Source of the DNA: Phycicoccus sp. Soil748
Lineage (GTDB): Bacteria; Actinomycetota; Actinomycetes; Actinomycetales; Dermatophilaceae
NCBI RefSeq assembly: GCF_001428025.1
Contig: NZ_LMSC01000007.1
Span: forward strand, 742,968 to 806,967
Direction of reading: 5' to 3'
DNA: 64,000 nucleotides
The position numbers and the translations under genes were made by a program. This document shows, piece after piece, positions 1 through 64,000 of the stretch; the stretch's first letter is position 1, and each line of letters begins with the position of its first letter. The notes beneath the pieces are model-generated. The model searched no databases and was not told the origin of the DNA. It saw only the letters and a list, made by a program, of their open reading frames with translations.

Positions 1-845
1 GTCACCGTGGTGGCGTCCTGTGCGTGCACGAGGTCGTGGTGGGCCCGGTCCAGGCGCACCTCGTGCAGGTACTGGAAGGGGCTGCGCCCCACGTACTCCC
101 GGAACCCCTGCTGCAGCCGGCGCACGCTGACACCGGCGAGCTCAGCCAGCTCGGACGGGGTCCACGGTCGGGCGGGGTCGTCCTCGATCGCGGCGACGAC
201 GCGGCGCACGATCCGGGGTCGGGTGCCCCGGGCTTCCGCGGGCTCCTCCGGCGCGCCGGTGAGCAGCAGCCCCGTCACCAGCAGCTCTCCGAGCTGTCGC
301 TGCATCCGAGGGTCGGCCAACAGCCCCGGTGAACCGGACGTCACCCGGTCGAGGGCGCTCGTGAGCCATGCCAGCCAGTCGCGGCCCGCCGCGGAGCGCA
401 GGTCGAGCTGCAGGGGGAGGGGACGTGGCCGGCGGGCGAGGACCCGCTCGTACTCGCGCCGCAGGAACTCCTCGTCGACCCGGAAACCCACCAGCGTGCA
501 GGACGGGTCCCACGACGGGAGCTGCATCGCCGTGTCCGGGGGGCAGACGGTGGCTCGCTCGGAGTCGGACACCAGGGCCACGCCGGCGACGCGGTGCTCG
601 AGCCGACCGGACGCGGCGATGTTCACCGCCCACGCCCCCGGGTGGTCGGTGTGCACGCGGACGGTCGCCCCGAGGGTCATGCGCGTGACCCGGCACGGCC
701 CGAGGTCGACGACGCCCACCTCGGACAGGCCGGCCGGGCCCCGCGACAGGGGGCGCATGGAGTGCGGGAAGTACGCCTGGGCAACGGCGTCGTGGACGCC
801 CTCCCAGTCGTCGAACGTGGGAGCCGAGGTGAAGACGTGGCTCAA
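1..845 (-). CDS. AraC-family transcriptional regulator (C-terminus cut by window edge)
   Basis: The reverse strand is open from a TTG at 845 to the left edge, giving about 281 residues with no stop. A GAGGAGG ribosome site lies about 6 nt before the TTG, which decides this start. The last 70 visible residues form an AraC helix-turn-helix: a first helix reading SELAELAGVSVRRLQQGFRE, then the family signature GRSPFQYLHEVRLDRAH. The N-terminal part looks like the AraC-binding-like sensor domain of aromatic-pathway regulators. It is read in the same direction as the upstream hydrolase gene and next to the phenol operon, so I infer it controls phenol or catechol use. A pair of 16-bp direct repeats 100 bp upstream of its start could be its own operator. 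The effector is unknown and the C-terminus is not visible. Confidence 0.85.
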   Translation of the reverse strand, partial: MSHVFTSAPTFDDWEGVHDAVAQAYFPHSMRPLSRGPAGLSEVGVVDLGPCRVTRMTLGATVRVHTDHPGAWAVNIAASGRLEHRVAGVALVSDSERATVCPPDTAMQLPSWDPSCTLVGFRVDEEFLRREYERVLARRPRPLPLQLDLRSAAGRDWLAWLTSALDRVTSGSPGLLADPRMQRQLGELLVTGLLLTGAPEEPAEARGTRPRIVRRVVAAIEDDPARPWTPSELAELAGVSVRRLQQGFREYVGRSPFQYLHEVRLDRAHHDLVHAQDATTV

Positions 846-944
846 CGGGGACCTCCTCGTCCCATGGTCGTGCGCCATTGTCGCCGAGCGGGGGGACCGG
901 GCTCAACAGCCGTCCGCGACGGCGTCCCCCGACCGCACCGGGCC

Positions 945-980
945 GCTGCGCCCAGCGGATGGGGGCTGCGTCCAGCGGAT
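945..980. promoter_or_regulatory. Tandem 16-bp direct repeats upstream of the araC-like gene
   Basis: GCTGCGCCCAGCGGAT at 945-960 recurs at 965-980 with one mismatch, period 20 bp. AraC/XylS proteins bind direct repeats about two helical turns apart, so this is a plausible operator for the adjacent AraC-type regulator. It lies 100 bp upstream of that gene's start codon. Function is inferred from geometry only. Confidence 0.45.
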
Positions 981-1047
981 CGTGCCGTGGCGTGGACGCG
1001 GCTAGCGTCCGCAGCCTCGACGGCGAGAGGAGGTCAGCGTGGGCGCA

Positions 1048-1881
1048 TCAGCCCAGGAAGTCGCCCACCAGGCGCGTGAACTCCTCGGCGTGCTCGATCT
1101 GCACCCAGTGGCCGCAGCGGCCGAAGACGTGCAGCTGGGCGTCGTCGATGAGCTCGAGCAGCCGCAGCGAGTTCGACAGGGGGATCACCTGGTCGTCCCG
1201 GCCGTGCACGACGAGGGTGGGCACCGCGATCGAGCGAATGAGGTCCTCGTCGACGGTCATGGCGTCGACGCTGTGCTGGCGCGGCGCGGGGAACATCGAG
1301 CTGAAAGCCTCCTGGACCCCGGGCCGGGTGGCGGCCTCCAGGCGCGAGCGGGCCAGGTCGTCGGTCAGCAGCGACCGGTCGTGGGCGAACACACCCATGA
1401 GGTCGCGCATGGCCTCCAGGGACGGCTCGAAACCCCACACTGCGTCCAGCCCCGGGGTGATCTCGAACGGCACACCGACACTCCCCATGAGCACCAGCCT
1501 GTCGACGCGCTCCGGTGCCCGGGTGGCCATGCTCAGGGCGAGCGCACCCCCGAAGCTGTTGCCCACCAACGAGACCCGCTCGAGGCCGAGGGCGTCGAGG
1601 AAGCCGAGCAGGTGGTCGGTCCAGGCCTGCATGCCGTACGCGACGCCGTCGGGGCGCTCGGTGTAGCCGAAGCCGAGGACGTCCGGGGCGAGGACCCGGT
1701 GCTGCCTGGCCAGCTCGGGCAGCGTGAGGCGCCAGTTCGCCCAGGCGGTCACCCCGGGCCCGGAGCCGTGGATGAGGACGACCGGCGAGCCCTCGCCGAC
1801 GTCGTGGTAGTTGGTCGCGATGCCGTCGACGTCGACGGTCAGGGCGATCTCGGGGCTGGTCCGGGTGGTCACGGCGCTCAC
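1048..1881 (-). CDS. dmpD: 2-hydroxymuconate semialdehyde hydrolase (alpha/beta hydrolase)
   Basis: This 277-residue alpha/beta hydrolase would cleave the ring-fission product of (methyl)catechol, releasing 2-hydroxypenta-2,4-dienoate plus formate or acetate. It shows the oxyanion-hole motif LIHGSGPG (36-43), the nucleophile elbow GNSFGG with Ser109, an acidic residue in GRDD (229-230) and the catalytic His258 in GRCGHW. These match the TodF/XylF/DmpD subfamily. The GTG at 1881 is chosen because GGAGGA precedes it at good spacing; an ATG at 1932 lacks this and adds a low-complexity leader. It is transcribed divergently from the ferredoxin-catechol dioxygenase operon, so one enzyme of the meta pathway is split off onto the opposite strand. 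Substrate range within the family cannot be read from sequence. Confidence 0.85.
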   Translation of the reverse strand: MSAVTTRTSPEIALTVDVDGIATNYHDVGEGSPVVLIHGSGPGVTAWANWRLTLPELARQHRVLAPDVLGFGYTERPDGVAYGMQAWTDHLLGFLDALGLERVSLVGNSFGGALALSMATRAPERVDRLVLMGSVGVPFEITPGLDAVWGFEPSLEAMRDLMGVFAHDRSLLTDDLARSRLEAATRPGVQEAFSSMFPAPRQHSVDAMTVDEDLIRSIAVPTLVVHGRDDQVIPLSNSLRLLELIDDAQLHVFGRCGHWVQIEHAEEFTRLVGDFLG

Positions 1882-1980
1882 GGTGTCTCCTCCAGGGCGG
1901 GTCGCGGTCGGCGGGCGAGGTTCGGTCGGCACGCGGGGTTCGCGACCAGTGAGCCACGACCTCGCGCCGGACGGCCGGCG

Positions 1981-1999
1981 CGTTCCGGCGTGAGGAACG
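1981..1999. promoter_or_regulatory. IclR-type palindrome before the phenol hydroxylase operon
   Basis: CGTTCC-GGCGTGA-GGAACG lies in the 200-bp divergent region between the hydrolase and ferredoxin genes, 83 bp before the ferredoxin GTG. The same 6-bp arms with the same 7-nt spacing occur at 9428-9448 and 10332-10352. Two IclR genes are in the cluster and IclR sites are typically imperfect palindromes of this size, so I infer one of them binds here. Confidence 0.6.
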
Positions 2000-2081
2000 A
2001 CGGTGGTCGCAGCCGTGGACCGGCGCGACTCTCGTTGACGAGCGGCACCCGCCTCTCACCACTGAACGCAAGGGAGCGGCA

Positions 2082-2483
2082 GTGCCGACCGTGACGATCC
2101 ACCCCACGGGCGAGGTGATCTACCTCCAGCCCGGCCAGACGGTGCTCAGCGGCCTCTACCAGGCGGGGTTCGCCTACACCGTGGGGTGCCGCCGCGGAGG
2201 GTGCGCGATCTGCAAGGTCGACTGCCGGGCGGGCGACTTCACCTACTGCCGTCCCGTGGCCGACACCGTCATCTCCGACGCCGAGCAGGCAGACGGCACC
2301 TGCCTGACCTGCCGAGCCGTCCCCGAGGGCGACATCACCATCGAGCTGCGCGGCGAGGACGTCCGTCTCGTCAACCGGTTCCTCCACCAGATCAACGACA
2401 AGGCCCGGCAGCGCGCCGAGGCGCACGCCGCCGCGAACAGCGCGGCCGGCACCCCCGAGAAGGAGCAGTCATGGGAGTCATGA
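2082..2483 (+). CDS. dmpQ: Plant-type [2Fe-2S] ferredoxin (XylT/DmpQ-like)
   Basis: This 133-residue ferredoxin starts at a GTG preceded by AGGGAG. It has the chloroplast-type cluster signature: CRRGGCAIC supplies the CX4CX2C cysteines near residues 36-44 and CLTC supplies the fourth near residue 74. XylT and DmpQ re-reduce the oxidised iron of catechol 2,3-dioxygenase when it is inactivated by substituted catechols. The stop lies inside the start of the dioxygenase gene, which implies translational coupling. The roughly 40-residue C-terminal tail is longer and more charged than in the Pseudomonas homologues. It could also supply electrons elsewhere, but the monooxygenase already has its own reductase. 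Confidence 0.88.
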   Translation: MPTVTIHPTGEVIYLQPGQTVLSGLYQAGFAYTVGCRRGGCAICKVDCRAGDFTYCRPVADTVISDAEQADGTCLTCRAVPEGDITIELRGEDVRLVNRFLHQINDKARQRAEAHAAANSAAGTPEKEQSWES

Positions 2484-3385
2484 GGTTGGGCTACGCCCAC
2501 ATCCGCGTCACGGACCTGGCCGAGGCCAAGGACCACTACGCCAACACGATGGGCCTGTACGAGACCCACGCCGAGGGCAACAAGGTCTACTACAAGGCCT
2601 GGGACGAGTGGGACCACCACTCGGTCGTCCTCGAGGAGGGCGGCGTCGGCGTCGTCAAGTACGGCTGGAAGGTCCAGCACTCCACCGACCTCGACGACAT
2701 CGAGGCGAAGGCGACCGCGTTCGGTGTCACGGTCGACCGGATGAGCAAGGGCGACAACCCGGAGATCGGTGACGGCATCCGGTTCACGACCCCCTCGGAC
2801 CACGTCTTCGAGGTCTACCACGAGGCCACCCTGGTGGGCACCGAGGTCGGCGTGCACAACCCCGACGCGTTCCCCCGCCACCTGGTGGGCGTGGGCGTGC
2901 CTGCCCTGGACCACTCGCTCATCACCGCCGAGGACCCGGGCCAGATGGACCGCTTTCTCTCGGAGGTGTTCGGGTTCTACGCGACCGAGCGGGTGCAGAC
3001 CAGCCTCGACGACGACGCCGACATCATCGCCACGTGGATGACGAGCAGCAACCAGATCCACCAGCTCGCGGTCCTCTCCGGACCGCAGGGCAAGCTGCAC
3101 CACTTCGCGTTTCGCCTGAACGACTGGAACGAGGTCGGCCGTGCCGCCGACCTGTTCTCGATGGATGACGTCCCGATCGACGTCGGCCCGACCCGCCACG
3201 GCATCACGCGCGGGCAGACCGTCTACTTCTTCGACCCCTCGGGCAACCGCAACGAGGTCTTCTCCGGCGGCTACCTCGCCTACCCGGACCGGCCGACGAA
3301 CGTGTGGACCCCCGAGGCACTCGGCAAGGGTGTGTTCTACCACTCGCGCGAGCTCAACGACGCCTTCACGTCGGTCCTGACCTGA
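2471..3385 (+). CDS. dmpB: Catechol 2,3-dioxygenase (extradiol)
   Basis: The 304-residue protein performs extradiol cleavage of catechol to 2-hydroxymuconate semialdehyde using Fe(II). It has two VOC modules. The predicted iron ligands align with XylE: His148 (ALDH), His211 (KLHHFAF) and Glu262 (NRNEVF). The second-shell His197, His243 and Tyr252 are also kept, the last two in the hallmark TRHGITRG...YFFDPSGNRNE stretch. MGVMRLG matches the XylE N-terminus, so the ATG at 2471 is preferred over an in-frame ATG at 2480, and GGAG precedes it. It overlaps the ferredoxin gene by 13 bp. Product recognition is strong; preference for substituted catechols is not determinable. Confidence 0.96.
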   Translation: MGVMRLGYAHIRVTDLAEAKDHYANTMGLYETHAEGNKVYYKAWDEWDHHSVVLEEGGVGVVKYGWKVQHSTDLDDIEAKATAFGVTVDRMSKGDNPEIGDGIRFTTPSDHVFEVYHEATLVGTEVGVHNPDAFPRHLVGVGVPALDHSLITAEDPGQMDRFLSEVFGFYATERVQTSLDDDADIIATWMTSSNQIHQLAVLSGPQGKLHHFAFRLNDWNEVGRAADLFSMDDVPIDVGPTRHGITRGQTVYFFDPSGNRNEVFSGGYLAYPDRPTNVWTPEALGKGVFYHSRELNDAFTSVLT

Positions 3386-3404
3386 CGAGCCGGGGAGCCG
3401 AACC

Positions 3405-3914
3405 ATGTTGCTGCGCAACGAGCTCACCCTCACCTACGACGGTGCGCGCCTCGCTCTCGACGCCGCGGTGCGCCGGGCCCAGGCCCTGGGCGTCGCGGTG
3501 AACGTGGCCGTCGCCGACACGGGTGGTGGGCTGCTGGCCTTTGCCCGGATGGACGGGGCGTTCGCCGTGTCCGGGGCCATCGCCCAGGACAAGGCGTGGA
3601 CCGTGGCCGGCTTCGGCGGGGTCGCCACCGACGACTTCTACGACGCCATCGCGGGTGAGGACCCCGTCCGCGAGGGCATCGGCCAGCGCGGGCGGGTCGC
3701 GGCCTTCGGCGGGGGGGTCCCGATCGTGCTCGGCGGGGGTGCCGTCGGTGCCGTCGGCGTCTCGGGCGGGTCCGCCGCCCAGGACAAGGACATCGCCTCC
3801 ACCGGCGCCGCTGCGGTGGTCGCCGGCGTCACCGGGGTGAGCCCCACCTTCTTCTGCCACCGCGACGTCACCGAGAGGACGCACCATGACCCCGTTCATG
3901 CAGCGAGTAGCTGA
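3405..3914 (+). CDS. GlcG/HbpS-family (DUF336) heme-binding-like protein
   Basis: The 169-residue protein has the GlcG/HbpS fold signature: an N-terminal LTYDGARLALDAAVRRAQ helix, VAVADTGGGLLAFARMDGA, and a glycine-rich GGGVPIVLGGGAVGAVGVSGG core. Family members bind heme or small ligands or act as accessory proteins. Genes of this family often sit in meta-cleavage and other aromatic clusters, but their role there is not settled. There is no signal peptide, so it should be cytosolic. It lies 19 bp after the catechol dioxygenase gene, and its last 29 bp overlap the next gene. I would not assign an enzymatic step to it. Confidence 0.8.
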   Translation: MLLRNELTLTYDGARLALDAAVRRAQALGVAVNVAVADTGGGLLAFARMDGAFAVSGAIAQDKAWTVAGFGGVATDDFYDAIAGEDPVREGIGQRGRVAAFGGGVPIVLGGGAVGAVGVSGGSAAQDKDIASTGAAAVVAGVTGVSPTFFCHRDVTERTHHDPVHAASS

Positions 3915-4326
3915 GCTCGTCGGCACCCCCGAGGACGACCTCGTGGCCCTGGGCGCGATGTCGCCCCCACCGGTGACCCGGCTCAGCCGGCGCATCGCCA
4001 CGGGCACCGGCGCCGACCGGCAGGTGATGATCCGCTCGCTCGCCGAGCAGCTCGTCAGCGAGGCCAACGCGGTCCTCGGCGCGGCCGACGACCGGCTGGA
4101 GCTCGTCGACGAGACCCTGCCGACCGAGCTCGCCTTCCGGGTCGTCCACCGCGGCCGCGCGGCCCGCGTCTCGACGACGTTCGAGGACGGCACGGCGTAC
4201 GGCCGGCTGGTCGGCGACGGCATCGAGTCCGAGGAGCCCGTCGAGCTCGAGGACGCCGACGCCCTGCCCGACCTGCTGGTCCGCCTGCTCGTCGAGTCGG
4301 GTGTCACCCACCACCACGTCGCCTGA
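3886..4326 (+). CDS. Unrecognised 146-residue protein in the phenol hydroxylase operon
   Basis: I do not recognise this family. The ATG at 3886 has GAGAGGA 7 nt upstream and overlaps the preceding gene by 29 bp; the stop is 11 bp before dmpL. The protein is acidic, has no cysteine, no signal peptide and no membrane segment. It has a helical first half and a probable beta-rich second half. In Pseudomonas operons the position directly before dmpL is taken by dmpK, a protein of about 90 residues needed for hydroxylase iron loading. This protein is longer and shows no visible similarity to DmpK. It may be a functional replacement or an unrelated accessory protein. Confidence 0.75.
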   Translation: MTPFMQRVAELVGTPEDDLVALGAMSPPPVTRLSRRIATGTGADRQVMIRSLAEQLVSEANAVLGAADDRLELVDETLPTELAFRVVHRGRAARVSTTFEDGTAYGRLVGDGIESEEPVELEDADALPDLLVRLLVESGVTHHHVA

Positions 4327-4337
4327 GGAGGCACGCC

Positions 4338-5375
4338 ATGCAGTATGAGCTCCGCACGCAGGTCATCGAACCGCAACGCAAGACCTTCACCCACCTGGTG
4401 AAGCGCTACGGCGACCGCCCCGCCTCCCGCTACGAGGAGGGGACGATCGACGTCCAGGCCAAGGAGAACTTCCACTACCGACCGCTGTGGGACCCGCAGC
4501 ACGAGCTCTACGACGAGACGCTCAGTGCCTTCCGGCTCACCGACCCGTACTCGTTCACCGACCCACGGCAGTACTACTACGCGCCGTACGTCAGCTCGCG
4601 GGCCGCCATGGCGGAGGCGATGGCGGCGACGCTGGACTACCTCGACTCCCGCGACCTGCTGTCGCGGCTCCCCGAGGGGTGGGCCACGCTCGTCGGCGAG
4701 CTGCTCGTGCCGTTGCGGCACTACGAGTCGGGCGCGCAGATGGTGTGCAGCGACGTCACGCGTTTCGGGTTCGGCACGACGATCACCCAGTGCGCCGGCT
4801 ACGCCGCGTTCGACCGCATCGGCAACGCCCAGTCGTTGAGCCGCCTGGGCATCGCCCTGGGCGGTGGGACGGCAGAGCTGCTCACCCAGGCGAAGACCCG
4901 GTGGGTCGAGGACGCACCACTGCAGGGCCTGCGCCGCTTCGTCGAGGAGCTCTTCCTCGAGAAGGACTGGGGCCGTGCGCTCGTCCGACTCGACGTCACC
5001 GACCGCCTCGTCTACGCGCTCTTCCACGGCCACCTCGACGACGCCGCCATCGAGTCCGGGGCCGGGGCGTACAGCCTCGTGGCTCAGCACTTCGCCACGT
5101 GGTTCAAGGACCAGCGCAAGTGGCTCGACGGCCTCTACAAGGCGTGGGCTGCGGACCCGTCGACCGGGTCGGCCAACGCCGCCCTGCTCGCGAGCACCAC
5201 GACCGAGGCCCTCGAGGAGGCGCTGCGCGCTGTCCGCCCGGTCGCCCTGCGCGTCGACGAGCTCGTCGCCTCCGGTGCGGTCGCCGCGCTCGAGGCCACC
5301 GCCGACGGCATCCGCGAAGCCGTCCGCGCCGCCGGCCCCGACACGGCCGCGGCCCCCGCGGCCCCCACGGCCTGA
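4338..5375 (+). CDS. dmpL: Phenol hydroxylase, oxygenase beta subunit
   Basis: The 345-residue beta subunit pairs with DmpN in the (alpha-beta-gamma)2 hydroxylase. It shares long diagnostic stretches with DmpL, including NFHYRPLWDPQHEL near residue 46, DPRQYYYAPYV, LLVPLRHYE and QSLSRLGIALGGGT. As expected for a beta subunit, it keeps the helical fold of the ferritin-like family but no complete di-iron ligand set. A GAGGAGG ribosome site precedes the ATG. The C-terminal 30 residues are Ala/Pro-rich and probably disordered. It sits in the order L-M-N-O-P seen in Pseudomonas phenol hydroxylases. Confidence 0.95.
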   Translation: MQYELRTQVIEPQRKTFTHLVKRYGDRPASRYEEGTIDVQAKENFHYRPLWDPQHELYDETLSAFRLTDPYSFTDPRQYYYAPYVSSRAAMAEAMAATLDYLDSRDLLSRLPEGWATLVGELLVPLRHYESGAQMVCSDVTRFGFGTTITQCAGYAAFDRIGNAQSLSRLGIALGGGTAELLTQAKTRWVEDAPLQGLRRFVEELFLEKDWGRALVRLDVTDRLVYALFHGHLDDAAIESGAGAYSLVAQHFATWFKDQRKWLDGLYKAWAADPSTGSANAALLASTTTEALEEALRAVRPVALRVDELVASGAVAALEATADGIREAVRAAGPDTAAAPAAPTA

Positions 5376-5390
5376 CCAGGAGGAGACGAC

Positions 5391-5684
5391 ATGACTGCCA
5401 CACCCGCCGCCACCCGCACCGTGGGCGTCGACATCCAGGAGAGCGAGGCGAACCGCTCCGTCGTCGAGGCCATCGAGGCGACGAACGACGGCTGCACCGT
5501 CAAGCACATGCCCGGCCTCGTCCGGATCTCCGCCCCGGGCCGACTGGTCGTCACCCGGGAGGCGGTCGAGGAGCGCCTCGGCCGCGAGTGGGAGACGCAC
5601 GAGTTCCAGCTGGCCATCGTCAGCTACTTCGGGCACATCAAGGAATGGGATGACGACGAGATCGTCATCGCCTGGGACCACTGA
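5391..5684 (+). CDS. dmpM: Phenol hydroxylase regulatory/effector protein
   Basis: The 97-residue protein is the cofactor-less MmoB/DmpM-type effector that binds the hydroxylase and tunes substrate access and electron transfer. It shows the family pattern VGVDIQESEANRSVVEAI, then the central MPGLVRISAPGRLVV and the C-terminal VSYFGHIKEWDDDEIVIAW segment. AGGAGG lies just upstream of the ATG. It is placed between the beta and alpha subunit genes, with gaps of 15 bp on each side, in the standard order. Confidence 0.93.
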   Translation: MTATPAATRTVGVDIQESEANRSVVEAIEATNDGCTVKHMPGLVRISAPGRLVVTREAVEERLGREWETHEFQLAIVSYFGHIKEWDDDEIVIAWDH

Positions 5685-5699
5685 GAAAGGTTGCGAGAC

Positions 5700-7235
5700 A
5701 TGACCATCGCCCCCAAGGGCCCCCGCAAGCTGACCATGAAGCAGCGCTACGAGGCGCTGACCCGGGACCTCGACTGGGAGCCGAGCTACGTCGACAAGCG
5801 CGACGTGTTCCCCCACACCGAGTTCGAGGGCATCAAGATCCACGACTGGGGCAAGTGGGAGGACCCCTTCCGCCTCACCGTCGACGCCTACGCGAAGTAC
5901 CAGGCCGAGAAGGACAAGCGCCTCTACGCCGTGCTCGACGGGTTCGCCCAGAGCCAGGGGCACCTCAGCCTCACCGACGCGTCGTACCTCAACGCGATGA
6001 AGGTGTTCCTCCAGGGCGTCACGCCGCTGGAGTACACGGCGCACCGGAACTTCGCCTACCTGGCCCGGCACCTCAACGGCCCGGGACCGCGCTTCGCCGC
6101 CCTCTGCCAGTCGATCGACGAGCTGCGCCACACGCAGACCGAGATCCACACGCTCAGCAACTACAACAAGTACTACGGCGGCTTCCACAACTACCTCGAG
6201 CAGCACGACCGGGTCTGGTACCTCTCGGTGCCGAAGTCGTTCTTCGACGACGCGCTGTCCGCCGGGCCGTTCGAGTTCCTCATCGCCATCGGGTTCTCCT
6301 TCGAGTACCTCCTGACCAACCTGCTGTTCGTGCCGTTCATGTCAGGCGCGTCGTTCAACGGCGACCTGCCGACGATGACCTTCGGCTTCTCGGCGCAGTC
6401 CGACGAGTCGCGCCACATGACCCTCGGGCTCGAGGCGATCAAGTTCATCCTCGAGCAGGACGAGGGCAACGTCCCGATCGTCCAGGCGTGGATCGACAAG
6501 TGGTTCTGGCGCGGGTACCGCGTCACGGCGCTGGTCGCGCAGATGCTCGACTACATGTTGCCGCGCAAGGTGATGAGCTGGAAGGAGTCCTTCGAGCTGT
6601 ACTTCGAGGAGCAGATGCTCGGGGGCCTGTTCGCCGACCTCGCCTTCTACGGCATCACGCCGCCGAAGCACGTCGACGACGCCATCGCCGAGAAGGAGAC
6701 CCTGTCACACCAGGTGTACTGGACCCTCTACCAGTTCTCGCACGCGGCGGCCTTCACGACCTCGGTCCCCGACGCCGAGCACCAGCAGTGGCTGCGGGAC
6801 AACTACCCCGACACCTTCGAGCAGCTCTACCAGCCGCTGTGGGCCAAGGAGGAGAAGAACATCGAGGCCGGTGGCCGGCACTTCTGGCGCGGCCTGCCCC
6901 AGCTCTGCCAGGTCTGCCAGGTGCCGATGCTCTTCACCGAGCCGGGCGACCCGACGACGATCTGCCAGCGCGAGTCGGTGTACGACGGCGAGACGTTCCA
7001 GACCTGCTCGAACGGCTGCCAGTGGATCTTCGAGCGCGAGCCGGAGAAGTACGTCCAGGCGTGGCTGCCCGTGCACCAGATCTACCAGGGGAGCTGCGGC
7101 GGGCCGACCCTGCCGGACGTCCTGCAGTGGTACGGCCTCGAGGAGGGTGACAGCGGCGAGTACAAGGGCTCCGTCGACGAGAAGAACTGGAACACCTGGC
7201 ACGACGACCACGCACCGACCGGAACGGAGGGCTGA
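5700..7235 (+). CDS. dmpN: Phenol hydroxylase, catalytic alpha subunit (di-iron)
   Basis: The 511-residue alpha subunit holds the carboxylate-bridged di-iron site that hydroxylates phenol to catechol. The ligands are visible: Glu111 (TPLEYTA), Glu141 and His144 (DELRH), Glu202 (FSFEYLL), Glu236 and His239 (SDESRH). A C-terminal YHS-type zinc domain starts at CQVCQVP near residue 403, with CSNGCQWIF further on, as in DmpN. The ATG at 5700 has AAAGG upstream; a TTG at 5691 in the same frame lies on top of that site and is less likely. Length and motif order agree with phenol and methylphenol hydroxylases rather than toluene-4-monooxygenase. The exact substrate is not proven. Confidence 0.96.
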   Translation: MTIAPKGPRKLTMKQRYEALTRDLDWEPSYVDKRDVFPHTEFEGIKIHDWGKWEDPFRLTVDAYAKYQAEKDKRLYAVLDGFAQSQGHLSLTDASYLNAMKVFLQGVTPLEYTAHRNFAYLARHLNGPGPRFAALCQSIDELRHTQTEIHTLSNYNKYYGGFHNYLEQHDRVWYLSVPKSFFDDALSAGPFEFLIAIGFSFEYLLTNLLFVPFMSGASFNGDLPTMTFGFSAQSDESRHMTLGLEAIKFILEQDEGNVPIVQAWIDKWFWRGYRVTALVAQMLDYMLPRKVMSWKESFELYFEEQMLGGLFADLAFYGITPPKHVDDAIAEKETLSHQVYWTLYQFSHAAAFTTSVPDAEHQQWLRDNYPDTFEQLYQPLWAKEEKNIEAGGRHFWRGLPQLCQVCQVPMLFTEPGDPTTICQRESVYDGETFQTCSNGCQWIFEREPEKYVQAWLPVHQIYQGSCGGPTLPDVLQWYGLEEGDSGEYKGSVDEKNWNTWHDDHAPTGTEG

Positions 7236-7238
7236 AGG

Positions 7239-7565
7239 ATGACCGTCAAGAGCATCGGCGCGTACGAGTTCCCGTCGCGCTCACGCCAGGAGCTGTACGG
7301 GGACGACCAGCTCGTCCACGTGTGGTTCACCGACACCCTGTGGTTCGCCGCCGCTGCCTGCTTCCGGGCGCCGAGGGCGATGACCTGGGCCGACTTCTGG
7401 AACGGCGTCGTGGTCCCCTTCGCCGAGGAGGACCCCGACTTCGACGCGGCCGCACCGCGGGTGTGGACCCTGCACGGCGCGCAGTTCCAGCCGCGCGACG
7501 ACCAGACGCTCGCCGAGCTGGGCGTGGGGCACAAGGACGTCATCGGCACGCGTGTGGCGGCCTGA
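7239..7565 (+). CDS. dmpO: Phenol hydroxylase, oxygenase gamma subunit
   Basis: The 108-residue gamma subunit completes the hydroxylase hexamer. It has the DmpO pattern: VKSIGAYEFPSRSRQELYG at the start, then MTWADFWNGVVVPF and a C-terminal LHGAQFQPRDDQTLAELGVGHKD-like tail. It is slightly shorter than the approximately 119-residue Pseudomonas protein. The gap to dmpN is 3 bp and to the reductase gene 23 bp, consistent with one mRNA. Confidence 0.92.
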   Translation: MTVKSIGAYEFPSRSRQELYGDDQLVHVWFTDTLWFAAAACFRAPRAMTWADFWNGVVVPFAEEDPDFDAAAPRVWTLHGAQFQPRDDQTLAELGVGHKDVIGTRVAA

Positions 7566-7588
7566 AGCGGACCACCCGGAGGAGAGAC

Positions 7589-8680
7589 ATGGACACCCAC
7601 ACCATCACCGTCGAGCCCCTCGGCCGCGAGGTCGAGTGCCGCGAGGACCAGACGATCCTCGACGCCTGCCTGCGCAGCGGGGTCTGGCTCCCGCACAGCT
7701 GCACCCACGGCACCTGCGCGACCTGCAAGGCCGAGGTGCTCGACGGTGAGGTGGACCACGGGGCGGCCAGCTCGTTCGCGCTGATGGACTACGAGCGCGA
7801 CGAGGGCAAGGTCCTCCCGTGCGTCGCCTGCCCGCGGTCGGACGTCGTGATCGAGGCCGACGTCGACGTCGACGACTCCGTGGAGGTCTTCCCGGTCGAG
7901 GACTACACGGGCACCGTCGTCGAGCTCGAGGAGATCGCGCTCCAGACGCGACGGCTCGTCATCGAGCTCGACCGTGAGATCGGTTTCAACGCAGGGCAGT
8001 ACCTCAAGTTCCAGGTGCCGGCGCGGGACGGGATGCCGGCGGTGGACCGCACCTGGTCCATCGCCTCGCCACCCAGCGAGTCGCGGAGGCTGGAGTTCCA
8101 CATCCGCAACGTCGAGGGCGGCCGGGGGACCGACGGCTGGGTCTTCGGCGGCCTCATGGTGGGCGACCGCGTCTCGGTGTCGGGACCCTACGGCCGCTTC
8201 GTGCTCCGCACGGGGGACGACCGGCACGCCATCCTGGTGGGTGGCGGGACAGGGCTCGCGCCCTTGAAGTCGATGCTGCGCCACGCGCTCGAGGACGACG
8301 CGTACGAGGGGCGGCTGACCCTGTACCAGGGAGCCCGCACGCGGGAGTGGCTCTACGACGTGGAGTACTTCCGTGGGCTCGCCGCGCGGTACCCCGACCG
8401 GTTCACCTACCGGCCGTGCCTCTCTGACGAGGCTCCCGAGGACTGCGGCGCCGACGCCGCTGACTACGGCTTCGGCCTCGTCACCGACGTGATCGCCGCC
8501 GACCACGCCAGCCTCAGCGGGAGCGCCGGCTACCTGTGCGGCCCACCGCCGATGGTCGACGCGGCCCTGAAGACCCTCATGGGCAGACGGCTCTTCCCGC
8601 GGGACATCCACCGGGAGGACTTCTTCAACGAGGGCGACAAGGCGACGGGGGGTGTGCGGTCGCCGCTCATCAAGCGCTAG
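7589..8680 (+). CDS. dmpP: Phenol hydroxylase reductase (2Fe-2S, FAD, NADH)
   Basis: The 363-residue reductase carries electrons from NADH through FAD and a [2Fe-2S] cluster to DmpN. Its N-terminal plant-type ferredoxin domain (1-90) has CTHGTCATC plus a later CVAC. The FAD-binding domain contains RTWSIASPP, where the family usually has RXYS. The NAD domain has GGGTGLAPLKSM and ends with the CGPPPMV motif. GGAGGAGA precedes the ATG. It is the last gene of the upper operon, and its stop overlaps the stop of a convergent IclR gene by 2 bp. I see no hairpin there, so how transcription ends is unclear. Confidence 0.95.
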   Translation: MDTHTITVEPLGREVECREDQTILDACLRSGVWLPHSCTHGTCATCKAEVLDGEVDHGAASSFALMDYERDEGKVLPCVACPRSDVVIEADVDVDDSVEVFPVEDYTGTVVELEEIALQTRRLVIELDREIGFNAGQYLKFQVPARDGMPAVDRTWSIASPPSESRRLEFHIRNVEGGRGTDGWVFGGLMVGDRVSVSGPYGRFVLRTGDDRHAILVGGGTGLAPLKSMLRHALEDDAYEGRLTLYQGARTREWLYDVEYFRGLAARYPDRFTYRPCLSDEAPEDCGADAADYGFGLVTDVIAADHASLSGSAGYLCGPPPMVDAALKTLMGRRLFPRDIHREDFFNEGDKATGGVRSPLIKR

Positions 8681-9450
8681 AGGCCCGAGGCGCGCAGGGT
8701 CCGGCTGAGGGTGAAGGCGGCGGTCCGCACGGCGGGCCCGAGGGTGACCGGGTCGATCGACCCGGTCACGCCGGTCACCGACAGCCCTGCGCGGATCTTG
8801 TGGTCGGCGCCGAAGACCGGTGCCGCCACGCAGGAGATGCCCAGGTGCGACTCCTCGAGGTCGAGCGCCATCCCCACCGAGCGGATCTTGCGCAGCTCAC
8901 GGGTGAGGCCTCCGGGCGTCGCGATGGTCCGCGGCGTCATCCGGGGGAGCCCGGCGTCCACCCGGGCGCGGACCGTGGCGGCAGGGCTGTAGGCCAGCAG
9001 GACCTTGCCGACACCGGTGGCGTGCGCCGGCAACCGGCCACCGGTGCGGGAGGCGATGTCGTGCCGCCCCGTGCCGAGGATCTCGACGTAGACGACGTCC
9101 ACCCCGTCGAGGACCGCGAGGTGGATGCGCTGGCGGGTGGCTTCACGCAGGTCCTCCATCACCGGGAGGGCCGCGTCGGACAGCGACCGGTGCACCGGGA
9201 CGAGCTCGCCCCGTTCGAAGAACCACATGCCGAGCCGGTAGCCGTCCACCGTGGCGTCGTCTGGGCGCTCGAGGACGCGCAGCGACACCAGCTCGCTCGC
9301 GATGCGGTGCACGGTCGACTTCGGCAGTCCCGTACGGCGCGCGAGGTCGGCGAGCCCCAGGACGGGGTGGCTGTCGTCGAACGCCTCGAGGACCGCGGTC
9401 GCGCGGGAGAGGAGGCTGACCGGCGGACCGTTCCGCTCAGTGGAACGCAT
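8677..9450 (-). CDS. IclR-family transcriptional regulator (leftward of a divergent pair)
   Basis: The 257-residue protein has an N-terminal winged helix-turn-helix (about 15-75, with LADLARRTGLPKSTVHRIAS) and a C-terminal IclR effector domain with GGRLPAHATGVGKVLLAYSP and ESHLGISCVAAPVF. IclR proteins such as PobR and PcaR control aromatic pathways as repressors or activators. It ends tail-to-tail with dmpP and starts 67 bp from a second IclR gene on the other strand. No good ribosome site precedes the ATG at 9450; an upstream ATG at 9480 is an alternative. One of the three CGTTCC-N7-GGAACG palindromes covers its first codons, suggesting autoregulation or a leaderless transcript. Confidence 0.9.
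   Translation of the reverse strand: MRSTERNGPPVSLLSRATAVLEAFDDSHPVLGLADLARRTGLPKSTVHRIASELVSLRVLERPDDATVDGYRLGMWFFERGELVPVHRSLSDAALPVMEDLREATRQRIHLAVLDGVDVVYVEILGTGRHDIASRTGGRLPAHATGVGKVLLAYSPAATVRARVDAGLPRMTPRTIATPGGLTRELRKIRSVGMALDLEESHLGISCVAAPVFGADHKIRAGLSVTGVTGSIDPVTLGPAVRTAAFTLSRTLRASGL
9428..9448. promoter_or_regulatory. IclR-type palindrome between the two iclR genes
   Basis: CCGTTCC-GCTCAGT-GGAACGC is the same element as at 1981-1999 and 10332-10352, with the same arms and 7-nt spacing. It lies 70 bp before the rightward iclR start and overlaps the first codons of the leftward one. It could therefore control both. Inferred from sequence recurrence only. Confidence 0.6.
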
Positions 9451-9517
9451 TCGTTGATCGAAGCACGCGGCGGCAGGCATTGTCAGCCCATCACCGGAAG
9501 GGCAAAGGAGCCAGGCC

Positions 9518-10321
9518 ATGACAACCCTCGCGCAGGAGCAGGTGTGGTGCTCCAGCACCCCGAAGCGGAGCCACGGCGACGACACGGCAGGGGTCAAGTC
9601 GGTCGGCAGCGCCCTCGACGTGCTCGAGTGCTTCGCCACGGACGGCGAGCTGGGGGTCTCCGACATCGCACGACGGCTCGGGGTCGCGAAGTCCACGGCC
9701 CACCGGTTGCTCCAGACGCTGACGAGCCGCGGGTTCGTCGAGCAGCGCCCGGACACCGGCCTGTACCGCCTGGGCATCCACCTCTACGAGCTGGGCGAGC
9801 TGGCCCTGGCCCGCAACGCCCTTCGCCACCACGCCCTCCCGCACCTGCGCCAGGTCGTCGCAACCACCGGCCTCACGACGAACCTGTCGGTCAGCGACGG
9901 CCCGGACATCGTCTTCATCGAGCGCATCGAGAACAGTGACGGCGTGCGGATGCTCGGCAACTTCGGGCGCCGGCTGCCCGCGCACACCACGAGCAGCGGC
10001 AAGGCGATCGCGGCCTTCGACCCCGCAGCCGACCTGGCGCGCCGTCGTGCCGGCTTCCCGCCCCGCGTGAGCCGGACCGTCCGGACTGAGGCGGACTGGG
10101 TGCGCTGTCTCGAGGGCGTGCGACGGGTCGGCTTCGCCTCGTCGACGAGCGAGTCGTTCGACGGTGCGTCCTCGGTGGCGGTGCCCGTCGTCGTCCACCG
10201 GCGCGCCGTCGCCGCCATCTCGGTGTTCGGGCCCACCGAGGTCATCGCCCCCCGCGTCGACCGCCTGGTGCCGGTGCTCACCGCCGCCGCCCGGCGGATC
10301 TCCCTCGCCCACGCAGGCTGA
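9518..10321 (+). CDS. IclR-family transcriptional regulator (rightward, before the lower pathway operon)
   Basis: This 267-residue regulator has a winged helix-turn-helix with [20 protein letters not shown] at about 45-64 and an effector domain including [18 protein letters not shown] and [20 protein letters not shown] lies 7 nt before the ATG. A leader of about 25 residues precedes the usual IclR start [14 protein letters not shown]. It is on the same strand as the dmpE operon and 123 bp upstream of it. The palindromes before itself and before dmpE make it the best candidate activator or repressor of the pathway. It is not a close copy of the neighbouring IclR, so the two probably answer different effectors. 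Confidence 0.9.
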
Positions 10322-10331
10322 CCAGCGGGTC

Positions 10332-10384
10332 CCGTTCCCGGGAGCGGAACGGGGGCGGCGCGCGGGGCCGCGGGTCCGTACCGT
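10332..10384 (+). promoter_or_regulatory. IclR-type palindrome and probable promoter of the lower pathway operon
   Basis: CCGTTCC-CGGGAGC-GGAACGG at 10332-10352 is the best of the three copies, with 7-bp arms. A TACCGT box at 10379-10384, 27 nt after the GGAACG half, could be the -10. The element lies 93 bp before the dmpE GTG. The -10 assignment is tentative; no strong -35 is visible, which would suit an activator-dependent promoter. Confidence 0.55.
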
Positions 10385-10444
10385 CGACAGTGTCGGCGGG
10401 ACGAGCCGCCCGACCGCAGCACCGCACCGAGGAAGGTCAGCCAC

Positions 10445-11227
10445 GTGGACGATCTCACCCGCGCCGCCGCCGCCGAGCAGCTCCTCGCTGCCTACGCCAC
10501 GCGCACGCCCGTCGAGCCGCTGACGGCCACGTACGAGGACATGACCCTCGAGGACGCCTACGCCATCCAGCTGCTGCAGGTCGAGCGCCGTCGGGACGAG
10601 GGCCGGGTCGTCCGGGGTCACAAGGTGGGCCTGACGAGCGTCGCGATGCAGAAGCTCCTCGGGGTGACCGAGCCCGACTACGGCCACCTGCTCGACGACT
10701 TCTTCCACCTCGAGCACGCTCCGGTCCCGGTCAGCTCCTTCCTCCAGCCACGGGTGGAGCCGGAGGTCGCCTTCGTCCTCAAGCGACCGCTCAAGGGCCC
10801 GGGCGTCACGGTCCACGAGGCGTTGCGGGCTGTCGACTTCGTCCTGCCCGCCCTGGAGATCGTCGACAGCCGCATCCGCGACTGGAGGATCGGGCTCCTG
10901 GACACCATCGCCGACAACGCGAGCAGCGGGGCGGTCGTCCTGGGCTCGACACCGACCGACGTGGGCGCGGTCGACCTGCGCCTCGCCGGCGCGACCTTCC
11001 ACCGCAACGGCCAGGTCGTGGGCACCGGCGCCGGTGGCGCCGTCCTCGGCTCGCCCGTCAACTCCCTCGTCTGGCTCGCCAACACCGTCGGAGCCCGCGG
11101 GATCACGCTCGAGGAGGGCGACGTCGTCCTGCCGGGTGCCGTGTGCGCCATGGTGCCGGTCGCCGCCGGCGACACCTTCACCGCGACGTTCGCCGGGCTC
11201 GGCAGCGTCACCGCCCGATTCGCCTGA
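10445..11227 (+). CDS. dmpE: 2-keto-4-pentenoate hydratase
   Basis: The 260-residue enzyme hydrates 2-hydroxypenta-2,4-dienoate to 4-hydroxy-2-oxovalerate and belongs to the MhpD/DmpE branch of the fumarylacetoacetate-hydrolase-like superfamily. Family motifs are visible: GHKVGLTS near residue 58, the metal-binding VEPEVAFVL (Glu-X-Glu), and ALEIVDSRI followed by [13 protein letters not shown]. It starts at a GTG with GGAAGG upstream and opens the lower operon E-F-G-H-I-C. It resembles the later decarboxylase gene DmpH in the same operon; the two are known paralogues that form a complex. The DmpE/DmpH split rests on operon position and start-region similarity. Confidence 0.92.
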
Positions 11228-11263
11228 CCCACACCCAGAACCCCCGATCAACCGAGGAGCGAC

Positions 11264-12292
11264 ATGTCCACCCCGACGTCCACCCCGACCCGGACCACGG
11301 GCACCGCCGCCATCGTCGGCCCGGGCAACATCGGCACCGACCTGATGTTCAAGCTCCTGCGGCGCAGCGACGTGCTCGAGCCGCGCTACATGGTCGGGGT
11401 CGACCCGGCCTCAGACGGCCTCAGGCGCGCCCGATCGGTCGGACTCCGGGCGAGCCACGAGGGCGTCGACTGGCTGCTGGCCCAGGACGACCTGCCCGAC
11501 GTCGTCTTCGAGTGCACGTCCGCGAAGGCCCACGAGGCCAACGCTCCCCGGTACGCGGAGGCCGGCATCCTCGCCGTCGACCTCACGCCCGCTGCCGTCG
11601 GGCCGTACCTCTGCCCGCCGGTCAACCTCGACTTCAACCTCGACGCGATGAACGTCAACATGATCACCTGCGGGGGACAGGCCACGACCCCGATGGTCAA
11701 GGCGGTCTCCTCCGTCGTGTCCGTGCCCTACGCGGAGATCGTCGCGTCGATCTCCAGCCGGTCGGCCGGTCCGGGGACGCGTGCCAACATCGACGAGTTC
11801 ACCGAGACCACGTCCGAGGCGCTCCAGGTGGTCGGCGGTGCCGAGCGAGGCAAGGCCATCATCATCCTCAACCCCGTCGAGCCGCCCCTCATGATGCGCA
11901 ACTCGGTCTTCTGCGCCATACCCGCGGAGGCGGGGGAGCCCGGCGCGCTGCAGGACCGCATCCTCGAGTCCATCCACGAGATGGTCGCCCGGGTGCAGGA
12001 CTACGTGCCCGGCTACCACCTCCGCGCCGACCCGCAGTTCGACCCGGCCCGCGACCTGTGGCGGGGTATGGCGCAGGTGTTCGTCCCCATCGAGGTCAAG
12101 GGACGCGGCGACTACCTGCCCGACTACGCCGGCAACCTCGACATCATCACGGCGGCCGCAGCCCGCGTGGGCGACATCATGGTCGCCCACCGCCTGGGGG
12201 TCGCCTCCACCTGGAAGTCCTCGAGCGAGCTCGGCGACGTCCCCGACCCGCTGGTCGGCGCAGGCGCCGGCGCACAGCAGGCAGGAGCCTGA
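11264..12292 (+). CDS. dmpF: Acetaldehyde dehydrogenase (acylating)
   Basis: The 342-residue enzyme oxidises acetaldehyde to acetyl-CoA with NAD and CoA, receiving acetaldehyde by channelling from the aldolase DmpG. It has the Rossmann motif [13 protein letters not shown] (16-28) and the catalytic Cys136 in [23 protein letters not shown] is a further family signature. The C-terminal 20 residues are Ala/Gly-rich, as is the N-terminal 14-residue Thr/Pro-rich leader; both are probably disordered. GAGGAG precedes the ATG. It lies immediately before its partner dmpG, with a 5-bp gap. Confidence 0.95.
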
Positions 12293-12297
12293 TCCCC

Positions 12298-13446
12298 ATG
12301 GGAGACATGACCATCCGCCCCGAGGACGCGCCCGTCGTCACGAGCGAGGTGACCGAGTCCGAGGTCCTCGCCCACACCCCCAGCGGTGGCGGTCAGCGTG
12401 ACCTGCGCATCACCGACTCGACCCTGCGCGACGGCTCCCACGCCATGCAGCACCAGTTCACCGAGGAGCAGGTGCGTGGCGTCGTGCACGCCCTCGACCG
12501 CGCCGGCGTGGAGGTCATCGAGGTCTCGCACGGTGACGGGCTCGGGGGCTCGAGCTTCAACTACGGCTTCTCCGCGGTCGACGAGATGAAGCTGATCGCC
12601 GCGGCCGTCGACGAGGCCACCCGGGCGAAGATCGCGGTGCTGATGCTCCCGGGGCTGGGTACGGTGCACCACCTCAAGCAGGCGCACGCGGCCGGGGCCT
12701 CGGTCGCCCGGATCGCCACGCACTGCACCGAGGCCGACGTCTCGGTCCAGCACTTCGGCGCGGCCCGGGCCCTCGGCATGGAGACGGTCGGCTTCCTCAT
12801 GCTGAGCCACAAGGCCACGCCCGAGAAGCTCGCCCAGCAGGCGCGGACCATGGTCGATGCCGGTGCCCAGTGCGTCTACGTCGTCGACTCCGCGGGCGCC
12901 CTCGTGCTCTCGGACGCGCAGCAGCGGATCGCCGCCGTCATCGACGAGATCGGCGCCGAGGCGCAGGTGGGCTTCCACGGCCACCAGAACCTCAGCCTCG
13001 GCATCGCCAACTCCGTCCTCGCCCACCAGGCAGGGGCCCTGCAGATCGACGGGGCGCTGTGCGCGCTCGGCGCCGGCGCGGGCAACAGCCCCACGGAGGT
13101 GCTGGCGGCGACGTTCGAGCGCCTCGGGGTCCGCACCGGCATCGATCTGGGGGAGGTGCTCTCGGCGGCCGAGGACGTCGTCCGGCCGTTCATCCCGCGC
13201 CTGCCGTGGATGGACCGGGCGTCCATCACCCAGGGCTACGCGGGGGTCTACAGCTCGTTCCTGCTGCACGCCGAGCGTGCCGCCGAGCGGTACGACGTGC
13301 CGGCGCACGCCATCCTGCAGAAGGTGGGGGAGCACGGGTACGTCGGCGGCCAGGAGGACATGATCATCGACATCGCCCTCCAGCTCGCCGAGGAGCGGGC
13401 CCAGCTCGTCGAGCTCGGGGACCTCGCCGGGGCGGGGGTCCGCTGA
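12298..13446 (+). CDS. dmpG: 4-hydroxy-2-oxovalerate aldolase
   Basis: The 382-residue aldolase splits 4-hydroxy-2-oxovalerate into pyruvate and acetaldehyde, using a divalent metal. The HMGL-like TIM barrel starts with [18 protein letters not shown], supplying the catalytic Arg and metal Asp. The metal-binding GFHGHQNL and [12 protein letters not shown] follow, and the C-terminal communication domain ends the protein. ATGs at 12298 and 12307 are both possible; the first has GGAG at a better distance. The N-terminal leader of about 35 residues is longer than in Pseudomonas DmpG. Its stop overlaps the dmpH ATG by one base. Confidence 0.95.
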
Positions 13447-14261
13447 TGTCCGCGCAGCCCGGCACCGCACCGGCAGGCGGCTGGGACGTCGACTCCGTCG
13501 CCGCCGAGCTCCTGCGGTGCGAGGACGAGCGTCGCAAGCGGCCCCCCTTCACCGACGAGTGGCCGGGGCTCGACCTCGACACCGGCTACGAGGTCCAGGA
13601 CCTGAACCTCGCCAAGCGGCTCGCGCGCGGGGAGAAGCTCGTGGGCGTCAAGCTCGGCCTGACCAGCCGCGCCAAGCAGCAGCGGATGGGGGTCCACTTC
13701 CCGTTCGTGGCCTGGCTCACCGACGCGATGGTGCTTCCGGTCGGCGACCCGGTCCCGCAGTCGCGCCTGATCCACCCGCGGATAGAGCCCGAGATCGTCT
13801 TCGTCATGGGGGAGCGCCTCGAGGGCCCCGGCGTCACCTGCGCGCAGGCCATGTCCGCGGTCGAGTCGGTGTGGGGCGGCGCCGAGGTCATCGACAGCCG
13901 CTACCAGGACTTCCGGTTCACCGCCGGTGACGTCGCCGCCGACAACGCCTCGTCGGGGGCCTTCGTCACGGGACCGGTCGGGCTGCCCCCGGCCGAGCTG
14001 GACCTCGCCCTGGAGGCCGTCCTCGTCGAGGTCGGCGGCGTGGTCGTCGACTCGGCCACGGGTGCGGCCGTGCAGGGACACCCCGGGGAGGCGCTCGCCC
14101 TCGCCGCCAACGACCTCGCCCGACGGGGCCACGCCATCGAGGCGGGGTGGATCGTCCTCACCGGCGGCATGACCGATGCGGTCTTCGCGCCACCCGGGTC
14201 GAGCACCGCGTGCCACTTCACCCACCTCGGGTCGGTCTTCCTCAACGGTGGGGAGGGCTGA
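13446..14261 (+). CDS. dmpH: 4-oxalocrotonate decarboxylase (2-oxo-3-hexenedioate decarboxylase)
   Basis: The 271-residue protein decarboxylates 2-oxo-3-hexenedioate to 2-hydroxypenta-2,4-dienoate, the last step specific to the dehydrogenase branch. It has the hydratase/decarboxylase fold with GVKLGLTSRAKQQRMGV, the metal-binding RIEPEIVFVMG and EVIDSRYQDFRF. The last of these, and its place next to the tautomerase gene, favour decarboxylase over hydratase. The start overlaps the aldolase stop (TGATG). A role as hydratase cannot be ruled out by eye, but DmpE already fills that role upstream. Confidence 0.9.
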   Translation: MSAQPGTAPAGGWDVDSVAAELLRCEDERRKRPPFTDEWPGLDLDTGYEVQDLNLAKRLARGEKLVGVKLGLTSRAKQQRMGVHFPFVAWLTDAMVLPVGDPVPQSRLIHPRIEPEIVFVMGERLEGPGVTCAQAMSAVESVWGGAEVIDSRYQDFRFTAGDVAADNASSGAFVTGPVGLPPAELDLALEAVLVEVGGVVVDSATGAAVQGHPGEALALAANDLARRGHAIEAGWIVLTGGMTDAVFAPPGSSTACHFTHLGSVFLNGGEG

Positions 14262-14266
14262 GGACC

Positions 14267-14503
14267 GTGCCACTCGTCGAGGTGACCATGGTGGAGGGCC
14301 GCACGCCCGAGCAGGTGCGCGCCCTCGTCTCCGCACTGACCCGGGCCGTCGTCGAGACCGTCGACGCGCCCCTCGAGAACGTCAGGGTCGTCGTCCGCGA
14401 GGTGCCGGCGACCCACTGGGCGGCAGGCGACGTCACCATCGCCGAGCGCCGTGCCGCCTCGGCCCATGACACCTCACCGGACCTCGGGAAGGAGGCGCCA
14501 TGA
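14267..14503 (+). CDS. dmpI: 4-oxalocrotonate tautomerase
   Basis: This 78-residue protein starts at a GTG followed directly by Pro, so removal of Met leaves the catalytic N-terminal Pro1 (PLVEVTMVEGRTPEQ). It would isomerise 2-hydroxymuconate to 2-oxo-3-hexenedioate. It is longer than the classical 62-residue enzyme by a polar C-terminal tail. The stop overlaps the dmpC ATG (ATGA). The start is fixed by the chemistry rather than by the ribosome site. Confidence 0.92.
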   Translation: MPLVEVTMVEGRTPEQVRALVSALTRAVVETVDAPLENVRVVVREVPATHWAAGDVTIAERRAASAHDTSPDLGKEAP

Positions 14504-15945
14504 GTGACATCCAGTTCTTCGGCCACATCATCGACGGCGAGGAGGTGGAGTCCCTCGACGGGGCTCGCTTCGACGTCTGGAACCCGTGGACTCAGGAGGT
14601 CTTCGCGCAGGCGGCGGAGGCGGGTGCCGCCGACGCGGCACGCGCGGTGGAGAGCTCGCGCCGGGCGTTCGAGGAGGGCCCGTGGCCGCGGATGGGCCGC
14701 GCCGAGCGCGCCGCCGCGATCCACCGGCTCGCCGACCTGATGGAGGAGCGCGCCGACGACCTGGCGCGCCTCGACTCCACCAACATGGGCAAGCCGTTCG
14801 CCCAGGCGAAGCACGACGTCGGTCGGTCCGTGTGGAACTTCCGCTTCTTCGCCGACCACCAGCGCGACCACGTCGGGGAGGTGTACCCGATGGACTCGGG
14901 CCACCACTCGTACAGCGAGTTCGGCCCCGCGGGTGTCGTGGCAGCCATCTCGCCGTGGAACTTCCCGCTCATGATGGCCACGTGGAAGATCGCCCCCGCG
15001 ATCGCCTGGGGCAACACCTGCATCATCAAGCCGAGCGAGGACACCCCCGCGTCGGTCACGCTGTTGGGTCGCCTCGCCATCGAGGCAGGCTTCCCCCCGG
15101 GCGTCCTCAACGTCCTCAACGGCCACGGCGCGCCTGCTGGTGCAGCACTCACCGCCGACGAGCGCGTCGACCGGGTGACCTTCACGGGGTCGTCGACCAC
15201 CGGCAAGGCGGTCATGGCCTCCGCCGCGACCCACCTCGCGCCGGTCTCGCTGGAGCTCGGCGGGAAGGGCGCGAACCTCGTCTTCGACGACGCCGACCTC
15301 GACAACGCCGTGCACTGGGCCGTGGAGGCGATCTTCCGCAACTCCGGCCAGATCTGCCTCGCGGGGTCGCGGCTGTTCGTGCAGTCCGGTGTGCACGACG
15401 AGTTCATGGACCGCTTCAGGGCAGCAGCCGAGGCCCTCGTCATCGGCGATCCCTTCGACCCCGCCACGAGGTTCTCGGTCCTCGCCAGCAGGCGCCACTT
15501 CGAGAAGGTGCGCGGCTACGTCGAGTCCGTGGAGGAGCAGGGCGGCAAGGTCCTCACCGGCGGGGTCGACGAGGACGGCGCCTGGCTCGTGCGGCCGACC
15601 ATCGTCACCGACCTGCCGCTGACGGCCCCTCAGTACTGCGAGGAGATCTTCGGCCCGGTGTGCGTGGTCAACCGCTTCGAGACCGAGGACGACGTCGTCG
15701 CCCTGGCCAACGACACGCGTTACGGCCTCAACGCGATGGTCTTCACCGAGAACCTGTCCCGGGCGCACCGCGTCTCGTCGAGGCTTCGGGCCGGCACGGT
15801 CTGGGTCAACTGCTTCTTCATCCGCGACCTGCGCACGCCCTTCGGCGGCGTCGGTGACTCGGGGGTCGGGCGCGAGGGGGGCAACTTCTCGCGCGAGTTC
15901 TTCACCGAGCCCAAGGCCGTCGTCATGCAGATCGACCGCGGCTGA
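14500..15945 (+). CDS. dmpC: 2-hydroxymuconic semialdehyde dehydrogenase
   Basis: The 481-residue ALDH-superfamily enzyme oxidises 2-hydroxymuconate semialdehyde to 2-hydroxymuconate with NAD. Catalytic features are Asn154 (SPWNFPL), Glu252 (LELGGKGAN) and Cys286 (NSGQICLAGSR). FTGSSTTGK is the nucleotide-binding loop and the C-terminal TPFGGVGDSGVGREGG is typical of this subfamily. GGAGG precedes the ATG inside the tautomerase gene. It is the last gene of the lower operon and is followed by a strong hairpin. With dmpD elsewhere in the cluster, both branches of the meta pathway are present. Confidence 0.95.
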   Translation: MSDIQFFGHIIDGEEVESLDGARFDVWNPWTQEVFAQAAEAGAADAARAVESSRRAFEEGPWPRMGRAERAAAIHRLADLMEERADDLARLDSTNMGKPFAQAKHDVGRSVWNFRFFADHQRDHVGEVYPMDSGHHSYSEFGPAGVVAAISPWNFPLMMATWKIAPAIAWGNTCIIKPSEDTPASVTLLGRLAIEAGFPPGVLNVLNGHGAPAGAALTADERVDRVTFTGSSTTGKAVMASAATHLAPVSLELGGKGANLVFDDADLDNAVHWAVEAIFRNSGQICLAGSRLFVQSGVHDEFMDRFRAAAEALVIGDPFDPATRFSVLASRRHFEKVRGYVESVEEQGGKVLTGGVDEDGAWLVRPTIVTDLPLTAPQYCEEIFGPVCVVNRFETEDDVVALANDTRYGLNAMVFTENLSRAHRVSSRLRAGTVWVNCFFIRDLRTPFGGVGDSGVGREGGNFSREFFTEPKAVVMQIDRG

Positions 15946-15959
15946 GAGCCCTCGACCGC

Positions 15960-16008
15960 ACACACGCGAAGACCCCCTCCGGAACCCGGAGGGGGTCTTC
16001 GCGTGTGT
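15960..16008. terminator. Bidirectional terminator hairpin with a 23-bp perfect stem
   Basis: Positions 15960-15982 pair perfectly with 15986-16008 around a 3-nt loop. The stem holds the core GAAGACCCCCTCCGG. It lies between the convergent ends of dmpC (stop 15945) and the carboxylesterase gene (stop 16015), so it should stop both transcripts. No long T-run follows, which is common in GC-rich actinobacteria. Confidence 0.9.
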
Positions 16009-16014
16009 CCGCGG

Positions 16015-17190
16015 TCAGGCCGTCCTGCTCCCGGAGGCGAAGGAGTGGGCCTCGGTGACGACCGCGGTCACGGTCTCGAGCTCGTCCTCGGTCCGGGGGC
16101 CGAACAGCATGACGAACCCGGCCGCCAGGCGGGTGCCCGCCCACGGGTGCGGGACGCCCCAGCCGTGGGCGACGAGGTCCGCGGCGTACGCCGCCGGGAG
16201 GGCCAGGTGGAGCGAGCCGTCGTGGGCCGGGTGGAGGTGGGCGAACTCGCGCACGCCCGGTACGAGGTAGCACTCGTCGGGACCGGCGCCGCCCGGCAGG
16301 GTGAAGGCGCGCGCGCCGGGGACGGAGATATGCGACGGGCCGCCCTGCACGCCGGTGAGGGCGCTGACGCGCTCGAAGAGCCTCTCCTGCAACGGTTGCG
16401 GGGCGTTCTGCGACTGTTGCTGCTGCGGGATGTCCCAGTGGACCTCGGGCGACGGGCCGGCCCGGTGGGGGAGCCGGCCGCCCTCGATGCTGTGCCAGAC
16501 CACGTCCCGCTGCGGACCCACCGGAGCGGCTCCCTCGACGGAGACGTGGGTGAGGCGTTCGGCGGCCCACGCCGCCAGCCGGCGCACGGTGGCCTGCGTG
16601 AGTCCGTGGCCGCTGGCGTCGCGTCGTCCGACGGTGGGTGCCCCGGACTCGGTGTGCAGCCAGGCCCAGGTGCGGTCGAGGAGCTCGCGCGGGATGACGT
16701 GGTCGGACTCGCCCTGGGCCACGAACACCGGCAGGTTGGCCAGCCGGCTGCGGTCGAGCGGGACGCCGGCGTCGAAGGGCAGCGTGCCGTAGAGGATCGC
16801 GGCGCCCGCGAACCGCGACGGGTCCGCGAGCACGAGCCCGCCGGCGAAGGCGGCGCCGCCGCTGAAGCCGATGAGCACGACGGGTCGGCCGGCGGGGGCG
16901 ACCGAGTCCAGCCACGCCCGGAACCAGGCCATGGTGGCCTCGAGGGAGGAGGCCACGGGACGGCCGATGCCGCGGTTGGCGAACCACGCGAACCCGCCAC
17001 CCTCCGCGATCGGCGCCCGCACGGCGGCGTACTCGACGCCCTGCGGCAGGTGGGAGGCGAGTCCGAGGATCTCCTGCTCGGTGGACCCACGTCCGTGGAG
17101 CAGGACGACCAGGGGAGCATTCGGGTCACCGGCGCCGTGGGTCGCGACGACCGGGGCGGCGAAGGTGGCCGTGCCCGTGGCGGTGGTCAT
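16015..17190 (-). CDS. Carboxylesterase/phospholipase-type hydrolase fused to a DUF5519-like domain
   Basis: The 391-residue protein has two parts. Residues 1-215 are a small alpha/beta hydrolase of the carboxylesterase/YpfH/MhqD type, with LLHGRGSTEQE, nucleophile Ser110 in GFSGG, Asp163 and His195 (SGHGL). Residues of about 230-391 match the luciferase-like DUF5519 pattern, ending in GFVMLFGPRTEDELETV. A QQQQ linker joins them. The ATG overlaps the stop of the upstream VOC gene (ATGA). MhqD-like esterases are induced by quinones under MarR regulators in Bacillus, which suits the context. What the fused domain does is unknown. Confidence 0.8.
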   Translation of the reverse strand: MTTATGTATFAAPVVATHGAGDPNAPLVVLLHGRGSTEQEILGLASHLPQGVEYAAVRAPIAEGGGFAWFANRGIGRPVASSLEATMAWFRAWLDSVAPAGRPVVLIGFSGGAAFAGGLVLADPSRFAGAAILYGTLPFDAGVPLDRSRLANLPVFVAQGESDHVIPRELLDRTWAWLHTESGAPTVGRRDASGHGLTQATVRRLAAWAAERLTHVSVEGAAPVGPQRDVVWHSIEGGRLPHRAGPSPEVHWDIPQQQQSQNAPQPLQERLFERVSALTGVQGGPSHISVPGARAFTLPGGAGPDECYLVPGVREFAHLHPAHDGSLHLALPAAYAADLVAHGWGVPHPWAGTRLAAGFVMLFGPRTEDELETVTAVVTEAHSFASGSRTA

Positions 17191-17696
17191 CGTGCGTCCA
17201 GCGGTACGAGCTCGGCGGCGGTGCGGACACCCGACCAGCGCGTCGTCTCGGCGGCGAGGTCGAGTCGCTCGACCGGTGCGGAGTGCTCGAACTCGCCCCA
17301 CGACTCGCGCGGCAGCATCCACATGACCTCGAACTCGTTGCCGTCGGGGTCCTGGCCGTAGATGCTCTTGGTGGCGCCGTGGCTCGACTCGCCCCCGAGG
17401 GCGCCGAGGCGCAGCAGGGTGCTGCGGGCCTCGACCAGCTCGTCGATGGTGTCGACCTGCCAGGCGAGGTGGTAGAGCCCGAGGGCGCCTCGCGGGCGTG
17501 GCGGCTGGGCGCCGACCCCGAAGAGGCCGAGGTCGTGGTGGTTGGCCGAGCGGGGCAGTCGCAGGAACGCGGCCTGGGCACGGGGCTCCTGCGCCACGAC
17601 CTCCATCCCGAAGGCCTGCTGGTAGAACTCCAGGCTGCGGTCGAGGTCGCTGACGAAGAGCACGGCGTGGTTGAGGCGCACGGCGTTGACGGTCAT
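17187..17696 (-). CDS. VOC-family ring-cleaving dioxygenase-like protein
   Basis: The 169-residue VOC protein has two beta-alpha-beta-beta-beta modules with probable metal ligands His10 (RLNHAV), His76 (LYHLAWQ) and Glu123 (DPDGNEFEV). It resembles single-domain catechol-2,3-dioxygenase-like proteins (CatE/MhqA type) rather than the large XylE-type enzyme at 2471. It lies in the middle of a three-gene MarR-controlled operon, overlapping the esterase gene by 4 bp and 34 bp after the reductase gene. A role in opening hydroquinones or catechols is plausible. Glyoxalase or fosfomycin-resistance-like activity cannot be excluded from sequence. Confidence 0.82.
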   Translation of the reverse strand: MTVNAVRLNHAVLFVSDLDRSLEFYQQAFGMEVVAQEPRAQAAFLRLPRSANHHDLGLFGVGAQPPRPRGALGLYHLAWQVDTIDELVEARSTLLRLGALGGESSHGATKSIYGQDPDGNEFEVMWMLPRESWGEFEHSAPVERLDLAAETTRWSGVRTAAELVPLDAR

Positions 17697-17730
17697 GGTG
17701 CGGAATCCGTTCTGCTGATGGGGATCTGGG

Positions 17731-18303
17731 TCAGGCGATGACGCCGAAGCCGCCGGTCCACGAGATCTTCTCGCCGGCGGCGAGGGTGATCTGGAGGAAG
17801 CCGAGGGCCTCGAGCTCCCGGGCTCGGCGCAGGGACCCGGCATCGATGGCCTTGAGACCGCCGGCCGCGACGATGCCGGCCAGGGTGGTCTTCGCGTCGG
17901 CGTCGTCGCCGGCGATGAGGACGGTCGTGGTGAGGGCACCGACGGTCCCGGCGGCCAGGGTGCCCGCGAAGTTGGTGTTGAACGCCTTGAGGACGCGGGA
18001 CTCGGGGAGCGCAGCGGCCAGCTCGGCGGCAGCGGAGCCGTCGGCGGCGACGGTGAGGGAGTCGAACGTCGCGAAGTCGACCGGGTTGGTGATGTCGACG
18101 ACGATCCGGCCCGCGAGCTCGGCACCACGGCTGGCGACGATGTCGGCGAGGGCCGGGTAGGGGACGGCCAGGACCACCACGTCGCCGAGACGGGCGTCGG
18201 CGTCGTCCTTGCCGATGAGGGTGACGGTGTGGCCGCCGCGGCCGGCGACGGCAGCGATCGCCTGGCCCATGTTGCCGGTTCCGATGATCGAGATGTGCGC
18301 CAT
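17731..18303 (-). CDS. NAD(P)-binding reductase, F420H2:NADP oxidoreductase-like
   Basis: The 190-residue Rossmann protein starts with ISIIGTGNMGQAIA (GxGxxG at 8-13) and contains VVLAVPYPALADIV and VVDITNPVDF, typical of the NADP oxidoreductase coenzyme-F420-dependent family. The C-terminal ALGFLQITLAAGEKISWTGGFGV is also shared by that group. Small members like this act as predicted reductases and do not always use F420. GGAGG lies before the ATG at 18303. It is the first gene of the operon and is divergent from the MarR gene, with a palindromic operator between them. The substrate is unknown; a quinone is a reasonable guess. Confidence 0.82.
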   Translation of the reverse strand: MAHISIIGTGNMGQAIAAVAGRGGHTVTLIGKDDADARLGDVVVLAVPYPALADIVASRGAELAGRIVVDITNPVDFATFDSLTVAADGSAAAELAAALPESRVLKAFNTNFAGTLAAGTVGALTTTVLIAGDDADAKTTLAGIVAAGGLKAIDAGSLRRARELEALGFLQITLAAGEKISWTGGFGVIA

Positions 18304-18327
18304 GGTGTGCCTCCGAGTGGTGAGTGC

Positions 18328-18391
18328 TTGGTTGTTGATACAAGTAACACCGTACACCCAAAAGTTGTTCCTTCAACCAATGTCCTATGCT
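18328..18391. promoter_or_regulatory. MarR operator and divergent promoters
   Basis: TTGGTTG at 18328-18334 and CAACCAA at 18374-18380 form an exact inverted repeat in the 83-bp AT-richer gap between the reductase and marR genes. Further GTTGTT half-sites lie between them. A TATGCT box at 18386-18391 would place transcription start on the A of the ATG at 18399, giving a leaderless marR mRNA. Binding would then block both promoters. Confidence 0.6.
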
Positions 18392-18902
18392 GTGGAGCAT
18401 GAGCACGAGATGGTTGGACCCCGAGGAGCGCGCGGCGTGGCTGCGGTTCGCCGCCGTGATGGAGCTCCTGCCCGGGGCCCTCGACGCCCAGCTGCGCCGC
18501 GACGCCGGGCTCAGCCACTTCGACTACTTCGTCCTGGCGATGCTGTCCGAGGCGCCGGAGCACACGTTGCGGATGACCGCGCTGGCACAGAAGACCAACG
18601 CCACGCTGCCCCGGCTGTCGCACGTGGTGAACAAGCTCGAGGGCCGCGGCCTCGTCGAGCGGTTCCCGTGCCCCGAGGACGGCCGCGCCACCAACGCGCG
18701 CCTGACCGACCGTGGCTGGGACCTCGTCGTCGAGACCGCCCCGGGGCACGTCGAGACCGTGCGGCACCTCGTCCTCGACGGACTCTCCCGCACGCAGGTG
18801 CGCCAGCTGGCACGGATCAGTGATGCCATGCTCGCGCGCCTCGACCCCGAGGGCCGGATGCAGGCCCTGATCAACCCCGACGCCTCGCCCTCGGTGGACT
18901 GA
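18387..18902 (+). CDS. MarR-family transcriptional regulator
   Basis: The 171-residue protein is a MarR winged-helix regulator with HFDYFVLAMLSEAPEHTLRMTALAQ, the recognition region LPRLSHVVNKLEGRGLVERF and the wing CPEDGRATNARLTDRGWD. It likely represses the divergent reductase-VOC-esterase operon through the inverted repeat in the 83-bp gap. Two starts are possible: ATG 18387, or ATG 18399, which coincides with a predicted transcription start. There is no cysteine in the protein, so a thiol-based quinone switch as in MhqR-independent sensors such as YodB is unlikely; direct ligand binding is more probable. Confidence 0.9.
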   Translation: MLWSMSTRWLDPEERAAWLRFAAVMELLPGALDAQLRRDAGLSHFDYFVLAMLSEAPEHTLRMTALAQKTNATLPRLSHVVNKLEGRGLVERFPCPEDGRATNARLTDRGWDLVVETAPGHVETVRHLVLDGLSRTQVRQLARISDAMLARLDPEGRMQALINPDASPSVD

Positions 18903-19046
18903 GCTCGGCCCCTCAAGAGGGCGCCTGCGGAGGGCGCGTGCCTGCGTGGCCCCTCACCCGTTCGGGTCAGGTCGTCCGGATCGCCGCGCGCGTCGGTGCG
19001 CGCGGCGGCTACGTTGCGGGCGACCCGGATCGACGCAGGAGGACGT

Positions 19047-19853
19047 GTGCAGCGGTTCACCGTGACCTTCGACCAGACCGGCGTCGGGGCGTCCCCCTCC
19101 CAGGCGACGGTCGGCGACCCCGACGCCTTCGTCCTCGAGATGCCCCGTGGCAGCGCGGCAGTCGGGGTCGTGGTCCCCCTCCTGGGCGCCGCCTTCGGCG
19201 CCTTCGTCGCCGTCGTCGCCCTCGTCCACCTGTCCGTCGTCGGCTTCCTCATCGGCGGCCCGGTAGCCGGTGGAGCAGGGCTTGCGGCACGGCAGGGCCT
19301 GCGCGCAGCGTCGGTCCCGTTGCTGGCAGCCGGACCTGGCGGCCTCTACCTCAGCGGCCTCGGCCTGGCGCCCGGCGACCAGCGCGCCCAGGTCCTTCCC
19401 TGGGCGCAGCTGCGTCGCCTGGTGGTGTGCTGTGCGCTGGAGCCGTCGGCTCAGGTGGGCCGGCCCGCCTTCGGGCAGCCGGCGCTGGCCGTGGTGACGG
19501 TGGACCCGGCGCCGGGCACCGCTGCGCCCGGGGCCGCACAGCTGCCGCAGGTCCAGGGCATGGTCCCCTACGAGCCGGGCGCCGTGGACGTGTCGTCGGT
19601 GGACCCGGTTGCCCTGGCCGAGCTGCGGAAGTCGCGCCCCGACCTGTCGGCGATGCTCGAGCGCGACCGCACCGGGAGCGCGTCGCCCAGGTTGCCCTAC
19701 CAGTCCCTGGCCAACGGGCTCGATGCAGCGCAGCGCGCCGCGCTCACGGAGGCGGTCCACCGGTACGCCCCGCACGTGCAGGTCGTGGACGGCCCGGACC
19801 TCGACACCCGCGGCCCGACGGTCTGGCTCGGGCCCCCCGCCGGTACCCACTGA
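19047..19853 (+). CDS. Hypothetical membrane protein
   Basis: I do not recognise the family. The GTG at 19047 is preceded by AGGAGGA and is preferred over an ATG at 18996. The 268-residue product has one hydrophobic hairpin (about 37-85, glycine/alanine/valine-rich), followed by a soluble part with a WAQLRRLVV strand that looks like a PH-like or bPH2-type membrane-associated domain. The N-terminal part FTVTFDQTGVGASPSQATVGDPDAFVLEMPR precedes the membrane hairpin. It stands alone between marR and a convergent gene, with a terminator hairpin after it. Confidence 0.7.
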   Translation: MQRFTVTFDQTGVGASPSQATVGDPDAFVLEMPRGSAAVGVVVPLLGAAFGAFVAVVALVHLSVVGFLIGGPVAGGAGLAARQGLRAASVPLLAAGPGGLYLSGLGLAPGDQRAQVLPWAQLRRLVVCCALEPSAQVGRPAFGQPALAVVTVDPAPGTAAPGAAQLPQVQGMVPYEPGAVDVSSVDPVALAELRKSRPDLSAMLERDRTGSASPRLPYQSLANGLDAAQRAALTEAVHRYAPHVQVVDGPDLDTRGPTVWLGPPAGTH

Positions 19854-19875
19854 CCGAGCCCGGCTCCGTACGGGG

Positions 19876-19915
19876 CACAGCGAAGCCCCCGACGGGGGGT
19901 CGGGGGCTTGCTGTG
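19876..19915. terminator. Bidirectional terminator hairpin
   Basis: AAGCCCCCGAC pairs with GTCGGGGGCTT around a GGGGG loop. The stem is extended by CACAGC/GCTGTG with one bulged G. It lies between two convergent genes (stops at 19853 and 19936) and probably serves both. Confidence 0.85.
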
Positions 19916-19935
19916 TCCGCGGGTGCTGGCCTGTG

Positions 19936-20547
19936 TCAACCGACAGCGGGAGCAGGAGCGGCGGCACGGCCGGCTCCGATGCGGACCTCCTCCTCGACCG
20001 GCACGGTGCGACGGTGCCAGATCCCGAGGAAGCTGAGCAGGAACATCAGGCCCGAGCCGATGAAGGCTGCGATCGCGCCCCACCAGGCGATGACGCCCAT
20101 GGTGCCGAAGGCGTACGCGTTGAGGAGCAGCCCGCGAAGGGTGTTGCCCATGAACAGGGTCTGGCGCAGCTGGCCGAGCTCGGCAACGGCGGCGGGGTCG
20201 GCGGTCTTGTCCTGCGACATCGCGATGAACTGGCCGCTGACCTCTTCGTAGGTCTTGCCACCGCTGGCCTTGTTCATGTGGACGAGGATGTAGTGGTCGG
20301 CGTACGCCTTGGCCTGCGCGCCGGTGGTCAGCTCCTGGCCGGCGTACTGCGACAGGTAGGGCTTGATCGCCGGGTCCTCGATCGCCTTGCCGGACGGCAT
20401 CGTGATCTTCTGGTCGGCGAGCTGGCTGTGCACGTTGTCCGTCACGAAGTTGTTGGCCCAGGTCAGCAGTCCGCCTGCGACCAGGAGGACCGTGGCCACG
20501 ATGAAGCCGGCGGCCGTGAGGAGGGTGTCGAGGGTTCTGCGTCGCAT
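19936..20547 (-). CDS. Hypothetical membrane protein (three transmembrane segments)
   Basis: The 203-residue protein has one N-terminal membrane helix (about 8-32), an extracytoplasmic domain with ADQKITMPSGKAIEDPAIKP and ASGGKTYEEVSGQFIAMSQD, and two C-terminal membrane helices. It resembles an actinobacterial membrane family whose members are sometimes mislabelled as ring-opening dioxygenase LigA; nothing here supports a dioxygenase. ATGs at 20556 and 20547 are both possible; the second has GGGAG at a better distance. An imperfect GGTGGG...CCCACC palindrome lies about 90 bp upstream, at 20637-20657. Confidence 0.7.
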   Translation of the reverse strand: MRRRTLDTLLTAAGFIVATVLLVAGGLLTWANNFVTDNVHSQLADQKITMPSGKAIEDPAIKPYLSQYAGQELTTGAQAKAYADHYILVHMNKASGGKTYEEVSGQFIAMSQDKTADPAAVAELGQLRQTLFMGNTLRGLLLNAYAFGTMGVIAWWGAIAAFIGSGLMFLLSFLGIWHRRTVPVEEEVRIGAGRAAAPAPAVG

Positions 20548-20636
20548 GGTTCTCATCTCCCGCTGTTCGGGGTTCGCGGCCCCGGTGGTGTTGCCCTGGT
20601 TGGGCATTCCCAGCATCGAGCCCGCGCGCACCTGCG

Positions 20637-20657
20637 TGGTGGGACCATCGTCCCCAC
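20637..20657. promoter_or_regulatory. Imperfect palindrome upstream of the three-helix membrane protein
   Basis: GGTGGGACCATCGTCCCCACC lies 90 bp upstream of the 20547 start, with arms GGTGGG/CCCACC around a near-symmetric centre. It is the only obvious symmetric element in the 174-bp gap. A role as operator is a guess. Confidence 0.35.
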
Positions 20658-20721
20658 CGCGCTGTGGTCAGTGTCACAGCGGCCCGCGCATGCGGACCCG
20701 GTGGTCGGCACCCGCCTCCGA

Positions 20722-21591
20722 TCAGCGGAATTCGTTGCGGCGCAACGGGGTTCGTATCGCGGGCGCCCACTCGGGTGCCGTGAGGGCGTACCCGTAGGTG
20801 TCCAGCCACCGGCCGGTCCGGTGCAGGGCGTCGGCCCGGGCATGCAGCTCGCGCCGGAGTCCCACCCTGTCCATGAGGCGCCAGGAGGGCTCGTTGTCGG
20901 CGAAGCAGGTGGCGACCACCCGGTGGAGGCGCAGGTCCTCGAAGGACACGCGCAGCAGCTCTCGCACGGCCTCGGTGGCGTAGCCCCGCCCGCTGTGGGC
21001 AGGGTCGAGGACCCAGGCAAGCTCTGCCTGCAGCCCCCGGCCGTGCGGTGCGGCCTCCGCCTGCGTCCAGGCGTCCTCGACGCGGAGCATGAGGTCGCCG
21101 ACGACCCGGTCGCCATGCTCGATGACGAGGGTCGTGGCGAGGCGCTGCGGGTCCGCGAAGGTCCTGCGGTACCGAGCGGGGTCCGACGGCAGCTCGGTCA
21201 GCCAGCGCCCGACCTCCTCCCGGCGCCGGAAGGCGAACGTCGCGTCGGCATCTGCGCGAACCGCTCGCCGGATGGTGAGGCGGTCCGTGGCGCGCGGCCA
21301 GGCCACACGGCCCAGAGGGTCGGGTGGGGCGGTGGCTGCCGCGCCGCGGCTCTCGACGGAGAGAGTGCCGCGGCTCTCGACGGAGCGAGTGCCGGGGCTG
21401 TCGACCGAGAGGAGGGGCGCGGCCAGGTCCCTGAGGCCGTTGAGGACACCATGGAGCTGCGACTGGTCGGCGATGGGTCCGGTCAGGGTGGTGGTGCCGT
21501 CCGGGTGGTGCCTGATGACGAGGCCCGCCAGCCGGGCTGACCAGTGGGCGTCGAGGTGCCCGTCGACGCGGACCTCGTAGGTGGGGCTCAT
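20722..21591 (-). CDS. GNAT acetyltransferase (RimJ/RimL-like) with an N-terminal small domain
   Basis: The 289-residue protein joins two domains. Residues of about 4-62 (YEVRVDGHLDAHW ... GPIADQSQLHGVLNGLRDL) match the stand-alone 90-residue protein at 28426-28698. Residues of about 105-280 are a GNAT N-acetyltransferase with the acetyl-CoA loop DPAHSGRGYATEAVREL and the NEPSWRLMDRVGLRRE helix typical of RimJ/RimL enzymes. A linker with the threefold repeat SV(D/E)SxGT joins them. The stop of the upstream DUF2306 gene overlaps its start (ATGA), so it is the last gene of a three-gene operon. The acceptor substrate is unknown. Confidence 0.85.
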   Translation of the reverse strand: MSPTYEVRVDGHLDAHWSARLAGLVIRHHPDGTTTLTGPIADQSQLHGVLNGLRDLAAPLLSVDSPGTRSVESRGTLSVESRGAAATAPPDPLGRVAWPRATDRLTIRRAVRADADATFAFRRREEVGRWLTELPSDPARYRRTFADPQRLATTLVIEHGDRVVGDLMLRVEDAWTQAEAAPHGRGLQAELAWVLDPAHSGRGYATEAVRELLRVSFEDLRLHRVVATCFADNEPSWRLMDRVGLRRELHARADALHRTGRWLDTYGYALTAPEWAPAIRTPLRRNEFR

Positions 21592-22256
21592 GGCTGGGTC
21601 CCGAGGAGGGCCGGGGCCGGCGTGCGACGGCTGGTCTGGGCGGGGCTGCGCCGGATGGACCACTCGGCGATGGTGAGGTTGATGACCCAGGCCGCCCCTC
21701 GGGAGGCGTCGAGGGCCAGGGCGCCGTGGCCGAGGAGGGCTCCCCCCACCCCTTCGGTGAACGCCTGGGTCCCTGCCGCGAGGGCGATGGCATAGCTGCG
21801 CGTCATCCACGCGCGGTGCGCGGCGACGTCACCCCGCCGGATGGCGGCGACGCCGAGGGCGAGGCCGGTGACCATGGCGGGGGCGAACGCCAGCCGGAGC
21901 ACGAACAGCAGCGGTCCTGAACCCGGCTGGGGCGGGAGGAACACGGCCAGCCAGAGTGCCGAGCCCGCCACCGCGGCACCGGCGACGACCGCGACCCGTC
22001 CTGCGCTGCGGTGCCAGCGGGGGTGTCGCCGGCGGACGGCGGGCGCGAACTGGACGGCGCCGAGGAGGGCGTACACGGCTGCGCCGCAGATGTGGACGAC
22101 GACGGGCAGCGGGGAGGCGGTGAACCTCGCGTCGGCCGGGATCAGCTGTGGGCCACCGGCGAGCTCGACCAGCCTCGCCGTGCCTGCGAGGAGCGGTATG
22201 GCCGACAGTGCCACGAGTGCGACCGGGACGCGCCACCCCGGCTGCCGGCTCGTCAT
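21588..22256 (-). CDS. DUF2306-family membrane protein
   Basis: The 222-residue protein has about six membrane helices and the DUF2306 hallmarks PVVVHICGAAVYALLGAVQF, RRRHPRWHRSAGRV and the later HRAWMTRSYAIALAAG. Conserved His and Arg residues inside and next to the helices suggest a heme- or redox-linked role, which has not been shown for the family. It overlaps its neighbours by 4 bp on both sides, so it is co-translated with the upstream membrane protein and the downstream GNAT gene. Confidence 0.85.
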   Translation of the reverse strand: MTSRQPGWRVPVALVALSAIPLLAGTARLVELAGGPQLIPADARFTASPLPVVVHICGAAVYALLGAVQFAPAVRRRHPRWHRSAGRVAVVAGAAVAGSALWLAVFLPPQPGSGPLLFVLRLAFAPAMVTGLALGVAAIRRGDVAAHRAWMTRSYAIALAAGTQAFTEGVGGALLGHGALALDASRGAAWVINLTIAEWSIRRSPAQTSRRTPAPALLGTQP

Positions 22257-22945
22257 CGCACCGGCACCGCAGGCCGTGCCGGCGCCGTACGGGTGGTGCT
22301 GGCCGGGTGGGCGGCTGCACCGCGCTGGTCGCGCCACAGGGACAGGCCGAGGCCGATCAGGGCGAGGCCGGTGGGGACGGCCAGGGGACGGTTGAAGGAC
22401 TGGGGGAGGAAGGCGAGGGCGGCGGTGGCGACGTTGCCCACGGCGAGGAGCGCGGCGGCCCAGCGGTTGAGGACGCCGGCACGGAAGGTCGCGACACCGA
22501 ACAGCAGGCCGCCGAGCACGTAGAAGGCGCCGGTGACGGCGAAGACGGTGGTGAGGGCGCCGATGTCGCCGCCGGCGCTGCCCTTGAAGGCGGCCGCGAT
22601 GACGTCGCCGGTCCAGGCCGGGTCGGTGCGGGCGGTGGTGGGGAGGGCGAACGCAGCCATGAAGGTGGCGGCGAACATCATCAGGAAGCCGGCGGAGAGG
22701 GCGAGGTACCCGACGAGGGCGACGATGCCTGCCTTGGCCTGCTGGCGCAGGTACATGCCGGTGAGGCCGACCAGGACGAGGGCGGACATGACGGTCTTGG
22801 CGGTGTTGCGGACGACCCAGTCGGCGGTCGTGGCCGACTCGACGGTCATGGCGGGGTGCTTCACCTGGACGGCGATGTAGATGGCTCCAGCGGCGGCGGC
22901 GGCGATGCCGGCGCCCTGGCCGAGACGGGCGGTCGAGACGTTCAT
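22253..22945 (-). CDS. Membrane protein, six predicted helices, first gene of a LAL-promoter operon
   Basis: The 230-residue protein has about six hydrophobic helices and an Ala-rich N-terminus, with no signal peptidase site. It resembles DUF4386-type or similar small integral membrane proteins, but I cannot name a family. GAAGGA precedes the ATG at 22945. It leads the operon that continues into the DUF2306 and GNAT genes. The conserved promoter element at 22991-23037 lies directly upstream. The C-terminal 25 residues are Pro/Thr/Ala-rich. Confidence 0.75.
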   Translation of the reverse strand: MNVSTARLGQGAGIAAAAAGAIYIAVQVKHPAMTVESATTADWVVRNTAKTVMSALVLVGLTGMYLRQQAKAGIVALVGYLALSAGFLMMFAATFMAAFALPTTARTDPAWTGDVIAAAFKGSAGGDIGALTTVFAVTGAFYVLGGLLFGVATFRAGVLNRWAAALLAVGNVATAALAFLPQSFNRPLAVPTGLALIGLGLSLWRDQRGAAAHPASTTRTAPARPAVPVR

Positions 22946-22990
22946 GGCGGGTTCCTTCGGTCAGGTGGTCGGCGGTGGTGCCGACTGGTC

Positions 22991-23037
22991 CGAAGGTAGG
23001 AACAGCAGGGGTGAGGGCGAATCACCATCGGTGGTGA
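22991..23037 (-). promoter_or_regulatory. Activator-type promoter, TCACCA-N4-TGGTGA + 21 nt + CCTACCTTCG
   Basis: On the reverse strand, TCACCA-CCGA-TGGTGA (23037-23022) is followed after exactly 21 nt by CCTACCTTCG (23000-22991), a TAnnnT-type -10. The same layout and spacing occur at 28806-28760 (reverse strand) and 35162-35208 (forward strand). It lies upstream of the 22945 gene. The geometry suggests an activator bound over the -35 region; the neighbouring LuxR/LAL protein is the candidate. Confidence 0.7.
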
Positions 23038-23090
23038 CCCGGGTGGTGATCCGCGGACGGGCGGCGACCCGGATTCTGGTCCCCGGCTGG

Positions 23091-25790
23091 TCAGAGGTGG
23101 CCGAGCTCGCGGGCGCGTTCGACCGCGGCGCGGCGGGTGTTGACGTCGAGCTTGGTGAAGATGTGCTTGGTGTGCGTACGGAGCGTGTTCACCGACACGT
23201 AGAGCTCACGGGCGATGTCCGGCCCGGTGAGGGTCGTGGCGAGCAGGCGCAGGACGTCGAGCTCTCGTTCGCTCAGCGCGTCCGCGACGCCGGTGTCGGC
23301 GGTGGCCGCGCCCGGGAGGTACGTGGCGTGCCTCAGCGTGCGGGCGTGTGCGGCGGCTGCCGGGTGCCGTTCCGCCGCGGCCAGGAGCTGCTCGAGTGGC
23401 TCGCCCTCGTCGAGGAACAGCCGGACGAACCCGTGCGGGACACCCAGGTCGAGGGCCCTGGCGAGCTCGCCCAGTGCGGCTGCGTGCTGGCCGCGAGCAT
23501 CGTGCAGGAGGGAGCGCAGCAGGTGGACCTCGACCACGGTGGCCCCCCGACCGCCCGCCCCGGCGCCCGCAGCGATGGCGGTGAGGCGCGACTCGGCCTC
23601 GCCGAGACGGTCGGCCGCGGCCCCGGGGTCGGGGTCGGCGCGCTGCTCGGCGATGAGCAGTCGGACGTACGTGAGCTGGTTGAACTCCTCCAGGTAGCCG
23701 CCCGCGACCTGCTGGTCGACACCGGCCGTGGTGGCCCACTCGCGGGCGTCGTCCAGGAGTCCTCGAGCGATGTGGAGGCGGGCCCGCTGCGCGGCGAGGG
23801 GGCGGATGTCGGGGAAGAAGCCGGGGACATACCGGTCAGCGGAGTGCTGCAGCAGGCGCAGGGCTGCGTCGAGGTCTCCCTGCGCGCGGTGCAGGCGAGC
23901 GGCGGTCATGGTCAGCCGGTACCGGTTCTCCAGCAGGGACGCGGTGTCACCGAGCGCCGAGGCGGCCCTCAGGTGCTCGCCGGCGAGGTCGAGGTGCCCC
24001 TGCTCGACCAGGACGTCCGCCAGGCCGACGTGGAGGTCGCCGAGGGTGGCGAGTGCGGCACCGGGGTGGTCCTGGGCGCCTGCGAGGGCGCGCTCGAACA
24101 GGCGTCGTGCCTCGTCCGGGCGCCCGCGGGCGACCCACATGCTGCCCAGCGGGACGGTGCCCCCGAACTCGTCGGCGACGTCCCCGGCCGCCGCGAGGCT
24201 GCGCACCGCCGTGGTGAACGTCGTCACCGCCTCACCGAGGTCTCCTTCGGCCCAGGCGGCCATCCCGAGGAACCCGGCCGCGCCACCCCGGGCCATGTGG
24301 TCGTCCGGGCCGGCCAGGTCCAGCGCGCGGTGGGCGTGCCGCTTCGAGGCGTCCGTGTCGCCCCGTGCCTGGGCGGCGGAGGCGCGGAAGATGGCGATCG
24401 TCGCCGGCAGGGTGCGCAGCTCCTCGCGCGTTGCCGCTGAGGCCTGCGGAGCCGGGACGGGCGGGTGTGCCTCGTAGGCACTCTCCGCGTCCGCCAACCA
24501 GGCGTCGACGCCGTCGAGGTCGCCCTCCACGAGGCGGGTCCACGCGCGGTACGTCGCCAGCAGGGCCCGGTCCCGGACGGCGTCGTCGGGCAGCGCGGTC
24601 AACCACTGGCGCAGCAGGCCGTCCCGACGTTCGCGCCGCAGGTCCGGCAACGCCCACTCGACGAGGCCAGCCGCGTGGGCCGGCTCGGCCGCAGCGAAGG
24701 CGTGGCGCACCGCGTCCAGCGGGCGGTCGCGCGCGGCGTACCAGACGCTCGCAGCGTGGTGGAGCAGTGGGACCCGGTCGGGGTGGTCGGAGAGGAGGCG
24801 GGCCCGGAGCGCTTCGACGAACAGGTGGTGGTACCGGTACCAGGTGCGTTGGTCGTCGAGCGGGACGACGAACAGGTTGCCCCGGTCCAGCGCCTCCAGG
24901 ACGGCTCCGCCGTCGCTGCGGCCGGTCAGTGCGTCGGTGAGGGAGCCCGTGAGCTCGTGCAGGACGGAGGTGTCGAGGAGGAACCGGCGGACGTCGGCGG
25001 GCTGGTGCGCGAGCACCTCGTCGACGAGGTAGTCGAGGACGAAGCGGTTGGTCCCGGTGAAGTCGTGCACGAAGCCGGTGCTGTCCTGCACCCCTTGCAG
25101 TGAGAGGCCGGCGAGCTGGAGCCCGGCGACCCACCCCTCGGTCCGGTCGGCGAGCGCTCTGACGTCGGCCGGTGGGAGCTCCAGCCCCATGACCCGGTCG
25201 AGGAACGAGGAGGTCTCGTCCTGGGTGAACCGGAGGTCGGCGGCCCGCAGCTCGAGCAGCTCTCCTCGGGCCCGGAGGCGGGGGAGTGGCAGCATCGGGT
25301 CCGCCCGGGTGGCGATGGCGAGGGTCAGCTGCGGTGGCGCGTGCTCGAGCAGGAACGCCGTGACGGCCTGGGCCTCCGGCGACTCGACGACGTGGTAGTC
25401 GTCCAGGGCCAGGACCGTGCTGCCGGCGTGGAGGTCGAGGTCGTTGACGACGCTGGTCAGGACGGCCAGTGCGGGTGGGTCAGCGTCGTCGGCCATGAGG
25501 CGCGAGGCGTCCGGCAGGTCACGCACGGATGCCAGGGCGGCCACCACGTGCTCCAGGAGCCGGGCCGGGTCGTTGTCCGCCTCGTCGAGCGACACCCAGG
25601 CGACACGGCGGTCCGGGTCGTCCGAGTCGCGCAGCCACTGGGCGAGCAGCGTCGTCTTGCCGAACCCGGCGGGTGCGGAGACCAGCACGACCCGGGGCAG
25701 CGCGGTGGCGAGGCGGTCGGTGAGCCGACGGCGCGGGACCAGGTTCGGGCGCGCGACAGGCAGGCGCAGTTTCGTCCCGAGCACGGCCAC
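23091..25790 (-). CDS. MalT-like LuxR-family (LAL) transcriptional regulator
   Basis: The 899-residue protein has the MalT architecture. An N-terminal STAND-type ATPase carries the P-loop SAPAGFGKTT (38-47), a Walker B-like TVLALDDYH and WVSLDEADNDP. A winged-helix region and a long TPR-like helical repeat region follow. A LuxR helix-turn-helix closes the protein (about 835-899: LSERELDVLRLLATTLTGPDIA ... VNTLRTHTKHIF). Such proteins activate transcription when a small ligand drives oligomerisation. It starts with GTG and is read towards the membrane-protein operon 145 bp downstream, whose promoter carries a palindrome suited to a LuxR-type dimer. The signal is unknown. Confidence 0.92.
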   Translation of the reverse strand: MAVLGTKLRLPVARPNLVPRRRLTDRLATALPRVVLVSAPAGFGKTTLLAQWLRDSDDPDRRVAWVSLDEADNDPARLLEHVVAALASVRDLPDASRLMADDADPPALAVLTSVVNDLDLHAGSTVLALDDYHVVESPEAQAVTAFLLEHAPPQLTLAIATRADPMLPLPRLRARGELLELRAADLRFTQDETSSFLDRVMGLELPPADVRALADRTEGWVAGLQLAGLSLQGVQDSTGFVHDFTGTNRFVLDYLVDEVLAHQPADVRRFLLDTSVLHELTGSLTDALTGRSDGGAVLEALDRGNLFVVPLDDQRTWYRYHHLFVEALRARLLSDHPDRVPLLHHAASVWYAARDRPLDAVRHAFAAAEPAHAAGLVEWALPDLRRERRDGLLRQWLTALPDDAVRDRALLATYRAWTRLVEGDLDGVDAWLADAESAYEAHPPVPAPQASAATREELRTLPATIAIFRASAAQARGDTDASKRHAHRALDLAGPDDHMARGGAAGFLGMAAWAEGDLGEAVTTFTTAVRSLAAAGDVADEFGGTVPLGSMWVARGRPDEARRLFERALAGAQDHPGAALATLGDLHVGLADVLVEQGHLDLAGEHLRAASALGDTASLLENRYRLTMTAARLHRAQGDLDAALRLLQHSADRYVPGFFPDIRPLAAQRARLHIARGLLDDAREWATTAGVDQQVAGGYLEEFNQLTYVRLLIAEQRADPDPGAAADRLGEAESRLTAIAAGAGAGGRGATVVEVHLLRSLLHDARGQHAAALGELARALDLGVPHGFVRLFLDEGEPLEQLLAAAERHPAAAAHARTLRHATYLPGAATADTGVADALSERELDVLRLLATTLTGPDIARELYVSVNTLRTHTKHIFTKLDVNTRRAAVERARELGHL

Positions 25791-25872
25791 TCGTTGAGTC
25801 TAGGAGCCGGGATGCGGCACCCGGTGCGGAGACTTACCTGGTCGCGGCGAACCGTGGCGGTGGCCCGCGTCG

Positions 25873-26724
25873 CTACTTCACCTCCGAGCGCAGCACCGTG
25901 ACCACGCCGACCACCAGCGGGGCCACCAGCCACGCGGCTGAGGTCACGGCGAGCTGGGTCCACTGCTGTGCGCCGAACCCGCCGTGGAACAAGGCGCCCT
26001 GGCTGTAGGTGGGGTCGACCCACGGTTGCGCCTTCCGGAACCAGTCCTGGCCCATGGCCAGGAGCGTGAGCAGGGTCGGCGCGACGAAGGCGTAGACGAA
26101 GTAGGCGACGATGGCGCCGGCGGACGCGCGGACGAGGACACCGAGCATGAAGCCGACGGCCACCAGGAGCGTGTTCGCGAGGGCGTAGTAGGCGAGGTCG
26201 GCCGCGGTCTGGTCCCAGACGGGGTCCACGCCGTGGATGGTGGTGCCGGCGAGGTTTCCGATGGCGCCGAGCGGGAACGCGAGCACCATGGCGACGACGC
26301 CGACCAGGAGCATGGCGATGCCCTTGGCGACGATGACGCGGCCGCGGTGCGGGACGAGGGTGAACGTGGTCAGCCCGCTGCGCTGGGTCCACTCCGCGGT
26401 GACGGACAGGAGCGCGATGAGCGGCAGCAGGATGCTCATGGGCTTGCCGATGGCCAGGGTGAAGGTGCCGTAGCTGAGCTGGTCGGCCGGGGCGAAGGCG
26501 ATGACGAGGACGGTTGCCGCGACAGCAGCCAGTCCGGTGCCGACGAGCAGCCAGAACCCGGAGCGGGTGTCGAAGGACTTGCGCAGCTCGACGGCGACGA
26601 GTCGGCGCACCGGGATGCGTGTCGGTGCGCTGGCTGCGGTCGGTGTGGGGGTCGGCGTGCTGGTCGACGTGGTGGTCGACGCGGTGGTCGACGCGGCCGG
26701 TTCGGACTGGACGGTGGTGGTCAT
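25873..26724 (-). CDS. ABC-2 type transporter permease
   Basis: The 283-residue protein has a Thr/Pro/Ser-rich, low-complexity N-terminus (about 1-40), then VRRLVAVELRKSFDTRSGFWLLVG, which is typical of ABC-2 permeases, and six hydrophobic helices. It would form the membrane half of an exporter with the ATPase encoded just upstream; the two genes overlap by 4 bp (ATGA). Neighbouring DUF4386 and small-protein genes lie in the same operon. The substrate is unknown; drug or lipid export is usual for this subfamily. Confidence 0.88.
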   Translation of the reverse strand: MTTTVQSEPAASTTASTTTSTSTPTPTPTAASAPTRIPVRRLVAVELRKSFDTRSGFWLLVGTGLAAVAATVLVIAFAPADQLSYGTFTLAIGKPMSILLPLIALLSVTAEWTQRSGLTTFTLVPHRGRVIVAKGIAMLLVGVVAMVLAFPLGAIGNLAGTTIHGVDPVWDQTAADLAYYALANTLLVAVGFMLGVLVRASAGAIVAYFVYAFVAPTLLTLLAMGQDWFRKAQPWVDPTYSQGALFHGGFGAQQWTQLAVTSAAWLVAPLVVGVVTVLRSEVK

Positions 26725-27638
26725 GCCACGTCTCCTTCGCGTTGGGTCTGGGCGGTGATCTCGAGGAACATCTCCTCCAGGCCGGCGCCCTCGGCGGGGC
26801 GCAGGTCCAGGAGGGCGAGGCCGGCACGCGCGGCATGCTGGCCGACGTGTTCGGGGTCGGCATCGACGCGCAGCGTGGTGATCCCGGCGGCGCTGCGGAC
26901 CCCGTGGTCGGTGTAGCTGGTGCCGACGGCAGCCAGGGCCTCGGCCAGCGCCTTCCCGTTGCGGGTCTGCACGAGGGTGCCGGTGGTGGCGAGCAGGTCG
27001 GCCTTGGTGCCCTGGGCGGCGATGCGGCCGTGGCCGATGACGACGAGGTCGTCGGCGATGACCTCGATCTCGTGCAGCAGGTGGGAGGACAGCAGGACGG
27101 TGCCGCCGCGGTCGGCATGGCCGCGAAGGAGGTCGCGCATCCAGCGGATGCCGGCCGGGTCGAGCCCGTTGGCGGGTTCGTCGAGGATGAGGACCTGTGG
27201 GTCGCCGATGAGTGCGGTGGCGATGCCGAGGCGTTGGCGCATGCCCAGGGAGTAGTCCCGCACCCGCCTCCGGGCCTCGGTGTCGGTGAGGCTGACCCGG
27301 GCGAGCATCTCCTGGACCCGGCTCCCCGGCAGTCCCATGGTCTGGGCGGCGAGGGTGAGGACCTCGCGCCCGGTGCGTCCGGCGTGCTGGGCGGACGCGT
27401 CGAGCAGGACGCCGACCTCCCTGCCCGGGTTGGGCAGGTCGGTGAACCGGCGCCCGAGGACGGTGGCGGTGCCGGCTGTCGGCTTGGTCAGGCCGACCAT
27501 CATCCGCATGGTCGTGGACTTGCCTGCGCCGTTGGGACCGAGGAACCCGGTGACCCGTCCTGGGCGGGCGGTGAAGGTGATGTCGTCGACGGCGACGGCG
27601 GAGCCGTAGCGTTTGGTGAGTCGTTCCACGGTGAGCAT
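26721..27638 (-). CDS. ABC transporter ATP-binding protein (CcmA/DrrA-type)
   Basis: The 305-residue ATPase shows Walker A GPNGAGKST (34-42), the signature YSLGMRQRLG, Walker B VLILDEP followed by ANGLDPAG, and the H-loop SSHLLHEIE. The about 85-residue C-terminal extension is common in DrrA/CcmA-type exporter ATPases. It pairs with the ABC-2 permease encoded immediately after it. The gap to the DUF4386 gene upstream is 39 bp, so one transcript is likely. Confidence 0.92.
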   Translation of the reverse strand: MLTVERLTKRYGSAVAVDDITFTARPGRVTGFLGPNGAGKSTTMRMMVGLTKPTAGTATVLGRRFTDLPNPGREVGVLLDASAQHAGRTGREVLTLAAQTMGLPGSRVQEMLARVSLTDTEARRRVRDYSLGMRQRLGIATALIGDPQVLILDEPANGLDPAGIRWMRDLLRGHADRGGTVLLSSHLLHEIEVIADDLVVIGHGRIAAQGTKADLLATTGTLVQTRNGKALAEALAAVGTSYTDHGVRSAAGITTLRVDADPEHVGQHAARAGLALLDLRPAEGAGLEEMFLEITAQTQREGDVA

Positions 27639-27677
27639 GAGCGGGTCCTCTCGGAGGCAAGGGCGGCAGGGTGCTGC

Positions 27678-28424
27678 CTACGACTGGGGTGGGGTGGTGG
27701 TCAGGGCGTTGTACTTGAAGCCCTTGACGACGAGGTAGATGCCGAAGCCGAGCTCCCAGAAGAACTCCGGGGCAGCGGACAGGCTCTGGACCGCGCCGCC
27801 GGGCTCGATGAGGTGCAGTACGGCGGCGGAGCCAGAGGCGACGATGAGAGGCCCGCCGATGAGGCCGAGGACGGCGAGCCGGCGCGGCACCAGGCCGGTC
27901 CGGAACATCATCCAGCCGAGGATGCAGCCGTTGCCGACACCGACGACGAACTGCGGGCCGAGGTTGAAGGTCCAGTGCTGCATGGCGAGGAACGCGTCCC
28001 CGACGGTGGCCAGGCCGGCGGTGGCCTGCTCGTTCGCGGCCGCGTAGTCCTGACGCAGGGTGACGACCGTGAGGACGGCGAGGATGCCTACACCGATGAA
28101 GACGCTCTCCATGATGCGGGCGGCGATGAAGCTGAGGCCGAGGTTGGGGTAACGGTGCTTGACGACCGTGTAGAGCGCGGTCGCGCTGCCGATGTTGGCG
28201 ATGATGAGGATCGCCTCAGCGAACGCGCCCCAGAGGACGCGGGAGTCCGCTCCGGGCCCGGTGACGTAGTTCCCGTCGAACAGCGGCGGGTAGAACCAGA
28301 CCTTGGCCGAGATCGAGGTCACGTAGGTGAGGACGAACATCCAGCCGACGATGGTGGCGGAGCGGCGCCCCGGGTCCGCAACGGGCTGGTGGTCGACGGT
28401 GAAGGCCTGCTGGGTGGTGGCCAT
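27678..28424 (-). CDS. DUF4386-family membrane protein
   Basis: The 248-residue protein has about six membrane helices and DUF4386 features: an N-terminal polar leader, GWMFVLTYVTSISAKVWF, ARIMESVFIGVG, and VVGVGNGCILGWMMFRTGLVPRRLAVLG. The function of the family is unknown. The start is 1 nt after the stop of the small protein encoded upstream and has AAGGAG before the ATG. It is followed by the ABC exporter genes, suggesting a membrane-stress or export module. Confidence 0.85.
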   Translation of the reverse strand: MATTQQAFTVDHQPVADPGRRSATIVGWMFVLTYVTSISAKVWFYPPLFDGNYVTGPGADSRVLWGAFAEAILIIANIGSATALYTVVKHRYPNLGLSFIAARIMESVFIGVGILAVLTVVTLRQDYAAANEQATAGLATVGDAFLAMQHWTFNLGPQFVVGVGNGCILGWMMFRTGLVPRRLAVLGLIGGPLIVASGSAAVLHLIEPGGAVQSLSAAPEFFWELGFGIYLVVKGFKYNALTTTPPQS

Positions 28425-28425
28425 G

Positions 28426-28698
28426 TCAGTCTCCTTGTTCGGTTGCTGGGGTGGTTGAGGTGGCGGGGTCGTGCTGGTGTACGGAAAGCAGGGTGATGCC
28501 GATGTCGCCGAGCTGACGGAGCAGCCCGTGCAGGGCCGCCTGGTCGGCGACGGGGCCGTGCAGGACGGTGGTGCCGTCCTCGAGGGCGGTCAGGGTCATG
28601 CCGTCGAAGCGGGTGGCCCAGTGGGTGCCGAGCTGTCCCTGGAGGCGTATCTCGTACCAGGCTCGGTCGCGCCCGGTGGGGGCTGGCTGGTGCGTCAT
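28426..28698 (-). CDS. Small 90-residue protein, stand-alone version of the GNAT N-terminal domain
   Basis: The protein has the core YEIRLQGQLGTHWATRFDGMTLT ... LHGPVADQAALHGLLRQLGDIG, which matches residues 4-62 of the GNAT fusion at 20722-21591. This is a small alpha/beta domain found widely in actinobacteria; I know of no established function. GGGAGA precedes the ATG. It opens the DUF4386-ABC operon and lies directly behind the conserved promoter at 28760-28806. The 20-residue polar tail is probably disordered. Confidence 0.8.
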   Translation of the reverse strand: MTHQPAPTGRDRAWYEIRLQGQLGTHWATRFDGMTLTALEDGTTVLHGPVADQAALHGLLRQLGDIGITLLSVHQHDPATSTTPATEQGD

Positions 28699-28759
28699 GG
28701 CTCTCCCTGGGGACTGGCGCCTGGTGGGCGCTGGCGGCGGTGGTTCGGTTCGGTACGCC

Positions 28760-28806
28760 GCAAGCTAGGAGCGCATGTGGTGAGCAGCCATCACCGCTTC
28801 TGGTGA
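28760..28806 (-). promoter_or_regulatory. Activator-type promoter, TCACCA-N4-CGGTGA + 21 nt + CCTAGCTTGC
   Basis: On the reverse strand TCACCA-GAAG-CGGTGA (28806-28791) is followed after 21 nt by CCTAGCTTGC (28769-28760). This is the second copy of the architecture seen at 22991-23037 and 35162-35208. It drives the small-protein/DUF4386/ABC operon. One arm has a mismatch, and an extra TGGTGA half-site lies inside the spacer (28778-28783). Confidence 0.68.
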
Positions 28807-28816
28807 ACATGGAGGG

Positions 28817-28861
28817 GACCCTGATGGGTCTGGTGCCGGGCGCGGCCGCTGCCTACCGTGG
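28817..28861 (+). promoter_or_regulatory. Probable promoter of the MFS gene with a GACCC-N4-GGGTC palindrome
   Basis: GACCC-TGAT-GGGTC (28817-28830) is followed after 21 nt by CCTACCGTGG (28852-28861), 49 bp before the MFS ATG. The layout is like the three TCACCA promoters, but the arm sequence differs. It could be the site of a second regulator, possibly the LAL protein at 30245-32977. Single copy, so weak. Confidence 0.4.
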
Positions 28862-28909
28862 AACGGCGGTCCCGCCCCGGCTGGCCGCCTTCGCCCGGGG
28901 AGGCCGCAC

Positions 28910-30172
28910 ATGCAGGACCCGTCCACCGCAACGGCTCCCGGGTCCGTTCCGAGGGACCACGTCGGCTGGGGCTTCGTGGTCCTGTACACGCTGTCCTACC
29001 TGGGCACGTGCCTGCTGTTCATCGCACCGCTCGCGGTGACCCTGGCCCTGAAGGTGAACGACCTGGTGGGCAAGGATGCCGCTCCAGCCAGCCTTGCGCT
29101 GGTCGCCGGCGCCGGGTCCGCGGTGTCGCTGGTCGGCAACCCGTTGTTCGGCCGCCTGAGCGACCGGACGGCGTCGCGGTGGGGCATGCGCCGCCCGTGG
29201 ATGGTCGGCGGCCTGGTGGTGGGCACGGCCGGCATCGTGGTCGTCGCGACCGCGACGAGCGTCGCCACGGTGGTGCTCGGGTGGTGCGTCGCCCAGCTGT
29301 TCTTCAACGCCGTCCTCGCGGTCCATGTGGCCGTCCTGCCCGACCAGGTCCCCACGTCGCAGCGCGGCATGGTCTCGGGTGTCCTCGGCGTGTGCCTGCC
29401 CGTCGCCTCCATCGGTGCGACCTTCGTCGTGAAGCTCTTCTCCGGACACGAGCTGGCCATGTTCCTGCTGCCGTGCGCAGTCGGCGGCGTGCTCATCCTG
29501 GTGTTCGCCGCGAACCTGGACGACCGACGGCTCGCGGCCGAGGTCAGGCCGGCATGGACGCTGCGGGACGTCGTGGACACGTTCATCGTCAACCCGCGCC
29601 GCCACCCGGACTTCGCCTGGGCGTTCCTCAGCCGGTTCCTGCTCGTCATGGCGTACGCGTTCCTCACGACGTACCAGGTGTACTTCCTGCTGGACCGCCT
29701 GCACCGCGCCGAGGCGGACATCCCCGGCCTGGTGTTCCTCGGGACGCTTGCGCAGTCGTCCGCGGTCGTCCTGGCGTCGCTGGTCGGCGGGCGCATCTCC
29801 GACTGGGTCGGGCGGCGGAAGGTGTTCGTGTGCGCTGCCGCGCTCGTGTACGCCGTCGCGATGGTCCTGCTCAGCCTCGCCACCACGTTCGCCATGTACA
29901 TGGTGGCGGTCGCCGTCAGCGGGGTGGGGTTCGGGCTGTACTTCGCCGTCGACCTCGCGCTGGTCACCGAGGTCCTGCCCGACCCGGACAACGCCGCCAA
30001 GGACCTCGGCGTCTTCAACTACGCCGGCGCGCTCCCGTTCACGATCGCGCCCGCGTTGGCGCCGGGCATCCTCTCCCTGGGGGCGGGCAGCTACAGCGTC
30101 CTGTTCGCAGCAGCAGCGGCGTGTGCTGCTGCGGGAGCGTTCGCCGTGCTCCCGGTGAAGGCGCTGCGCTGA
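28910..30172 (+). CDS. MFS transporter
   Basis: The 420-residue protein has twelve predicted membrane helices in two halves. The loop-2 motif GRLSDRTASRWGMRRPW and the related GRISDWVGRRK in the second half are typical of major facilitator transporters. LGVFNYAGALPFTIAPALAP resembles sugar:cation or related MFS members. The ATG has GGGGAGG upstream. It is transcribed divergently from the DUF4386-ABC operon and converges on the LAL regulator gene. The substrate cannot be told. Confidence 0.88.
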   Translation: MQDPSTATAPGSVPRDHVGWGFVVLYTLSYLGTCLLFIAPLAVTLALKVNDLVGKDAAPASLALVAGAGSAVSLVGNPLFGRLSDRTASRWGMRRPWMVGGLVVGTAGIVVVATATSVATVVLGWCVAQLFFNAVLAVHVAVLPDQVPTSQRGMVSGVLGVCLPVASIGATFVVKLFSGHELAMFLLPCAVGGVLILVFAANLDDRRLAAEVRPAWTLRDVVDTFIVNPRRHPDFAWAFLSRFLLVMAYAFLTTYQVYFLLDRLHRAEADIPGLVFLGTLAQSSAVVLASLVGGRISDWVGRRKVFVCAAALVYAVAMVLLSLATTFAMYMVAVAVSGVGFGLYFAVDLALVTEVLPDPDNAAKDLGVFNYAGALPFTIAPALAPGILSLGAGSYSVLFAAAAACAAAGAFAVLPVKALR

Positions 30173-30210
30173 GGGTCCGCGGCCTCCGGCGACCATGCAC
30201 CGGTCGTCAC

Positions 30211-30238
30211 GGTCAGTCGCGGTCAGTTCGCGGTCAGC
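30211..30238. repeat. Three short tandem GGTCAG repeats in a convergent intergenic gap
   Basis: GGTCAGT, GGTCAGT and GGTCAGC recur at 30211, 30221 and 30232 within the 72-bp gap between the MFS stop and the LAL gene stop. No hairpin terminator is visible here. Probably of little significance. Confidence 0.35.
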
Positions 30239-30244
30239 TCGGCG

Positions 30245-32977
30245 TCAGATCTCGTTGCGGTTGAGCAGGTCCAGCTCCCGGGCGCGGCTGACGGCGGCGC
30301 GCCGGCCGCTCACGCCGAGCTTGGTGTACACGTTCCGCGTGTGGGTCCGGACCGTGTTGAGGGACACGACGAGGTGGCGTGCCAGCTCGGGCCCGCTGAG
30401 GTCGCTGGCCAGCAGGCGCAGGACCTCCAGCTCGCGTTCGCTGAGTGGGTCGACGAGGGGCTGGCGTGGTCGGCGGCCCTCGGCCCGTGCGGGTGGGGCT
30501 CCTGCGGGCACGCAGGCCGCGAGCAGCGTGCTCACCCATGGCGTCCGCTGCTCCTGCTCGCTGAGCAGGCCGACGAGATGGGGCACGTCGACGGCGTGGT
30601 CGGTGAACGGGCGGACGAGACCTTCCGGACTGCCCACCCTGACGGCGGACCGCAGGTGGTGCGCGGCTTCGTCGTGGTCACCGGCGGCGCGGGCGGCGCA
30701 GGCCTGGAGCACCGCGATCTCGAGGAGGCTCCCGTGACGACCGGCCGCCTCAGCCGCGGTGCGCAGCCGCGACAGGAGTGAACGCACCTCCTCGAGACCC
30801 GCTCGCCCCCTCGCGCGGTTCTCGGCCAGCAGGAGCGTGGCCAAGGTGATGTGCTCGTACTCGCGCAGGTAGGTCGGCTCGTCGTCCGGCTGCACCTGGT
30901 GGATGGCCGACCACATGCGGGCGTCGGCGAGGCGCCCTTGTGCGATGAGCAGTCGTGCACGGGTGGCGTGCACGGGACGGAAGTCCGGTTTGAAGTCGGG
31001 CACGTAGAGCCGTTCGGCCTCGTCCAGCAGGGAAAGTGCCTCGTCCACGTCACCTCGAGCCGCGCGTGTGCGGGCCATGGTGACCCGGACCTGCGAGGCG
31101 TGTTGCGGCAGGCCGGCGCCTTCGCCCAGCTGCTGGGCTCGGCGCAGGTGGGTCTCGGCCTCGTCGAGCTGACCGCGCTCGAGGGCGACGCCCGCCAGGC
31201 CGGTGTGCATGTCTGCTGTGCCTCGGGGCACCCCTGAGGTCTTCGTGGTCAGGGCCAGGGCCTCCTGGAGGGTGCGTTCGGCGTCGCTGAGGCGGCCCTG
31301 GGTGATGCGGACGTCGGCGAGCGTCGTGGTGCAGCCCAGCACGTCCGAGAGGTGACCTGCCTCGAGCAGCTCGTCGACGCACCTGGAGTAGCAGAGGTGG
31401 GTGGCTTCGATGTCGCCGGTGCGCCAGTGGGCGAGCCCGGACAGGCCCCAGGCTCCCGCGCGGGTGGGGTGGTCGTCGGGGTCTGCGAGGCTCGTGGCGA
31501 GGGCAACGTGTCGATGGGTGCCCTCGAGGTCCTCGGTGACCAGGGCATGGGCCGCCCGGTAGAGGTGGATCTTTCCGGGCAGCCGGCCCAGCTCCGTGGG
31601 GTCCTCCACCACCACGTCGGGCTCGGAGGCCGAGGTGTGGACCAGCCCGGCGATGACGTCCTCGAGGTCGTCGAGACGTCGCGGGACCGAGCTGGTCTCG
31701 GTGTTGGACATGAGCCCGGCGATGAAGCCCATGGCGAGAGCAGGCCGTGAGGTGACGACGTGCTCGGGCAGGGCGTCGACCCAGCCGACGATGGTGCCTT
31801 CTTCGCGATGTCGCAGGAGGTCGGGGATGGCCGCCTCCATGAGCGCGGCTGCGCGTGCGTGGTCTCCGGCTGCCAGGGCGTGCCTGACCGCCGGGACGGG
31901 CTGTCCCTCGAGGTGGTACCAGGAACTGGCTCGCGCGTGCAGCTCTGCCAGCGGAGCACCCGACTGGTCCGAGGCGGCGTGGGCGCGCAGGACGTCCGCG
32001 AACAGGTGGTGGTAGCGGTACCACCGGCGTCGTGCGTCGAGCGGGATGACGAACAGGTTCTGCCGTTCGAGCTGTTGGAGGGTGTCGTCACCGCCGGTGT
32101 GGCCGGTCACGGCGTCGCAGAGCGGACCGGTGAGGCGCTCGAGGACGGACGTGCGGAGCAGGAACTCGCGAACGTGCGGCGGTTGGCGGCCGAGGACCTC
32201 CTCGACGAGGTAGTCGACGATGAACCGGTCGTCGCCGGCGAAGTCGGCGAGGAAGGTGCTGGTGTCTGCTCGGCCCTGCAGGGACAGGACGGCCAGCTGG
32301 AGGGCGGCCGCCCAACCCTCGGTCCGGTTCTCGACGATGGCGGCCCCGGAGGGGTCGAGGTCCACCCCGGCGCCGTGCAGGTAGCTCGAGGTCTCCGCGT
32401 CGGTGAACCGCAGGTCGGCGGCGCGGACCTCGACGAGCTCCCCCTGGGAGCGCAGACGGCTCAGCGGCAGGCTCGGGTCGGTGCGGGTGCTGAGGATGAG
32501 GTGTGCTCGGGGCGGCAGGTGGCTGACGAGGAACGCGACCCCGTCGGCGATGGCGGGGCTGTCGACCAGGTGGTAGTCGTCCAGGACGAGGACGACGTCG
32601 TGGTCCAGCTCCGCGAGCCGGTTCAGAAGCTCGGTGAGCGCAGCCTGTGCGGTCGTTCCCGGGCCGTCGAGCAACGGCAGGACGCCGGCGCCGAGGTCGG
32701 GGTCGGCGGTGGACAGTGCCGTGACGGCGTAGGTCCAGAACGTCGACGGGTGGGCGTCGCCCGGGTCGAGGGAGACCCAGGCGACGACGCCGGGACCGGT
32801 CCGTTGGTGGATCCAGCTGGCGATGGCCGTCGTCTTGCCGAACCCTGCCTGGGCGGAGACGAGGGTCAGCCTGGTCGCGGCCCCTTGGTCGAGCAGGTCG
32901 CTGACCCGGGTGCGGACGAGGGTGCCGGCCTTGGGGCGCGGGATGAACAGCTTGGTGGTGAGCAGGGGACGTGACAT
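30245..32977 (-). CDS. Second MalT-like LuxR-family (LAL) transcriptional regulator
   Basis: The 910-residue protein has the same design as the regulator at 23091-25790. It carries the P-loop SAQAGFGKTTA near residues 41-51, AWVSLDPGDAHPSTFW, VVLVLDDYHLVDSP, a long TPR-like region and a C-terminal LuxR domain (LSERELEVLRLLASDLSGPELA ... LNTVRTHTRNVYTKLG). The ATG at 32977 is preferred because the usual LAL start PLLTTKLFIPRPK follows directly; an upstream in-frame ATG adds 16 residues. The recognition helices of the two LAL proteins differ slightly, so they may read different operators. Its ligand is unknown. Confidence 0.92.
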   Translation of the reverse strand: MSRPLLTTKLFIPRPKAGTLVRTRVSDLLDQGAATRLTLVSAQAGFGKTTAIASWIHQRTGPGVVAWVSLDPGDAHPSTFWTYAVTALSTADPDLGAGVLPLLDGPGTTAQAALTELLNRLAELDHDVVLVLDDYHLVDSPAIADGVAFLVSHLPPRAHLILSTRTDPSLPLSRLRSQGELVEVRAADLRFTDAETSSYLHGAGVDLDPSGAAIVENRTEGWAAALQLAVLSLQGRADTSTFLADFAGDDRFIVDYLVEEVLGRQPPHVREFLLRTSVLERLTGPLCDAVTGHTGGDDTLQQLERQNLFVIPLDARRRWYRYHHLFADVLRAHAASDQSGAPLAELHARASSWYHLEGQPVPAVRHALAAGDHARAAALMEAAIPDLLRHREEGTIVGWVDALPEHVVTSRPALAMGFIAGLMSNTETSSVPRRLDDLEDVIAGLVHTSASEPDVVVEDPTELGRLPGKIHLYRAAHALVTEDLEGTHRHVALATSLADPDDHPTRAGAWGLSGLAHWRTGDIEATHLCYSRCVDELLEAGHLSDVLGCTTTLADVRITQGRLSDAERTLQEALALTTKTSGVPRGTADMHTGLAGVALERGQLDEAETHLRRAQQLGEGAGLPQHASQVRVTMARTRAARGDVDEALSLLDEAERLYVPDFKPDFRPVHATRARLLIAQGRLADARMWSAIHQVQPDDEPTYLREYEHITLATLLLAENRARGRAGLEEVRSLLSRLRTAAEAAGRHGSLLEIAVLQACAARAAGDHDEAAHHLRSAVRVGSPEGLVRPFTDHAVDVPHLVGLLSEQEQRTPWVSTLLAACVPAGAPPARAEGRRPRQPLVDPLSERELEVLRLLASDLSGPELARHLVVSLNTVRTHTRNVYTKLGVSGRRAAVSRARELDLLNRNEI

Positions 32978-33056
32978 GCCTGCTCCGTTCGCGACACCCA
33001 GCCGGCTGCCTGCAGCGTAGAACACCCAGGACCGGCGCCCAAGGGCCTCGGACGCG

Positions 33057-33332
33057 CTAGCGGTGGTCGCCTCGCAGGACCAGTCGGGCGCGGGCCTTGT
33101 GCAGCTGCGGCATGAGCCCGTAGATGACGACGGGCACGGCGATCGTGGCCAGGACGAAGGTGCGCAACACGGGGTTCATCGGGCGCAGCCAGCCGCCGAG
33201 GGTGAGGTTGATGACGGTCAGCGTGGGGAACACGCAGAGCCAGATCATGAGGGCCAATTGGTGCTTCGTGGGGGGTGCCGTGCGCGGCGGTGCGGCGGTC
33301 GTGGTGGGCGCGGGCGTGCTGGGGTTGGGCAT
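33057..33332 (-). CDS. Small two-helix membrane protein
   Basis: The 91-residue protein has a Pro/Thr-rich N-terminus (1-22) and two membrane helices, LALMIWLCVFPTLTVINLTL and TFVLATIAVPVVIYGLMP, separated by GGWLRPMNP. The pattern is shared by small actinobacterial membrane proteins and the C-terminal tails of some antibiotic-biosynthesis-monooxygenase-like proteins. It follows the flavoprotein gene on the same strand after a 96-bp gap. The function is not known. Confidence 0.75.
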   Translation of the reverse strand: MPNPSTPAPTTTAAPPRTAPPTKHQLALMIWLCVFPTLTVINLTLGGWLRPMNPVLRTFVLATIAVPVVIYGLMPQLHKARARLVLRGDHR

Positions 33333-33403
33333 GGTGGATCTCCTGGGGTGGTGGGTGGGGTCGTGGGTGAGGTGGGTGCGACGCGTGCCGTGGTGGCGCG
33401 GGT

Positions 33404-33443
33404 CCGGGTCAGGGAACGAAGCCCCGGGTCAGGGAACGAAGCC
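33404..33443. repeat. Perfect 20-bp tandem duplication over the flavoprotein stop codon
   Basis: CCGGGTCAGGGAACGAAGCC occurs at 33404-33423 and again, abutting, at 33424-33443. The second copy contains the stop codon and last codons (GFVP) of the flavoprotein gene; the first copy repeats them in the downstream untranslated region. This looks like a slippage event that left the protein intact. Confidence 0.9.
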
Positions 33444-34364
33444 CCGGTTGAAGAGGTCGACGGCGGTGCGGATGTCTGCGTCGACGAGGTCGTTGTTGAT
33501 GGCGATGGCGGCGGCGGACCCTTCGCCGGCGGCGGTGATGACCTGGGCGCGCGGGTTGGCGACGTTGCCGGCGACCCACAGGCCGGGGACGGTGGTGGCG
33601 CCGTTGGCGCCGGTCGTCACCCAGCCGTGGTCGTCGAGCTCGCAGCCCACGCCGGCCAGGAGGTCGCAGTGCGGGACGAACCGCGGCGGGACGAACAGCG
33701 CGCGACGCGGGATGACACGCCCGCCGGCCAGGGCGACGCCGTGCAGTGCGTCGTCCTCGATGACGAGGCGGTCGATGTCGCCCTCCACCACACCGATCGC
33801 GCGCGCGACGAGCTGTGCCCGGTCCTGCGCGGTGAGGACGCCGTCGGGGGCGAAGAGGACGAGGTCGTGGGTCCACTGCCGCACGATGTGGGCGTACCGG
33901 ACGGTGTCGGGCCCGTGCCACAGGACACCCAGTGGCTGGTCACGGACCTCCCACCCGTGGCAGTAGGGGCAGTGCAGGACGTCCTTGGCCCAGCGGTCGG
34001 TGAGTCCGGGGACGTCGGGCAGCTCGTCGTGCAGCCCGGTGGTGACGAGGACGCGTCGTGCCCTGAGGCGCTGACCGTCGTCCAGCAGCGCCTGGAAGCC
34101 CGACCCGTTGCAGCGGACCAGCTCGCGCACGGTGCCGTCCACGATGGTGGCGCCGTACCCGGTCACCTCGCGTCGGCCGGTCGCGAGGAGGTCGGCCGGC
34201 GGCATGCCGTCGCGGGACAGGAACCCCTGCATGTGCGCGGCGGGGGCGTTGCGCGGGTTGCCGGCGTCGACGACGACGACGTCGCGGCGGGCGCGGCCGA
34301 GGACGAGGGCGGCGGAGAGACCGGCGGCCCCGCCACCGACAACCAGGACGTCATAGCTGTTCAT
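33429..34364 (-). CDS. NAD(P)/FAD-dependent oxidoreductase, thioredoxin-reductase-like
   Basis: The 311-residue flavoprotein has the FAD motif VLVVGGGAAGLSAALVLGRA (7-26), a CPYC redox pair at Cys132/Cys135 in HCPYCHGWEV and the C-terminal GLWVAGNVANPRAQVITAAGEG. It belongs to the thioredoxin-reductase-like family. A thioredoxin gene is absent nearby, and GliT/HlmI-type dithiol oxidases share this layout, so the partner is open. It is divergent from an XRE-cupin regulator with an 18-bp palindrome between them. A 20-bp tandem duplication covers its stop codon. Confidence 0.88.
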   Translation of the reverse strand: MNSYDVLVVGGGAAGLSAALVLGRARRDVVVVDAGNPRNAPAAHMQGFLSRDGMPPADLLATGRREVTGYGATIVDGTVRELVRCNGSGFQALLDDGQRLRARRVLVTTGLHDELPDVPGLTDRWAKDVLHCPYCHGWEVRDQPLGVLWHGPDTVRYAHIVRQWTHDLVLFAPDGVLTAQDRAQLVARAIGVVEGDIDRLVIEDDALHGVALAGGRVIPRRALFVPPRFVPHCDLLAGVGCELDDHGWVTTGANGATTVPGLWVAGNVANPRAQVITAAGEGSAAAIAINNDLVDADIRTAVDLFNRGFVP

Positions 34365-34450
34365 GCGGATCACTGTGGAGCTGCCGCATCGAGCCGCGCC
34401 AGCTTCGTTGCCGTTTCCGGGAACGGTGTCCGCTTTCTCCCCTGCGGGGT

Positions 34451-34468
34451 TGGCAACGGCCGTTGCCA
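34451..34468. promoter_or_regulatory. Perfect 18-bp palindrome, XRE-cupin operator candidate
   Basis: TGGCAACGGCCGTTGCCA is an exact palindrome in the 133-bp gap between the flavoprotein and XRE-cupin genes. Half-sites CGTTGCC (near 34408) and GCAACGG (near 34484) flank it. It ends 29 bp before the XRE start and probably controls both divergent genes. Confidence 0.65.
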
Positions 34469-34497
34469 GCACCGCAACGGATGGCCACGATGTGCAG

Positions 34498-35094
34498 ATG
34501 GAGGACTCGTCGGCAGCCATCGCGAAGGCCCTCGAACAGGTCGGCCCCCGGCTCAAGCAGCTGCGGGCCCAGCGTGGTGTGACGTTGACGGCACTGGCCG
34601 AGTCGACCGGCATCTCCAAGAGCACCCTGTCGCGGTTGGAGACCGGTCAGCGCAGGGCCAGCCTGGAGCTCCTGCTTCCGTTGGCGCAGGCGTATCGCGT
34701 GCCCCTTGACGACCTGGTGGGCGCGCCCGAGGTCGGTGACCCGCGGGTGCGCCTCAAGGCGAGCAGGCGAAGCGGGCGCACGGTGATACCGCTGACCCGC
34801 CAACCGGGTGGCGTGCAGGCGTGGAAGATCATCGTGCCGACCGGCAACAGCACCCCACAGCCGCGAACCCACGAAGGGTTCGAGTGGCTCTACGTCCTGT
34901 CCGGTCGCATGCGCCTCGTCCTCGGTGACGGGGACCTCGTCCTCGAGCCGGGGGAGGTGGCCGAGTTCGACACCCACGTCCCGCACTGGTTCGGCAGCGA
35001 CGGCACACGGCCGGCTGAGGTGCTGAGCCTCTTCGGTCCGCAAGGGGAGCGCATCCACGCACGCGCTCGCACGTCGGCGGGCCAGCCGTACTGA
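34498..35094 (+). CDS. XRE-family regulator with C-terminal cupin domain
   Basis: The 198-residue protein has an XRE helix-turn-helix at about 18-73 (LKQLRAQRGVTLTALAESTG, then SKSTLSRLETGQR) and a cupin_2 fold at about 105-190 with THEGFEWLYVLSGRMRLVLG and the second motif EPGEVAEFDTHVPHWFG. Proteins of this design sense small molecules through the cupin and usually repress a neighbouring gene, here the divergent flavoprotein. The ATG at 34498 is chosen because the XRE domain follows at normal distance; longer forms would run through the operator palindrome. Confidence 0.9.
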   Translation: MEDSSAAIAKALEQVGPRLKQLRAQRGVTLTALAESTGISKSTLSRLETGQRRASLELLLPLAQAYRVPLDDLVGAPEVGDPRVRLKASRRSGRTVIPLTRQPGGVQAWKIIVPTGNSTPQPRTHEGFEWLYVLSGRMRLVLGDGDLVLEPGEVAEFDTHVPHWFGSDGTRPAEVLSLFGPQGERIHARARTSAGQPY

Positions 35095-35161
35095 CCGGGC
35101 AGTCGGCACGAAGCTCCCTTGGTGCACCGCCCCGCACCGGGCGGAGGCTCGCATCCACGAT

Positions 35162-35208
35162 TCACCACATGTGGTGACGACAGGCACGGCTCTCGCTTCC
35201 TACCTTCG
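35162..35208 (+). promoter_or_regulatory. Activator-type promoter, TCACCA-N4-TGGTGA + 21 nt + CCTACCTTCG
   Basis: TCACCACATGTGGTGA (35162-35177) is a perfect 16-bp palindrome, followed after exactly 21 nt by CCTACCTTCG (35199-35208). It is the cleanest of the three copies. The predicted transcript start near 35215 leaves room for the strong ribosome site at 35241-35250 of the MDR gene. Confidence 0.72.
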
Positions 35209-35251
35209 TCCTTGTCCCCATCGACAACAGGACTCGTGTGGAGGAGGGAAC

Positions 35252-36298
35252 GTGAAGGGCACCAGAGCATCCCGCAGCACGAAGGGTGAGCGCCCGCTCC
35301 ACCATGGCGCCCTGGATCAGGAGGCGGACGGGCGCACTACTCCCGCAACACGTTCCGGGCACCGGTCGGGCCACGCTCCGGCCACCATGCGGGCCGTGGT
35401 CCAGAACGGGTACGGGCCCCCGGAGGTCCTCGTCCTCTCCGCCTCCGAACTCGCCCGCCTGCTCGACAGGAACGTGTTCGGGCGCAAGGGCCCGAGAGTC
35501 CGCACACGGGGCACCGACTTCGTGGGGACGGTCGAGGCGGTCGGTGGCAACGTGGGCGTCTGGCGTCCCGGCGACGAGGTCTTCGGGGAGGCGGACGCCA
35601 CATGGGCCGAGTACGTCGTCGTCGCTGCGGACCGGATCGCCGAGGTTCCAACCCGGTTGGCGTCCCAGGAGGCAGCGGCGCTCCCGTTGGCCGGCACGAC
35701 GGCCCTCGCGTGCCTCGAACCCGTCGGTGCCGACCCGGGTGCGAAGGTCCTCATCAACGGGGCCTCCGGTGGGGTGGGGACGCTGGCCATCCAGATCGCC
35801 CGGTCACGGGGCTGTCACGTCACGGCAGTGTGCAGCCGCCGGAACCATGACCAGGCACGCCGCCTCGGCGCCGACCAGGTCGTGGACTACCGCGTCGACG
35901 ACTTCTGCGCGACCGAAGACCGTTACGACGTGGTGCTCGACCTGGTCGGCAACCGTTCGTTGAGGGCGCTGCGAAGGCTGGTGCGCCCGTCGGGAACCCT
36001 GGTCCTGTCAGGGGGTGGCACGCCCGGCAGCGGCCGCGTTGTCGGCGCGCTCGGCCTGCTCGTCAGGGCTCAGCTGGTGGCGCGCACTCCTGGTCCACGC
36101 ATCCTCGTCCCGGTGGCGAAGCCGAACACCCAGCGCCTGCAAGAGCTGCGGTCCCTGGTGGAGGCCGGACGGCTGTCACCCGTCGTCGACCGCGTGTACG
36201 ACCTGGACCGGTCCCACGACGCCGTGGGGTACGTGGAGCGCGAGCATCCGCGCGGAAAGGTCCTCATCGCCGTGCCCGGGAAAGGGGCGCCCGCGTAG
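35252..36298 (+). CDS. MDR-family zinc-less oxidoreductase with an altered N-terminal domain
   Basis: The protein is 348 residues from the GTG at 35252, which has a very strong GAGGAGGGAA site. The family N-terminus (MRAVVQNGYGPPEVL) only begins at residue 46 (ATG 35387). The cofactor domain is normal: NGASGGVGTLAIQIARSRG and a LDLVGNRSLRALRRLVRPSG segment. Compared with the paralogue at 36349-37353, about 25 residues of the GroES-like domain (the EVLVKVHAAGLD strand and what follows) are missing, and the sequence in their place is unlike the family. It may be inactive or changed in substrate. It has its own LAL-type promoter. Confidence 0.75.
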   Translation: MKGTRASRSTKGERPLHHGALDQEADGRTTPATRSGHRSGHAPATMRAVVQNGYGPPEVLVLSASELARLLDRNVFGRKGPRVRTRGTDFVGTVEAVGGNVGVWRPGDEVFGEADATWAEYVVVAADRIAEVPTRLASQEAAALPLAGTTALACLEPVGADPGAKVLINGASGGVGTLAIQIARSRGCHVTAVCSRRNHDQARRLGADQVVDYRVDDFCATEDRYDVVLDLVGNRSLRALRRLVRPSGTLVLSGGGTPGSGRVVGALGLLVRAQLVARTPGPRILVPVAKPNTQRLQELRSLVEAGRLSPVVDRVYDLDRSHDAVGYVEREHPRGKVLIAVPGKGAPA

Positions 36299-36317
36299 CC
36301 GCGCCGACGGCCCGACC

Positions 36318-36351
36318 GGCGAGCCGCTCAGGGCAGGCGGCGAGCCGCTCA
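36318..36351. repeat. Two 13-bp direct repeats in the convergent gap
   Basis: GGCGAGCCGCTCA occurs at 36318-36330 and 36339-36351, the second overlapping the stop codon of the leftward MDR gene. It fills most of the 50-bp gap between the two convergent MDR genes. No hairpin terminator is seen. Confidence 0.5.
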
Positions 36352-37353
36352 CCGCCGGCCGGCCGGGACGTCGTCAGCCGCGGTGGCCACAGGGACGATG
36401 ACCACCTTGCCGCGGACCTTCCCCTCCTCGAGCAGCCTCATGGCGTCCTTGGCCTGGTCGAGCCGGTAGCTGTCGGCGAGGGCGGGGACGACCCGTCCCG
36501 CCTCGAGGAGAGCGGTGAGCTCTTCGAGGTCGCTGGCGCGCTCCTTGGCCATGAGGAGGGCAAGGCGCTCGCGGACGACCAGGGACAGCACCACGCCGCG
36601 CAGCTGGCGCCCCATGCCGAGGATGTTGCCGGTGTCCTCGCTGCCGACGAAGACCACGGTGCCGCGAGGTCTCAGTGCCCGGCGCAGCCTCTTCAGCGAA
36701 GCGCCGCCGCCGATGTCGAGGACGAGGTCGTAGCGACGGGTGCCGTCGGCGAAGTCGTCGTGGGCGTAGTCGAGGACCTCGTCGGCCCCGAGGCTCCTGA
36801 CGAAGTCGGCCTTGGCCGCGCTGGCCACCCCCGTGACGTGGGCGCCGAGGACCTTGGCGAGCTGGACCGCGTAGCTGCCGACGCCTCCCGAGGCGCCGAT
36901 GACGAGCACCTTCTGCCCGGTCCGGACCTTGCCCACGTCGCGGAGCGCCTGCAGCGCGGTGCCGGCGGAGATGGGCACGACAGCGGCCTGGGCGAAGCTG
37001 AGGTTGGCCGGCTTGTGGGCGAGCTTGTCCTCGGGGCCGACCGCGTACTCGGCGAACGAACCGGGGGCCACGCCGTACACCTCGTCCCCGGGGGCGAAGC
37101 GGGTGACGGCCGAGCCGACCGTCACGACGGTGCCGGCCACGTCCCGCCCGGAGATCCTCTTCTTGGGGCGTCGGATCCCGGTCCCCAGCCGCATGGCGTA
37201 CGGCTTGCCGGTCATGAGGTGCTCGGTGCCGCGGTCGAGACCGGCGGCGTGCACCTTGACGAGGACCTCCCGGTCGCCGGGTTCGGGGACGGGGACGTCG
37301 CCGACGTGGAGGACCTCGGAGGTGCCGTACCTGTCCTGGATGACTGCCTTCAT
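36349..37353 (-). CDS. NADPH:quinone reductase-like MDR oxidoreductase
   Basis: The 334-residue protein is a full-length zinc-independent medium-chain dehydrogenase/reductase. It begins MKAVIQDRYGTSEVLHVGDV, has EVLVKVHAAGLDRGTEH in the catalytic domain, SGRDVAGTVVTVG, and the nucleotide-binding VIGASGGVGSYAVQLAKVLG. The ATG at 37353 has GGGAG at good spacing; an upstream ATG at 37389 would add 12 Thr-rich residues. It follows the MFS gene on the same strand with a 96-bp gap and likely shares its promoter. It probably reduces quinones or reactive enones. Confidence 0.88.
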   Translation of the reverse strand: MKAVIQDRYGTSEVLHVGDVPVPEPGDREVLVKVHAAGLDRGTEHLMTGKPYAMRLGTGIRRPKKRISGRDVAGTVVTVGSAVTRFAPGDEVYGVAPGSFAEYAVGPEDKLAHKPANLSFAQAAVVPISAGTALQALRDVGKVRTGQKVLVIGASGGVGSYAVQLAKVLGAHVTGVASAAKADFVRSLGADEVLDYAHDDFADGTRRYDLVLDIGGGASLKRLRRALRPRGTVVFVGSEDTGNILGMGRQLRGVVLSLVVRERLALLMAKERASDLEELTALLEAGRVVPALADSYRLDQAKDAMRLLEEGKVRGKVVIVPVATAADDVPAGRR

Positions 37354-37449
37354 GGTGGCTCCCTGTCCGAGGGTGGTCGTGGTGTTCATGGTGGTCCTGT
37401 CTCTCGCTGGTGGGTAGGGGCGGTGAGGGTGGTGGGTGCTGCGCCGGCT

Positions 37450-38886
37450 TCAGTGCCGGGTGCGGGCGATCGAGGTTCCGAGGGCTGCGGTGGCCAGGGC
37501 GACTGCGGCTGCTGCGGTGAACGCGGCGGAGAACCCGGAGGCGCCGAGGGTGTCGCCGAGGTGGCCGCCGGCGGAGATGCCGATGGCGGTGAACGCGGCG
37601 GTGCCGAGGGCCGCGCCGACCTGGGTGGCTGACCCGGCCAGGCCGGAGGCGAGGCCGGTGTGCGTGTCGGGGACCGCGCCGGCGATGACCATGGTCGTGG
37701 GCGTGAAGCTGAGGGCGACTCCGACGGCCACGAGGAGCAGACCGGGCAGGACGGCGGTGGCGTAACCGCTCGCGGTGGGGGCGTTGGCGAGCCAGAGGTG
37801 CCCGGCCGCGAGGACCACGAGCCCGGTGACCAGGCTCCGCTGCGGTCCGATGACCCGCACGATGCGCGGCAGGAGGGTGAGGGAGAACGCGAACCCCGTC
37901 AGGGAGGTCGGGACCATGGCCAGCCCGGCCTCCCGGGGCGCCATGGCGAGGGCCTGCTGGAGGTACAGGGCCACGAGGACGAACGTGGAGGCGCGGGCGG
38001 CGCCGCCGAGCACGGCGAGGCCGACGCCGGTGCCGAGGGTGCGGGAGCGGAACAGCTCGAGGGGGAGCAGGGGCGCGGCGGCGCGACGTTCGACGGTGAC
38101 GAACACGGCCAGCAGCGCAGCCGACGCGACCAGGGCGGCGACGACGGTGGGGGAGGTCCAACCCCGGTCGGCGATGCCGAGGGCGCCGTGGACCAGGGCG
38201 ACGACCGCGCCGGTGATGGCGGCGGCTCCGGGCCAGTCGAACCGGCGGCGGGTGCCGCCCATGCCTTCGGGCAGGACACGACCGGCCAGGACGACGGCGG
38301 CCGCAGAGACGGGGACGGTGACGAGGAAGACCGAGGACCACCCGAAGGTCCCGACGAGCAGGCCGCCGGTCATGACACCGGCTGCCCCACCGAGCGCGGA
38401 GGCGGCACCCCAGATGCTCATGGCACGTGCCCGCGCCGGGCCGGGGAACGTCAGCAGGAGCAGCGACATGGCGGCGGGACTGAGGGCGGCGGCGCCGATG
38501 CCCTGGACGACCCGGCCGCCGACGAGCTGGGCGGCGGTGTCTGCGGATGCGGCAAGGAGGGTGCCGACGGCGAAGAGGACGGAGCCGCCGACGAACATGC
38601 GGCGCCGGCCGAGCAGGTCGGCGGCCCGTCCGGACAGCAGCAGCAGGCCACCGAACGCCAGGACGTACGCGTTGACGACCCAGGTGATGGCGGTGGGGCG
38701 CAGGCCGAGGTCGGCCTGGATGGACGGCAGGGCCACGTTGACGATGGACGTGTCGAGCATGACGACGAACTGAGCCGACACCAGGAGGGCCAGGGCGGCC
38801 CCGCGGCGAGCGGCGGTGTCCACCGTGCCGGTGCCGGTGCCGGTGCTGGTGCCGGTGTCGGTGGTCGAGGTGAGGGTGGTGGTCAC
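37450..38886 (-). CDS. MFS drug-efflux transporter, DHA2 (14-helix) family
   Basis: The 478-residue protein matches the DHA2/EmrB-QacA type: QFVVMLDTSIVNVALPSIQADLG in helix 1, WVVNAYVLAFGGLLLLSGRAADLLGRRRMF around motif A, and GRVVQGIGAAALSPAAMSLL for motif C-like helix 5. The N-terminus (about 1-22) is an in-frame run of Thr/Gly from hexanucleotide repeats. It likely exports toxic hydrophobic compounds. A copy of the CCCGG palindrome lies 67 bp upstream of the start, and the MDR reductase gene follows, which suggests a joint detoxification operon. Confidence 0.92.
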   Translation of the reverse strand: MTTTLTSTTDTGTSTGTGTGTVDTAARRGAALALLVSAQFVVMLDTSIVNVALPSIQADLGLRPTAITWVVNAYVLAFGGLLLLSGRAADLLGRRRMFVGGSVLFAVGTLLAASADTAAQLVGGRVVQGIGAAALSPAAMSLLLLTFPGPARARAMSIWGAASALGGAAGVMTGGLLVGTFGWSSVFLVTVPVSAAAVVLAGRVLPEGMGGTRRRFDWPGAAAITGAVVALVHGALGIADRGWTSPTVVAALVASAALLAVFVTVERRAAAPLLPLELFRSRTLGTGVGLAVLGGAARASTFVLVALYLQQALAMAPREAGLAMVPTSLTGFAFSLTLLPRIVRVIGPQRSLVTGLVVLAAGHLWLANAPTASGYATAVLPGLLLVAVGVALSFTPTTMVIAGAVPDTHTGLASGLAGSATQVGAALGTAAFTAIGISAGGHLGDTLGASGFSAAFTAAAAVALATAALGTSIARTRH

Positions 38887-38952
38887 GGTCGGCTCCTTCG
38901 ATGGTCCTGGTGGTCTGCGTGTTCCACGGTCGTGGAGCGGGCGGCTGCTCGC

Positions 38953-38970
38953 CCCGGCGCAATGGCCGGG
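38953..38970. promoter_or_regulatory. 18-bp palindrome CCCGG-N8-CCGGG upstream of the DHA2 MFS gene
   Basis: CCCGGCGCAATGGCCGGG, with flanks CTCGCC- before and -ATCG after, is shared with the element at 40513-40530. A third copy lies at 40561-40578. The consensus is CCCGGYCA-NN-TGRCCGGG. It lies 67 bp before the MFS start codon and is likely a common operator. Confidence 0.6.
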
Positions 38971-39048
38971 ATCGACCTGGCGGCGGCCGCGGTGGCCCGA
39001 CCGTCGTGGCGACGGGTGGTGCCGCGCGTGGCGTGCGGTGCCTGGTGG

Positions 39049-40437
39049 TCAGCGGGTGGGCACTGCCGTGTGGGTGCGGGCGGCGGTGACGACGTCCTCG
39101 ATGGCGGTCACGGACTGCGCCGCACCGACGGGGTCGTGCAGGAACCCGACGTGGTCCATGTCGGCGACGGTGTGCCGGGTGTTGGTGGACAGGGCGGCCA
39201 TCTGGTCCTGGGCGGTGGCCCACCCTGGCTTGGAGTCGACGTTGGCCTTGGCGGTGAGGACGACCAGGGGCCGGTTCCCGAGGGTGGTCAGGGCCTGCGC
39301 CTGGGCGAACGTGGTGGGCAGGCCTGCCTGCTCGGCCCGCATGCCGGCAAGACCGCGAGGGCTGTCGGCGAATGCTGCCGTCTGTCGTCCTGCGTTCCCC
39401 GGCAGGCCAGGGGTGCCGATGGCCTTCAGGACCTGGCCGACGCCGAACCGGTACACGGTGGGCCCTGCAGCGAGGGCGCGTCGCATGACCTGGTACTCGC
39501 CGTCGAACGTGGTGACGACCTCGACCTGGCGCGGGCTGGCGCTGTCGAGGAGGACGACACCGGCGACCTGCGAGGGGTACAGGTGCGTGTAGGTCAGGGC
39601 GTGCACGCCGCCGGAGGAGTGGCCGGCGAGGACGAACGGGCCCGTCTCGCCCGCGGCGGCGAGGAGCTTGTGGAGGTCGGTGGCCGCGGTGGTGGCGTCG
39701 GCAGGGTTGGGGGAGTCGTCGCTCCAGCCCTGCCCGGCGCGGTCGTAGGCGCACACCCGGGCGGTGGTGGCCACCTGCGGCCGGATCCGCGCCCACTGCG
39801 GGGACGTCTCACCGAGGCCGTTGAGCAGGACTACCGTGGGGGCGCCGGTGCCGGTGCAGTGCAGGTGGAGCCGGTACCCGCCGACGTCGACGAGCCGGCC
39901 GGGCGCCGGACCTGCGGCGGTCCTCGGGTCGCCGCTCGCGGCCTGGAGGAGCCCACCGACGCCGGCGGCGACCATGACGGCGGCGACCGGGTGGACGAGG
40001 AGCCGGGCGCGGCGGCGCGGCAGGTCGCGACGGGTGCGCCATCCGCTCCAGACGCCGAGGGCGACGAGGGCGGGTGCCCAGACCCATGGCAGTCGGCTCA
40101 TGGCCGGCTCACCCGGGTCGGCCAGGGTCAGGAGGATGCCGCTGGCGGCGAGAGCCGCTGCCGGGACGTACGCCCACTTCTGGGGGCGGTTCGTGTACCG
40201 GGTGGTGAGCCGGGCGAGCACGGCCCACCCGGCCGCGAACGCCAGGAGGGCGGCGCCGACGACGCGGGCCTCCGACGCGGACGGCAGCACGGCGAACGTG
40301 GTGACTGCGGCGGCAAGGGTGCCGGCGGCCATCGACGAGACCGTGATGCGCCCGAACGGGCCCCTCGCGGTGTCGGCCGCCGTGGTCGTGCGTGAGCCGG
40401 CGGTGGCTGGGCCGGCGGTGGCTGGTGTGGTGCTCAT
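39049..40437 (-). CDS. Membrane-anchored alpha/beta hydrolase (lipase/esterase-like)
   Basis: The 462-residue protein has a polar Thr/Ala-rich N-terminus, four predicted membrane helices within residues 30-175, and a C-terminal alpha/beta hydrolase domain. The last shows VVLLNGLGETSPQW (oxyanion region), AYDRAGQGWSD, nucleophile Ser in LAGHSSGGVHAL and a late His in MDHVGFLHDP. The catalytic domain should face outward or inward depending on helix number, which I cannot settle. It is divergent from the HD-domain gene, and two inverted CCCGG palindromes lie between them. The substrate is unknown. Confidence 0.82.
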   Translation of the reverse strand: MSTTPATAGPATAGSRTTTAADTARGPFGRITVSSMAAGTLAAAVTTFAVLPSASEARVVGAALLAFAAGWAVLARLTTRYTNRPQKWAYVPAAALAASGILLTLADPGEPAMSRLPWVWAPALVALGVWSGWRTRRDLPRRRARLLVHPVAAVMVAAGVGGLLQAASGDPRTAAGPAPGRLVDVGGYRLHLHCTGTGAPTVVLLNGLGETSPQWARIRPQVATTARVCAYDRAGQGWSDDSPNPADATTAATDLHKLLAAAGETGPFVLAGHSSGGVHALTYTHLYPSQVAGVVLLDSASPRQVEVVTTFDGEYQVMRRALAAGPTVYRFGVGQVLKAIGTPGLPGNAGRQTAAFADSPRGLAGMRAEQAGLPTTFAQAQALTTLGNRPLVVLTAKANVDSKPGWATAQDQMAALSTNTRHTVADMDHVGFLHDPVGAAQSVTAIEDVVTAARTHTAVPTR

Positions 40438-40512
40438 GGCGCTCTTCCTTCCTGGCCGTCCGGGGCGGTCGGCCCACACGCACCACGGTCGCGGTAGGCA
40501 CTGGTCGCTCGC

Positions 40513-40530
40513 CCCGGTCACTTGGCCGGG
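40513..40530 (-). promoter_or_regulatory. 18-bp palindrome of the CCCGG family, lipase side
   Basis: CCCGGTCACTTGGCCGGG lies 76 bp before the lipase-like gene. On the reverse strand it is followed by GCGAGCGACCAGTG and CCTACCGC, a possible -10. Its flanks match the copy at 38953-38970. It and the copy at 40561-40578 point in opposite directions. Confidence 0.6.
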
Positions 40531-40560
40531 ATCGCCCGCCTCGTTCGTGGTGTGGCCGGA

Positions 40561-40578
40561 CCCGGCCACATGACCGGG
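40561..40578 (+). promoter_or_regulatory. 18-bp palindrome of the CCCGG family, HD-gene side
   Basis: CCCGGCCACATGACCGGG is followed by GCGAACC, resembling the GCGAGC that follows the other copies when read in the promoter direction. It lies 85 bp before the HD-domain gene. Together with the copy at 40513-40530 it makes a divergent operator pair. Confidence 0.6.
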
Positions 40579-40662
40579 GCGAACCGCCCCCACCCAGCGG
40601 CACAGTCGAGGTCCTGACCCGCGCCGCACGGGCGCGGGCACCGGACCCACCCGGAGGACCGC

Positions 40663-41427
40663 ATGAGCTCCGCAACGACCGTCGGAACCATCGACTGGAG
40701 CCGCCGCACCGGCGGTCGGCTCGAAGCCCGTGAGCAGCGACAGATGGTCGCTGACCTGGCCCGCGTGCAAGCGTCCAACGCCGTCGGCCGGCTGCGGCTG
40801 GCCGTGCACCTGCACCCGGGCCGGAACGCGTACATCCCACCCGGCCGCCTACAGGCGCCGGACTCACCCCTGACCCGCGCCGCCGCCCAGGCAGCCGCCC
40901 GCATCCTTCCCCCGGTCCTGCTCGGCCACAGCCAGCGTGCCTACGTGTTCGGGCGCGCGCTGGGTGAGCTGGACGGTGTCGACGTCGACACCGAGCTGCT
41001 GTACGCGGCCGCCCTGCTGCACGACACCGGGCTGGTCCTGAGTGCTGGTCGCGACGACTTCACCCTGACGTCCTGCCGGGTGGCGTGGGACGTCGCCGAG
41101 CAGGTCGGGCTCTCCACGAGCGCCACCGAGATACTGCAGACGGCCATCACCATGCACCACAGCCCGCGGGTCACCCTCGATGCCGGACCGGTCGCGTACC
41201 TGCTGGCTGCCGGCGCCGGTGTCGACGTCGTCGGCCTGCGCTCGTGGGAGCTGCCGGACAGCGTCCTCGAGCGCGCGGTCGCCGAACACCCCAGGCAGGG
41301 GTTCAAGGGGTACTTCACCCGTGCCTGGGCTGACGAGGCTGCGCGAGTGCCCGGAGGCCGGGCTCGCCTGCTGCGCCGCTACGGGGCGTTCAGTGCCGCC
41401 ATCCGTCTGGCCCCGTTCGAGGAGTGA
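40663..41427 (+). CDS. HD-domain protein
   Basis: The 254-residue protein contains an HD phosphohydrolase-type domain with the metal ligands His89 (LGHSQRAYVFG), His120-Asp121 (AALLHDTGL) and later MHHSPRV and a possible Asp. The first 60 residues are poorly conserved. Families of this type with GHSxRAYxFG include cyanamide-hydratase-like proteins and uncharacterised hydrolases, so I would not name a substrate. GGAGGA lies before the ATG. It is the first of two genes; the CPBP protease gene follows 5 bp after its stop. Confidence 0.82.
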   Translation: MSSATTVGTIDWSRRTGGRLEAREQRQMVADLARVQASNAVGRLRLAVHLHPGRNAYIPPGRLQAPDSPLTRAAAQAAARILPPVLLGHSQRAYVFGRALGELDGVDVDTELLYAAALLHDTGLVLSAGRDDFTLTSCRVAWDVAEQVGLSTSATEILQTAITMHHSPRVTLDAGPVAYLLAAGAGVDVVGLRSWELPDSVLERAVAEHPRQGFKGYFTRAWADEAARVPGGRARLLRRYGAFSAAIRLAPFEE

Positions 41428-41432
41428 CCCAC

Positions 41433-42299
41433 ATGACCACCATCGACACCACCGCCCACACCGCGCGTCCGCCCTCGGTCACTGAGCCACGCGGCTCCTC
41501 GCGCCCCCGGCGCGTCGCGGAAGCCATCGGTTTCGTGGCCGTGTGGATGTCGGCCGGCTTCCTGCTGCACCTGCCCAGCAACGGCTACCTGCTGCTCGGC
41601 ATCCCGTTGACCGCTGCCTTCCAGCTGCTCGTGCGGCGTCGACCCGTGCGCGAGCTGTTCGCCGCCGGCACCGCCCGGTTCGCGCTGACCCGCCAGGGCA
41701 TCGTCATCGCGACCGTCCTGGCCCTCACTCCCGCCGTCTGCGCGACCACGGCGATGTCGAGCGGCGACTGGGTGACCGCCGGGTGGTACCTCGCTGCCGT
41801 GGGCGGTGCTGTCGCTGCCGGCTTCGCCATGCGCGCGCAGACGCTCGCCACCACGCTGCGTGACGCGGCGCGCCCCATCGCCCTGGGCGCCGGCGCCATG
41901 GCGACCGTGTACGGCGTCGTGCACCTGGCGACGGGGACACCACTGCCCGCGGCCGCGGCCCTGGCGGCCGTCGTCAAGTACACCGCCCTGTACCTCCCGG
42001 CGACCTTCCTGATGGAGGAGGTCGCGTTCCGCGGGGCCATCGACGCGCACGTCCACCACGACGGTGAAGGACGGGGCTGGCAGTCGGCGGTCCTCGTGTC
42101 CGCCCTGTGGGGCCTGTGGCACCTGCCGGTGTCCTCGGGCTTCGCCGTGCCGGTCCTGGTGGCCGAGCTGGTCGTCGTCCACATCGGGTTGGGTGTCTGG
42201 CTGTCGTTCGCCTGGCGTCGCACCGGCAACCTCGCCGCGCCAGCCCTGGCGCACGCGGTGATCGACGCGGTCCGCAACGGCACCGTGCTCGGGCTCTGA
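41433..42299 (+). CDS. CPBP-family intramembrane glutamic endopeptidase
   Basis: The 288-residue protein has about seven membrane helices and the CPBP (Abi/Rce1-like) motifs: EEVAFRG with Glu195, Glu196 and Arg200, then SALWGLWHLPV with His230, and HAVIDAVRNG with His274. Members cleave membrane proteins or prenylated peptides, or act in bacteriocin self-immunity. The ATG at 41433 is favoured by GGAG 8 nt upstream; a GTG at 41424 would overlap the HD gene stop. It is co-transcribed with the HD-domain gene. Confidence 0.88.
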   Translation: MTTIDTTAHTARPPSVTEPRGSSRPRRVAEAIGFVAVWMSAGFLLHLPSNGYLLLGIPLTAAFQLLVRRRPVRELFAAGTARFALTRQGIVIATVLALTPAVCATTAMSSGDWVTAGWYLAAVGGAVAAGFAMRAQTLATTLRDAARPIALGAGAMATVYGVVHLATGTPLPAAAALAAVVKYTALYLPATFLMEEVAFRGAIDAHVHHDGEGRGWQSAVLVSALWGLWHLPVSSGFAVPVLVAELVVVHIGLGVWLSFAWRRTGNLAAPALAHAVIDAVRNGTVLGL

Positions 42300-42329
42300 A
42301 GCAGCTCGACACCGCGGGTGCGGCGGCGG

Positions 42330-42782
42330 TCAGCGGGGCCCTGGCTGGAGCAGCGTCTCCACGGCGTCGGCGAGCTCCGCGACAGAGAGCCGGCCGTCGA
42401 GCTCGCTCGTCGCGCCCCGGCGGATGAGCGGTTCGACCTCCTGCACGTACTGCGCGATGTCCGCCTGTTGCGAAGGCGCCCGCCCGTAGGGGTTGTTCTG
42501 CCGCGAGGTCACGCGCGCCAGCAGCACCTCGAGTGGCGCGTGGAGGTAGACGACGTGCTCGAAGCGGTCGTAGAACCGGCCCTGGTTCTGCGCGGTCCCC
42601 GAGACCACCAGCGTCGGGTGGGCCGCGAGGAGCGTGCTCATCCGCGGCTCGTCCCACACGGCTCCGGGCAGCTCCCAGCCGTCGTAGTCGGTGTCGACGG
42701 TGAGGTGCCCGCGCGCGCTGAGGGCCTCGAGCAGCGTGCTCTTCCCCGCGCCGGACATACCGGTGACCAGCACCCGTGCCAT
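42330..42782 (-). CDS. Small P-loop NTPase / kinase-like protein
   Basis: The 150-residue protein has Walker A GMSGAGKS (8-15), a DTDYDGWELPG segment that resembles the acceptor-binding part of shikimate- or gluconate-kinase-like enzymes, and VYLHAPLEVLLARVTSRQNNPYG, a lid-like Arg-rich region. This is the AAA_18/ShK-like group; its members often phosphorylate small molecules, but the substrate is unknown. It is convergent with the CPBP gene (30-bp gap) and divergent from the acyltransferase gene. Confidence 0.82.
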   Translation of the reverse strand: MARVLVTGMSGAGKSTLLEALSARGHLTVDTDYDGWELPGAVWDEPRMSTLLAAHPTLVVSGTAQNQGRFYDRFEHVVYLHAPLEVLLARVTSRQNNPYGRAPSQQADIAQYVQEVEPLIRRGATSELDGRLSVAELADAVETLLQPGPR

Positions 42783-42874
42783 GCCCAGACCCTATGGTGC
42801 GGCGTCCAGCTCAGGGGCGCCCGGGCTGGGGGAAAGCCGGCCCAGGCGGCGGACGGTGGCACTACCGTGACGTC

Positions 42875-43525
42875 GTGGACAACGCAGTCGTGCTCGTGGC
42901 CGCCGGAGGTCTCGCGCTGGAGACCGCCGAGGCTGCCCGGGCAGGGGGACTGTCCGTCGAGGGTTGCGTCGATGACGACGAGGGCCGGTGGGGGACCCTG
43001 GCCGGTGGCTGGCTCGAGGTGCTGGGCGGCCTCGACCTCCTCGCAGTGCGCCCGGACTCGCCCGTCGTCGTCTGCGCCGGCCACGGGCGTGTCCGTGAAC
43101 GGCTGGTCCGACGGCTCCGCGCGCTGGGCGTCGGGCCCGAGCGCTACACGTCGGTCGTGCACCCGTCGGTCGACGTCCCGCAGTCCTGTTCGGTCGGGCC
43201 CGGTTCGGTGCTGCTCGCGGGAGTGGTGCTCACCGCTTCCGTCACGGTGGGCCGGCACGTGGTCGTGATGCCGCACGTGACGCTGACCCACGACGACGTC
43301 GTCGACGACTTCGCGACGCTGTGCGCCGGGGTGCGTCTCGGGGGAGGCGTCCACGTGGGCCGTGGTGCCTACCTCGGCATGGCCTCGAGCGTCCGCGAGA
43401 AGTCGACGGTCGGTGAGGGAGCCACCCTGGGGATGGGCGGGGCGCTGCTCACCGACCTGCCCGCGGACGAGGTGTGGGGCGGGGTGCCCGCCAGGCCTCT
43501 CACGGGGACGCCACGTCATCCCTGA
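42875..43525 (+). CDS. NeuD/PglD-like hexapeptide acyltransferase
   Basis: The 216-residue protein starts at a GTG. Its N-terminal PglD_N-like nucleotide-sugar-binding region (VLVAAGGLALETAEAA) is followed by a left-handed beta-helix of hexapeptide repeats (SVGPGSVLLAGVVLTASVTVG, VHVGRGAYLGMASSV) and a closing GVPARPL. This matches sugar O- or N-acetyltransferases used in surface polysaccharide synthesis (NeuD, PglD). The catalytic His of PglD would be in MPHVTLTHDD. It stands at the start of the polysaccharide region but is separated from the next gene by 356 bp, so it may be transcribed on its own. Confidence 0.82.
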   Translation: MDNAVVLVAAGGLALETAEAARAGGLSVEGCVDDDEGRWGTLAGGWLEVLGGLDLLAVRPDSPVVVCAGHGRVRERLVRRLRALGVGPERYTSVVHPSVDVPQSCSVGPGSVLLAGVVLTASVTVGRHVVVMPHVTLTHDDVVDDFATLCAGVRLGGGVHVGRGAYLGMASSVREKSTVGEGATLGMGGALLTDLPADEVWGGVPARPLTGTPRHP

Positions 43526-43881
43526 CCCGTCGGGGAGCGGGCGCACGAGCGGGCGGACCGCTCCACCATAGAAGTGACGAACCTACGCACACTGGGGTAG
43601 CAGACCGTCCAGAGAAGCATCAGTTTGGTGCTGGAGGTCACGAAAAGCCCTGCGACATAACCTCATCGCGACACGCGCACGTCCCACCGGGACCTGTCGT
43701 GCGTCCGATGGTCTGGGCTGCGTCCGAGCCCTTGAGTGCTGCGGGGGATGGTCATGGCGAGGACTGCGGGAGCGGGGCGACATGGTGTCGCGATGTCGGG
43801 GTGCGCCGTCGCGGCCACGCAGGGCCAGGGCCTGTCCGCACGTGGCGACACCCTCGCGCACGCCCGGGGCGGGGCGTTCCG
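43526..43881. other. 356-bp non-coding region before the main polysaccharide operon
   Basis: No gene is supported here. Its first half is less GC-rich than the coding DNA, with AT-rich words such as CACCATAGAAGTGACG and GACATAACCTCATC. It probably contains the promoter for the polysaccharide operon beginning at 43882. I see no clear -35/-10 pair or strong hairpin. A reading frame that extends upstream of 43882 through this region lacks family similarity. Confidence 0.5.
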
Positions 43882-44973
43882 ATGACCGTTCGCGTGGGCG
43901 TCATCGGGGCGGGGTACTGGGGCCCGAACCTCGTCCGGAGCTTCCGCAACAGCGACTCCTGGGATCTCGTGGCTGTCTGCGACCTCGACGCCACGCGGGC
44001 GGGGCGGGTCGTCGGCGGACGCAGCACCGTCGAGGTGGAGACCTCCGTGGAGCAGCTGCTCGCACGCCCGGACGTCGACGCCGTCGCGGTCGCGACCCCG
44101 GCACGGACCCACTGCGGCCTGGCGCTGGCGGCGCTGGAGGCAGGCAAGCACGTGCTCGTGGAGAAGCCGCTCGCCTCGAGCCGCGCCGACGCCGTGCGGA
44201 TGGTGCAGCGGGCCGAGGAGCTCGGGCTCGTCCTCATGTGCGACCACACCTACTGCTACACGCCGCCGGTCCAGCACCTGCGCGCGCTCGTCCAGAGCGG
44301 TGAGCTCGGCGACATCCTCTTCGTGGACTCCGTGCGGATCAACCTCGGCCTGGTGCAGCCGGATGTCGACGTCTTCTGGGACCTTGCCCCGCACGACCTG
44401 TCCATCCTCGACTTCATCCTCCCGGGTGGGTTGGCCCCGCTCGAGGTCTCGGCGCGCGGTGCGGACCCGATCGGCACCGGGAAGTCGTGCCTGGGCTACC
44501 TCACGATGCCGTTGCCGGGCAACGCGATCGCCAACGTCCACGTCAACTGGCTCAGCCCCACGAAGATCCGTCACATGGTCGTCGGCGGCAGCCGCAAGAC
44601 CGTGGTCTGGGACGACCTGAACCCCCAGCAGCGGTTGTCCGTCTACGACCGCGGCATCGACCTGGAGGCCACGACGGAGGACGAGGCGCTCGCCCAGAAG
44701 CGAGCCGTCAACGTCAGCTACCGGCTGGGTGACATGCACGCACCGGTCCTGCCCGAACGAGAGGCGCTCGCCGTCATGGTGGAGGAGTACGCGTCGGCCA
44801 TCACCGACGGCCGCCCTGCGGTGACGGACGGGCGGTCGGGACTGCGGGTCCTCGCCGTCCTGGAGGCTGCCAGCGAGAGCCAGCGTCGGGTGGGCGCGAT
44901 GGCACCCGTCGCCATGCCCCCGGACCTCCAGCTCGCGCAGTCCGTCGGCGCCGGACGAAGGGGTGCCTGGTGA
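43882..44973 (+). CDS. Gfo/Idh/MocA-family sugar dehydrogenase
   Basis: The 363-residue NAD-dependent oxidoreductase has the Rossmann start VRVGVIGAGYWGPNLVRSF (GxGxxG), the family signature GKHVLVEKPLA with the catalytic Lys, and DHTYCYTPPVQHL. In polysaccharide clusters such enzymes oxidise UDP-sugar acids at C3 (WlbA/WbpB type) before transamination, and two DegT aminotransferases follow here. The ATG at 43882 sits directly on the Rossmann fold and is preferred over longer upstream starts. Its stop overlaps the epimerase start. Confidence 0.88.
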   Translation: MTVRVGVIGAGYWGPNLVRSFRNSDSWDLVAVCDLDATRAGRVVGGRSTVEVETSVEQLLARPDVDAVAVATPARTHCGLALAALEAGKHVLVEKPLASSRADAVRMVQRAEELGLVLMCDHTYCYTPPVQHLRALVQSGELGDILFVDSVRINLGLVQPDVDVFWDLAPHDLSILDFILPGGLAPLEVSARGADPIGTGKSCLGYLTMPLPGNAIANVHVNWLSPTKIRHMVVGGSRKTVVWDDLNPQQRLSVYDRGIDLEATTEDEALAQKRAVNVSYRLGDMHAPVLPEREALAVMVEEYASAITDGRPAVTDGRSGLRVLAVLEAASESQRRVGAMAPVAMPPDLQLAQSVGAGRRGAW

Positions 44974-46019
44974 CCGACCTGCGAGGCGCTACCGTCCTCG
45001 TCACCGGCGGCGCGGGGACCATCGGCTCGACCATCGTCGACCAGCTCCTCGAGGCCGGCGTGGAGCACGTCGACGTCCTGGACAACCTCGTGCGCGGCCG
45101 CCGGGAGAACCTCGAGGACGCGCTCGAGTCCGGCCGGGTGACCCTCGTCGAGGGCGACCTGCGTGACCGGGACCTGGTCCACGACGTGGTAGGGGGCAAG
45201 GACCTGGTGTTCCACCAGGCCGCCATCCGCATCACCCAGTGCGTCGAGGAGCCGCGCCTGGCGCTCGAGGTGCTCGTGGACGGCACCTTCACCGTCCTCG
45301 AGGCCGCTGCCCAGCACGCCGTGGACAAGGTCGTGTTCGCGTCGTCCGCGTCGGTGTACGGCCTGGCCGAGGAGTTCCCCACCACCGAACGGCACCACCA
45401 CCACAACAACGACACGATCTACGGGGCGGCGAAGTCCTTCAACGAGGGGCTGGCCCGCAGCTTCCGTGCCATGTACGGGCTCGACCACGTCGGGCTGCGC
45501 TACTTCAACGTCTACGGGCCCCGCATGGACGTGCACGGCCTCTACACCGAGGTGCTCGTGAGGTGGATGGAGCGGATCGCCGACGGCAGGCCGCCGCTCA
45601 TCTTCGGCGACGGCCGACAGACGATGGACTTCGTCTTCACCCGCGACATCGCCCGCAGCAACCTGCTGGCCGCGACGAGCGACGTGCGCGAGGGCGTCTA
45701 CAACATCGCGAGCGGGGTCGAGACGAGCCTGCTGGGACTGGCCGAGGCGCTCCTGCGGGCCATGGACTCGGACCTCGAGGTGGAGCACGGGCCCGAGCGG
45801 GCGGTCAACGGGGTCACCCGACGCCTGGCGGACACCTCGGCCGCGGAGCGGGACCTGTCGTTCACGGCCACGGTCGGCCTGGAGGAAGGACTGCGCGAGC
45901 TGGTCGCGTGGTGGAGGCCCCAGCGAGAGGCGATCGCCACCGGGGCGAGGGACCGCCCCCGCGCAGGCGATCCGGGGAGCTCGACGGCATCACGGCTGAG
46001 CGCTCCGAGTGGCCGGTGA
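44970..46019 (+). CDS. NAD-dependent sugar epimerase/dehydratase (extended SDR)
   Basis: The 349-residue SDR protein has GGAGTIGSTIV (GxxGxxG at 13-19), the catalytic Ser region SSASVYG, and Tyr151/Lys155 (YGAAK). LRYFNVYGPRMD and DFVFTRDIA match UDP-glucose 4-epimerase-like or UDP-N-acetylglucosamine epimerase-like enzymes. An unusual HHHH run lies at 142-145. The GTG overlaps the Gfo/Idh stop (GTGA). The last 25 residues are polar and probably disordered. The exact nucleotide sugar is unknown. Confidence 0.88.
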   Translation: MTDLRGATVLVTGGAGTIGSTIVDQLLEAGVEHVDVLDNLVRGRRENLEDALESGRVTLVEGDLRDRDLVHDVVGGKDLVFHQAAIRITQCVEEPRLALEVLVDGTFTVLEAAAQHAVDKVVFASSASVYGLAEEFPTTERHHHHNNDTIYGAAKSFNEGLARSFRAMYGLDHVGLRYFNVYGPRMDVHGLYTEVLVRWMERIADGRPPLIFGDGRQTMDFVFTRDIARSNLLAATSDVREGVYNIASGVETSLLGLAEALLRAMDSDLEVEHGPERAVNGVTRRLADTSAAERDLSFTATVGLEEGLRELVAWWRPQREAIATGARDRPRAGDPGSSTASRLSAPSGR

Positions 46020-47188
46020 GCCGGATGTCCTTGCGGGACCACGAAGACGTCACCCCTCCTGGGCGGGACGAGCGGACCGGGGCACGGCCCGAGCCGCACC
46101 CGGCACCCGGACCCGGGGACGGCGCACCACCGTCGCGGGGGAGTGGGACGTCGTCGGTGACCGTCGTCATCCCCTGCTACAACTACGGCCGGTTCCTCGG
46201 GGAGGCGGTGGGGAGCGCCCTCACCGACCAGCCCGGGGTCGACGTCAGGGTGCTCGTGATCGATGACGCGTCGCCCGACGGCAGCGCCGAGACCGCCCGC
46301 GCGCTCGCAGCGTCCGACGATCGCGTCGAGGTGGTCGTCCACCGCCGCAACCAAGGGCACATCGCGACGTACAACGAAGGCCTGTCAGCCGCGACGACCA
46401 CCTATGTCGTGCTGCTCTCCGCGGACGACAAGCTGGCACCGGGGGCCCTGACGCGCGCGACGGCGCTGCTCGACGCCCATCCGTCGGTGGGGCTGGTGTA
46501 CGGGCGTCCGCGCAGCTTCTGGGACGGGGCAGCGCCTGCGGCCGCGGCCCGCCGGGCGAGGTGGCGGGTGTGGCAGGGACAGGACTGGATCGCCGCACAG
46601 GCGCGGCGGGGCCAGAGCTGCATCTACTCGCCGGAAGCGGTGGTGCGCACGGAGGTGCAGAGGCGCGTGGGTGGGTACAACGCGCTGCTGCCCCACACGG
46701 CGGACCTGGAGATGTGGCTGCGGATCGCCGCGGTGGCGGACGTCGGACACATCGACGGACCCGACCAGGCGTTCCGGCGCATGCATGCGAGCAGCATGAT
46801 GCAGACCTCATACGCGAACGAGCTCGTGGACCTGCAGCACAGGAGGGAGGCGTTCGAGAGCTTCTTCGGCAGCCTCCCGGACGGGCACCCGGCCGGCGCC
46901 CATGCGGGCACGGCCCGGCGGCGACTGGCGGAAGAGGCCCTGGAGGACGCCTCGGGGCTCCTCGTCAAGGACGCCGCTGCCGCGGGCGACATCGACGGGT
47001 ACGTCGAGTTCGCTGCGGCAGCCGACGCGGGCGTGACCTCGACGTGGCAGTGGCGCGAGCTCGAGGCGTGGCGGCGCTGGCGAGCAGCATCGGCTCCGAC
47101 CGCCTACGCCGTCGCCAGCGCACTGACCTCGAGACGTCGCATCGAGCACCGCGTCCGGCGGTACCGGTGGCATCGGCGCGGCGTGTGA
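46016..47188 (+). CDS. Glycosyltransferase family 2
   Basis: The 390-residue protein has a GT-A domain after a polar leader of about 45 residues: VTVVIPCYNYGRFLGEAV, LVIDDASPDGSAE and the metal-binding LLSADDKLAPGAL. GGYNALLPHTADLEMWLRIA contains the ED-like catalytic region. It would transfer a sugar from a nucleotide donor to the growing repeat unit on the cytoplasmic face of the membrane. There is no membrane helix. The GTG at 46016 overlaps the epimerase stop; an ATG at 46025 is an alternative start. Confidence 0.88.
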   Translation: MSRMSLRDHEDVTPPGRDERTGARPEPHPAPGPGDGAPPSRGSGTSSVTVVIPCYNYGRFLGEAVGSALTDQPGVDVRVLVIDDASPDGSAETARALAASDDRVEVVVHRRNQGHIATYNEGLSAATTTYVVLLSADDKLAPGALTRATALLDAHPSVGLVYGRPRSFWDGAAPAAAARRARWRVWQGQDWIAAQARRGQSCIYSPEAVVRTEVQRRVGGYNALLPHTADLEMWLRIAAVADVGHIDGPDQAFRRMHASSMMQTSYANELVDLQHRREAFESFFGSLPDGHPAGAHAGTARRRLAEEALEDASGLLVKDAAAAGDIDGYVEFAAAADAGVTSTWQWRELEAWRRWRAASAPTAYAVASALTSRRRIEHRVRRYRWHRRGV

Positions 47189-48273
47189 GCGCCTGCGACG
47201 ACCGGACGGGCTCGGCGAGGGTGCGGTGTGAGGCCCTGTTCGAGGACGCGATGGGCCACCGCTCCTTCGCCAGGTCGATCCAGGCCTCGCTCGCCTCCGA
47301 CCCGCTGATCGCCATCGACTGGCACCCGGTGGCCCACGAGGCCCCGGCGGGGGTTCCGCGCCACAGGAAGCTCTTCCCGTTGCACGTCGCCTGGAACGCT
47401 CGCACCGTCCTGTCGACGCTGGACCTCTCCGCTGTCGACTGCCTGCTCCTGCACACCCACTGGGTGGCGGTGGGGGCGATGACCAGGCGCCTGCCGGGAT
47501 ACGTGGTCTGCACCGACGCGACACCGCGCGCCTATGCGTCAGCGGACTCACGGGTGCCGCCCCGCAGTCGCCCCTCGTTGCGGAGCCGCCCGCTCCAGCT
47601 GGCGGTCGACCGTGCCATGTCCGGCGCGCGACGGGTGGTCGCACTCTCCGAGTGGACGGCCCAGCACCTGATGGACGACGAGGGCGTCCCCGGTGAGCGC
47701 CTGCGCGTCGTGCCTCCCGGAGTCGACACCGACCTGTTCTTCCCTCGCCAGCGTGACGGCGACGTCGTGAGGATCGCCTTCGTCGGTTACGACTTCGACC
47801 GCAAGGGTGGGCAGCTGCTGCTGGACTGGGCGCGGACGACGAGGACCACGGGATGGGAGCTGCACCTCGTCTCGCCGCAGGCGCCGGTGGACCTGCCGGC
47901 TCGAGTCATCGGCCACCGGGACGTCCGCGACGTCGCGGCGGTCGCGGACCTGCTCGGCCGCAGCGACATCTTCGTCCTCCCGACCGGGCAGGACATCGTC
48001 CCGGTCGCGGTCATCGAGGCGCTGGCCTCCGGCTGTGCCGTCGTAGCGACCTCGGTGGGAGCCATACCCGAGCTCCTGGACGGTGGTCGTGCCGGCGCCC
48101 TGTTCCGCGCCGGGTCGGCGCCGGAGCTGGGTCGCACCCTCGATGAGCTGGTGAACGACGCCGACCGGCGCCACCACCTGGCCGACGCCGGACGAGACCG
48201 TGCGGTGCTGTGCTACGACATCGCCAGGACGTCGCTCGTCATGCGCTCGACGCTGCTGGAGGCCGCGTCGTGA
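47185..48273 (+). CDS. Glycosyltransferase family 4 (GT-B)
   Basis: The 362-residue protein starts at a GTG overlapping the GT2 stop. Its C-terminal half has the GT4 pattern: RLRVVPPGVDTDLFFP, VRIAFVGYDFDRKGGQLLLDW and PTGQDIVPVAVIEALASGCAVVAT with the EX7E-type glutamates. The N-terminal half is more diverged, with LLLHTHWVAVGAM and a DATPRAYAS segment. It is one of three glycosyltransferases here, implying a repeat unit of at least three or four sugars. The donor and acceptor are unknown. Confidence 0.88.
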   Translation: MSACDDRTGSARVRCEALFEDAMGHRSFARSIQASLASDPLIAIDWHPVAHEAPAGVPRHRKLFPLHVAWNARTVLSTLDLSAVDCLLLHTHWVAVGAMTRRLPGYVVCTDATPRAYASADSRVPPRSRPSLRSRPLQLAVDRAMSGARRVVALSEWTAQHLMDDEGVPGERLRVVPPGVDTDLFFPRQRDGDVVRIAFVGYDFDRKGGQLLLDWARTTRTTGWELHLVSPQAPVDLPARVIGHRDVRDVAAVADLLGRSDIFVLPTGQDIVPVAVIEALASGCAVVATSVGAIPELLDGGRAGALFRAGSAPELGRTLDELVNDADRRHHLADAGRDRAVLCYDIARTSLVMRSTLLEAAS

Positions 48274-48385
48274 AGCCCCCCGCCTCTCGCCCTCTCGTGC
48301 GTGCCCGTCGTCCCGGCGCCGGCACGCTCCGTGGCGCGGCGGCGGCGGCGCCACAGGTTGACCTCGGAGCTCGACGGAGGACTGC
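48274..48385 (+). other. 112-bp gap with a 39-codon frame overlapping both neighbours
   Basis: A GTG at 48270 opens a 39-residue frame whose stop overlaps the next gene's ATG. The product is Ala/Arg/Pro-rich without recognisable features, and there is no ribosome site. I regard it as a probable chance frame. The GGAGG for the aminotransferase gene lies at its end. Confidence 0.3.
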
Positions 48386-49522
48386 ATGATCCCGGTGATG
48401 AAGCCCTGGCTGGACGACCGGGAGGCGGAGGCGGCGGCGGAGACCGTGGCCTCCGGCTGGCTCGCGCAGGGCCCTCGGGTGGCTGAGTTCGAGTCGGCCT
48501 TCGCGGCCCACGTCGGCGCGGCGCACGGCGTGGCCGTCTCCTCCTGCACGACGGCCCTGCACCTTGCGCTGCACCTGCTCGGCATCGGGCCCGGCGACGA
48601 GGTCGTGGTCCCTTCGTTCTCCTTCATCGCCACGGCGAACTGCGTCGTGTACGTAGGTGGCACGCCGGTCTTCGCCGATGTCGAGGCCGACAGCGGGAAC
48701 CTCAGCGTGCGCACGGTGGAGCCGGTGCTGACTGCACGCACGCGGGCCGTCGTGGTCGTGGACCAGGGCGGCGTGCCCGCGGACGTCGAGCCGCTGCGGC
48801 GGCTGTGCGACGGCCGCGGTGTCGCGCTCGTCGAGGACTCCGCCTGCGCAGCCGGCTCGCAGTACCGCGGCGCCCCCGTCGGTGCGGGTGCCTTCATGGC
48901 GGCCTGGTCGTTCCACCCGCGCAAGCTGCTCACCACCGGCGAGGGCGGGATGCTGACGACGTCGGACGAACAGGTGGCCGAGCGGGCGCGGCGGCAGCGA
49001 GAGCACGGCATGAGCGTCAGCGCCGCCGCACGGCACCAGAGCCGGCAGCCGGTCATCGAGAGCTACCTGGAGGTCGGCTTCAACTTCAGGATGACCGACA
49101 TCCAGGCGGCGGTCGGCCTCGTACAGCTCGGCAAGCTGTCGGAGATGGTGCGCCGTCGCCGGGTCCTTGCCGCCGGCTACCAGGCGATGCTCGCGGACGT
49201 CCCGGGGCTGCGCACCGTCCAGGACCCCGAGTGGGGCCAGTCGAACTTCCAGTCGTTCTGGGTCGAGCTCGACAGCGGGTTCCCGCTGTCGCGCAACGAG
49301 ATGCTGGCCGCCCTCGCCGACGAGGGTGTCTCGGCCCGTTCCGGGATCATGGCGGCGCACCGGCAACCTGCGTACGCGGGCCACCCGCACGGCGACCTCT
49401 CGACGACCGAGCGGCTGACCGACACCACCCTCATCCTCCCGCTCTTCCACACCATGACCGAGTCCGAGCAGACGGTCGTGGTCGATGTCATCCGCCGTGC
49501 CGCAGGACTGAAGGCGGCGTGA
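48386..49522 (+). CDS. DegT/DnrJ/EryC1 sugar aminotransferase (first)
   Basis: The 378-residue PLP enzyme begins IPVMKPWLDDREAEAAAETV and has VVPSFSFIATANCVVYVGGTPVFADVE, the PLP ring-stacking VEDSACAAGSQYRG and the Schiff-base Lys180 in SFHPRKLLTTGEGG. FNFRMTDIQAAVGLVQL is a further hallmark. It likely converts a keto-sugar nucleotide to an amino sugar. GGAGG precedes the ATG. The first of two aminotransferase genes of this family in a row; the two are clearly different in sequence. Confidence 0.92.
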   Translation: MIPVMKPWLDDREAEAAAETVASGWLAQGPRVAEFESAFAAHVGAAHGVAVSSCTTALHLALHLLGIGPGDEVVVPSFSFIATANCVVYVGGTPVFADVEADSGNLSVRTVEPVLTARTRAVVVVDQGGVPADVEPLRRLCDGRGVALVEDSACAAGSQYRGAPVGAGAFMAAWSFHPRKLLTTGEGGMLTTSDEQVAERARRQREHGMSVSAAARHQSRQPVIESYLEVGFNFRMTDIQAAVGLVQLGKLSEMVRRRRVLAAGYQAMLADVPGLRTVQDPEWGQSNFQSFWVELDSGFPLSRNEMLAALADEGVSARSGIMAAHRQPAYAGHPHGDLSTTERLTDTTLILPLFHTMTESEQTVVVDVIRRAAGLKAA

Positions 49523-49566
49523 TGCTCCCGCGACGTGCTCCCACCACCGCCCAGGAGGCGTGCCCC

Positions 49567-50682
49567 GTGAACACCATCCCGCTCGTCGACCTGTCCCTGC
49601 AGCATGCCCAGATCGCCGCCGAGGTCGAGGCAGGCTTCGCCGACGTCCTGGCTGCCGCTGACTACATCGGCGGCAAGTCCGTGGCGGCGTTCGAGCAGGA
49701 GTACGCGGAGTACACCGGCGGAGGCTTCTGCGTCGGGGTGGCCAACGGCACCGAGGCGCTCGAGCTCGCCCTGCGGGCCCTCGACGTCGGCCCGGGCGAC
49801 GAGGTGGTGGTGCCGGCCAACACCTTCATCGCGACCGCGGAAGCCGTGGTCCGGGCGGGGGCCACCCCCGTCCTGGTGGACGTCGACGACGACGCCCTGC
49901 TGATCGACCCCGGTCAGGTGGAGGGCGTGCTGACGGAGCGCACCCGAGCGGTGATCCCGGTCGACCTCTACGGCCAGGTCGCGCCGTTCGAAGAGCTGGT
50001 GCCGATGCTCCGACAGCGCGGCGTCGCCGTCGTCGAGGACGGAGCCCAGTCCCAGGGGGCGACCCGCGAGGGGCGCTCGGCCGGGACGTTCGGCGACGTC
50101 GCTGCCACGAGCTTCTACCCGGGCAAGAACCTCGGTGCCTACGGCGACGCGGGAGGCGTCACGACGTCCAGCGCGGAGCTGGCGGGCCGGGTGCGTCTGC
50201 TCGGAGCGCACGGCAGCCCGGCGAAGTACGAGCACACGGTGGTGGGGTTCAACTCACGGCTCGACACGCTCCAGGCCGTGGTGCTCCGGGCGAAGCTGCG
50301 CCGACTCGACGCCTGGAACGCCGAGCGCCGTGCAGCAGCAACGAGGTACGCGGAGCTGCTCGAGTCGGTCGAGGAGGTTCGCACGCCCACCACGCTGCCC
50401 GGGAACGACCACGTCTGGCACCTGTACGTCGTGCGGGTCGCCGAGCGCGACCGCGTCCTGCGAGAGCTCCAGGAGAACGGCATCGGGGCCGCCATCCACT
50501 ACCCCGTCCCGGTCCACCTCACGCCGGCGATGGCACACCTCGGTGGCGCGGTGGGTCAGTTCCCGGTCGCCGAGCGCGCAGCCGGACAGATCCTGTCGCT
50601 GCCGATGTTCCCGGGCATCAGCCCGGGGCAGCAGGAGCGGGTGGTGGACGTGCTGCTCCGCGTCGTGCGCGGACGCCGCTGA
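49567..50682 (+). CDS. DegT/DnrJ/EryC1 sugar aminotransferase (second)
   Basis: The 371-residue PLP enzyme has PLVDLSLQHAQIAAEV, YIGGKSVAAFEQEYAEYTG, VVPANTFIATAEAVVRAGATP, VEDGAQSQGATREG and the Schiff-base Lys187 in SFYPGKNLGAYGDAG. This is closer to the FdtB/WlbC/QdtB subtype acting at C3 of a keto-sugar, which would fit the Gfo/Idh dehydrogenase upstream. The GTG at 49567 is preceded by AGGAGG; an ATG at 49522 would overlap the previous gene but adds a poorly conserved leader. The precise substrate is inferred. Confidence 0.9.
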   Translation: MNTIPLVDLSLQHAQIAAEVEAGFADVLAAADYIGGKSVAAFEQEYAEYTGGGFCVGVANGTEALELALRALDVGPGDEVVVPANTFIATAEAVVRAGATPVLVDVDDDALLIDPGQVEGVLTERTRAVIPVDLYGQVAPFEELVPMLRQRGVAVVEDGAQSQGATREGRSAGTFGDVAATSFYPGKNLGAYGDAGGVTTSSAELAGRVRLLGAHGSPAKYEHTVVGFNSRLDTLQAVVLRAKLRRLDAWNAERRAAATRYAELLESVEEVRTPTTLPGNDHVWHLYVVRVAERDRVLRELQENGIGAAIHYPVPVHLTPAMAHLGGAVGQFPVAERAAGQILSLPMFPGISPGQQERVVDVLLRVVRGRR

Positions 50683-50693
50683 ACGGCGGACCC

Positions 50694-52217
50694 TTGGGCG
50701 TTCAGCAGGAGACCCCGCACGAGGAGCAGCTCGGCCGTCGCGCGGCGTCCGGGATGCTGTGGCTCGCCGCCCAGAAGTGGGCTGTCCGTGTCAGCGGCTT
50801 CGTCACCCTGGTCGTGCTGACGCGGCACGTCTCCCCGCTCGAGTTCGGTGTGGTCGCCGCCGCCATGACGGTGATCCCTCTCCTGTACCTGCTCGCCGAC
50901 CTCGGCTTCTCCACCTTCCTGCTCCAGTCCGATGAGGTCGACCGCCGCAGCCTCAGCACGGCCTTCTGGGCCTCCGCCGCGGCCGGGGTGGTGCTCGCCG
51001 GTGCGTTGTGGCTCGCCGCCCCTGTGGTGGCAACGGGTTTCCGCAACCCGGACCTGCGCCAGGTCCTGAGGTCACTGGTCCTGGCCGTCGTGCCGACCGT
51101 CCTGACGTCGGTGCCGCTCGCGCTCCTGCGTCGGTCGATGCGCTTCCGCTCGTTGGCGCTGCAGAGCCTGGTCGCGGCCCTGCTTGCCCAAGGGGTCGCT
51201 GTGGTGCTGGCGCTGCGCGGCGGTGGCGTGTGGGCGCTTGTCGGCCAGGTCGTGACGACCCAGTGGGTGATCGCGGTGCTGGCGTGGCGCAGTGCGCGGT
51301 GGGTGCCCTCCTTCCAGCTGTCTCCACGCCTGTTCCGTGAGATGGCCGCCTTCGGCGTGCGGGTGTCTAGCGTCGATGTCGTTGGGGCCGTAAGGATGTG
51401 GGTCGAGAGCTGGATCATCACGGTGACGCTCGGACCGGCAGCGTTGGGCCTGCTCAACGTCGGTCAGCGGCTCGTCGTGACGGCGCAGGAGCTGACCGCC
51501 GTGTCGCTGACGCCGGTGTCGACCGTCGTCTTCGCCAAGGTGCGCGCCTCCGCCGACCGCCTCCGCTCGTCCTACCTCAAGGCCCTCGGCGTGGCCTACG
51601 CCGTCGTGGCGCCGGTGATGGTGCTCATCGTGGTCACTGCTCCGGGGCTGGTGCCGGCGCTGTTCGGGTCGCAGTGGCAGGAGAGCGTCAGACCGGCGCA
51701 GGCGCTCGCCGTCGCAGGCATGGTGACCATCGGGGCCATGCTCGACCACGGGTTGTCCTACGGGGTGGGCCGACCCGGGACATGGCTCGCGTACGCCCTC
51801 GCCGTCGATGCCGCCACCGTCGCGGTCACCGCGGTCGGGGTGCGCTGGGGCCTCGTCGGCGTGACCGTCGGGTTCGTGGGCGTGGCACTCGTGGCCACCG
51901 TCGCGAGGTGGGTCCTCGTGGCGCACTTCGTCGACGCATCCGTCTCAGCAGTGGCGCGGCCATTCGCCACGGTGCTGCTGCCGTCCGTGTTCGCCACGGG
52001 TGTCGGGCTGCTGCTCCACCCGGTGGTAGGAGGCGGCGTTGGTGACTGGATTCCGTTGGGGCTCAACGGAGTTGGGACCGTGCTGCTCACGGTGATCCTT
52101 CTACGCCTGACCGCTGGGTCGGTGCTGCGAGACGTAGTCGGTCTGATGCCGTTGCCGTATCGCTGCACCCGGGGCATTAGTCGTTTGTTGCGGTTGGGTC
52201 CTGTGTCGTCGGCATGA
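50694..52217 (+). CDS. Oligosaccharide flippase (Wzx-like, MOP superfamily)
   Basis: The 507-residue protein has 12-14 membrane helices and the lipopolysaccharide/polysaccharide transporter (PST, MviN-MATE) pattern: RRAASGMLWLAAQKWAVRVSGF at the start, TRHVSPLEFGVVAAAMTVIP and LLYLLADLGFSTFLLQ. It would flip the lipid-linked repeat unit across the membrane. The TTG at 50694 is the best start in reach, 11 bp after the aminotransferase stop, though its ribosome site is weak. No polymerase (Wzy) gene is visible in the window; it may lie beyond the right edge. Confidence 0.9.
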   Translation: MGVQQETPHEEQLGRRAASGMLWLAAQKWAVRVSGFVTLVVLTRHVSPLEFGVVAAAMTVIPLLYLLADLGFSTFLLQSDEVDRRSLSTAFWASAAAGVVLAGALWLAAPVVATGFRNPDLRQVLRSLVLAVVPTVLTSVPLALLRRSMRFRSLALQSLVAALLAQGVAVVLALRGGGVWALVGQVVTTQWVIAVLAWRSARWVPSFQLSPRLFREMAAFGVRVSSVDVVGAVRMWVESWIITVTLGPAALGLLNVGQRLVVTAQELTAVSLTPVSTVVFAKVRASADRLRSSYLKALGVAYAVVAPVMVLIVVTAPGLVPALFGSQWQESVRPAQALAVAGMVTIGAMLDHGLSYGVGRPGTWLAYALAVDAATVAVTAVGVRWGLVGVTVGFVGVALVATVARWVLVAHFVDASVSAVARPFATVLLPSVFATGVGLLLHPVVGGGVGDWIPLGLNGVGTVLLTVILLRLTAGSVLRDVVGLMPLPYRCTRGISRLLRLGPVSSA

Positions 52218-52397
52218 GGAAGACGAATCCGCGCCGCCCTTTTGACTTCCACCATTAGGGCGAGGGTCGTTGAGCGTTCCGGACGAACCGTCGCATCCCC
52301 GTGGCAGCGAATATGAACCGCAGGAACCGGGCGCTGCCCACTCCTCCCCGGCGCACGGGCAGTGCAGGGCTGAGGCTCTCGACTTGGAGGTACGAGC

Positions 52398-53717
52398 ATG
52401 AAGGTCGCAGTGTTCGGACTGGGCTACGTGGGGACGGTCACCGCCGCCGGCCTGGCTTCGCGGGGGCACCACGTGGTGGGCGTCGATGTCGACCCCATGA
52501 AGGTGGACGCGATCTCTCGTGGGCAGAGCCCGGTCGTCGAGCCCGGCATCGGCGACCTGGTGCGCCGCTCCGTCGCATCGGGGCGGTTGGAGGCGACGAC
52601 CGAGGCACGGCACGCGCTCGAGTGCGCGGACGTATCCCTCCTGTGCGTCGGCACACCGTCGTCGGCGCGGGGCGACAGCGACCTCACCTACCTCCGGCGC
52701 GCCGTCGAGGACCTGCGTGACAGCATGCGGGAAGCGACGCCTCCCGAGGGCGGTGTCCACACGGTGGTGGTCCGCTCCACGGTCCCCCCGGGCACGTGTG
52801 CGAAGGTGCTCGGGCCGCTCGTGACCGGTGAGCTGCCGCAGGGTTGGTCGGTCGCCATCGCGATGTGCCCCGAGTTCCTGCGCGAGGGAAGCGGCGTCGA
52901 GGACTTCTTCGCCCCGCCCTTCGTGGTCGTCGGCACCGACGACGCCAGGGCGCAGGTGGCGCTGCGTGAGCTGTTCGCGTTCCTCAGCCACGACATCCAC
53001 TACGTCGACCTCGGGACCGCCGAGTCGCTCAAGTACGCCTGCAACGCCTTCCACGCGGTGAAGGTCACGTTCGCCAACGAGATGGGGCGGGTGTTCGCCG
53101 CGTTCGGCGTCGACTCCCGTCGGGTCATGGACATCTTCATCCAGGACACCAAGCTCAATGTCTCCCACGCCTACCTGCGCCCGGGATTCGCCTTCGGCGG
53201 CTCGTGCCTGCCCAAGGACCTGCGGGCGCTGCAGAGCATGGCACGCTCGCACGACGTCGAGATCCCCATGGTCGGCTCAGCCCTCAGCAGCAACGAGATG
53301 CTCGTCCGCTCGGTCGTCGACCGGGTCCTGCAGACCGAGTACCGCAGCGTCTGCCTCGTCGGGCTGAGCTTCAAGATGGACACCGACGACCTCCGGGAGA
53401 GCCCGAACCTCGAGGTGGCCGAACGGTTCGTCGGCAAGGGACTCGACGTGCGCATCTACGACCCGATCGTGAATCCGGACAAGCTGATCGGCGCCAACCT
53501 GCGCCACCTCCAGAGCAAGCTGGCGCACGTGAACCGGCTCCTCGCCGCCACCCCGGAGGAGGCCCTGGACGGTGCCGAGGTCGTGATCGTGAGCTCATCC
53601 GACGCCGAGGCGCTGCGCGCCGTGACCGCCGCGTCGCCCAAGCTCGTCATCGACCTGCACGGCCGACTCGGCGAGGACGTCGAACAGCTCTCCGGTTACG
53701 CAGGAGTGAGCTGGTGA
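52398..53717 (+). CDS. Nucleotide-sugar 6-dehydrogenase (AlgD/UDP-glucose dehydrogenase family)
   Basis: The 439-residue enzyme oxidises a nucleotide sugar to the uronic acid in two NAD steps. It has VAVFGLGYVGTVTAAGLA (Rossmann), MCPEFLREGS, Lys212 in LKYACNAFHAVKVTFANE, and the catalytic Cys270 in FAFGGSCLPKDLRAL. YLRPGFAFGGSCLPKD and NVSHAYL are closer to AlgD-type GDP-mannose dehydrogenases than to ordinary UDP-glucose dehydrogenases. GGAGG precedes the ATG. A 180-bp, somewhat AT-richer gap before it may hold an internal promoter. The resulting polysaccharide is probably acidic. Confidence 0.92.
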   Translation: MKVAVFGLGYVGTVTAAGLASRGHHVVGVDVDPMKVDAISRGQSPVVEPGIGDLVRRSVASGRLEATTEARHALECADVSLLCVGTPSSARGDSDLTYLRRAVEDLRDSMREATPPEGGVHTVVVRSTVPPGTCAKVLGPLVTGELPQGWSVAIAMCPEFLREGSGVEDFFAPPFVVVGTDDARAQVALRELFAFLSHDIHYVDLGTAESLKYACNAFHAVKVTFANEMGRVFAAFGVDSRRVMDIFIQDTKLNVSHAYLRPGFAFGGSCLPKDLRALQSMARSHDVEIPMVGSALSSNEMLVRSVVDRVLQTEYRSVCLVGLSFKMDTDDLRESPNLEVAERFVGKGLDVRIYDPIVNPDKLIGANLRHLQSKLAHVNRLLAATPEEALDGAEVVIVSSSDAEALRAVTAASPKLVIDLHGRLGEDVEQLSGYAGVSW

Positions 53718-54970
53718 GGATACGTCCGGCCACCTCGGCCGCGCAGCCGCGCGTCCTGATCATCGTGCAGAACCTGCCCGTCCCCTTCGACCGACGCGTC
53801 TGGCTCGAGTGCCGGACGCTGGTGGAGTCGGGGTACGACGTCACGGTGGTCTGCCCACAGGGCGAGGGCACCGGGCCGGAGCAGCTGGTCGACGGCGTGC
53901 GGATCCTGGCGTACCGTCCGTACGCTCCAGGCGGCAGCGCGCTGGGATTCGTCGTGGAGTACGCCTACTCGTTCCTGGCCACCGCGCGGTTGGTCCTCTG
54001 GGCTCGTCGCCATGGCCGGTTCGCGGTCATGCAGGCCTGCAACCCGCCGGACATCTTCTGGCCGTTGGCGCGGATCCTGCGGCTGCCCGACGGGACGCGC
54101 TTCGTCTTCGACCACCACGACCTCTGCCCCGAGCTGTTCCGCTCGCGCTTCCCCGATGGTCGTCCGGCGCTCCTCGAGGGGCTGCTCTTCCTGGAGCGCA
54201 TGACCTTTCGCACGGCTGACCGCGTCATCTCGACCAACGACTCGTATGCCGCGATCGCCCGCGCCCGCGGTCGGAAGCGGCCCGAGCACGTGACCGTCGT
54301 CCGTACCGGGCCCGACCCGCAGCAGCTCCGTCGCCGCGAGGCCAAGCCCGGGCTGCGGCGTGCGAGGCCGCACCTCGTGTGCTACCTGGGTGTCATGGGG
54401 CCTCAGGACGGGGTCGACATCGTCCTGCGCGCCGCGGACGTCGTCGTCAACCAGATGGGCCGCAAGGACGTCACCTTCACTCTCATGGGCAGCGGCGACT
54501 GCTGGGGCGAGCTCGTGGCCGAACGCGACCGGCTCGGCCTCACCGAGGTCGTCGAGATGCCGGGACGGGTGTCGGACGAGGTCGTCGCGGACGTCTTCTC
54601 CACGGCCGACGTGGGTCTGTCGCCCGACCCACTGAACCCGTTGAACGACGTCTCGACGATGAACAAGACGATGGAGTACATGTCCTTCGAGCTCCCCGTC
54701 GTGGCCTTCGACCTGCGGGAGACGAGGGTGTCCGCGGCTGATGCCGCGGTCTACGTCCCCCCGGGGGACGTGGAGGCCTACGCCCGCGCCGTGGTCGACC
54801 TGCTCGACGACCCGCAGGCTCGTGCCGAGATGGGCCGGCGGGGCCGGGAGCGGGTCGAACGCACGCTGGCCTGGGAGCACCAGCGCCGGGGCTACCGCGC
54901 CGTCTTCGACGAGCTGAGCGGTCGCGACCGGGCGGGGTCGCGCACGGTCCGTGCCGGGGCGGAGGTCTAG
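53714..54970 (+). CDS. Glycosyltransferase family 4 (GT-B), second
   Basis: The 418-residue protein starts at a GTG with AGGAG upstream and overlaps the dehydrogenase stop. It has RVLIIVQNLPVPFDRRVWLE, typical of GT4 enzymes of WbuB-like type, FDHHDLCPELFRSRF, VRTGPDPQQLR and the C-terminal NKTMEYMSFELPVVAFDLRETR with the conserved glutamates. It probably adds a sugar during repeat-unit assembly. It is followed within 2 bp by the asparagine synthase gene. Confidence 0.9.
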   Translation: MRIRPATSAAQPRVLIIVQNLPVPFDRRVWLECRTLVESGYDVTVVCPQGEGTGPEQLVDGVRILAYRPYAPGGSALGFVVEYAYSFLATARLVLWARRHGRFAVMQACNPPDIFWPLARILRLPDGTRFVFDHHDLCPELFRSRFPDGRPALLEGLLFLERMTFRTADRVISTNDSYAAIARARGRKRPEHVTVVRTGPDPQQLRRREAKPGLRRARPHLVCYLGVMGPQDGVDIVLRAADVVVNQMGRKDVTFTLMGSGDCWGELVAERDRLGLTEVVEMPGRVSDEVVADVFSTADVGLSPDPLNPLNDVSTMNKTMEYMSFELPVVAFDLRETRVSAADAAVYVPPGDVEAYARAVVDLLDDPQARAEMGRRGRERVERTLAWEHQRRGYRAVFDELSGRDRAGSRTVRAGAEV

Positions 54971-54972
54971 CC

Positions 54973-56886
54973 GTGTGTGGTGTGGCAGGGGCGTACCGGC
55001 AGCCCGACGGCAAGGACGTGGTCGCCGCCATGGTCAACCGGATCGCGCACCGGGGCCCCGACGCGTGCGGCATCGTGGAGCTGGTCGGCCTCGAGGCGTC
55101 CGTCGTGCTCGGCCACCGCCGGCTCTCGATCATCGACCTGTCCGCTGCAGCGGACCAGCCCTTCGCCAAGGACGGCCTCACGCTCAGCTACAACGGGGAG
55201 GTCTACAACTTCCGCGAGCTCCGGATGGAACTCGAGGGGTACGGCGTCCGCTTCACGACCACCTCTGACACCGAGGTGGTGCTCGAGGCCTGGCGCGTGT
55301 GGGGGACCGGCGCCCTGCGGCGGTTCCGCGGCATGTTCGCCCTCGCCCTCCACGACGCCCGCGACGACAGCCTGACGCTCGCCCGTGACCCGCTGGGCAT
55401 CAAGCCGCTCTACGTCCTGCCACGCGGTGACGGCGTCGTGTTCGCCTCCGAGCTCAAGGCGGTGGTCGCCGCCGTCGGGGACGAGCTGCGCATCGACCCG
55501 GCCGGGATGGTCGCCTCGACCCTGTACTACTGGTTGCCCCAGGACTACGAGGTCGTCCGGGGGGTGCACAAGCTGACCCCGGGCAGCTGGAGCACCTACC
55601 ACCGCGACGGCTCGGTGTCCCGCGGTGTCTACTGGCACGCAGCGCAGGAGGCGGCACGGGCGGCGGCGGGCGCTCGTGCAGACCTGCGCGAGGTGCTGGA
55701 GGCATCCGTGGAGGCCCACCTCGTCTCCGATGCGCCGGTGGCCTCCTTCCTCAGCGGGGGCCTCGACTCGAGCATCGTCACGGCCCTGGCGCACCGGGCG
55801 GACCCGGCCATCGAGGCCTACACGATCGCCTTTCGCGCCGAGGACCAGCGGCTGGAGGCGATGCCCGACGACGCACGCTACGCGCGGATCATGGCTCAGC
55901 ACCTGGGGATCCGGCTGCACGAGATCGAGGTGAGCCCCGATGTCGTGGACCTCCTTCCTCGTGTGGTCGACATCCTCGACGAGCCGATCGGCGACCCTGC
56001 AGCGATCAACACACTCCTCATGTGCGACGCCGCTCGTCAGGCGGGCGTCAAGGTGTTGCTGTCCGGCATGGGAGCCGACGAGCTCTTCGGTGGCTACCGC
56101 AAGCACCTGGCGACGCTGCTCACGGCTCGCTACCGACGAGTGCCGCGCACTCTTCGCACCCACGTGGTCGGGCCCGCCGTGCGCGCCCTCCCCGTGGCCG
56201 TCGGTCAACGCGGCCTGCGGAGCGTCCGGTGGGCCCAGCGGTTCCTCACCTTCGCCGAGCTCGGGGAGGAGGAGGCCTTCCGGCGCAGCTACACGCTGTA
56301 CGACCGGGACGAGCTGACCGACCTCCTCGACCCCGAGCTCGCCTCGGCGGTCGACGGGGTGATCGACCACCACCGGCGGGTCTACGCCGACACGACCCTC
56401 ACCGACCAGGTCGACCGGATGTGCCTGGCCGACAGCCGCATGTTCATGGCGGGCCTCAACCTCACCTACACCGACCGCGCCAGCATGGCTGCCTCCACCG
56501 AGGTGCGGGTGCCGTTCGTCGACCCGGTGGTGTTCGCCGCCGCCTTCTCCATCCCGGGCTCGGAGAAGATCCGGGGGCGCACCCAGAAGGCGGTGCTCAA
56601 GGACGCCGCCCGGACGTGGGTGCCCGACCAGATCATCGACCGGCCCAAGGCCAGCTTCGGTGTGCCGCTCCGGGCGTGGGTGACCAACGACCTGCGCGAG
56701 CTCGTGGACGACGTGCTGGTGGACGGCGAGCTCGTGCGCAGCGGGTTCCTGCGGCGGCAGCCGCTCGTGCGCCTGGTCGAGGACCAGCGCAGCGGCCGTC
56801 GCGACGAGTCGAAGCAGATCTGGCAGCTGATGTCACTCGAGCAGTGGTACCGGAACGCGCGGGCTGCCGGGGTGGCGGCGCCGTGA
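54973..56886 (+). CDS. Asparagine synthase (glutamine-hydrolysing) family protein
   Basis: The 637-residue protein has an N-terminal class-II glutamine amidotransferase domain, with the nucleophile Cys2 after the initiating GTG, RIAHRGPDACG and LSYNGEVYNF. The synthetase domain has the PP-loop SGGLDSS (261-267) and GMGADELFGGY. In polysaccharide clusters such AsnB paralogues are thought to amidate uronic acids or other carboxyl groups rather than make asparagine. The adjacent nucleotide-sugar 6-dehydrogenase would supply the carboxyl. That role is inferred from context. Confidence 0.92.
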   Translation: MCGVAGAYRQPDGKDVVAAMVNRIAHRGPDACGIVELVGLEASVVLGHRRLSIIDLSAAADQPFAKDGLTLSYNGEVYNFRELRMELEGYGVRFTTTSDTEVVLEAWRVWGTGALRRFRGMFALALHDARDDSLTLARDPLGIKPLYVLPRGDGVVFASELKAVVAAVGDELRIDPAGMVASTLYYWLPQDYEVVRGVHKLTPGSWSTYHRDGSVSRGVYWHAAQEAARAAAGARADLREVLEASVEAHLVSDAPVASFLSGGLDSSIVTALAHRADPAIEAYTIAFRAEDQRLEAMPDDARYARIMAQHLGIRLHEIEVSPDVVDLLPRVVDILDEPIGDPAAINTLLMCDAARQAGVKVLLSGMGADELFGGYRKHLATLLTARYRRVPRTLRTHVVGPAVRALPVAVGQRGLRSVRWAQRFLTFAELGEEEAFRRSYTLYDRDELTDLLDPELASAVDGVIDHHRRVYADTTLTDQVDRMCLADSRMFMAGLNLTYTDRASMAASTEVRVPFVDPVVFAAAFSIPGSEKIRGRTQKAVLKDAARTWVPDQIIDRPKASFGVPLRAWVTNDLRELVDDVLVDGELVRSGFLRRQPLVRLVEDQRSGRRDESKQIWQLMSLEQWYRNARAAGVAAP

Positions 56887-56962
56887 GGGGCACACGAGCG
56901 CAGCGCGCCGAGGAGATCCACCCTCGGCGCCCGGGAACTGGTGCAGGGACGGGGAAGAACCC

Positions 56963-59179
56963 ATGAGGCAGGTCGCGCAGAACTACAGGTCCGGAGAGCT
57001 CGTCGTCCTCGACGTGCCCCCACCGGCGTGCAAGCCGGGCGGGGTGCTGGTGCGCACGATGTTCTCGCTGATCTCGACGGGCACCGAGATGATGAAGGTG
57101 ACGGAGGCCCGGCTCTCCCTGGTGGGCAAGGCCCGCGCCAGGCCCGACCAGGTGCGCAAGGTGCTCGACTCGGTGGCCCAGCAGGGCGCGGTCGCCACCT
57201 ACAAGAAGGCCGTCAACACCCTCGACAGCTACACCCCGCTCGGCTACTCGCTGTGCGGCGTGGTCGTGGAGGTCGGTGCCGGCGCCGAGGAGTTCTCCGT
57301 GGGCGACCTGGTCGCGGCGGCCGGCAACGAGTTCGCCCTGCACGCGGAGCTCAACTGGGTGCCGACCAACCTCTGCGTCCAGGTCCCCACGGGGGTCGAG
57401 CCCGAGCACGCGGCGTTCGCCACCGTGGGCGCCATCGCCATGCAGGGCGTGCGCCGCGGTGAGAGCCAGCTGGGGGAGACGGCCTGCGTCATCGGCCTGG
57501 GCCTGATCGGCCAGCTGGTCGTCCGTCTCCTGAGCGCGTCCGGTGTGCGCGTCGTGGGCGTCGACACCGTGCCGGAGCGGTGCCGGATGGCGGAGGCGGC
57601 CGGGGCCATGGCCTGCGCCGCCCCGGACGCCGAGGGGACGGCGTACCTCGAGCAGGTCGTGCTCGAGGCCACCGGCGGTCTCGGCGCCGACGCCGTCTAC
57701 CTTGCCGCCGGCGGTGACTCGAACGGTCCCGTGGAGCTGGCCGCACGGCTCGCCCGTGACCGCGCGCGCGTCGTCGACATCGGCAAGACCAGGCTCGACC
57801 TGCCGTGGAACGCCTACTACGAGAAGGAGCTCGACGTCCGCTTCTCCCGCTCCTACGGACCGGGACGCTACGACGACAGGTACGAGCTCGAGGGCATCGA
57901 CTACCCCGCTGGGTACGTGCGCTGGACCGAACGGCGCAACCTCGGGTGCTTCCTCGACCTCCTCGCCGGCGGCTCCGTCGAGGTGGCCTCGCTCGTGTCC
58001 GGCACCCGCGACGTCGGTGACGCCGGCCAGGTGTACGACGCCCTGCGCACGGGCGCGCTCGCCGGCGTCGGGTTCCTCTTCTCCTACCCGCAACCGCCCT
58101 CGGTCGACCGTGGGCGGCTCGAGCGCGCCGGCCACCCGGGGCCTCGGGTACCCGGCCGGGGCGACGCCCTCGCACGGCGCTCCTCGCGGCGGGGCACCGC
58201 GGCGGCCACGCGGCCACCGGGCCAGGTGCGGCTCGGCTTCATCGGCGCCGGGGCGTATGCGAGCTCGATGCTGCTCCCGCACCTCGCCAAGCACCCCGGG
58301 ACCTCGCTGGCGACCGTGGCGACGACCCGCTCCCTGTCCGCGGTGAACGCCCAGCGCAAGTTCGGCTTCGACACGGTCACGACCGACGCCTCGCAGGTCC
58401 TCGAGGACCCCACCATCGACGCCGTCTTCGTCGTGACGCGCCACCACTCCCACGCCGACTTCGTCTGCCGTGCGCTCGAGCAGGGGAAGGCGGTCTTCGT
58501 CGAGAAGCCCCTCGCCCTCACCCGTGACCAGGTCGACCACATCCTCGAGGTGGTGGACGCCACCGGGAACGACCGCGTCATGGTGGGGTTCAACCGCCGG
58601 TTCGCGCCGCTGTTCACCGACCTGCGCCGACGCTTCGGCGAGGAGGGCGGCCCGGTCAGCCTGCGCTACCTCGTCAACGCAGGGCGGCTGGATCCGCACA
58701 GCTGGTACCGCAACGAGGAGCTGGAGGGCCCGCGGTTCCTCGGGGAGGGCGGCCACTTCATCGACACCGCCAGCGCGTGGCTCGGGCACGACCCGGTGGA
58801 GGTCACGGCCCACGCGACCTCCAACGGCCTCGCCCTGCACGTCGTCCTGCGGTACGGCGACGGCTCGCTCGCGACGGTCACCTACGCCACGGACGGTGAC
58901 GGCCGCTTCCCCAAGGAGACCCTCGACGTCTCCGGCTGCGGCAGCAACGCCCGCCTCGACAACTTCACCCGCGCCACCGTGTGGAGCCCGTCGGGGAAGG
59001 ACGTCAAGCGGTCGTACACCGGTCAGGACAAGGGGCAGCGGGCCCAGGTCGCCGCGTTCGTCGAGGCGGTGCGCACCGGGGCGCCCATGCCCGTCTCGCT
59101 GGCGTCCCTGGTGACCACGACCCGGGCCACCATCGCGGTGGGGGAGAGCCTGGTGTCCGGTGGTGGGGTGACGCCGTGA
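56963..59179 (+). CDS. Bi-domain oxidoreductase: MDR dehydrogenase fused to Gfo/Idh
   Basis: The 738-residue protein joins a zinc-type MDR dehydrogenase (about 1-385: SLISTGTEMMKV, YSLCGVVVEVGAG, VIGLGLIGQLVVRLL) to a Gfo/Idh/MocA dehydrogenase (about 417-738: RLGFIGAGAYASSMLLPHL, GKAVFVEKPLALT, GEGGHFIDTASAW). A low-complexity, Arg/Pro-rich linker of about 30 residues lies between them. Such fusions recur in exopolysaccharide clusters next to heparinase and asparagine-synthase genes; the reaction is not known. GGGGAAG precedes the ATG. Confidence 0.9.
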   Translation: MRQVAQNYRSGELVVLDVPPPACKPGGVLVRTMFSLISTGTEMMKVTEARLSLVGKARARPDQVRKVLDSVAQQGAVATYKKAVNTLDSYTPLGYSLCGVVVEVGAGAEEFSVGDLVAAAGNEFALHAELNWVPTNLCVQVPTGVEPEHAAFATVGAIAMQGVRRGESQLGETACVIGLGLIGQLVVRLLSASGVRVVGVDTVPERCRMAEAAGAMACAAPDAEGTAYLEQVVLEATGGLGADAVYLAAGGDSNGPVELAARLARDRARVVDIGKTRLDLPWNAYYEKELDVRFSRSYGPGRYDDRYELEGIDYPAGYVRWTERRNLGCFLDLLAGGSVEVASLVSGTRDVGDAGQVYDALRTGALAGVGFLFSYPQPPSVDRGRLERAGHPGPRVPGRGDALARRSSRRGTAAATRPPGQVRLGFIGAGAYASSMLLPHLAKHPGTSLATVATTRSLSAVNAQRKFGFDTVTTDASQVLEDPTIDAVFVVTRHHSHADFVCRALEQGKAVFVEKPLALTRDQVDHILEVVDATGNDRVMVGFNRRFAPLFTDLRRRFGEEGGPVSLRYLVNAGRLDPHSWYRNEELEGPRFLGEGGHFIDTASAWLGHDPVEVTAHATSNGLALHVVLRYGDGSLATVTYATDGDGRFPKETLDVSGCGSNARLDNFTRATVWSPSGKDVKRSYTGQDKGQRAQVAAFVEAVRTGAPMPVSLASLVTTTRATIAVGESLVSGGGVTP

Positions 59180-61239
59180 GCACCACCTCGCCCGCGTGGT
59201 ACCTGCGCCGGCTGCGCGGCATGTCGGCCGGTGAGGTGCTGCACCGTGTCGAGGACTGGGGGCGCCACCGCACCTGGGCGGCCCGACAGGTACGACCGGG
59301 GGACGACCTCCCGTTGCACGTGCCGGGTCTGCTGCCGGAGCGCTCGTTCACGGCCACGCTGCCGGACGGACTGGCGCGCGAGGTCTCGCCGGAGGCGGCC
59401 GAGTGCCTCCTGGCGGCGGCGAACCGGATCCTGGCCGGTCACCACGTGCTGCTGGGCTTCCCCCGTCCGGACATCGCCGACCCGGACTGGTTCCGCGACA
59501 CGGCGACAGGCCGCAGGGCACCGCAGGACACCTACGCCTTCCGCATCGACCACCGCGACGAGGCCGTGACCGGCAACGTCAAGGCCGTCTGGGAGCTGTC
59601 CCGCCACCACCACCTCACCGTGCTGGCGGCCGCCTGGTGGCTCAGCGGTGACGAGCGGTTCGCGGTCGCGGTCGCCGCGCAGCTGCGGTCGTGGTGGGCC
59701 GCGAACCCGTTCCTGTCGGGCATCCACTGGACGAACGGGATCGAGGTCGGCCTCCGGCTGGTCAGCTGGGTCTGGGTCCGCCGCCTGCTCGACGGCTGGT
59801 CCGGAGCGGCGGAGCTGTTCGAGGACAACCCGGTGGCGCTGCACCAGCTGCGGTGGCACCAGGAGTACCTCGCCGCGCTCCGCAGCCGGGGCTCCTCGGC
59901 CAACAACCACGCGGTCGCCGAGGCCGTCGGCCGCTTCGCTGCGGCGTGCGCCTTCCCGTGGTTCGCCGAGAGCCCTGCGTGGCGCGACGAGGCGGCACGC
60001 GACCTCGAGAAGACCTTGGTGGCCAACACTTTTCCCAGCGGCGTCAACCGGGAGCTCGCCACCGACTACCACCGCTTCGTCAGCGAGCTCGGCCTCGTGG
60101 CACTGGGCGAAGGGGCCCGGGCCGGGTTCCCCCTGGGGACCGACACCTGTCGGCTCCTCGTGGCCTCGCTGGACGCCGCTGCCGCCCTGGTCGACGTGGC
60201 CGGCAGACCCCCGCGTCAGGGCGACGGTGACGAGGGCCGCGCCCTCCTCGTCGACGACGCCGAGCGGGACCCGTGGGGCATCGCCCTGGGTGCTGGGGCA
60301 GCCGTCGCCGGGCGCCTCGCCTGGTGGCCGGCCGTCCCCGACAGCGTCGCCGGCGTGGTGCTCGGCGCGCTGGCGGGACAGACGGAGGTCCCGGGTCGCC
60401 CCACGTCTCGCCCCACCGCATACGAGGACGCAGGCATCCACCTGCTCAGGACCCCGCATGGCGACGACCCGGAGATCTGGTGCCGGCTGGACGGCGGCCC
60501 CCACGGCTTCCTCTCGATCGCGGCCCACGCCCACGCCGACGCGCTGTCGGCCGAGGTGCGCTGCGACGGGGTCGAGGTGCTCGTCGACCCGGGGACCTTC
60601 TGCTACCACGGGGACCCGGAGTGGCGGCGCTACTTCCGGTCCACGTTGGCGCACAACACGATCGAGGTGGACGGCAGCAACCAGGCCGTCGAGGGCGGGC
60701 CGTTCCTGTGGAGCACGCGGGCGGACGCCACCGTGTCAGCCTGCGAGCGCTCGGCACACCGGCACAGCGTGACCGCAAGCCACCGCGGGTATGCGCGGTT
60801 CGACCCCACCCTGGTGCACGAGCGGACGGTGGAGCTCGACAGCCGGGCACGGACGGTCACCTTCCACGACAGGCTGAGCGCCGCGGGCCCGCGCACGCTG
60901 CGGCTGGCGTGGCACGTCGGGCCCCAGGTCGACGTCGAGGTCCTCGAGGGGGAGGCGCGCCTGCGCTGGCACACCGGCCTGTCCGGCGCAGGCAGTGGTG
61001 TGCTCCAGCTGCCTGCCGCCCTCTCGTGGACGGCCCACCGTGGTGAGACCGATCCCGTGCTCGGGTGGTACTCCCCGCGGTTCGGGGTACGGACACCGTG
61101 CACGACGCTCCTCGGCTCGGGGGGCTGGCGCGGCGAGCTGGCGCTGACCACCGTGCTGCGGGTGACGTCCGCCCCGACGACGGGGCCGGGACGTGACCTG
61201 TTGGTGGAGGGCCTCGCGGTCGGCGGTGGGGACACGTGA
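59176..61239 (+). CDS. Heparinase II/III family protein
   Basis: The 687-residue protein has an N-terminal alpha-toroid part (HHLTVLAAAWWLSGDERFAVAVAA, SSANNHAVAEAVGRFAAACAF with the Asn-His pair) and the heparinase II/III-like beta-sandwich with SIAAHAHADALSAEVRCDG, VDPGTFCYHGDPEWRRYFRSTLAHNTIEVDGSNQ and a GYARF strand. The AHAHAD motif supplies probable active-site histidines of a polysaccharide lyase. No signal peptide is visible, so it may be cytosolic or may serve as a tailoring or sugar-modifying enzyme. The GTG overlaps the previous stop. Confidence 0.9.
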   Translation: MSTTSPAWYLRRLRGMSAGEVLHRVEDWGRHRTWAARQVRPGDDLPLHVPGLLPERSFTATLPDGLAREVSPEAAECLLAAANRILAGHHVLLGFPRPDIADPDWFRDTATGRRAPQDTYAFRIDHRDEAVTGNVKAVWELSRHHHLTVLAAAWWLSGDERFAVAVAAQLRSWWAANPFLSGIHWTNGIEVGLRLVSWVWVRRLLDGWSGAAELFEDNPVALHQLRWHQEYLAALRSRGSSANNHAVAEAVGRFAAACAFPWFAESPAWRDEAARDLEKTLVANTFPSGVNRELATDYHRFVSELGLVALGEGARAGFPLGTDTCRLLVASLDAAAALVDVAGRPPRQGDGDEGRALLVDDAERDPWGIALGAGAAVAGRLAWWPAVPDSVAGVVLGALAGQTEVPGRPTSRPTAYEDAGIHLLRTPHGDDPEIWCRLDGGPHGFLSIAAHAHADALSAEVRCDGVEVLVDPGTFCYHGDPEWRRYFRSTLAHNTIEVDGSNQAVEGGPFLWSTRADATVSACERSAHRHSVTASHRGYARFDPTLVHERTVELDSRARTVTFHDRLSAAGPRTLRLAWHVGPQVDVEVLEGEARLRWHTGLSGAGSGVLQLPAALSWTAHRGETDPVLGWYSPRFGVRTPCTTLLGSGGWRGELALTTVLRVTSAPTTGPGRDLLVEGLAVGGGDT

Positions 61240-62810
61240 GCGAGCAGGCCCTCGACCTCAGGTGGGCCTGGGCGGTCGCGCGACGGCGCGCGGGGTGGTT
61301 GGTGGTGGCAGGCCTCATCGGGGCCGTCGACGGCGGAGTGGCCCTGTCGCTTCGCCCTCCGGTGTACAGCAGCACCGCCAAGGTGCTGCTGCCCCCCGTC
61401 GTCGCGGGATCCAGTGTGGCTGCGCCGGTCCACGACATCGACACCCAGGTCCGGGTCGCCGAGAGCGACGCGGTCCTCGGTCCGGCCGGGAGGGCGGTCA
61501 CGCCCAGGCTCTCGCCGCAGGAGGTCGGCGACCGGGTGGCGGTCGAGGCGGAGACGAACGAGCTGCTCAAGATCACCACGACAGGGAGCACTCCCCGCGG
61601 GGCGCAGGCCCTGGCCGGCGCCGTGGCGCGGGCCGAGGTCGACTACCTGGACGGTGCGGCCAGTGCTGTGGACGAGAGGGCGCAGACCGCGCTGTTCGAC
61701 CGTCTGCGCACGCTGCAGGACAGCCTGACGGCCGTGAACGCCGAGATCGGGAAGACGACCAAGCGAGCCCGTGGGGAGCTGTCCTCGTCCGCGCAGGGCA
61801 GGGTGGACGCGGCCGCGCTGGCGCAGCTGACGGCCCAGCAGGCCGGCCTGGCCCTGCAGATCGACCGGGTGAAGGGCGAGGCGAACAGCCGGTCCTCCGA
61901 CCGACCCGGCGGCGCGGTGACCATCATCGAGCCACCCTCGCCCGCGGTCACGTCGTCGGCCGTGCTCAGCTATGCCCTCGTCGGCCTGGGCGGTGCGGGA
62001 GCAGGCGTCGTGATCGCCATGCTCGTCCTGCTGGTGCTGACCCGACGTGAGCGGGCGGTGCGCACCCGCGACCAGGTCGCCGACGCCATCGGTGTGCCCG
62101 TGGCGGCGTCCATCCAGAGCTGCGCCCCTCGTTCGGTCGCCGGGTGGGCCAGCCTGCTGAGGAGCTACGCCCCGCCCAACGTGGAGACGTGGAGCCTTCG
62201 CCAGCTCCTGCGCCTGGTGACACCGGGGCACCCGGGCAGCCTGGCCCGGGAGCCGGCCGGCGAAGCGGGTTCGACTGTCGTGGTCGTCACGCTCTCGGGC
62301 GACAGCCGTGCCCTGGCCGTAGGCCCCCAGCTCGCGTCGTTCGCGGCCTCGGCCGGCCTGCGCACCCACCTCGTGACGGCGCTCGCGCACGAGTCCGCGA
62401 ACGCCTTCCGTGCAGCCTGTGCAGGCCTCGGGCCGGGCGAGCAGCCCCGCCCGAACCTGTGGGTCGGCAGCCGGCCGGGGCACCAGCAGGCCACGGATCT
62501 CGTCGTGCACCCCGTGGTCGTGGACCGCCAGGACCCCGTTCTCGAGCCGGGAGCGGTCACCGCGGTGGTGCTGCTCGCCGTGACTGCCGGGGCGGCCACG
62601 GCGGAGGACCTCGCGCGGGTCGCCATCGCCGGCGACGACTCGGGCAACCAGATCAGTCGCCTCGTCGTGGTCGACCCGGACCCGCTGGACCGCACCACCG
62701 GAAGGCTCCTGCCTTCTGAACGGGCACACACCCCGATCCCGTCGCTGATGACCGGTGCCACCTCGGCCCCGGAGGCGACCGCCCGACTGACCCGACGGAG
62801 GCTGCGGTGA
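61236..62810 (+). CDS. Wzz-type chain-length / capsular biosynthesis membrane protein (first)
   Basis: The 524-residue protein has a Wzz/tyrosine-kinase-modulator layout: an N-terminal membrane helix (about 19-40), PPVYSSTAKVLLPP, a coiled-coil region (about 135-225) and a second helix (about 245-272). The C-terminal 250 residues resemble the fold of a BY-type kinase domain, but I see no Walker A motif (the usual GxxxGKS/T is absent), so it is probably not an active kinase. The GTG overlaps the heparinase stop. It is likely a co-polymerase with the next gene's product. Confidence 0.82.
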   Translation: MSEQALDLRWAWAVARRRAGWLVVAGLIGAVDGGVALSLRPPVYSSTAKVLLPPVVAGSSVAAPVHDIDTQVRVAESDAVLGPAGRAVTPRLSPQEVGDRVAVEAETNELLKITTTGSTPRGAQALAGAVARAEVDYLDGAASAVDERAQTALFDRLRTLQDSLTAVNAEIGKTTKRARGELSSSAQGRVDAAALAQLTAQQAGLALQIDRVKGEANSRSSDRPGGAVTIIEPPSPAVTSSAVLSYALVGLGGAGAGVVIAMLVLLVLTRRERAVRTRDQVADAIGVPVAASIQSCAPRSVAGWASLLRSYAPPNVETWSLRQLLRLVTPGHPGSLAREPAGEAGSTVVVVTLSGDSRALAVGPQLASFAASAGLRTHLVTALAHESANAFRAACAGLGPGEQPRPNLWVGSRPGHQQATDLVVHPVVVDRQDPVLEPGAVTAVVLLAVTAGAATAEDLARVAIAGDDSGNQISRLVVVDPDPLDRTTGRLLPSERAHTPIPSLMTGATSAPEATARLTRRRLR

Positions 62811-64000
62811 TCGACGTCTCCTGGCGCATCGAGGACGAACCCCGCGACGACGAGCCCACCGGCGCGCCGCGACCACTGCTGGGCACGTGGCACTACCTGA
62901 AGAACTCGCTGCGCCGCGGATGGCGCACGTGCGCAGTGCTGGCCCTCGTGGGGGCGGAGCTCGGTCTGGCCATGGTCCTGCTCTTTCCACCTGCGAGCAC
63001 GGCCACCGCCAAGGTGCTCATGGCCCACCCCGCCAACCTCGACGGCCAGTCGGCCATGGCCACCGACGTGAGCTTCCTGAACACCCGCGAGGTGGCCGCG
63101 CGCACGCTGAGGACTCTGCACCTGCAGGTGCCTGCGGACGCGTTCCTGTCCACCGTCAGCGCAGAACCGCTGACGGCCCAGGTGCTCGCCATCTCCGTCT
63201 CGGCACCCGACGACCGCACTGCCACGGCGCGGACCAACGCCCTCACCGTCCAGTACCTTGCCTTCCGGGCAGAGCAGCTCCGCTCGCTCAGCAAGGGCCT
63301 GATCGAGGGTTACCAGGCACGCATCGACGCGCTTCGACCGGAGGTCGCCGACCTGTCCGCCGAGTACGCCGAGGCGAGCGCCAAAGGGGCCGCCGAACAG
63401 AACCGCGCCGCCGACGTCCTGACCCGTCGCAGCCAGATCAACGCCCACATCGTCGAGATGCAGGCGGCCCTCGAGGATGCCTCCCTGAGCACGGACGCCG
63501 CGATCGCCTCCACCCACGTCATCGACCCGGCCACGGTCCAGGGCCGGTCGCCGGCCAGGCACCTGGTCCTCAGCGTGGCTTCCGGCCTCATCGCGGGAAC
63601 GGGTCTGGGCATGGGCTTCGTGCTGTTCCGGGCCTTCACCTCAACCGTGGTGCGCCGCAGGCAGGACGTGGCGGAGGCGCTTGGCGTGCCCGTACGGTTC
63701 AGCGTCGCCTCGCGAGGGCCGGGCGAGCGACGCCGCGGCCCGCTCCGGTTCCTCAGGCGCACGTGGCGGGGCGGTGACCTGTGGACACTCGTGCACGGCT
63801 TGTCCTCGACCGTGTGGTCCCAGCGAGGCGCGACGCCGGCCGGAGCGGCCGGCCGGCACGCCGCGTCCGGGAGCGAAGGACGTCGGGCCGGCGTCGCCCT
63901 CGTGGCGATCGACAACACCCGGGCGGCCGCCGAGGTGGTCGCCGCGCTGGCGGGCCTCCTCGCCGGGTACGGGCGGGCCGTGCTCCTGGTGGACCTCAGC
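62807..64000 (+). CDS. Wzz-type chain-length protein (second), cut by window edge
   Basis: The reading frame starts at a GTG overlapping the previous stop and is open to the right edge, 398 codons visible. It has a cytoplasmic leader, a membrane helix at about 45-62 (CAVLALVGAELGLAMVLLF), STATAKVLMAHPANL, a periplasmic coiled-coil region (about 150-220) and a second helix (about 247-270). The C-terminal domain starts with GVALVAIDNTRAAAEVVAALAGLLAGYGRAVLLVDLS, a Rossmann/P-loop-like pattern without a visible P-loop. It parallels the first Wzz-like protein in layout but not in close sequence. The end is missing. Confidence 0.8.
   Translation, partial: MIDVSWRIEDEPRDDEPTGAPRPLLGTWHYLKNSLRRGWRTCAVLALVGAELGLAMVLLFPPASTATAKVLMAHPANLDGQSAMATDVSFLNTREVAARTLRTLHLQVPADAFLSTVSAEPLTAQVLAISVSAPDDRTATARTNALTVQYLAFRAEQLRSLSKGLIEGYQARIDALRPEVADLSAEYAEASAKGAAEQNRAADVLTRRSQINAHIVEMQAALEDASLSTDAAIASTHVIDPATVQGRSPARHLVLSVASGLIAGTGLGMGFVLFRAFTSTVVRRRQDVAEALGVPVRFSVASRGPGERRRGPLRFLRRTWRGGDLWTLVHGLSSTVWSQRGATPAGAAGRHAASGSEGRRAGVALVAIDNTRAAAEVVAALAGLLAGYGRAVLLVDLS

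Follow-up and report, generated by a model that had tools for sequence, protein, structure and literature searches.

Organization of the locus

The window analysed here is a 64,000-nucleotide stretch of a Phycicoccus sp. Soil748 contig. It encodes two MalT-like LuxR regulators (LAL1 and LAL2), two operons with membrane proteins, an XRE-cupin protein and a quinone-oxidoreductase-like MDR protein, and contains, within about 12 kb, three copies of a palindrome-bearing promoter (Table 1).

Table 1. Genes and putative operator elements of the locus (window coordinates)
Feature	Position	Strand	Remarks
Operator/promoter 1	22993..23049	(-)	palindrome (box1+box2) 23037-23022; -10 TACCTT 22998-22993
Operator 1, further boxes	box0 23049-23043; box3 23014-23006	(-)	box3 is TCACCCCTG
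Operator/promoter 2	28762..28806	(-)	palindrome 28806-28791, one mismatch; -10 TAGCTT 28767-28762
Operator 2, further boxes	box3 28783-28775	(-)	box3 perfect; box0 position reads TCCCCTC (weak)
Operator/promoter 3	35162..35206	(+)	perfect palindrome 35162-35177; -10 TACCTT 35201-35206
LAL1, MalT-like LuxR regulator	23091..25790	(-)	recognition helix NTLRTHTK
LAL2, MalT-like LuxR regulator	30245..33025	(-)	recognition helix NTVRTHTR
Operon 1, first gene, membrane protein	22253..22945	(-)	no Pfam match
Operon 1, DUF2306 membrane protein	21588..22337	(-)	
Operon 1, small domain fused to GNAT acetyltransferase	20722..21810	(-)	small domain at about residues 78-136 of the frame
Operon 2, first gene, 90-aa protein	28426..28698	(-)	unnamed family
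Operon 2, DUF4386 membrane protein	27678..28424	(-)	
Operon 2, ABC transporter ATPase	26721..27638	(-)	
Operon 2, probable ABC permease	25873..26724	(-)	named after its position and equally placed homologues; without an NCBIfam match
MDR gene (quinone-oxidoreductase-like), downstream of operator 3	35252..36298	(+)	predicted GTG start after GGAGGAGGG
XRE-cupin protein	34363-35094		

Domain and family matches bear out the first-pass annotation of both regulators as MalT-like LALs. The proteins (899 and 926 aa) contain a C-terminal LuxR/GerE HTH (PF00196, 43.5 and 50.5 bits, cut-off 23.5) and a MalT-like TPR region (PF17874, 188.8 and 173.4 bits, cut-off 45). The N-terminal ATP-binding (STAND) domain is recognized by the Walker A motif AGFGKTT present in both; LAL2 matches the solved N-terminal part of MalT (E 2e-52), and Pfam ATPase models stay below their own cut-offs. 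The two LALs differ from MalT proper, scoring only 375.5 and 361 bits against the NF003420 equivalog cut-off of 537. A search of the organism's own genome revealed no third LAL at E <= 1e-20. LAL1 begins 82 bp past the ABC genes, so that LAL2 might partly drive LAL1. A TAGACT sequence is present 6 nt before the GTG of LAL1 itself.

The small domain is encoded in both operons, as a separate protein in operon 2 and as a part of the GNAT fusion in operon 1. The small protein matched no family of Pfam or NCBIfam at the thresholds applied, and a profile search of PDB sequences returned a single match (E 1.2).

Putative operator sites in the window

The first-pass annotation had described the palindrome TCACCA-N4-TGGTGA upstream of three transcription units, at a fixed distance from a -10-like box. 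All three copies were confirmed (no mismatches in operators 1 and 3, one in operator 2), and the 21-nt spacer leading to CCTA(C/G)CTT is exact in 3/3. The 16-mer alone is not rare: with up to two mismatches it was found four times in the window (the fourth match, at 18122, has two mismatches), compared with 2.05 expected, and 16 of 100 shuffled sequences also reach four. The full pattern, as originally proposed for a genome scan, has exactly three matches in the 3,974,301 bases of the genome, all of them within these 12 kb, and none in the control. Allowing up to two mismatches over the palindrome and TAnnnT yielded 22 matches genome-wide (three in the control), namely the three window sites with zero mismatches, none with one and 19 with two.

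The operator exceeds the palindrome reported originally, with as many as four boxes, including one between -35 and -10. Operator 1 has two additional TCACC boxes in register that the first-pass annotation missed, and operator 3 is without a good box0 or box3. Transcription would be predicted to start near 22986 (-), 28755 (-) and 35213 (+); starts placed 7 nt past the -10 box would give leaders of about 39-57 nt for operators 1-3. A purine-rich stretch precedes the start codon behind each of the three.

No ordinary sigma-70 promoter passed a scan of positions 22800-35400. A reading of the palindrome as a terminator was rejected, as neither copy 2 nor copy 3 follows the end of a codirectional gene and the sole terminator-like site in the same interval sits at 29279, away from the copies.

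Design of the putative operator and its recurrence beside LAL genes

A DUF4386 match was found in 38 of 186 family genomes (45 places), and 15 family stretches around these relatives were fetched. The palindrome occurs, with 0-3 mismatches and an identically spaced TAnnnT, in all 10 stretches that contain both a LAL and a small gene; the five stretches that have neither gene contain no such site. A relaxed pattern applied to the 186 family genomes detected 19 sites in 15 genomes, three of them the window's own, with none in the control among the matches listed. The expectation that sites stay next to LAL orthologues is supported by this set: a LAL lies within 1.5 kb of 14 of the 19 sites and within about 2.2 kb of four more (L002, L003, L023, L076), amounting to 18/19. 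The last one (G052, L074) is accompanied by neither a LAL nor any relative of the window genes. Most of the 19 sites show an extra TCACC at +23.

A search of 394 class genomes with boxes 1-3, omitting the -10 element, produced 23 matches (two of them the window's own) and none in the control among the matches listed. Fifteen of the 23 adjoin LAL, small, DUF4386 or operon-1 genes; CCTAnnnT occupies the expected place in 11 of these 15, and a twelfth has TAnnnT. None of the other eight matches (seven places, one read on both strands) has CCTAnnnT, and only a weak LuxR-HTH match occurs near them.

For a broader survey, an alignment of 21 small-protein sequences was used in one scan of genome contigs, yielding at least 546 relatives; the 79 loci kept from the best 80 of these matches form a non-random sample. 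Most are from Actinomycetota or Chloroflexota; a few are MAGs carrying the label Bacillota, Acidobacteria or cyanobacteria. LAL similarity was found in all 79 of these top-ranking loci. The design shared by the relatives consists of TCACCAC (-12), TCACCACAT (0), ATGTGGTGA (+7) and TCACCACAT (+23), followed by TAnnnT (+39). At a threshold of 19 or more of 25 positions a site is present in 70 of the 79 loci (best 80 of at least 546), nine being without one at that threshold. A site model that excludes the -10 box gave 91 matches in these loci, or 79 sites after subtraction of 12 reverse-strand echoes, and no sites in the shuffled control. TAnnnT falls at exactly +39 in 72 of these 79 sites, whose detection did not involve the -10 box, and TCAYCA at exactly -12 in 52 of the 79, both counts referring to the best 80 of at least 546 loci. 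The constant TAnnnT offset supports the original suggestion that the palindrome is read together with the -10 box. Among loci from Chloroflexota or labelled Bacillota, this box is often GGTATCTT or TGTATCTT, which fits a true -10 element. The score matrix was built from the same 79 sites, so that later scores lean on them; operator 3 has a matrix score of 10.4, whereas the two remaining operators reach 48.9 and 49.6.

These data bear on the possibility that one promoter was recently duplicated here, with no regulator now shared by the copies. The presence of three copies within 12 kb and of the small domain in both operons would agree with such an event. Against it, the spacer sequences differ between the copies, and the fixed spacing of the boxes and the -10 is also seen next to LALs in distant genomes, which leaves this explanation barely credible. 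The operator, recurring beside LAL relatives in more than one phylum and varying together with the DNA-reading residue of the regulator (see below), is very probably a LAL landing site.

Recognition helix and operator base

The LALs near sites have a recognition helix of the form NT(V/L/M)RTHT-X. Among 118 distinct LALs, 85 combine RTHT with a site and 19 have neither, while seven have RTHT without a site and seven another helix with a site (Fisher 6e-11, kinship ignored; 14/118 discordant). In the other-helix group, an RTHT LAL is additionally encoded in the L162, L171 and L185 loci, the helix of L209 reads KTHT, and L220 has a disturbed frame; L148 and L167, with a site and no RTHT LAL, count against the rule. 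In the group without a site, the sites belonging to L212 and L213 fall narrowly beyond the stretch (L094, L090), a weak and displaced site accompanies L190, those of L127 and L133 are weak, and the L208 locus apparently lies at a contig end; L211 again counts against the rule. No site was found for the LALs of lower similarity (L195-L197, L200-L202, L223, L224, L226-L231).

The helix residue after RTHT (X) and operator base 4 covary. Base 4 was scored in three boxes for 102 LAL-site pairs. For X = Lys/Arg, 90 of 91 pairs have a changed base 4 in at most one box; for any other X, 8 of 11 pairs have it changed in at least two (Fisher 7e-9, kinship ignored). In the six loci where X of the nearest LAL is Gln (L055, L117, L153, L158, L160, L171), each of the three boxes has a changed base 4, and box0 is TCATCAC. 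The sole unchanged Gln pair involves a second L158 site, located 4.6 kb from the Gln LAL and directly behind another LAL fragment. Pairs with Ser (L159) and His (L062), showing fewer than two changes, and an Arg pair (L109), showing two, go against the rule.

The evolutionary independence of these changes was assessed on a tree of 89 LALs that was computed with FastTree after exclusion of the HTH, leaving out LAL-site pairs more than 3200 bp apart as well as L172 and L178 (no full LAL frame). On this tree X changes seven times (six forced by well-supported branches) and base 4 six times. In six independent tree pairs the operator follows X in 4-5 and goes the opposite way in none (median p 0.0625, not significant). 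A blind search of 396 phylum genomes for TCATC boxes gave four matches. Two of them, in one genome, lie beside X = Gln LALs, of a type already in the set (SLPTVRTHTQ), and therefore do not represent an independent origin; the other two (G700, G788) were taken as chance because they have neither a LAL helix nor a -10. The TCATC palindrome with a -10 and without box3 matched twice in 394 class genomes, neither time with LAL similarity (control, one match); with about two chance matches estimated, this search is neutral on the Gln rule.

Another nearby regulator, such as the XRE-cupin protein, might instead read the palindrome, leaving the LALs as bystanders. Indeed, XRE genes recur near 14 of the 79 loci and FAD genes near 11 (best 80 of at least 546). 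In view of the LAL similarity at every one of these loci and of the covariation of a LAL helix residue with the operator base, we regard this as very improbable.

Relation to known systems

LAL regulators are common in actinobacteria, and to our knowledge few of them have a known operator. MalT-type LAL regulons are already known as a kind of system; as far as we could see, the operator, its wide distribution, the helix-base relation and the small-protein family appear to be new. In agreement with the earlier suggestion of an undescribed regulon, no description of it was found among the matches listed from the open-licence literature, which also yielded nothing on DUF4386 or on DUF2306 with LuxR and, among the matches listed, no instance of the full 16-mer. 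The conserved operator and its matching helix residue would permit prediction of target genes in many genomes, and the helix-base relation suggests a testable DNA-reading rule for MalT-type HTHs. An unnamed small-protein family and the DUF4386/DUF2306 proteins would be placed in one regulon.

The closest parallel, according to the accessible part of the report, is MalT of Actinoplanes sp. SE50/110, a MalT-like LuxR activator beside its targets, with two MalT-like genes in the region as in the window; its inverted repeat TCATCC-5nt-GGATGA covers -35, the 3' end lying 34.4 +/- 1.0 nt from mapped starts (PMC7567727). The window differs in half-site (TCACCA) and gap (4 nt), and the accessible text, which describes a 51-gene maltose-regulated region, makes no mention of box0 or box3 (PMC7567727). 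The LAL prototype, MalT of E. coli and Klebsiella, as described in the portions available, likewise has several boxes per promoter, with one at -35, where box2 is predicted to lie, and its core GGA(T/G)GA resembles GGTGA of the window, although its boxes are described as direct repeats (PMC7567727, PMC6099782). The core itself is absent from our half-site, TGGTGA, with TGATGA confined to the Gln group. TpdR of Rhodococcus jostii TMP1, from the accessible part of its description, is an actinobacterial LAL activator with an inverted repeat near -35 (repeats at -79 to -65 and -51 to -37); unlike the window, the site suggested for TpdR consists of a direct repeat of 15 nt with a different sequence, and it controls tetramethylpyrazine degradation (PMC6099782). 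Finally, SCO6993 of Streptomyces coelicolor is, in the excerpts available, a LAL that binds palindromes; unlike the window LALs, it is a 606-aa protein and a reported repressor for which no consensus site could be given (PMC9628970).

Proposed mechanism

We consider it likely that the two MalT-like LALs encoded between the three sites use these as operators and activate promoters with a weak -35. The LAL-regulon reading of the first-pass annotation gains support from the computed sites, fixed spacing, LAL adjacency and helix-base covariation. According to this model, an ATP-binding LAL would oligomerise on a signal, its LuxR-type HTH domains would read up to four 9-bp boxes (TCACCACAT; forward, forward, reverse, forward), and it would activate a promoter with a weak -35 abutting box2 and the -10 TAnnnT at +39. 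The predicted targets are the small-protein/DUF4386/ABC operon, the membrane-protein/DUF2306/small-GNAT operon and the MDR gene. Oligomerisation and ATP dependence are taken from the MalT family. LAL binding to the boxes and activation are inferred, as is which LAL acts at which site.

The position of box3, at about -28 to -20, is unusual for an activator and counts against activation, raising the question of the role of a box between -35 and -10. LALs might read the boxes and repress, with box3 blocking polymerase until a signal arrives. Indeed, box3 is conserved as well as boxes 1 and 2 (79 sites, best 80 of at least 546), and repression by a LAL is conceivable since SCO6993 is a LAL repressor, with a redD footprint at -22 to -1 according to the accessible text (PMC9628970). 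On the other hand, operator 3 is without box3, and TTGACA is matched at four or more of six positions (spacer 16-19) in just 19 of the 79 sites (best 80 of at least 546 loci), such poor -35 hexamers being suited to a promoter that needs help. The operator geometry also equals that of the Actinoplanes MalT activator, as far as its excerpted description goes. Repression is thus in our view unlikely, and with box2 at -35 in this same geometry the LAL is most likely an activator, as the first-pass annotation had proposed.

Composition of the proposed regulon

The first genes behind 96 sites in 94 sequences (a tally that holds doubles, as L058 and L166, and likewise L067 and L182, come from the same organisms) encode the small domain in 48 cases and carry a GNAT label in 23 more, the latter because the GNAT protein of the window carries the small domain. 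The remaining ones are the operon-1 membrane protein (14), DUF2306 (2), DUF4386 (1) and unrecognised genes (8). MalY and Aes feed back on MalT, and the small protein, as the commonest first target, might feed back on the LAL in a similar way. This forms part of a broader scenario that we put forward only tentatively and hold as rather doubtful: an old regulator-operator pair common to Actinomycetota and Chloroflexota. Here the LAL would read four boxes as a single oligomer, including the box within the -35/-10 spacer, and the residue after RTHT would set base 4 of every box.

In 25 of the 79 loci (best 80 of at least 546) the small gene has an MDR gene downstream of it in the same orientation, and in L056 an MDR gene follows the ABC genes; the location of operator 3 before the MDR gene of the window is therefore sensible.

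Accessory genes and additional sites

The small-protein family occurs in three architectures (stand-alone, as a GNAT fusion and as a DUF4386 fusion), matched no Pfam or NCBIfam family at the thresholds used and had no relative detectable in a profile search of PDB sequences. Its members share the conserved pattern YEIR...GxLDxRW...DQAALHGLL.

Features discussed, with positions in the window or in loci of other genomes (L056, L058)
Feature	Location
Small protein, stand-alone	window 28426-28698
Small domain + GNAT fusion	window 20722-21810
Small domain + DUF4386 fusion	L058:9587-10618
DUF4386	window 27678-28424
DUF4386	L056:9007-9708
MDR protein	window 35252-36298
Extra palindrome	L056:16017-16032
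TAGACT to LAL1 GTG	window 25790-25802 (-)

The DUF4386 of L056 is only 37% identical to that of the window, versus 79-91% for the products of the adjoining genes, and it therefore looks like a replacement inside an otherwise conserved operon. The MDR protein behind operator 3 matches the GroES-like domain model (26.5 bits, cut-off 23.5) only over model positions 31-103 of 104, so that its N-terminal part looks altered.

In the MalT-like LuxR regulators (LALs) of loci L069, L082 and L209, KTHT replaces RTHT, and the adjoining palindromes read TCACCTCATCGGGTGA or TCACATCATCGGGTGA; this pairing may represent a second helix-base relation. In L056 the interval separating the FAD gene from the XRE gene holds an extra copy of the palindrome, which carries one mismatch and whose TAnnnT box is one base away from the usual position. 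A TAGACT located 6 nt upstream of the GTG of the regulator LAL1 is a possible leaderless promoter.
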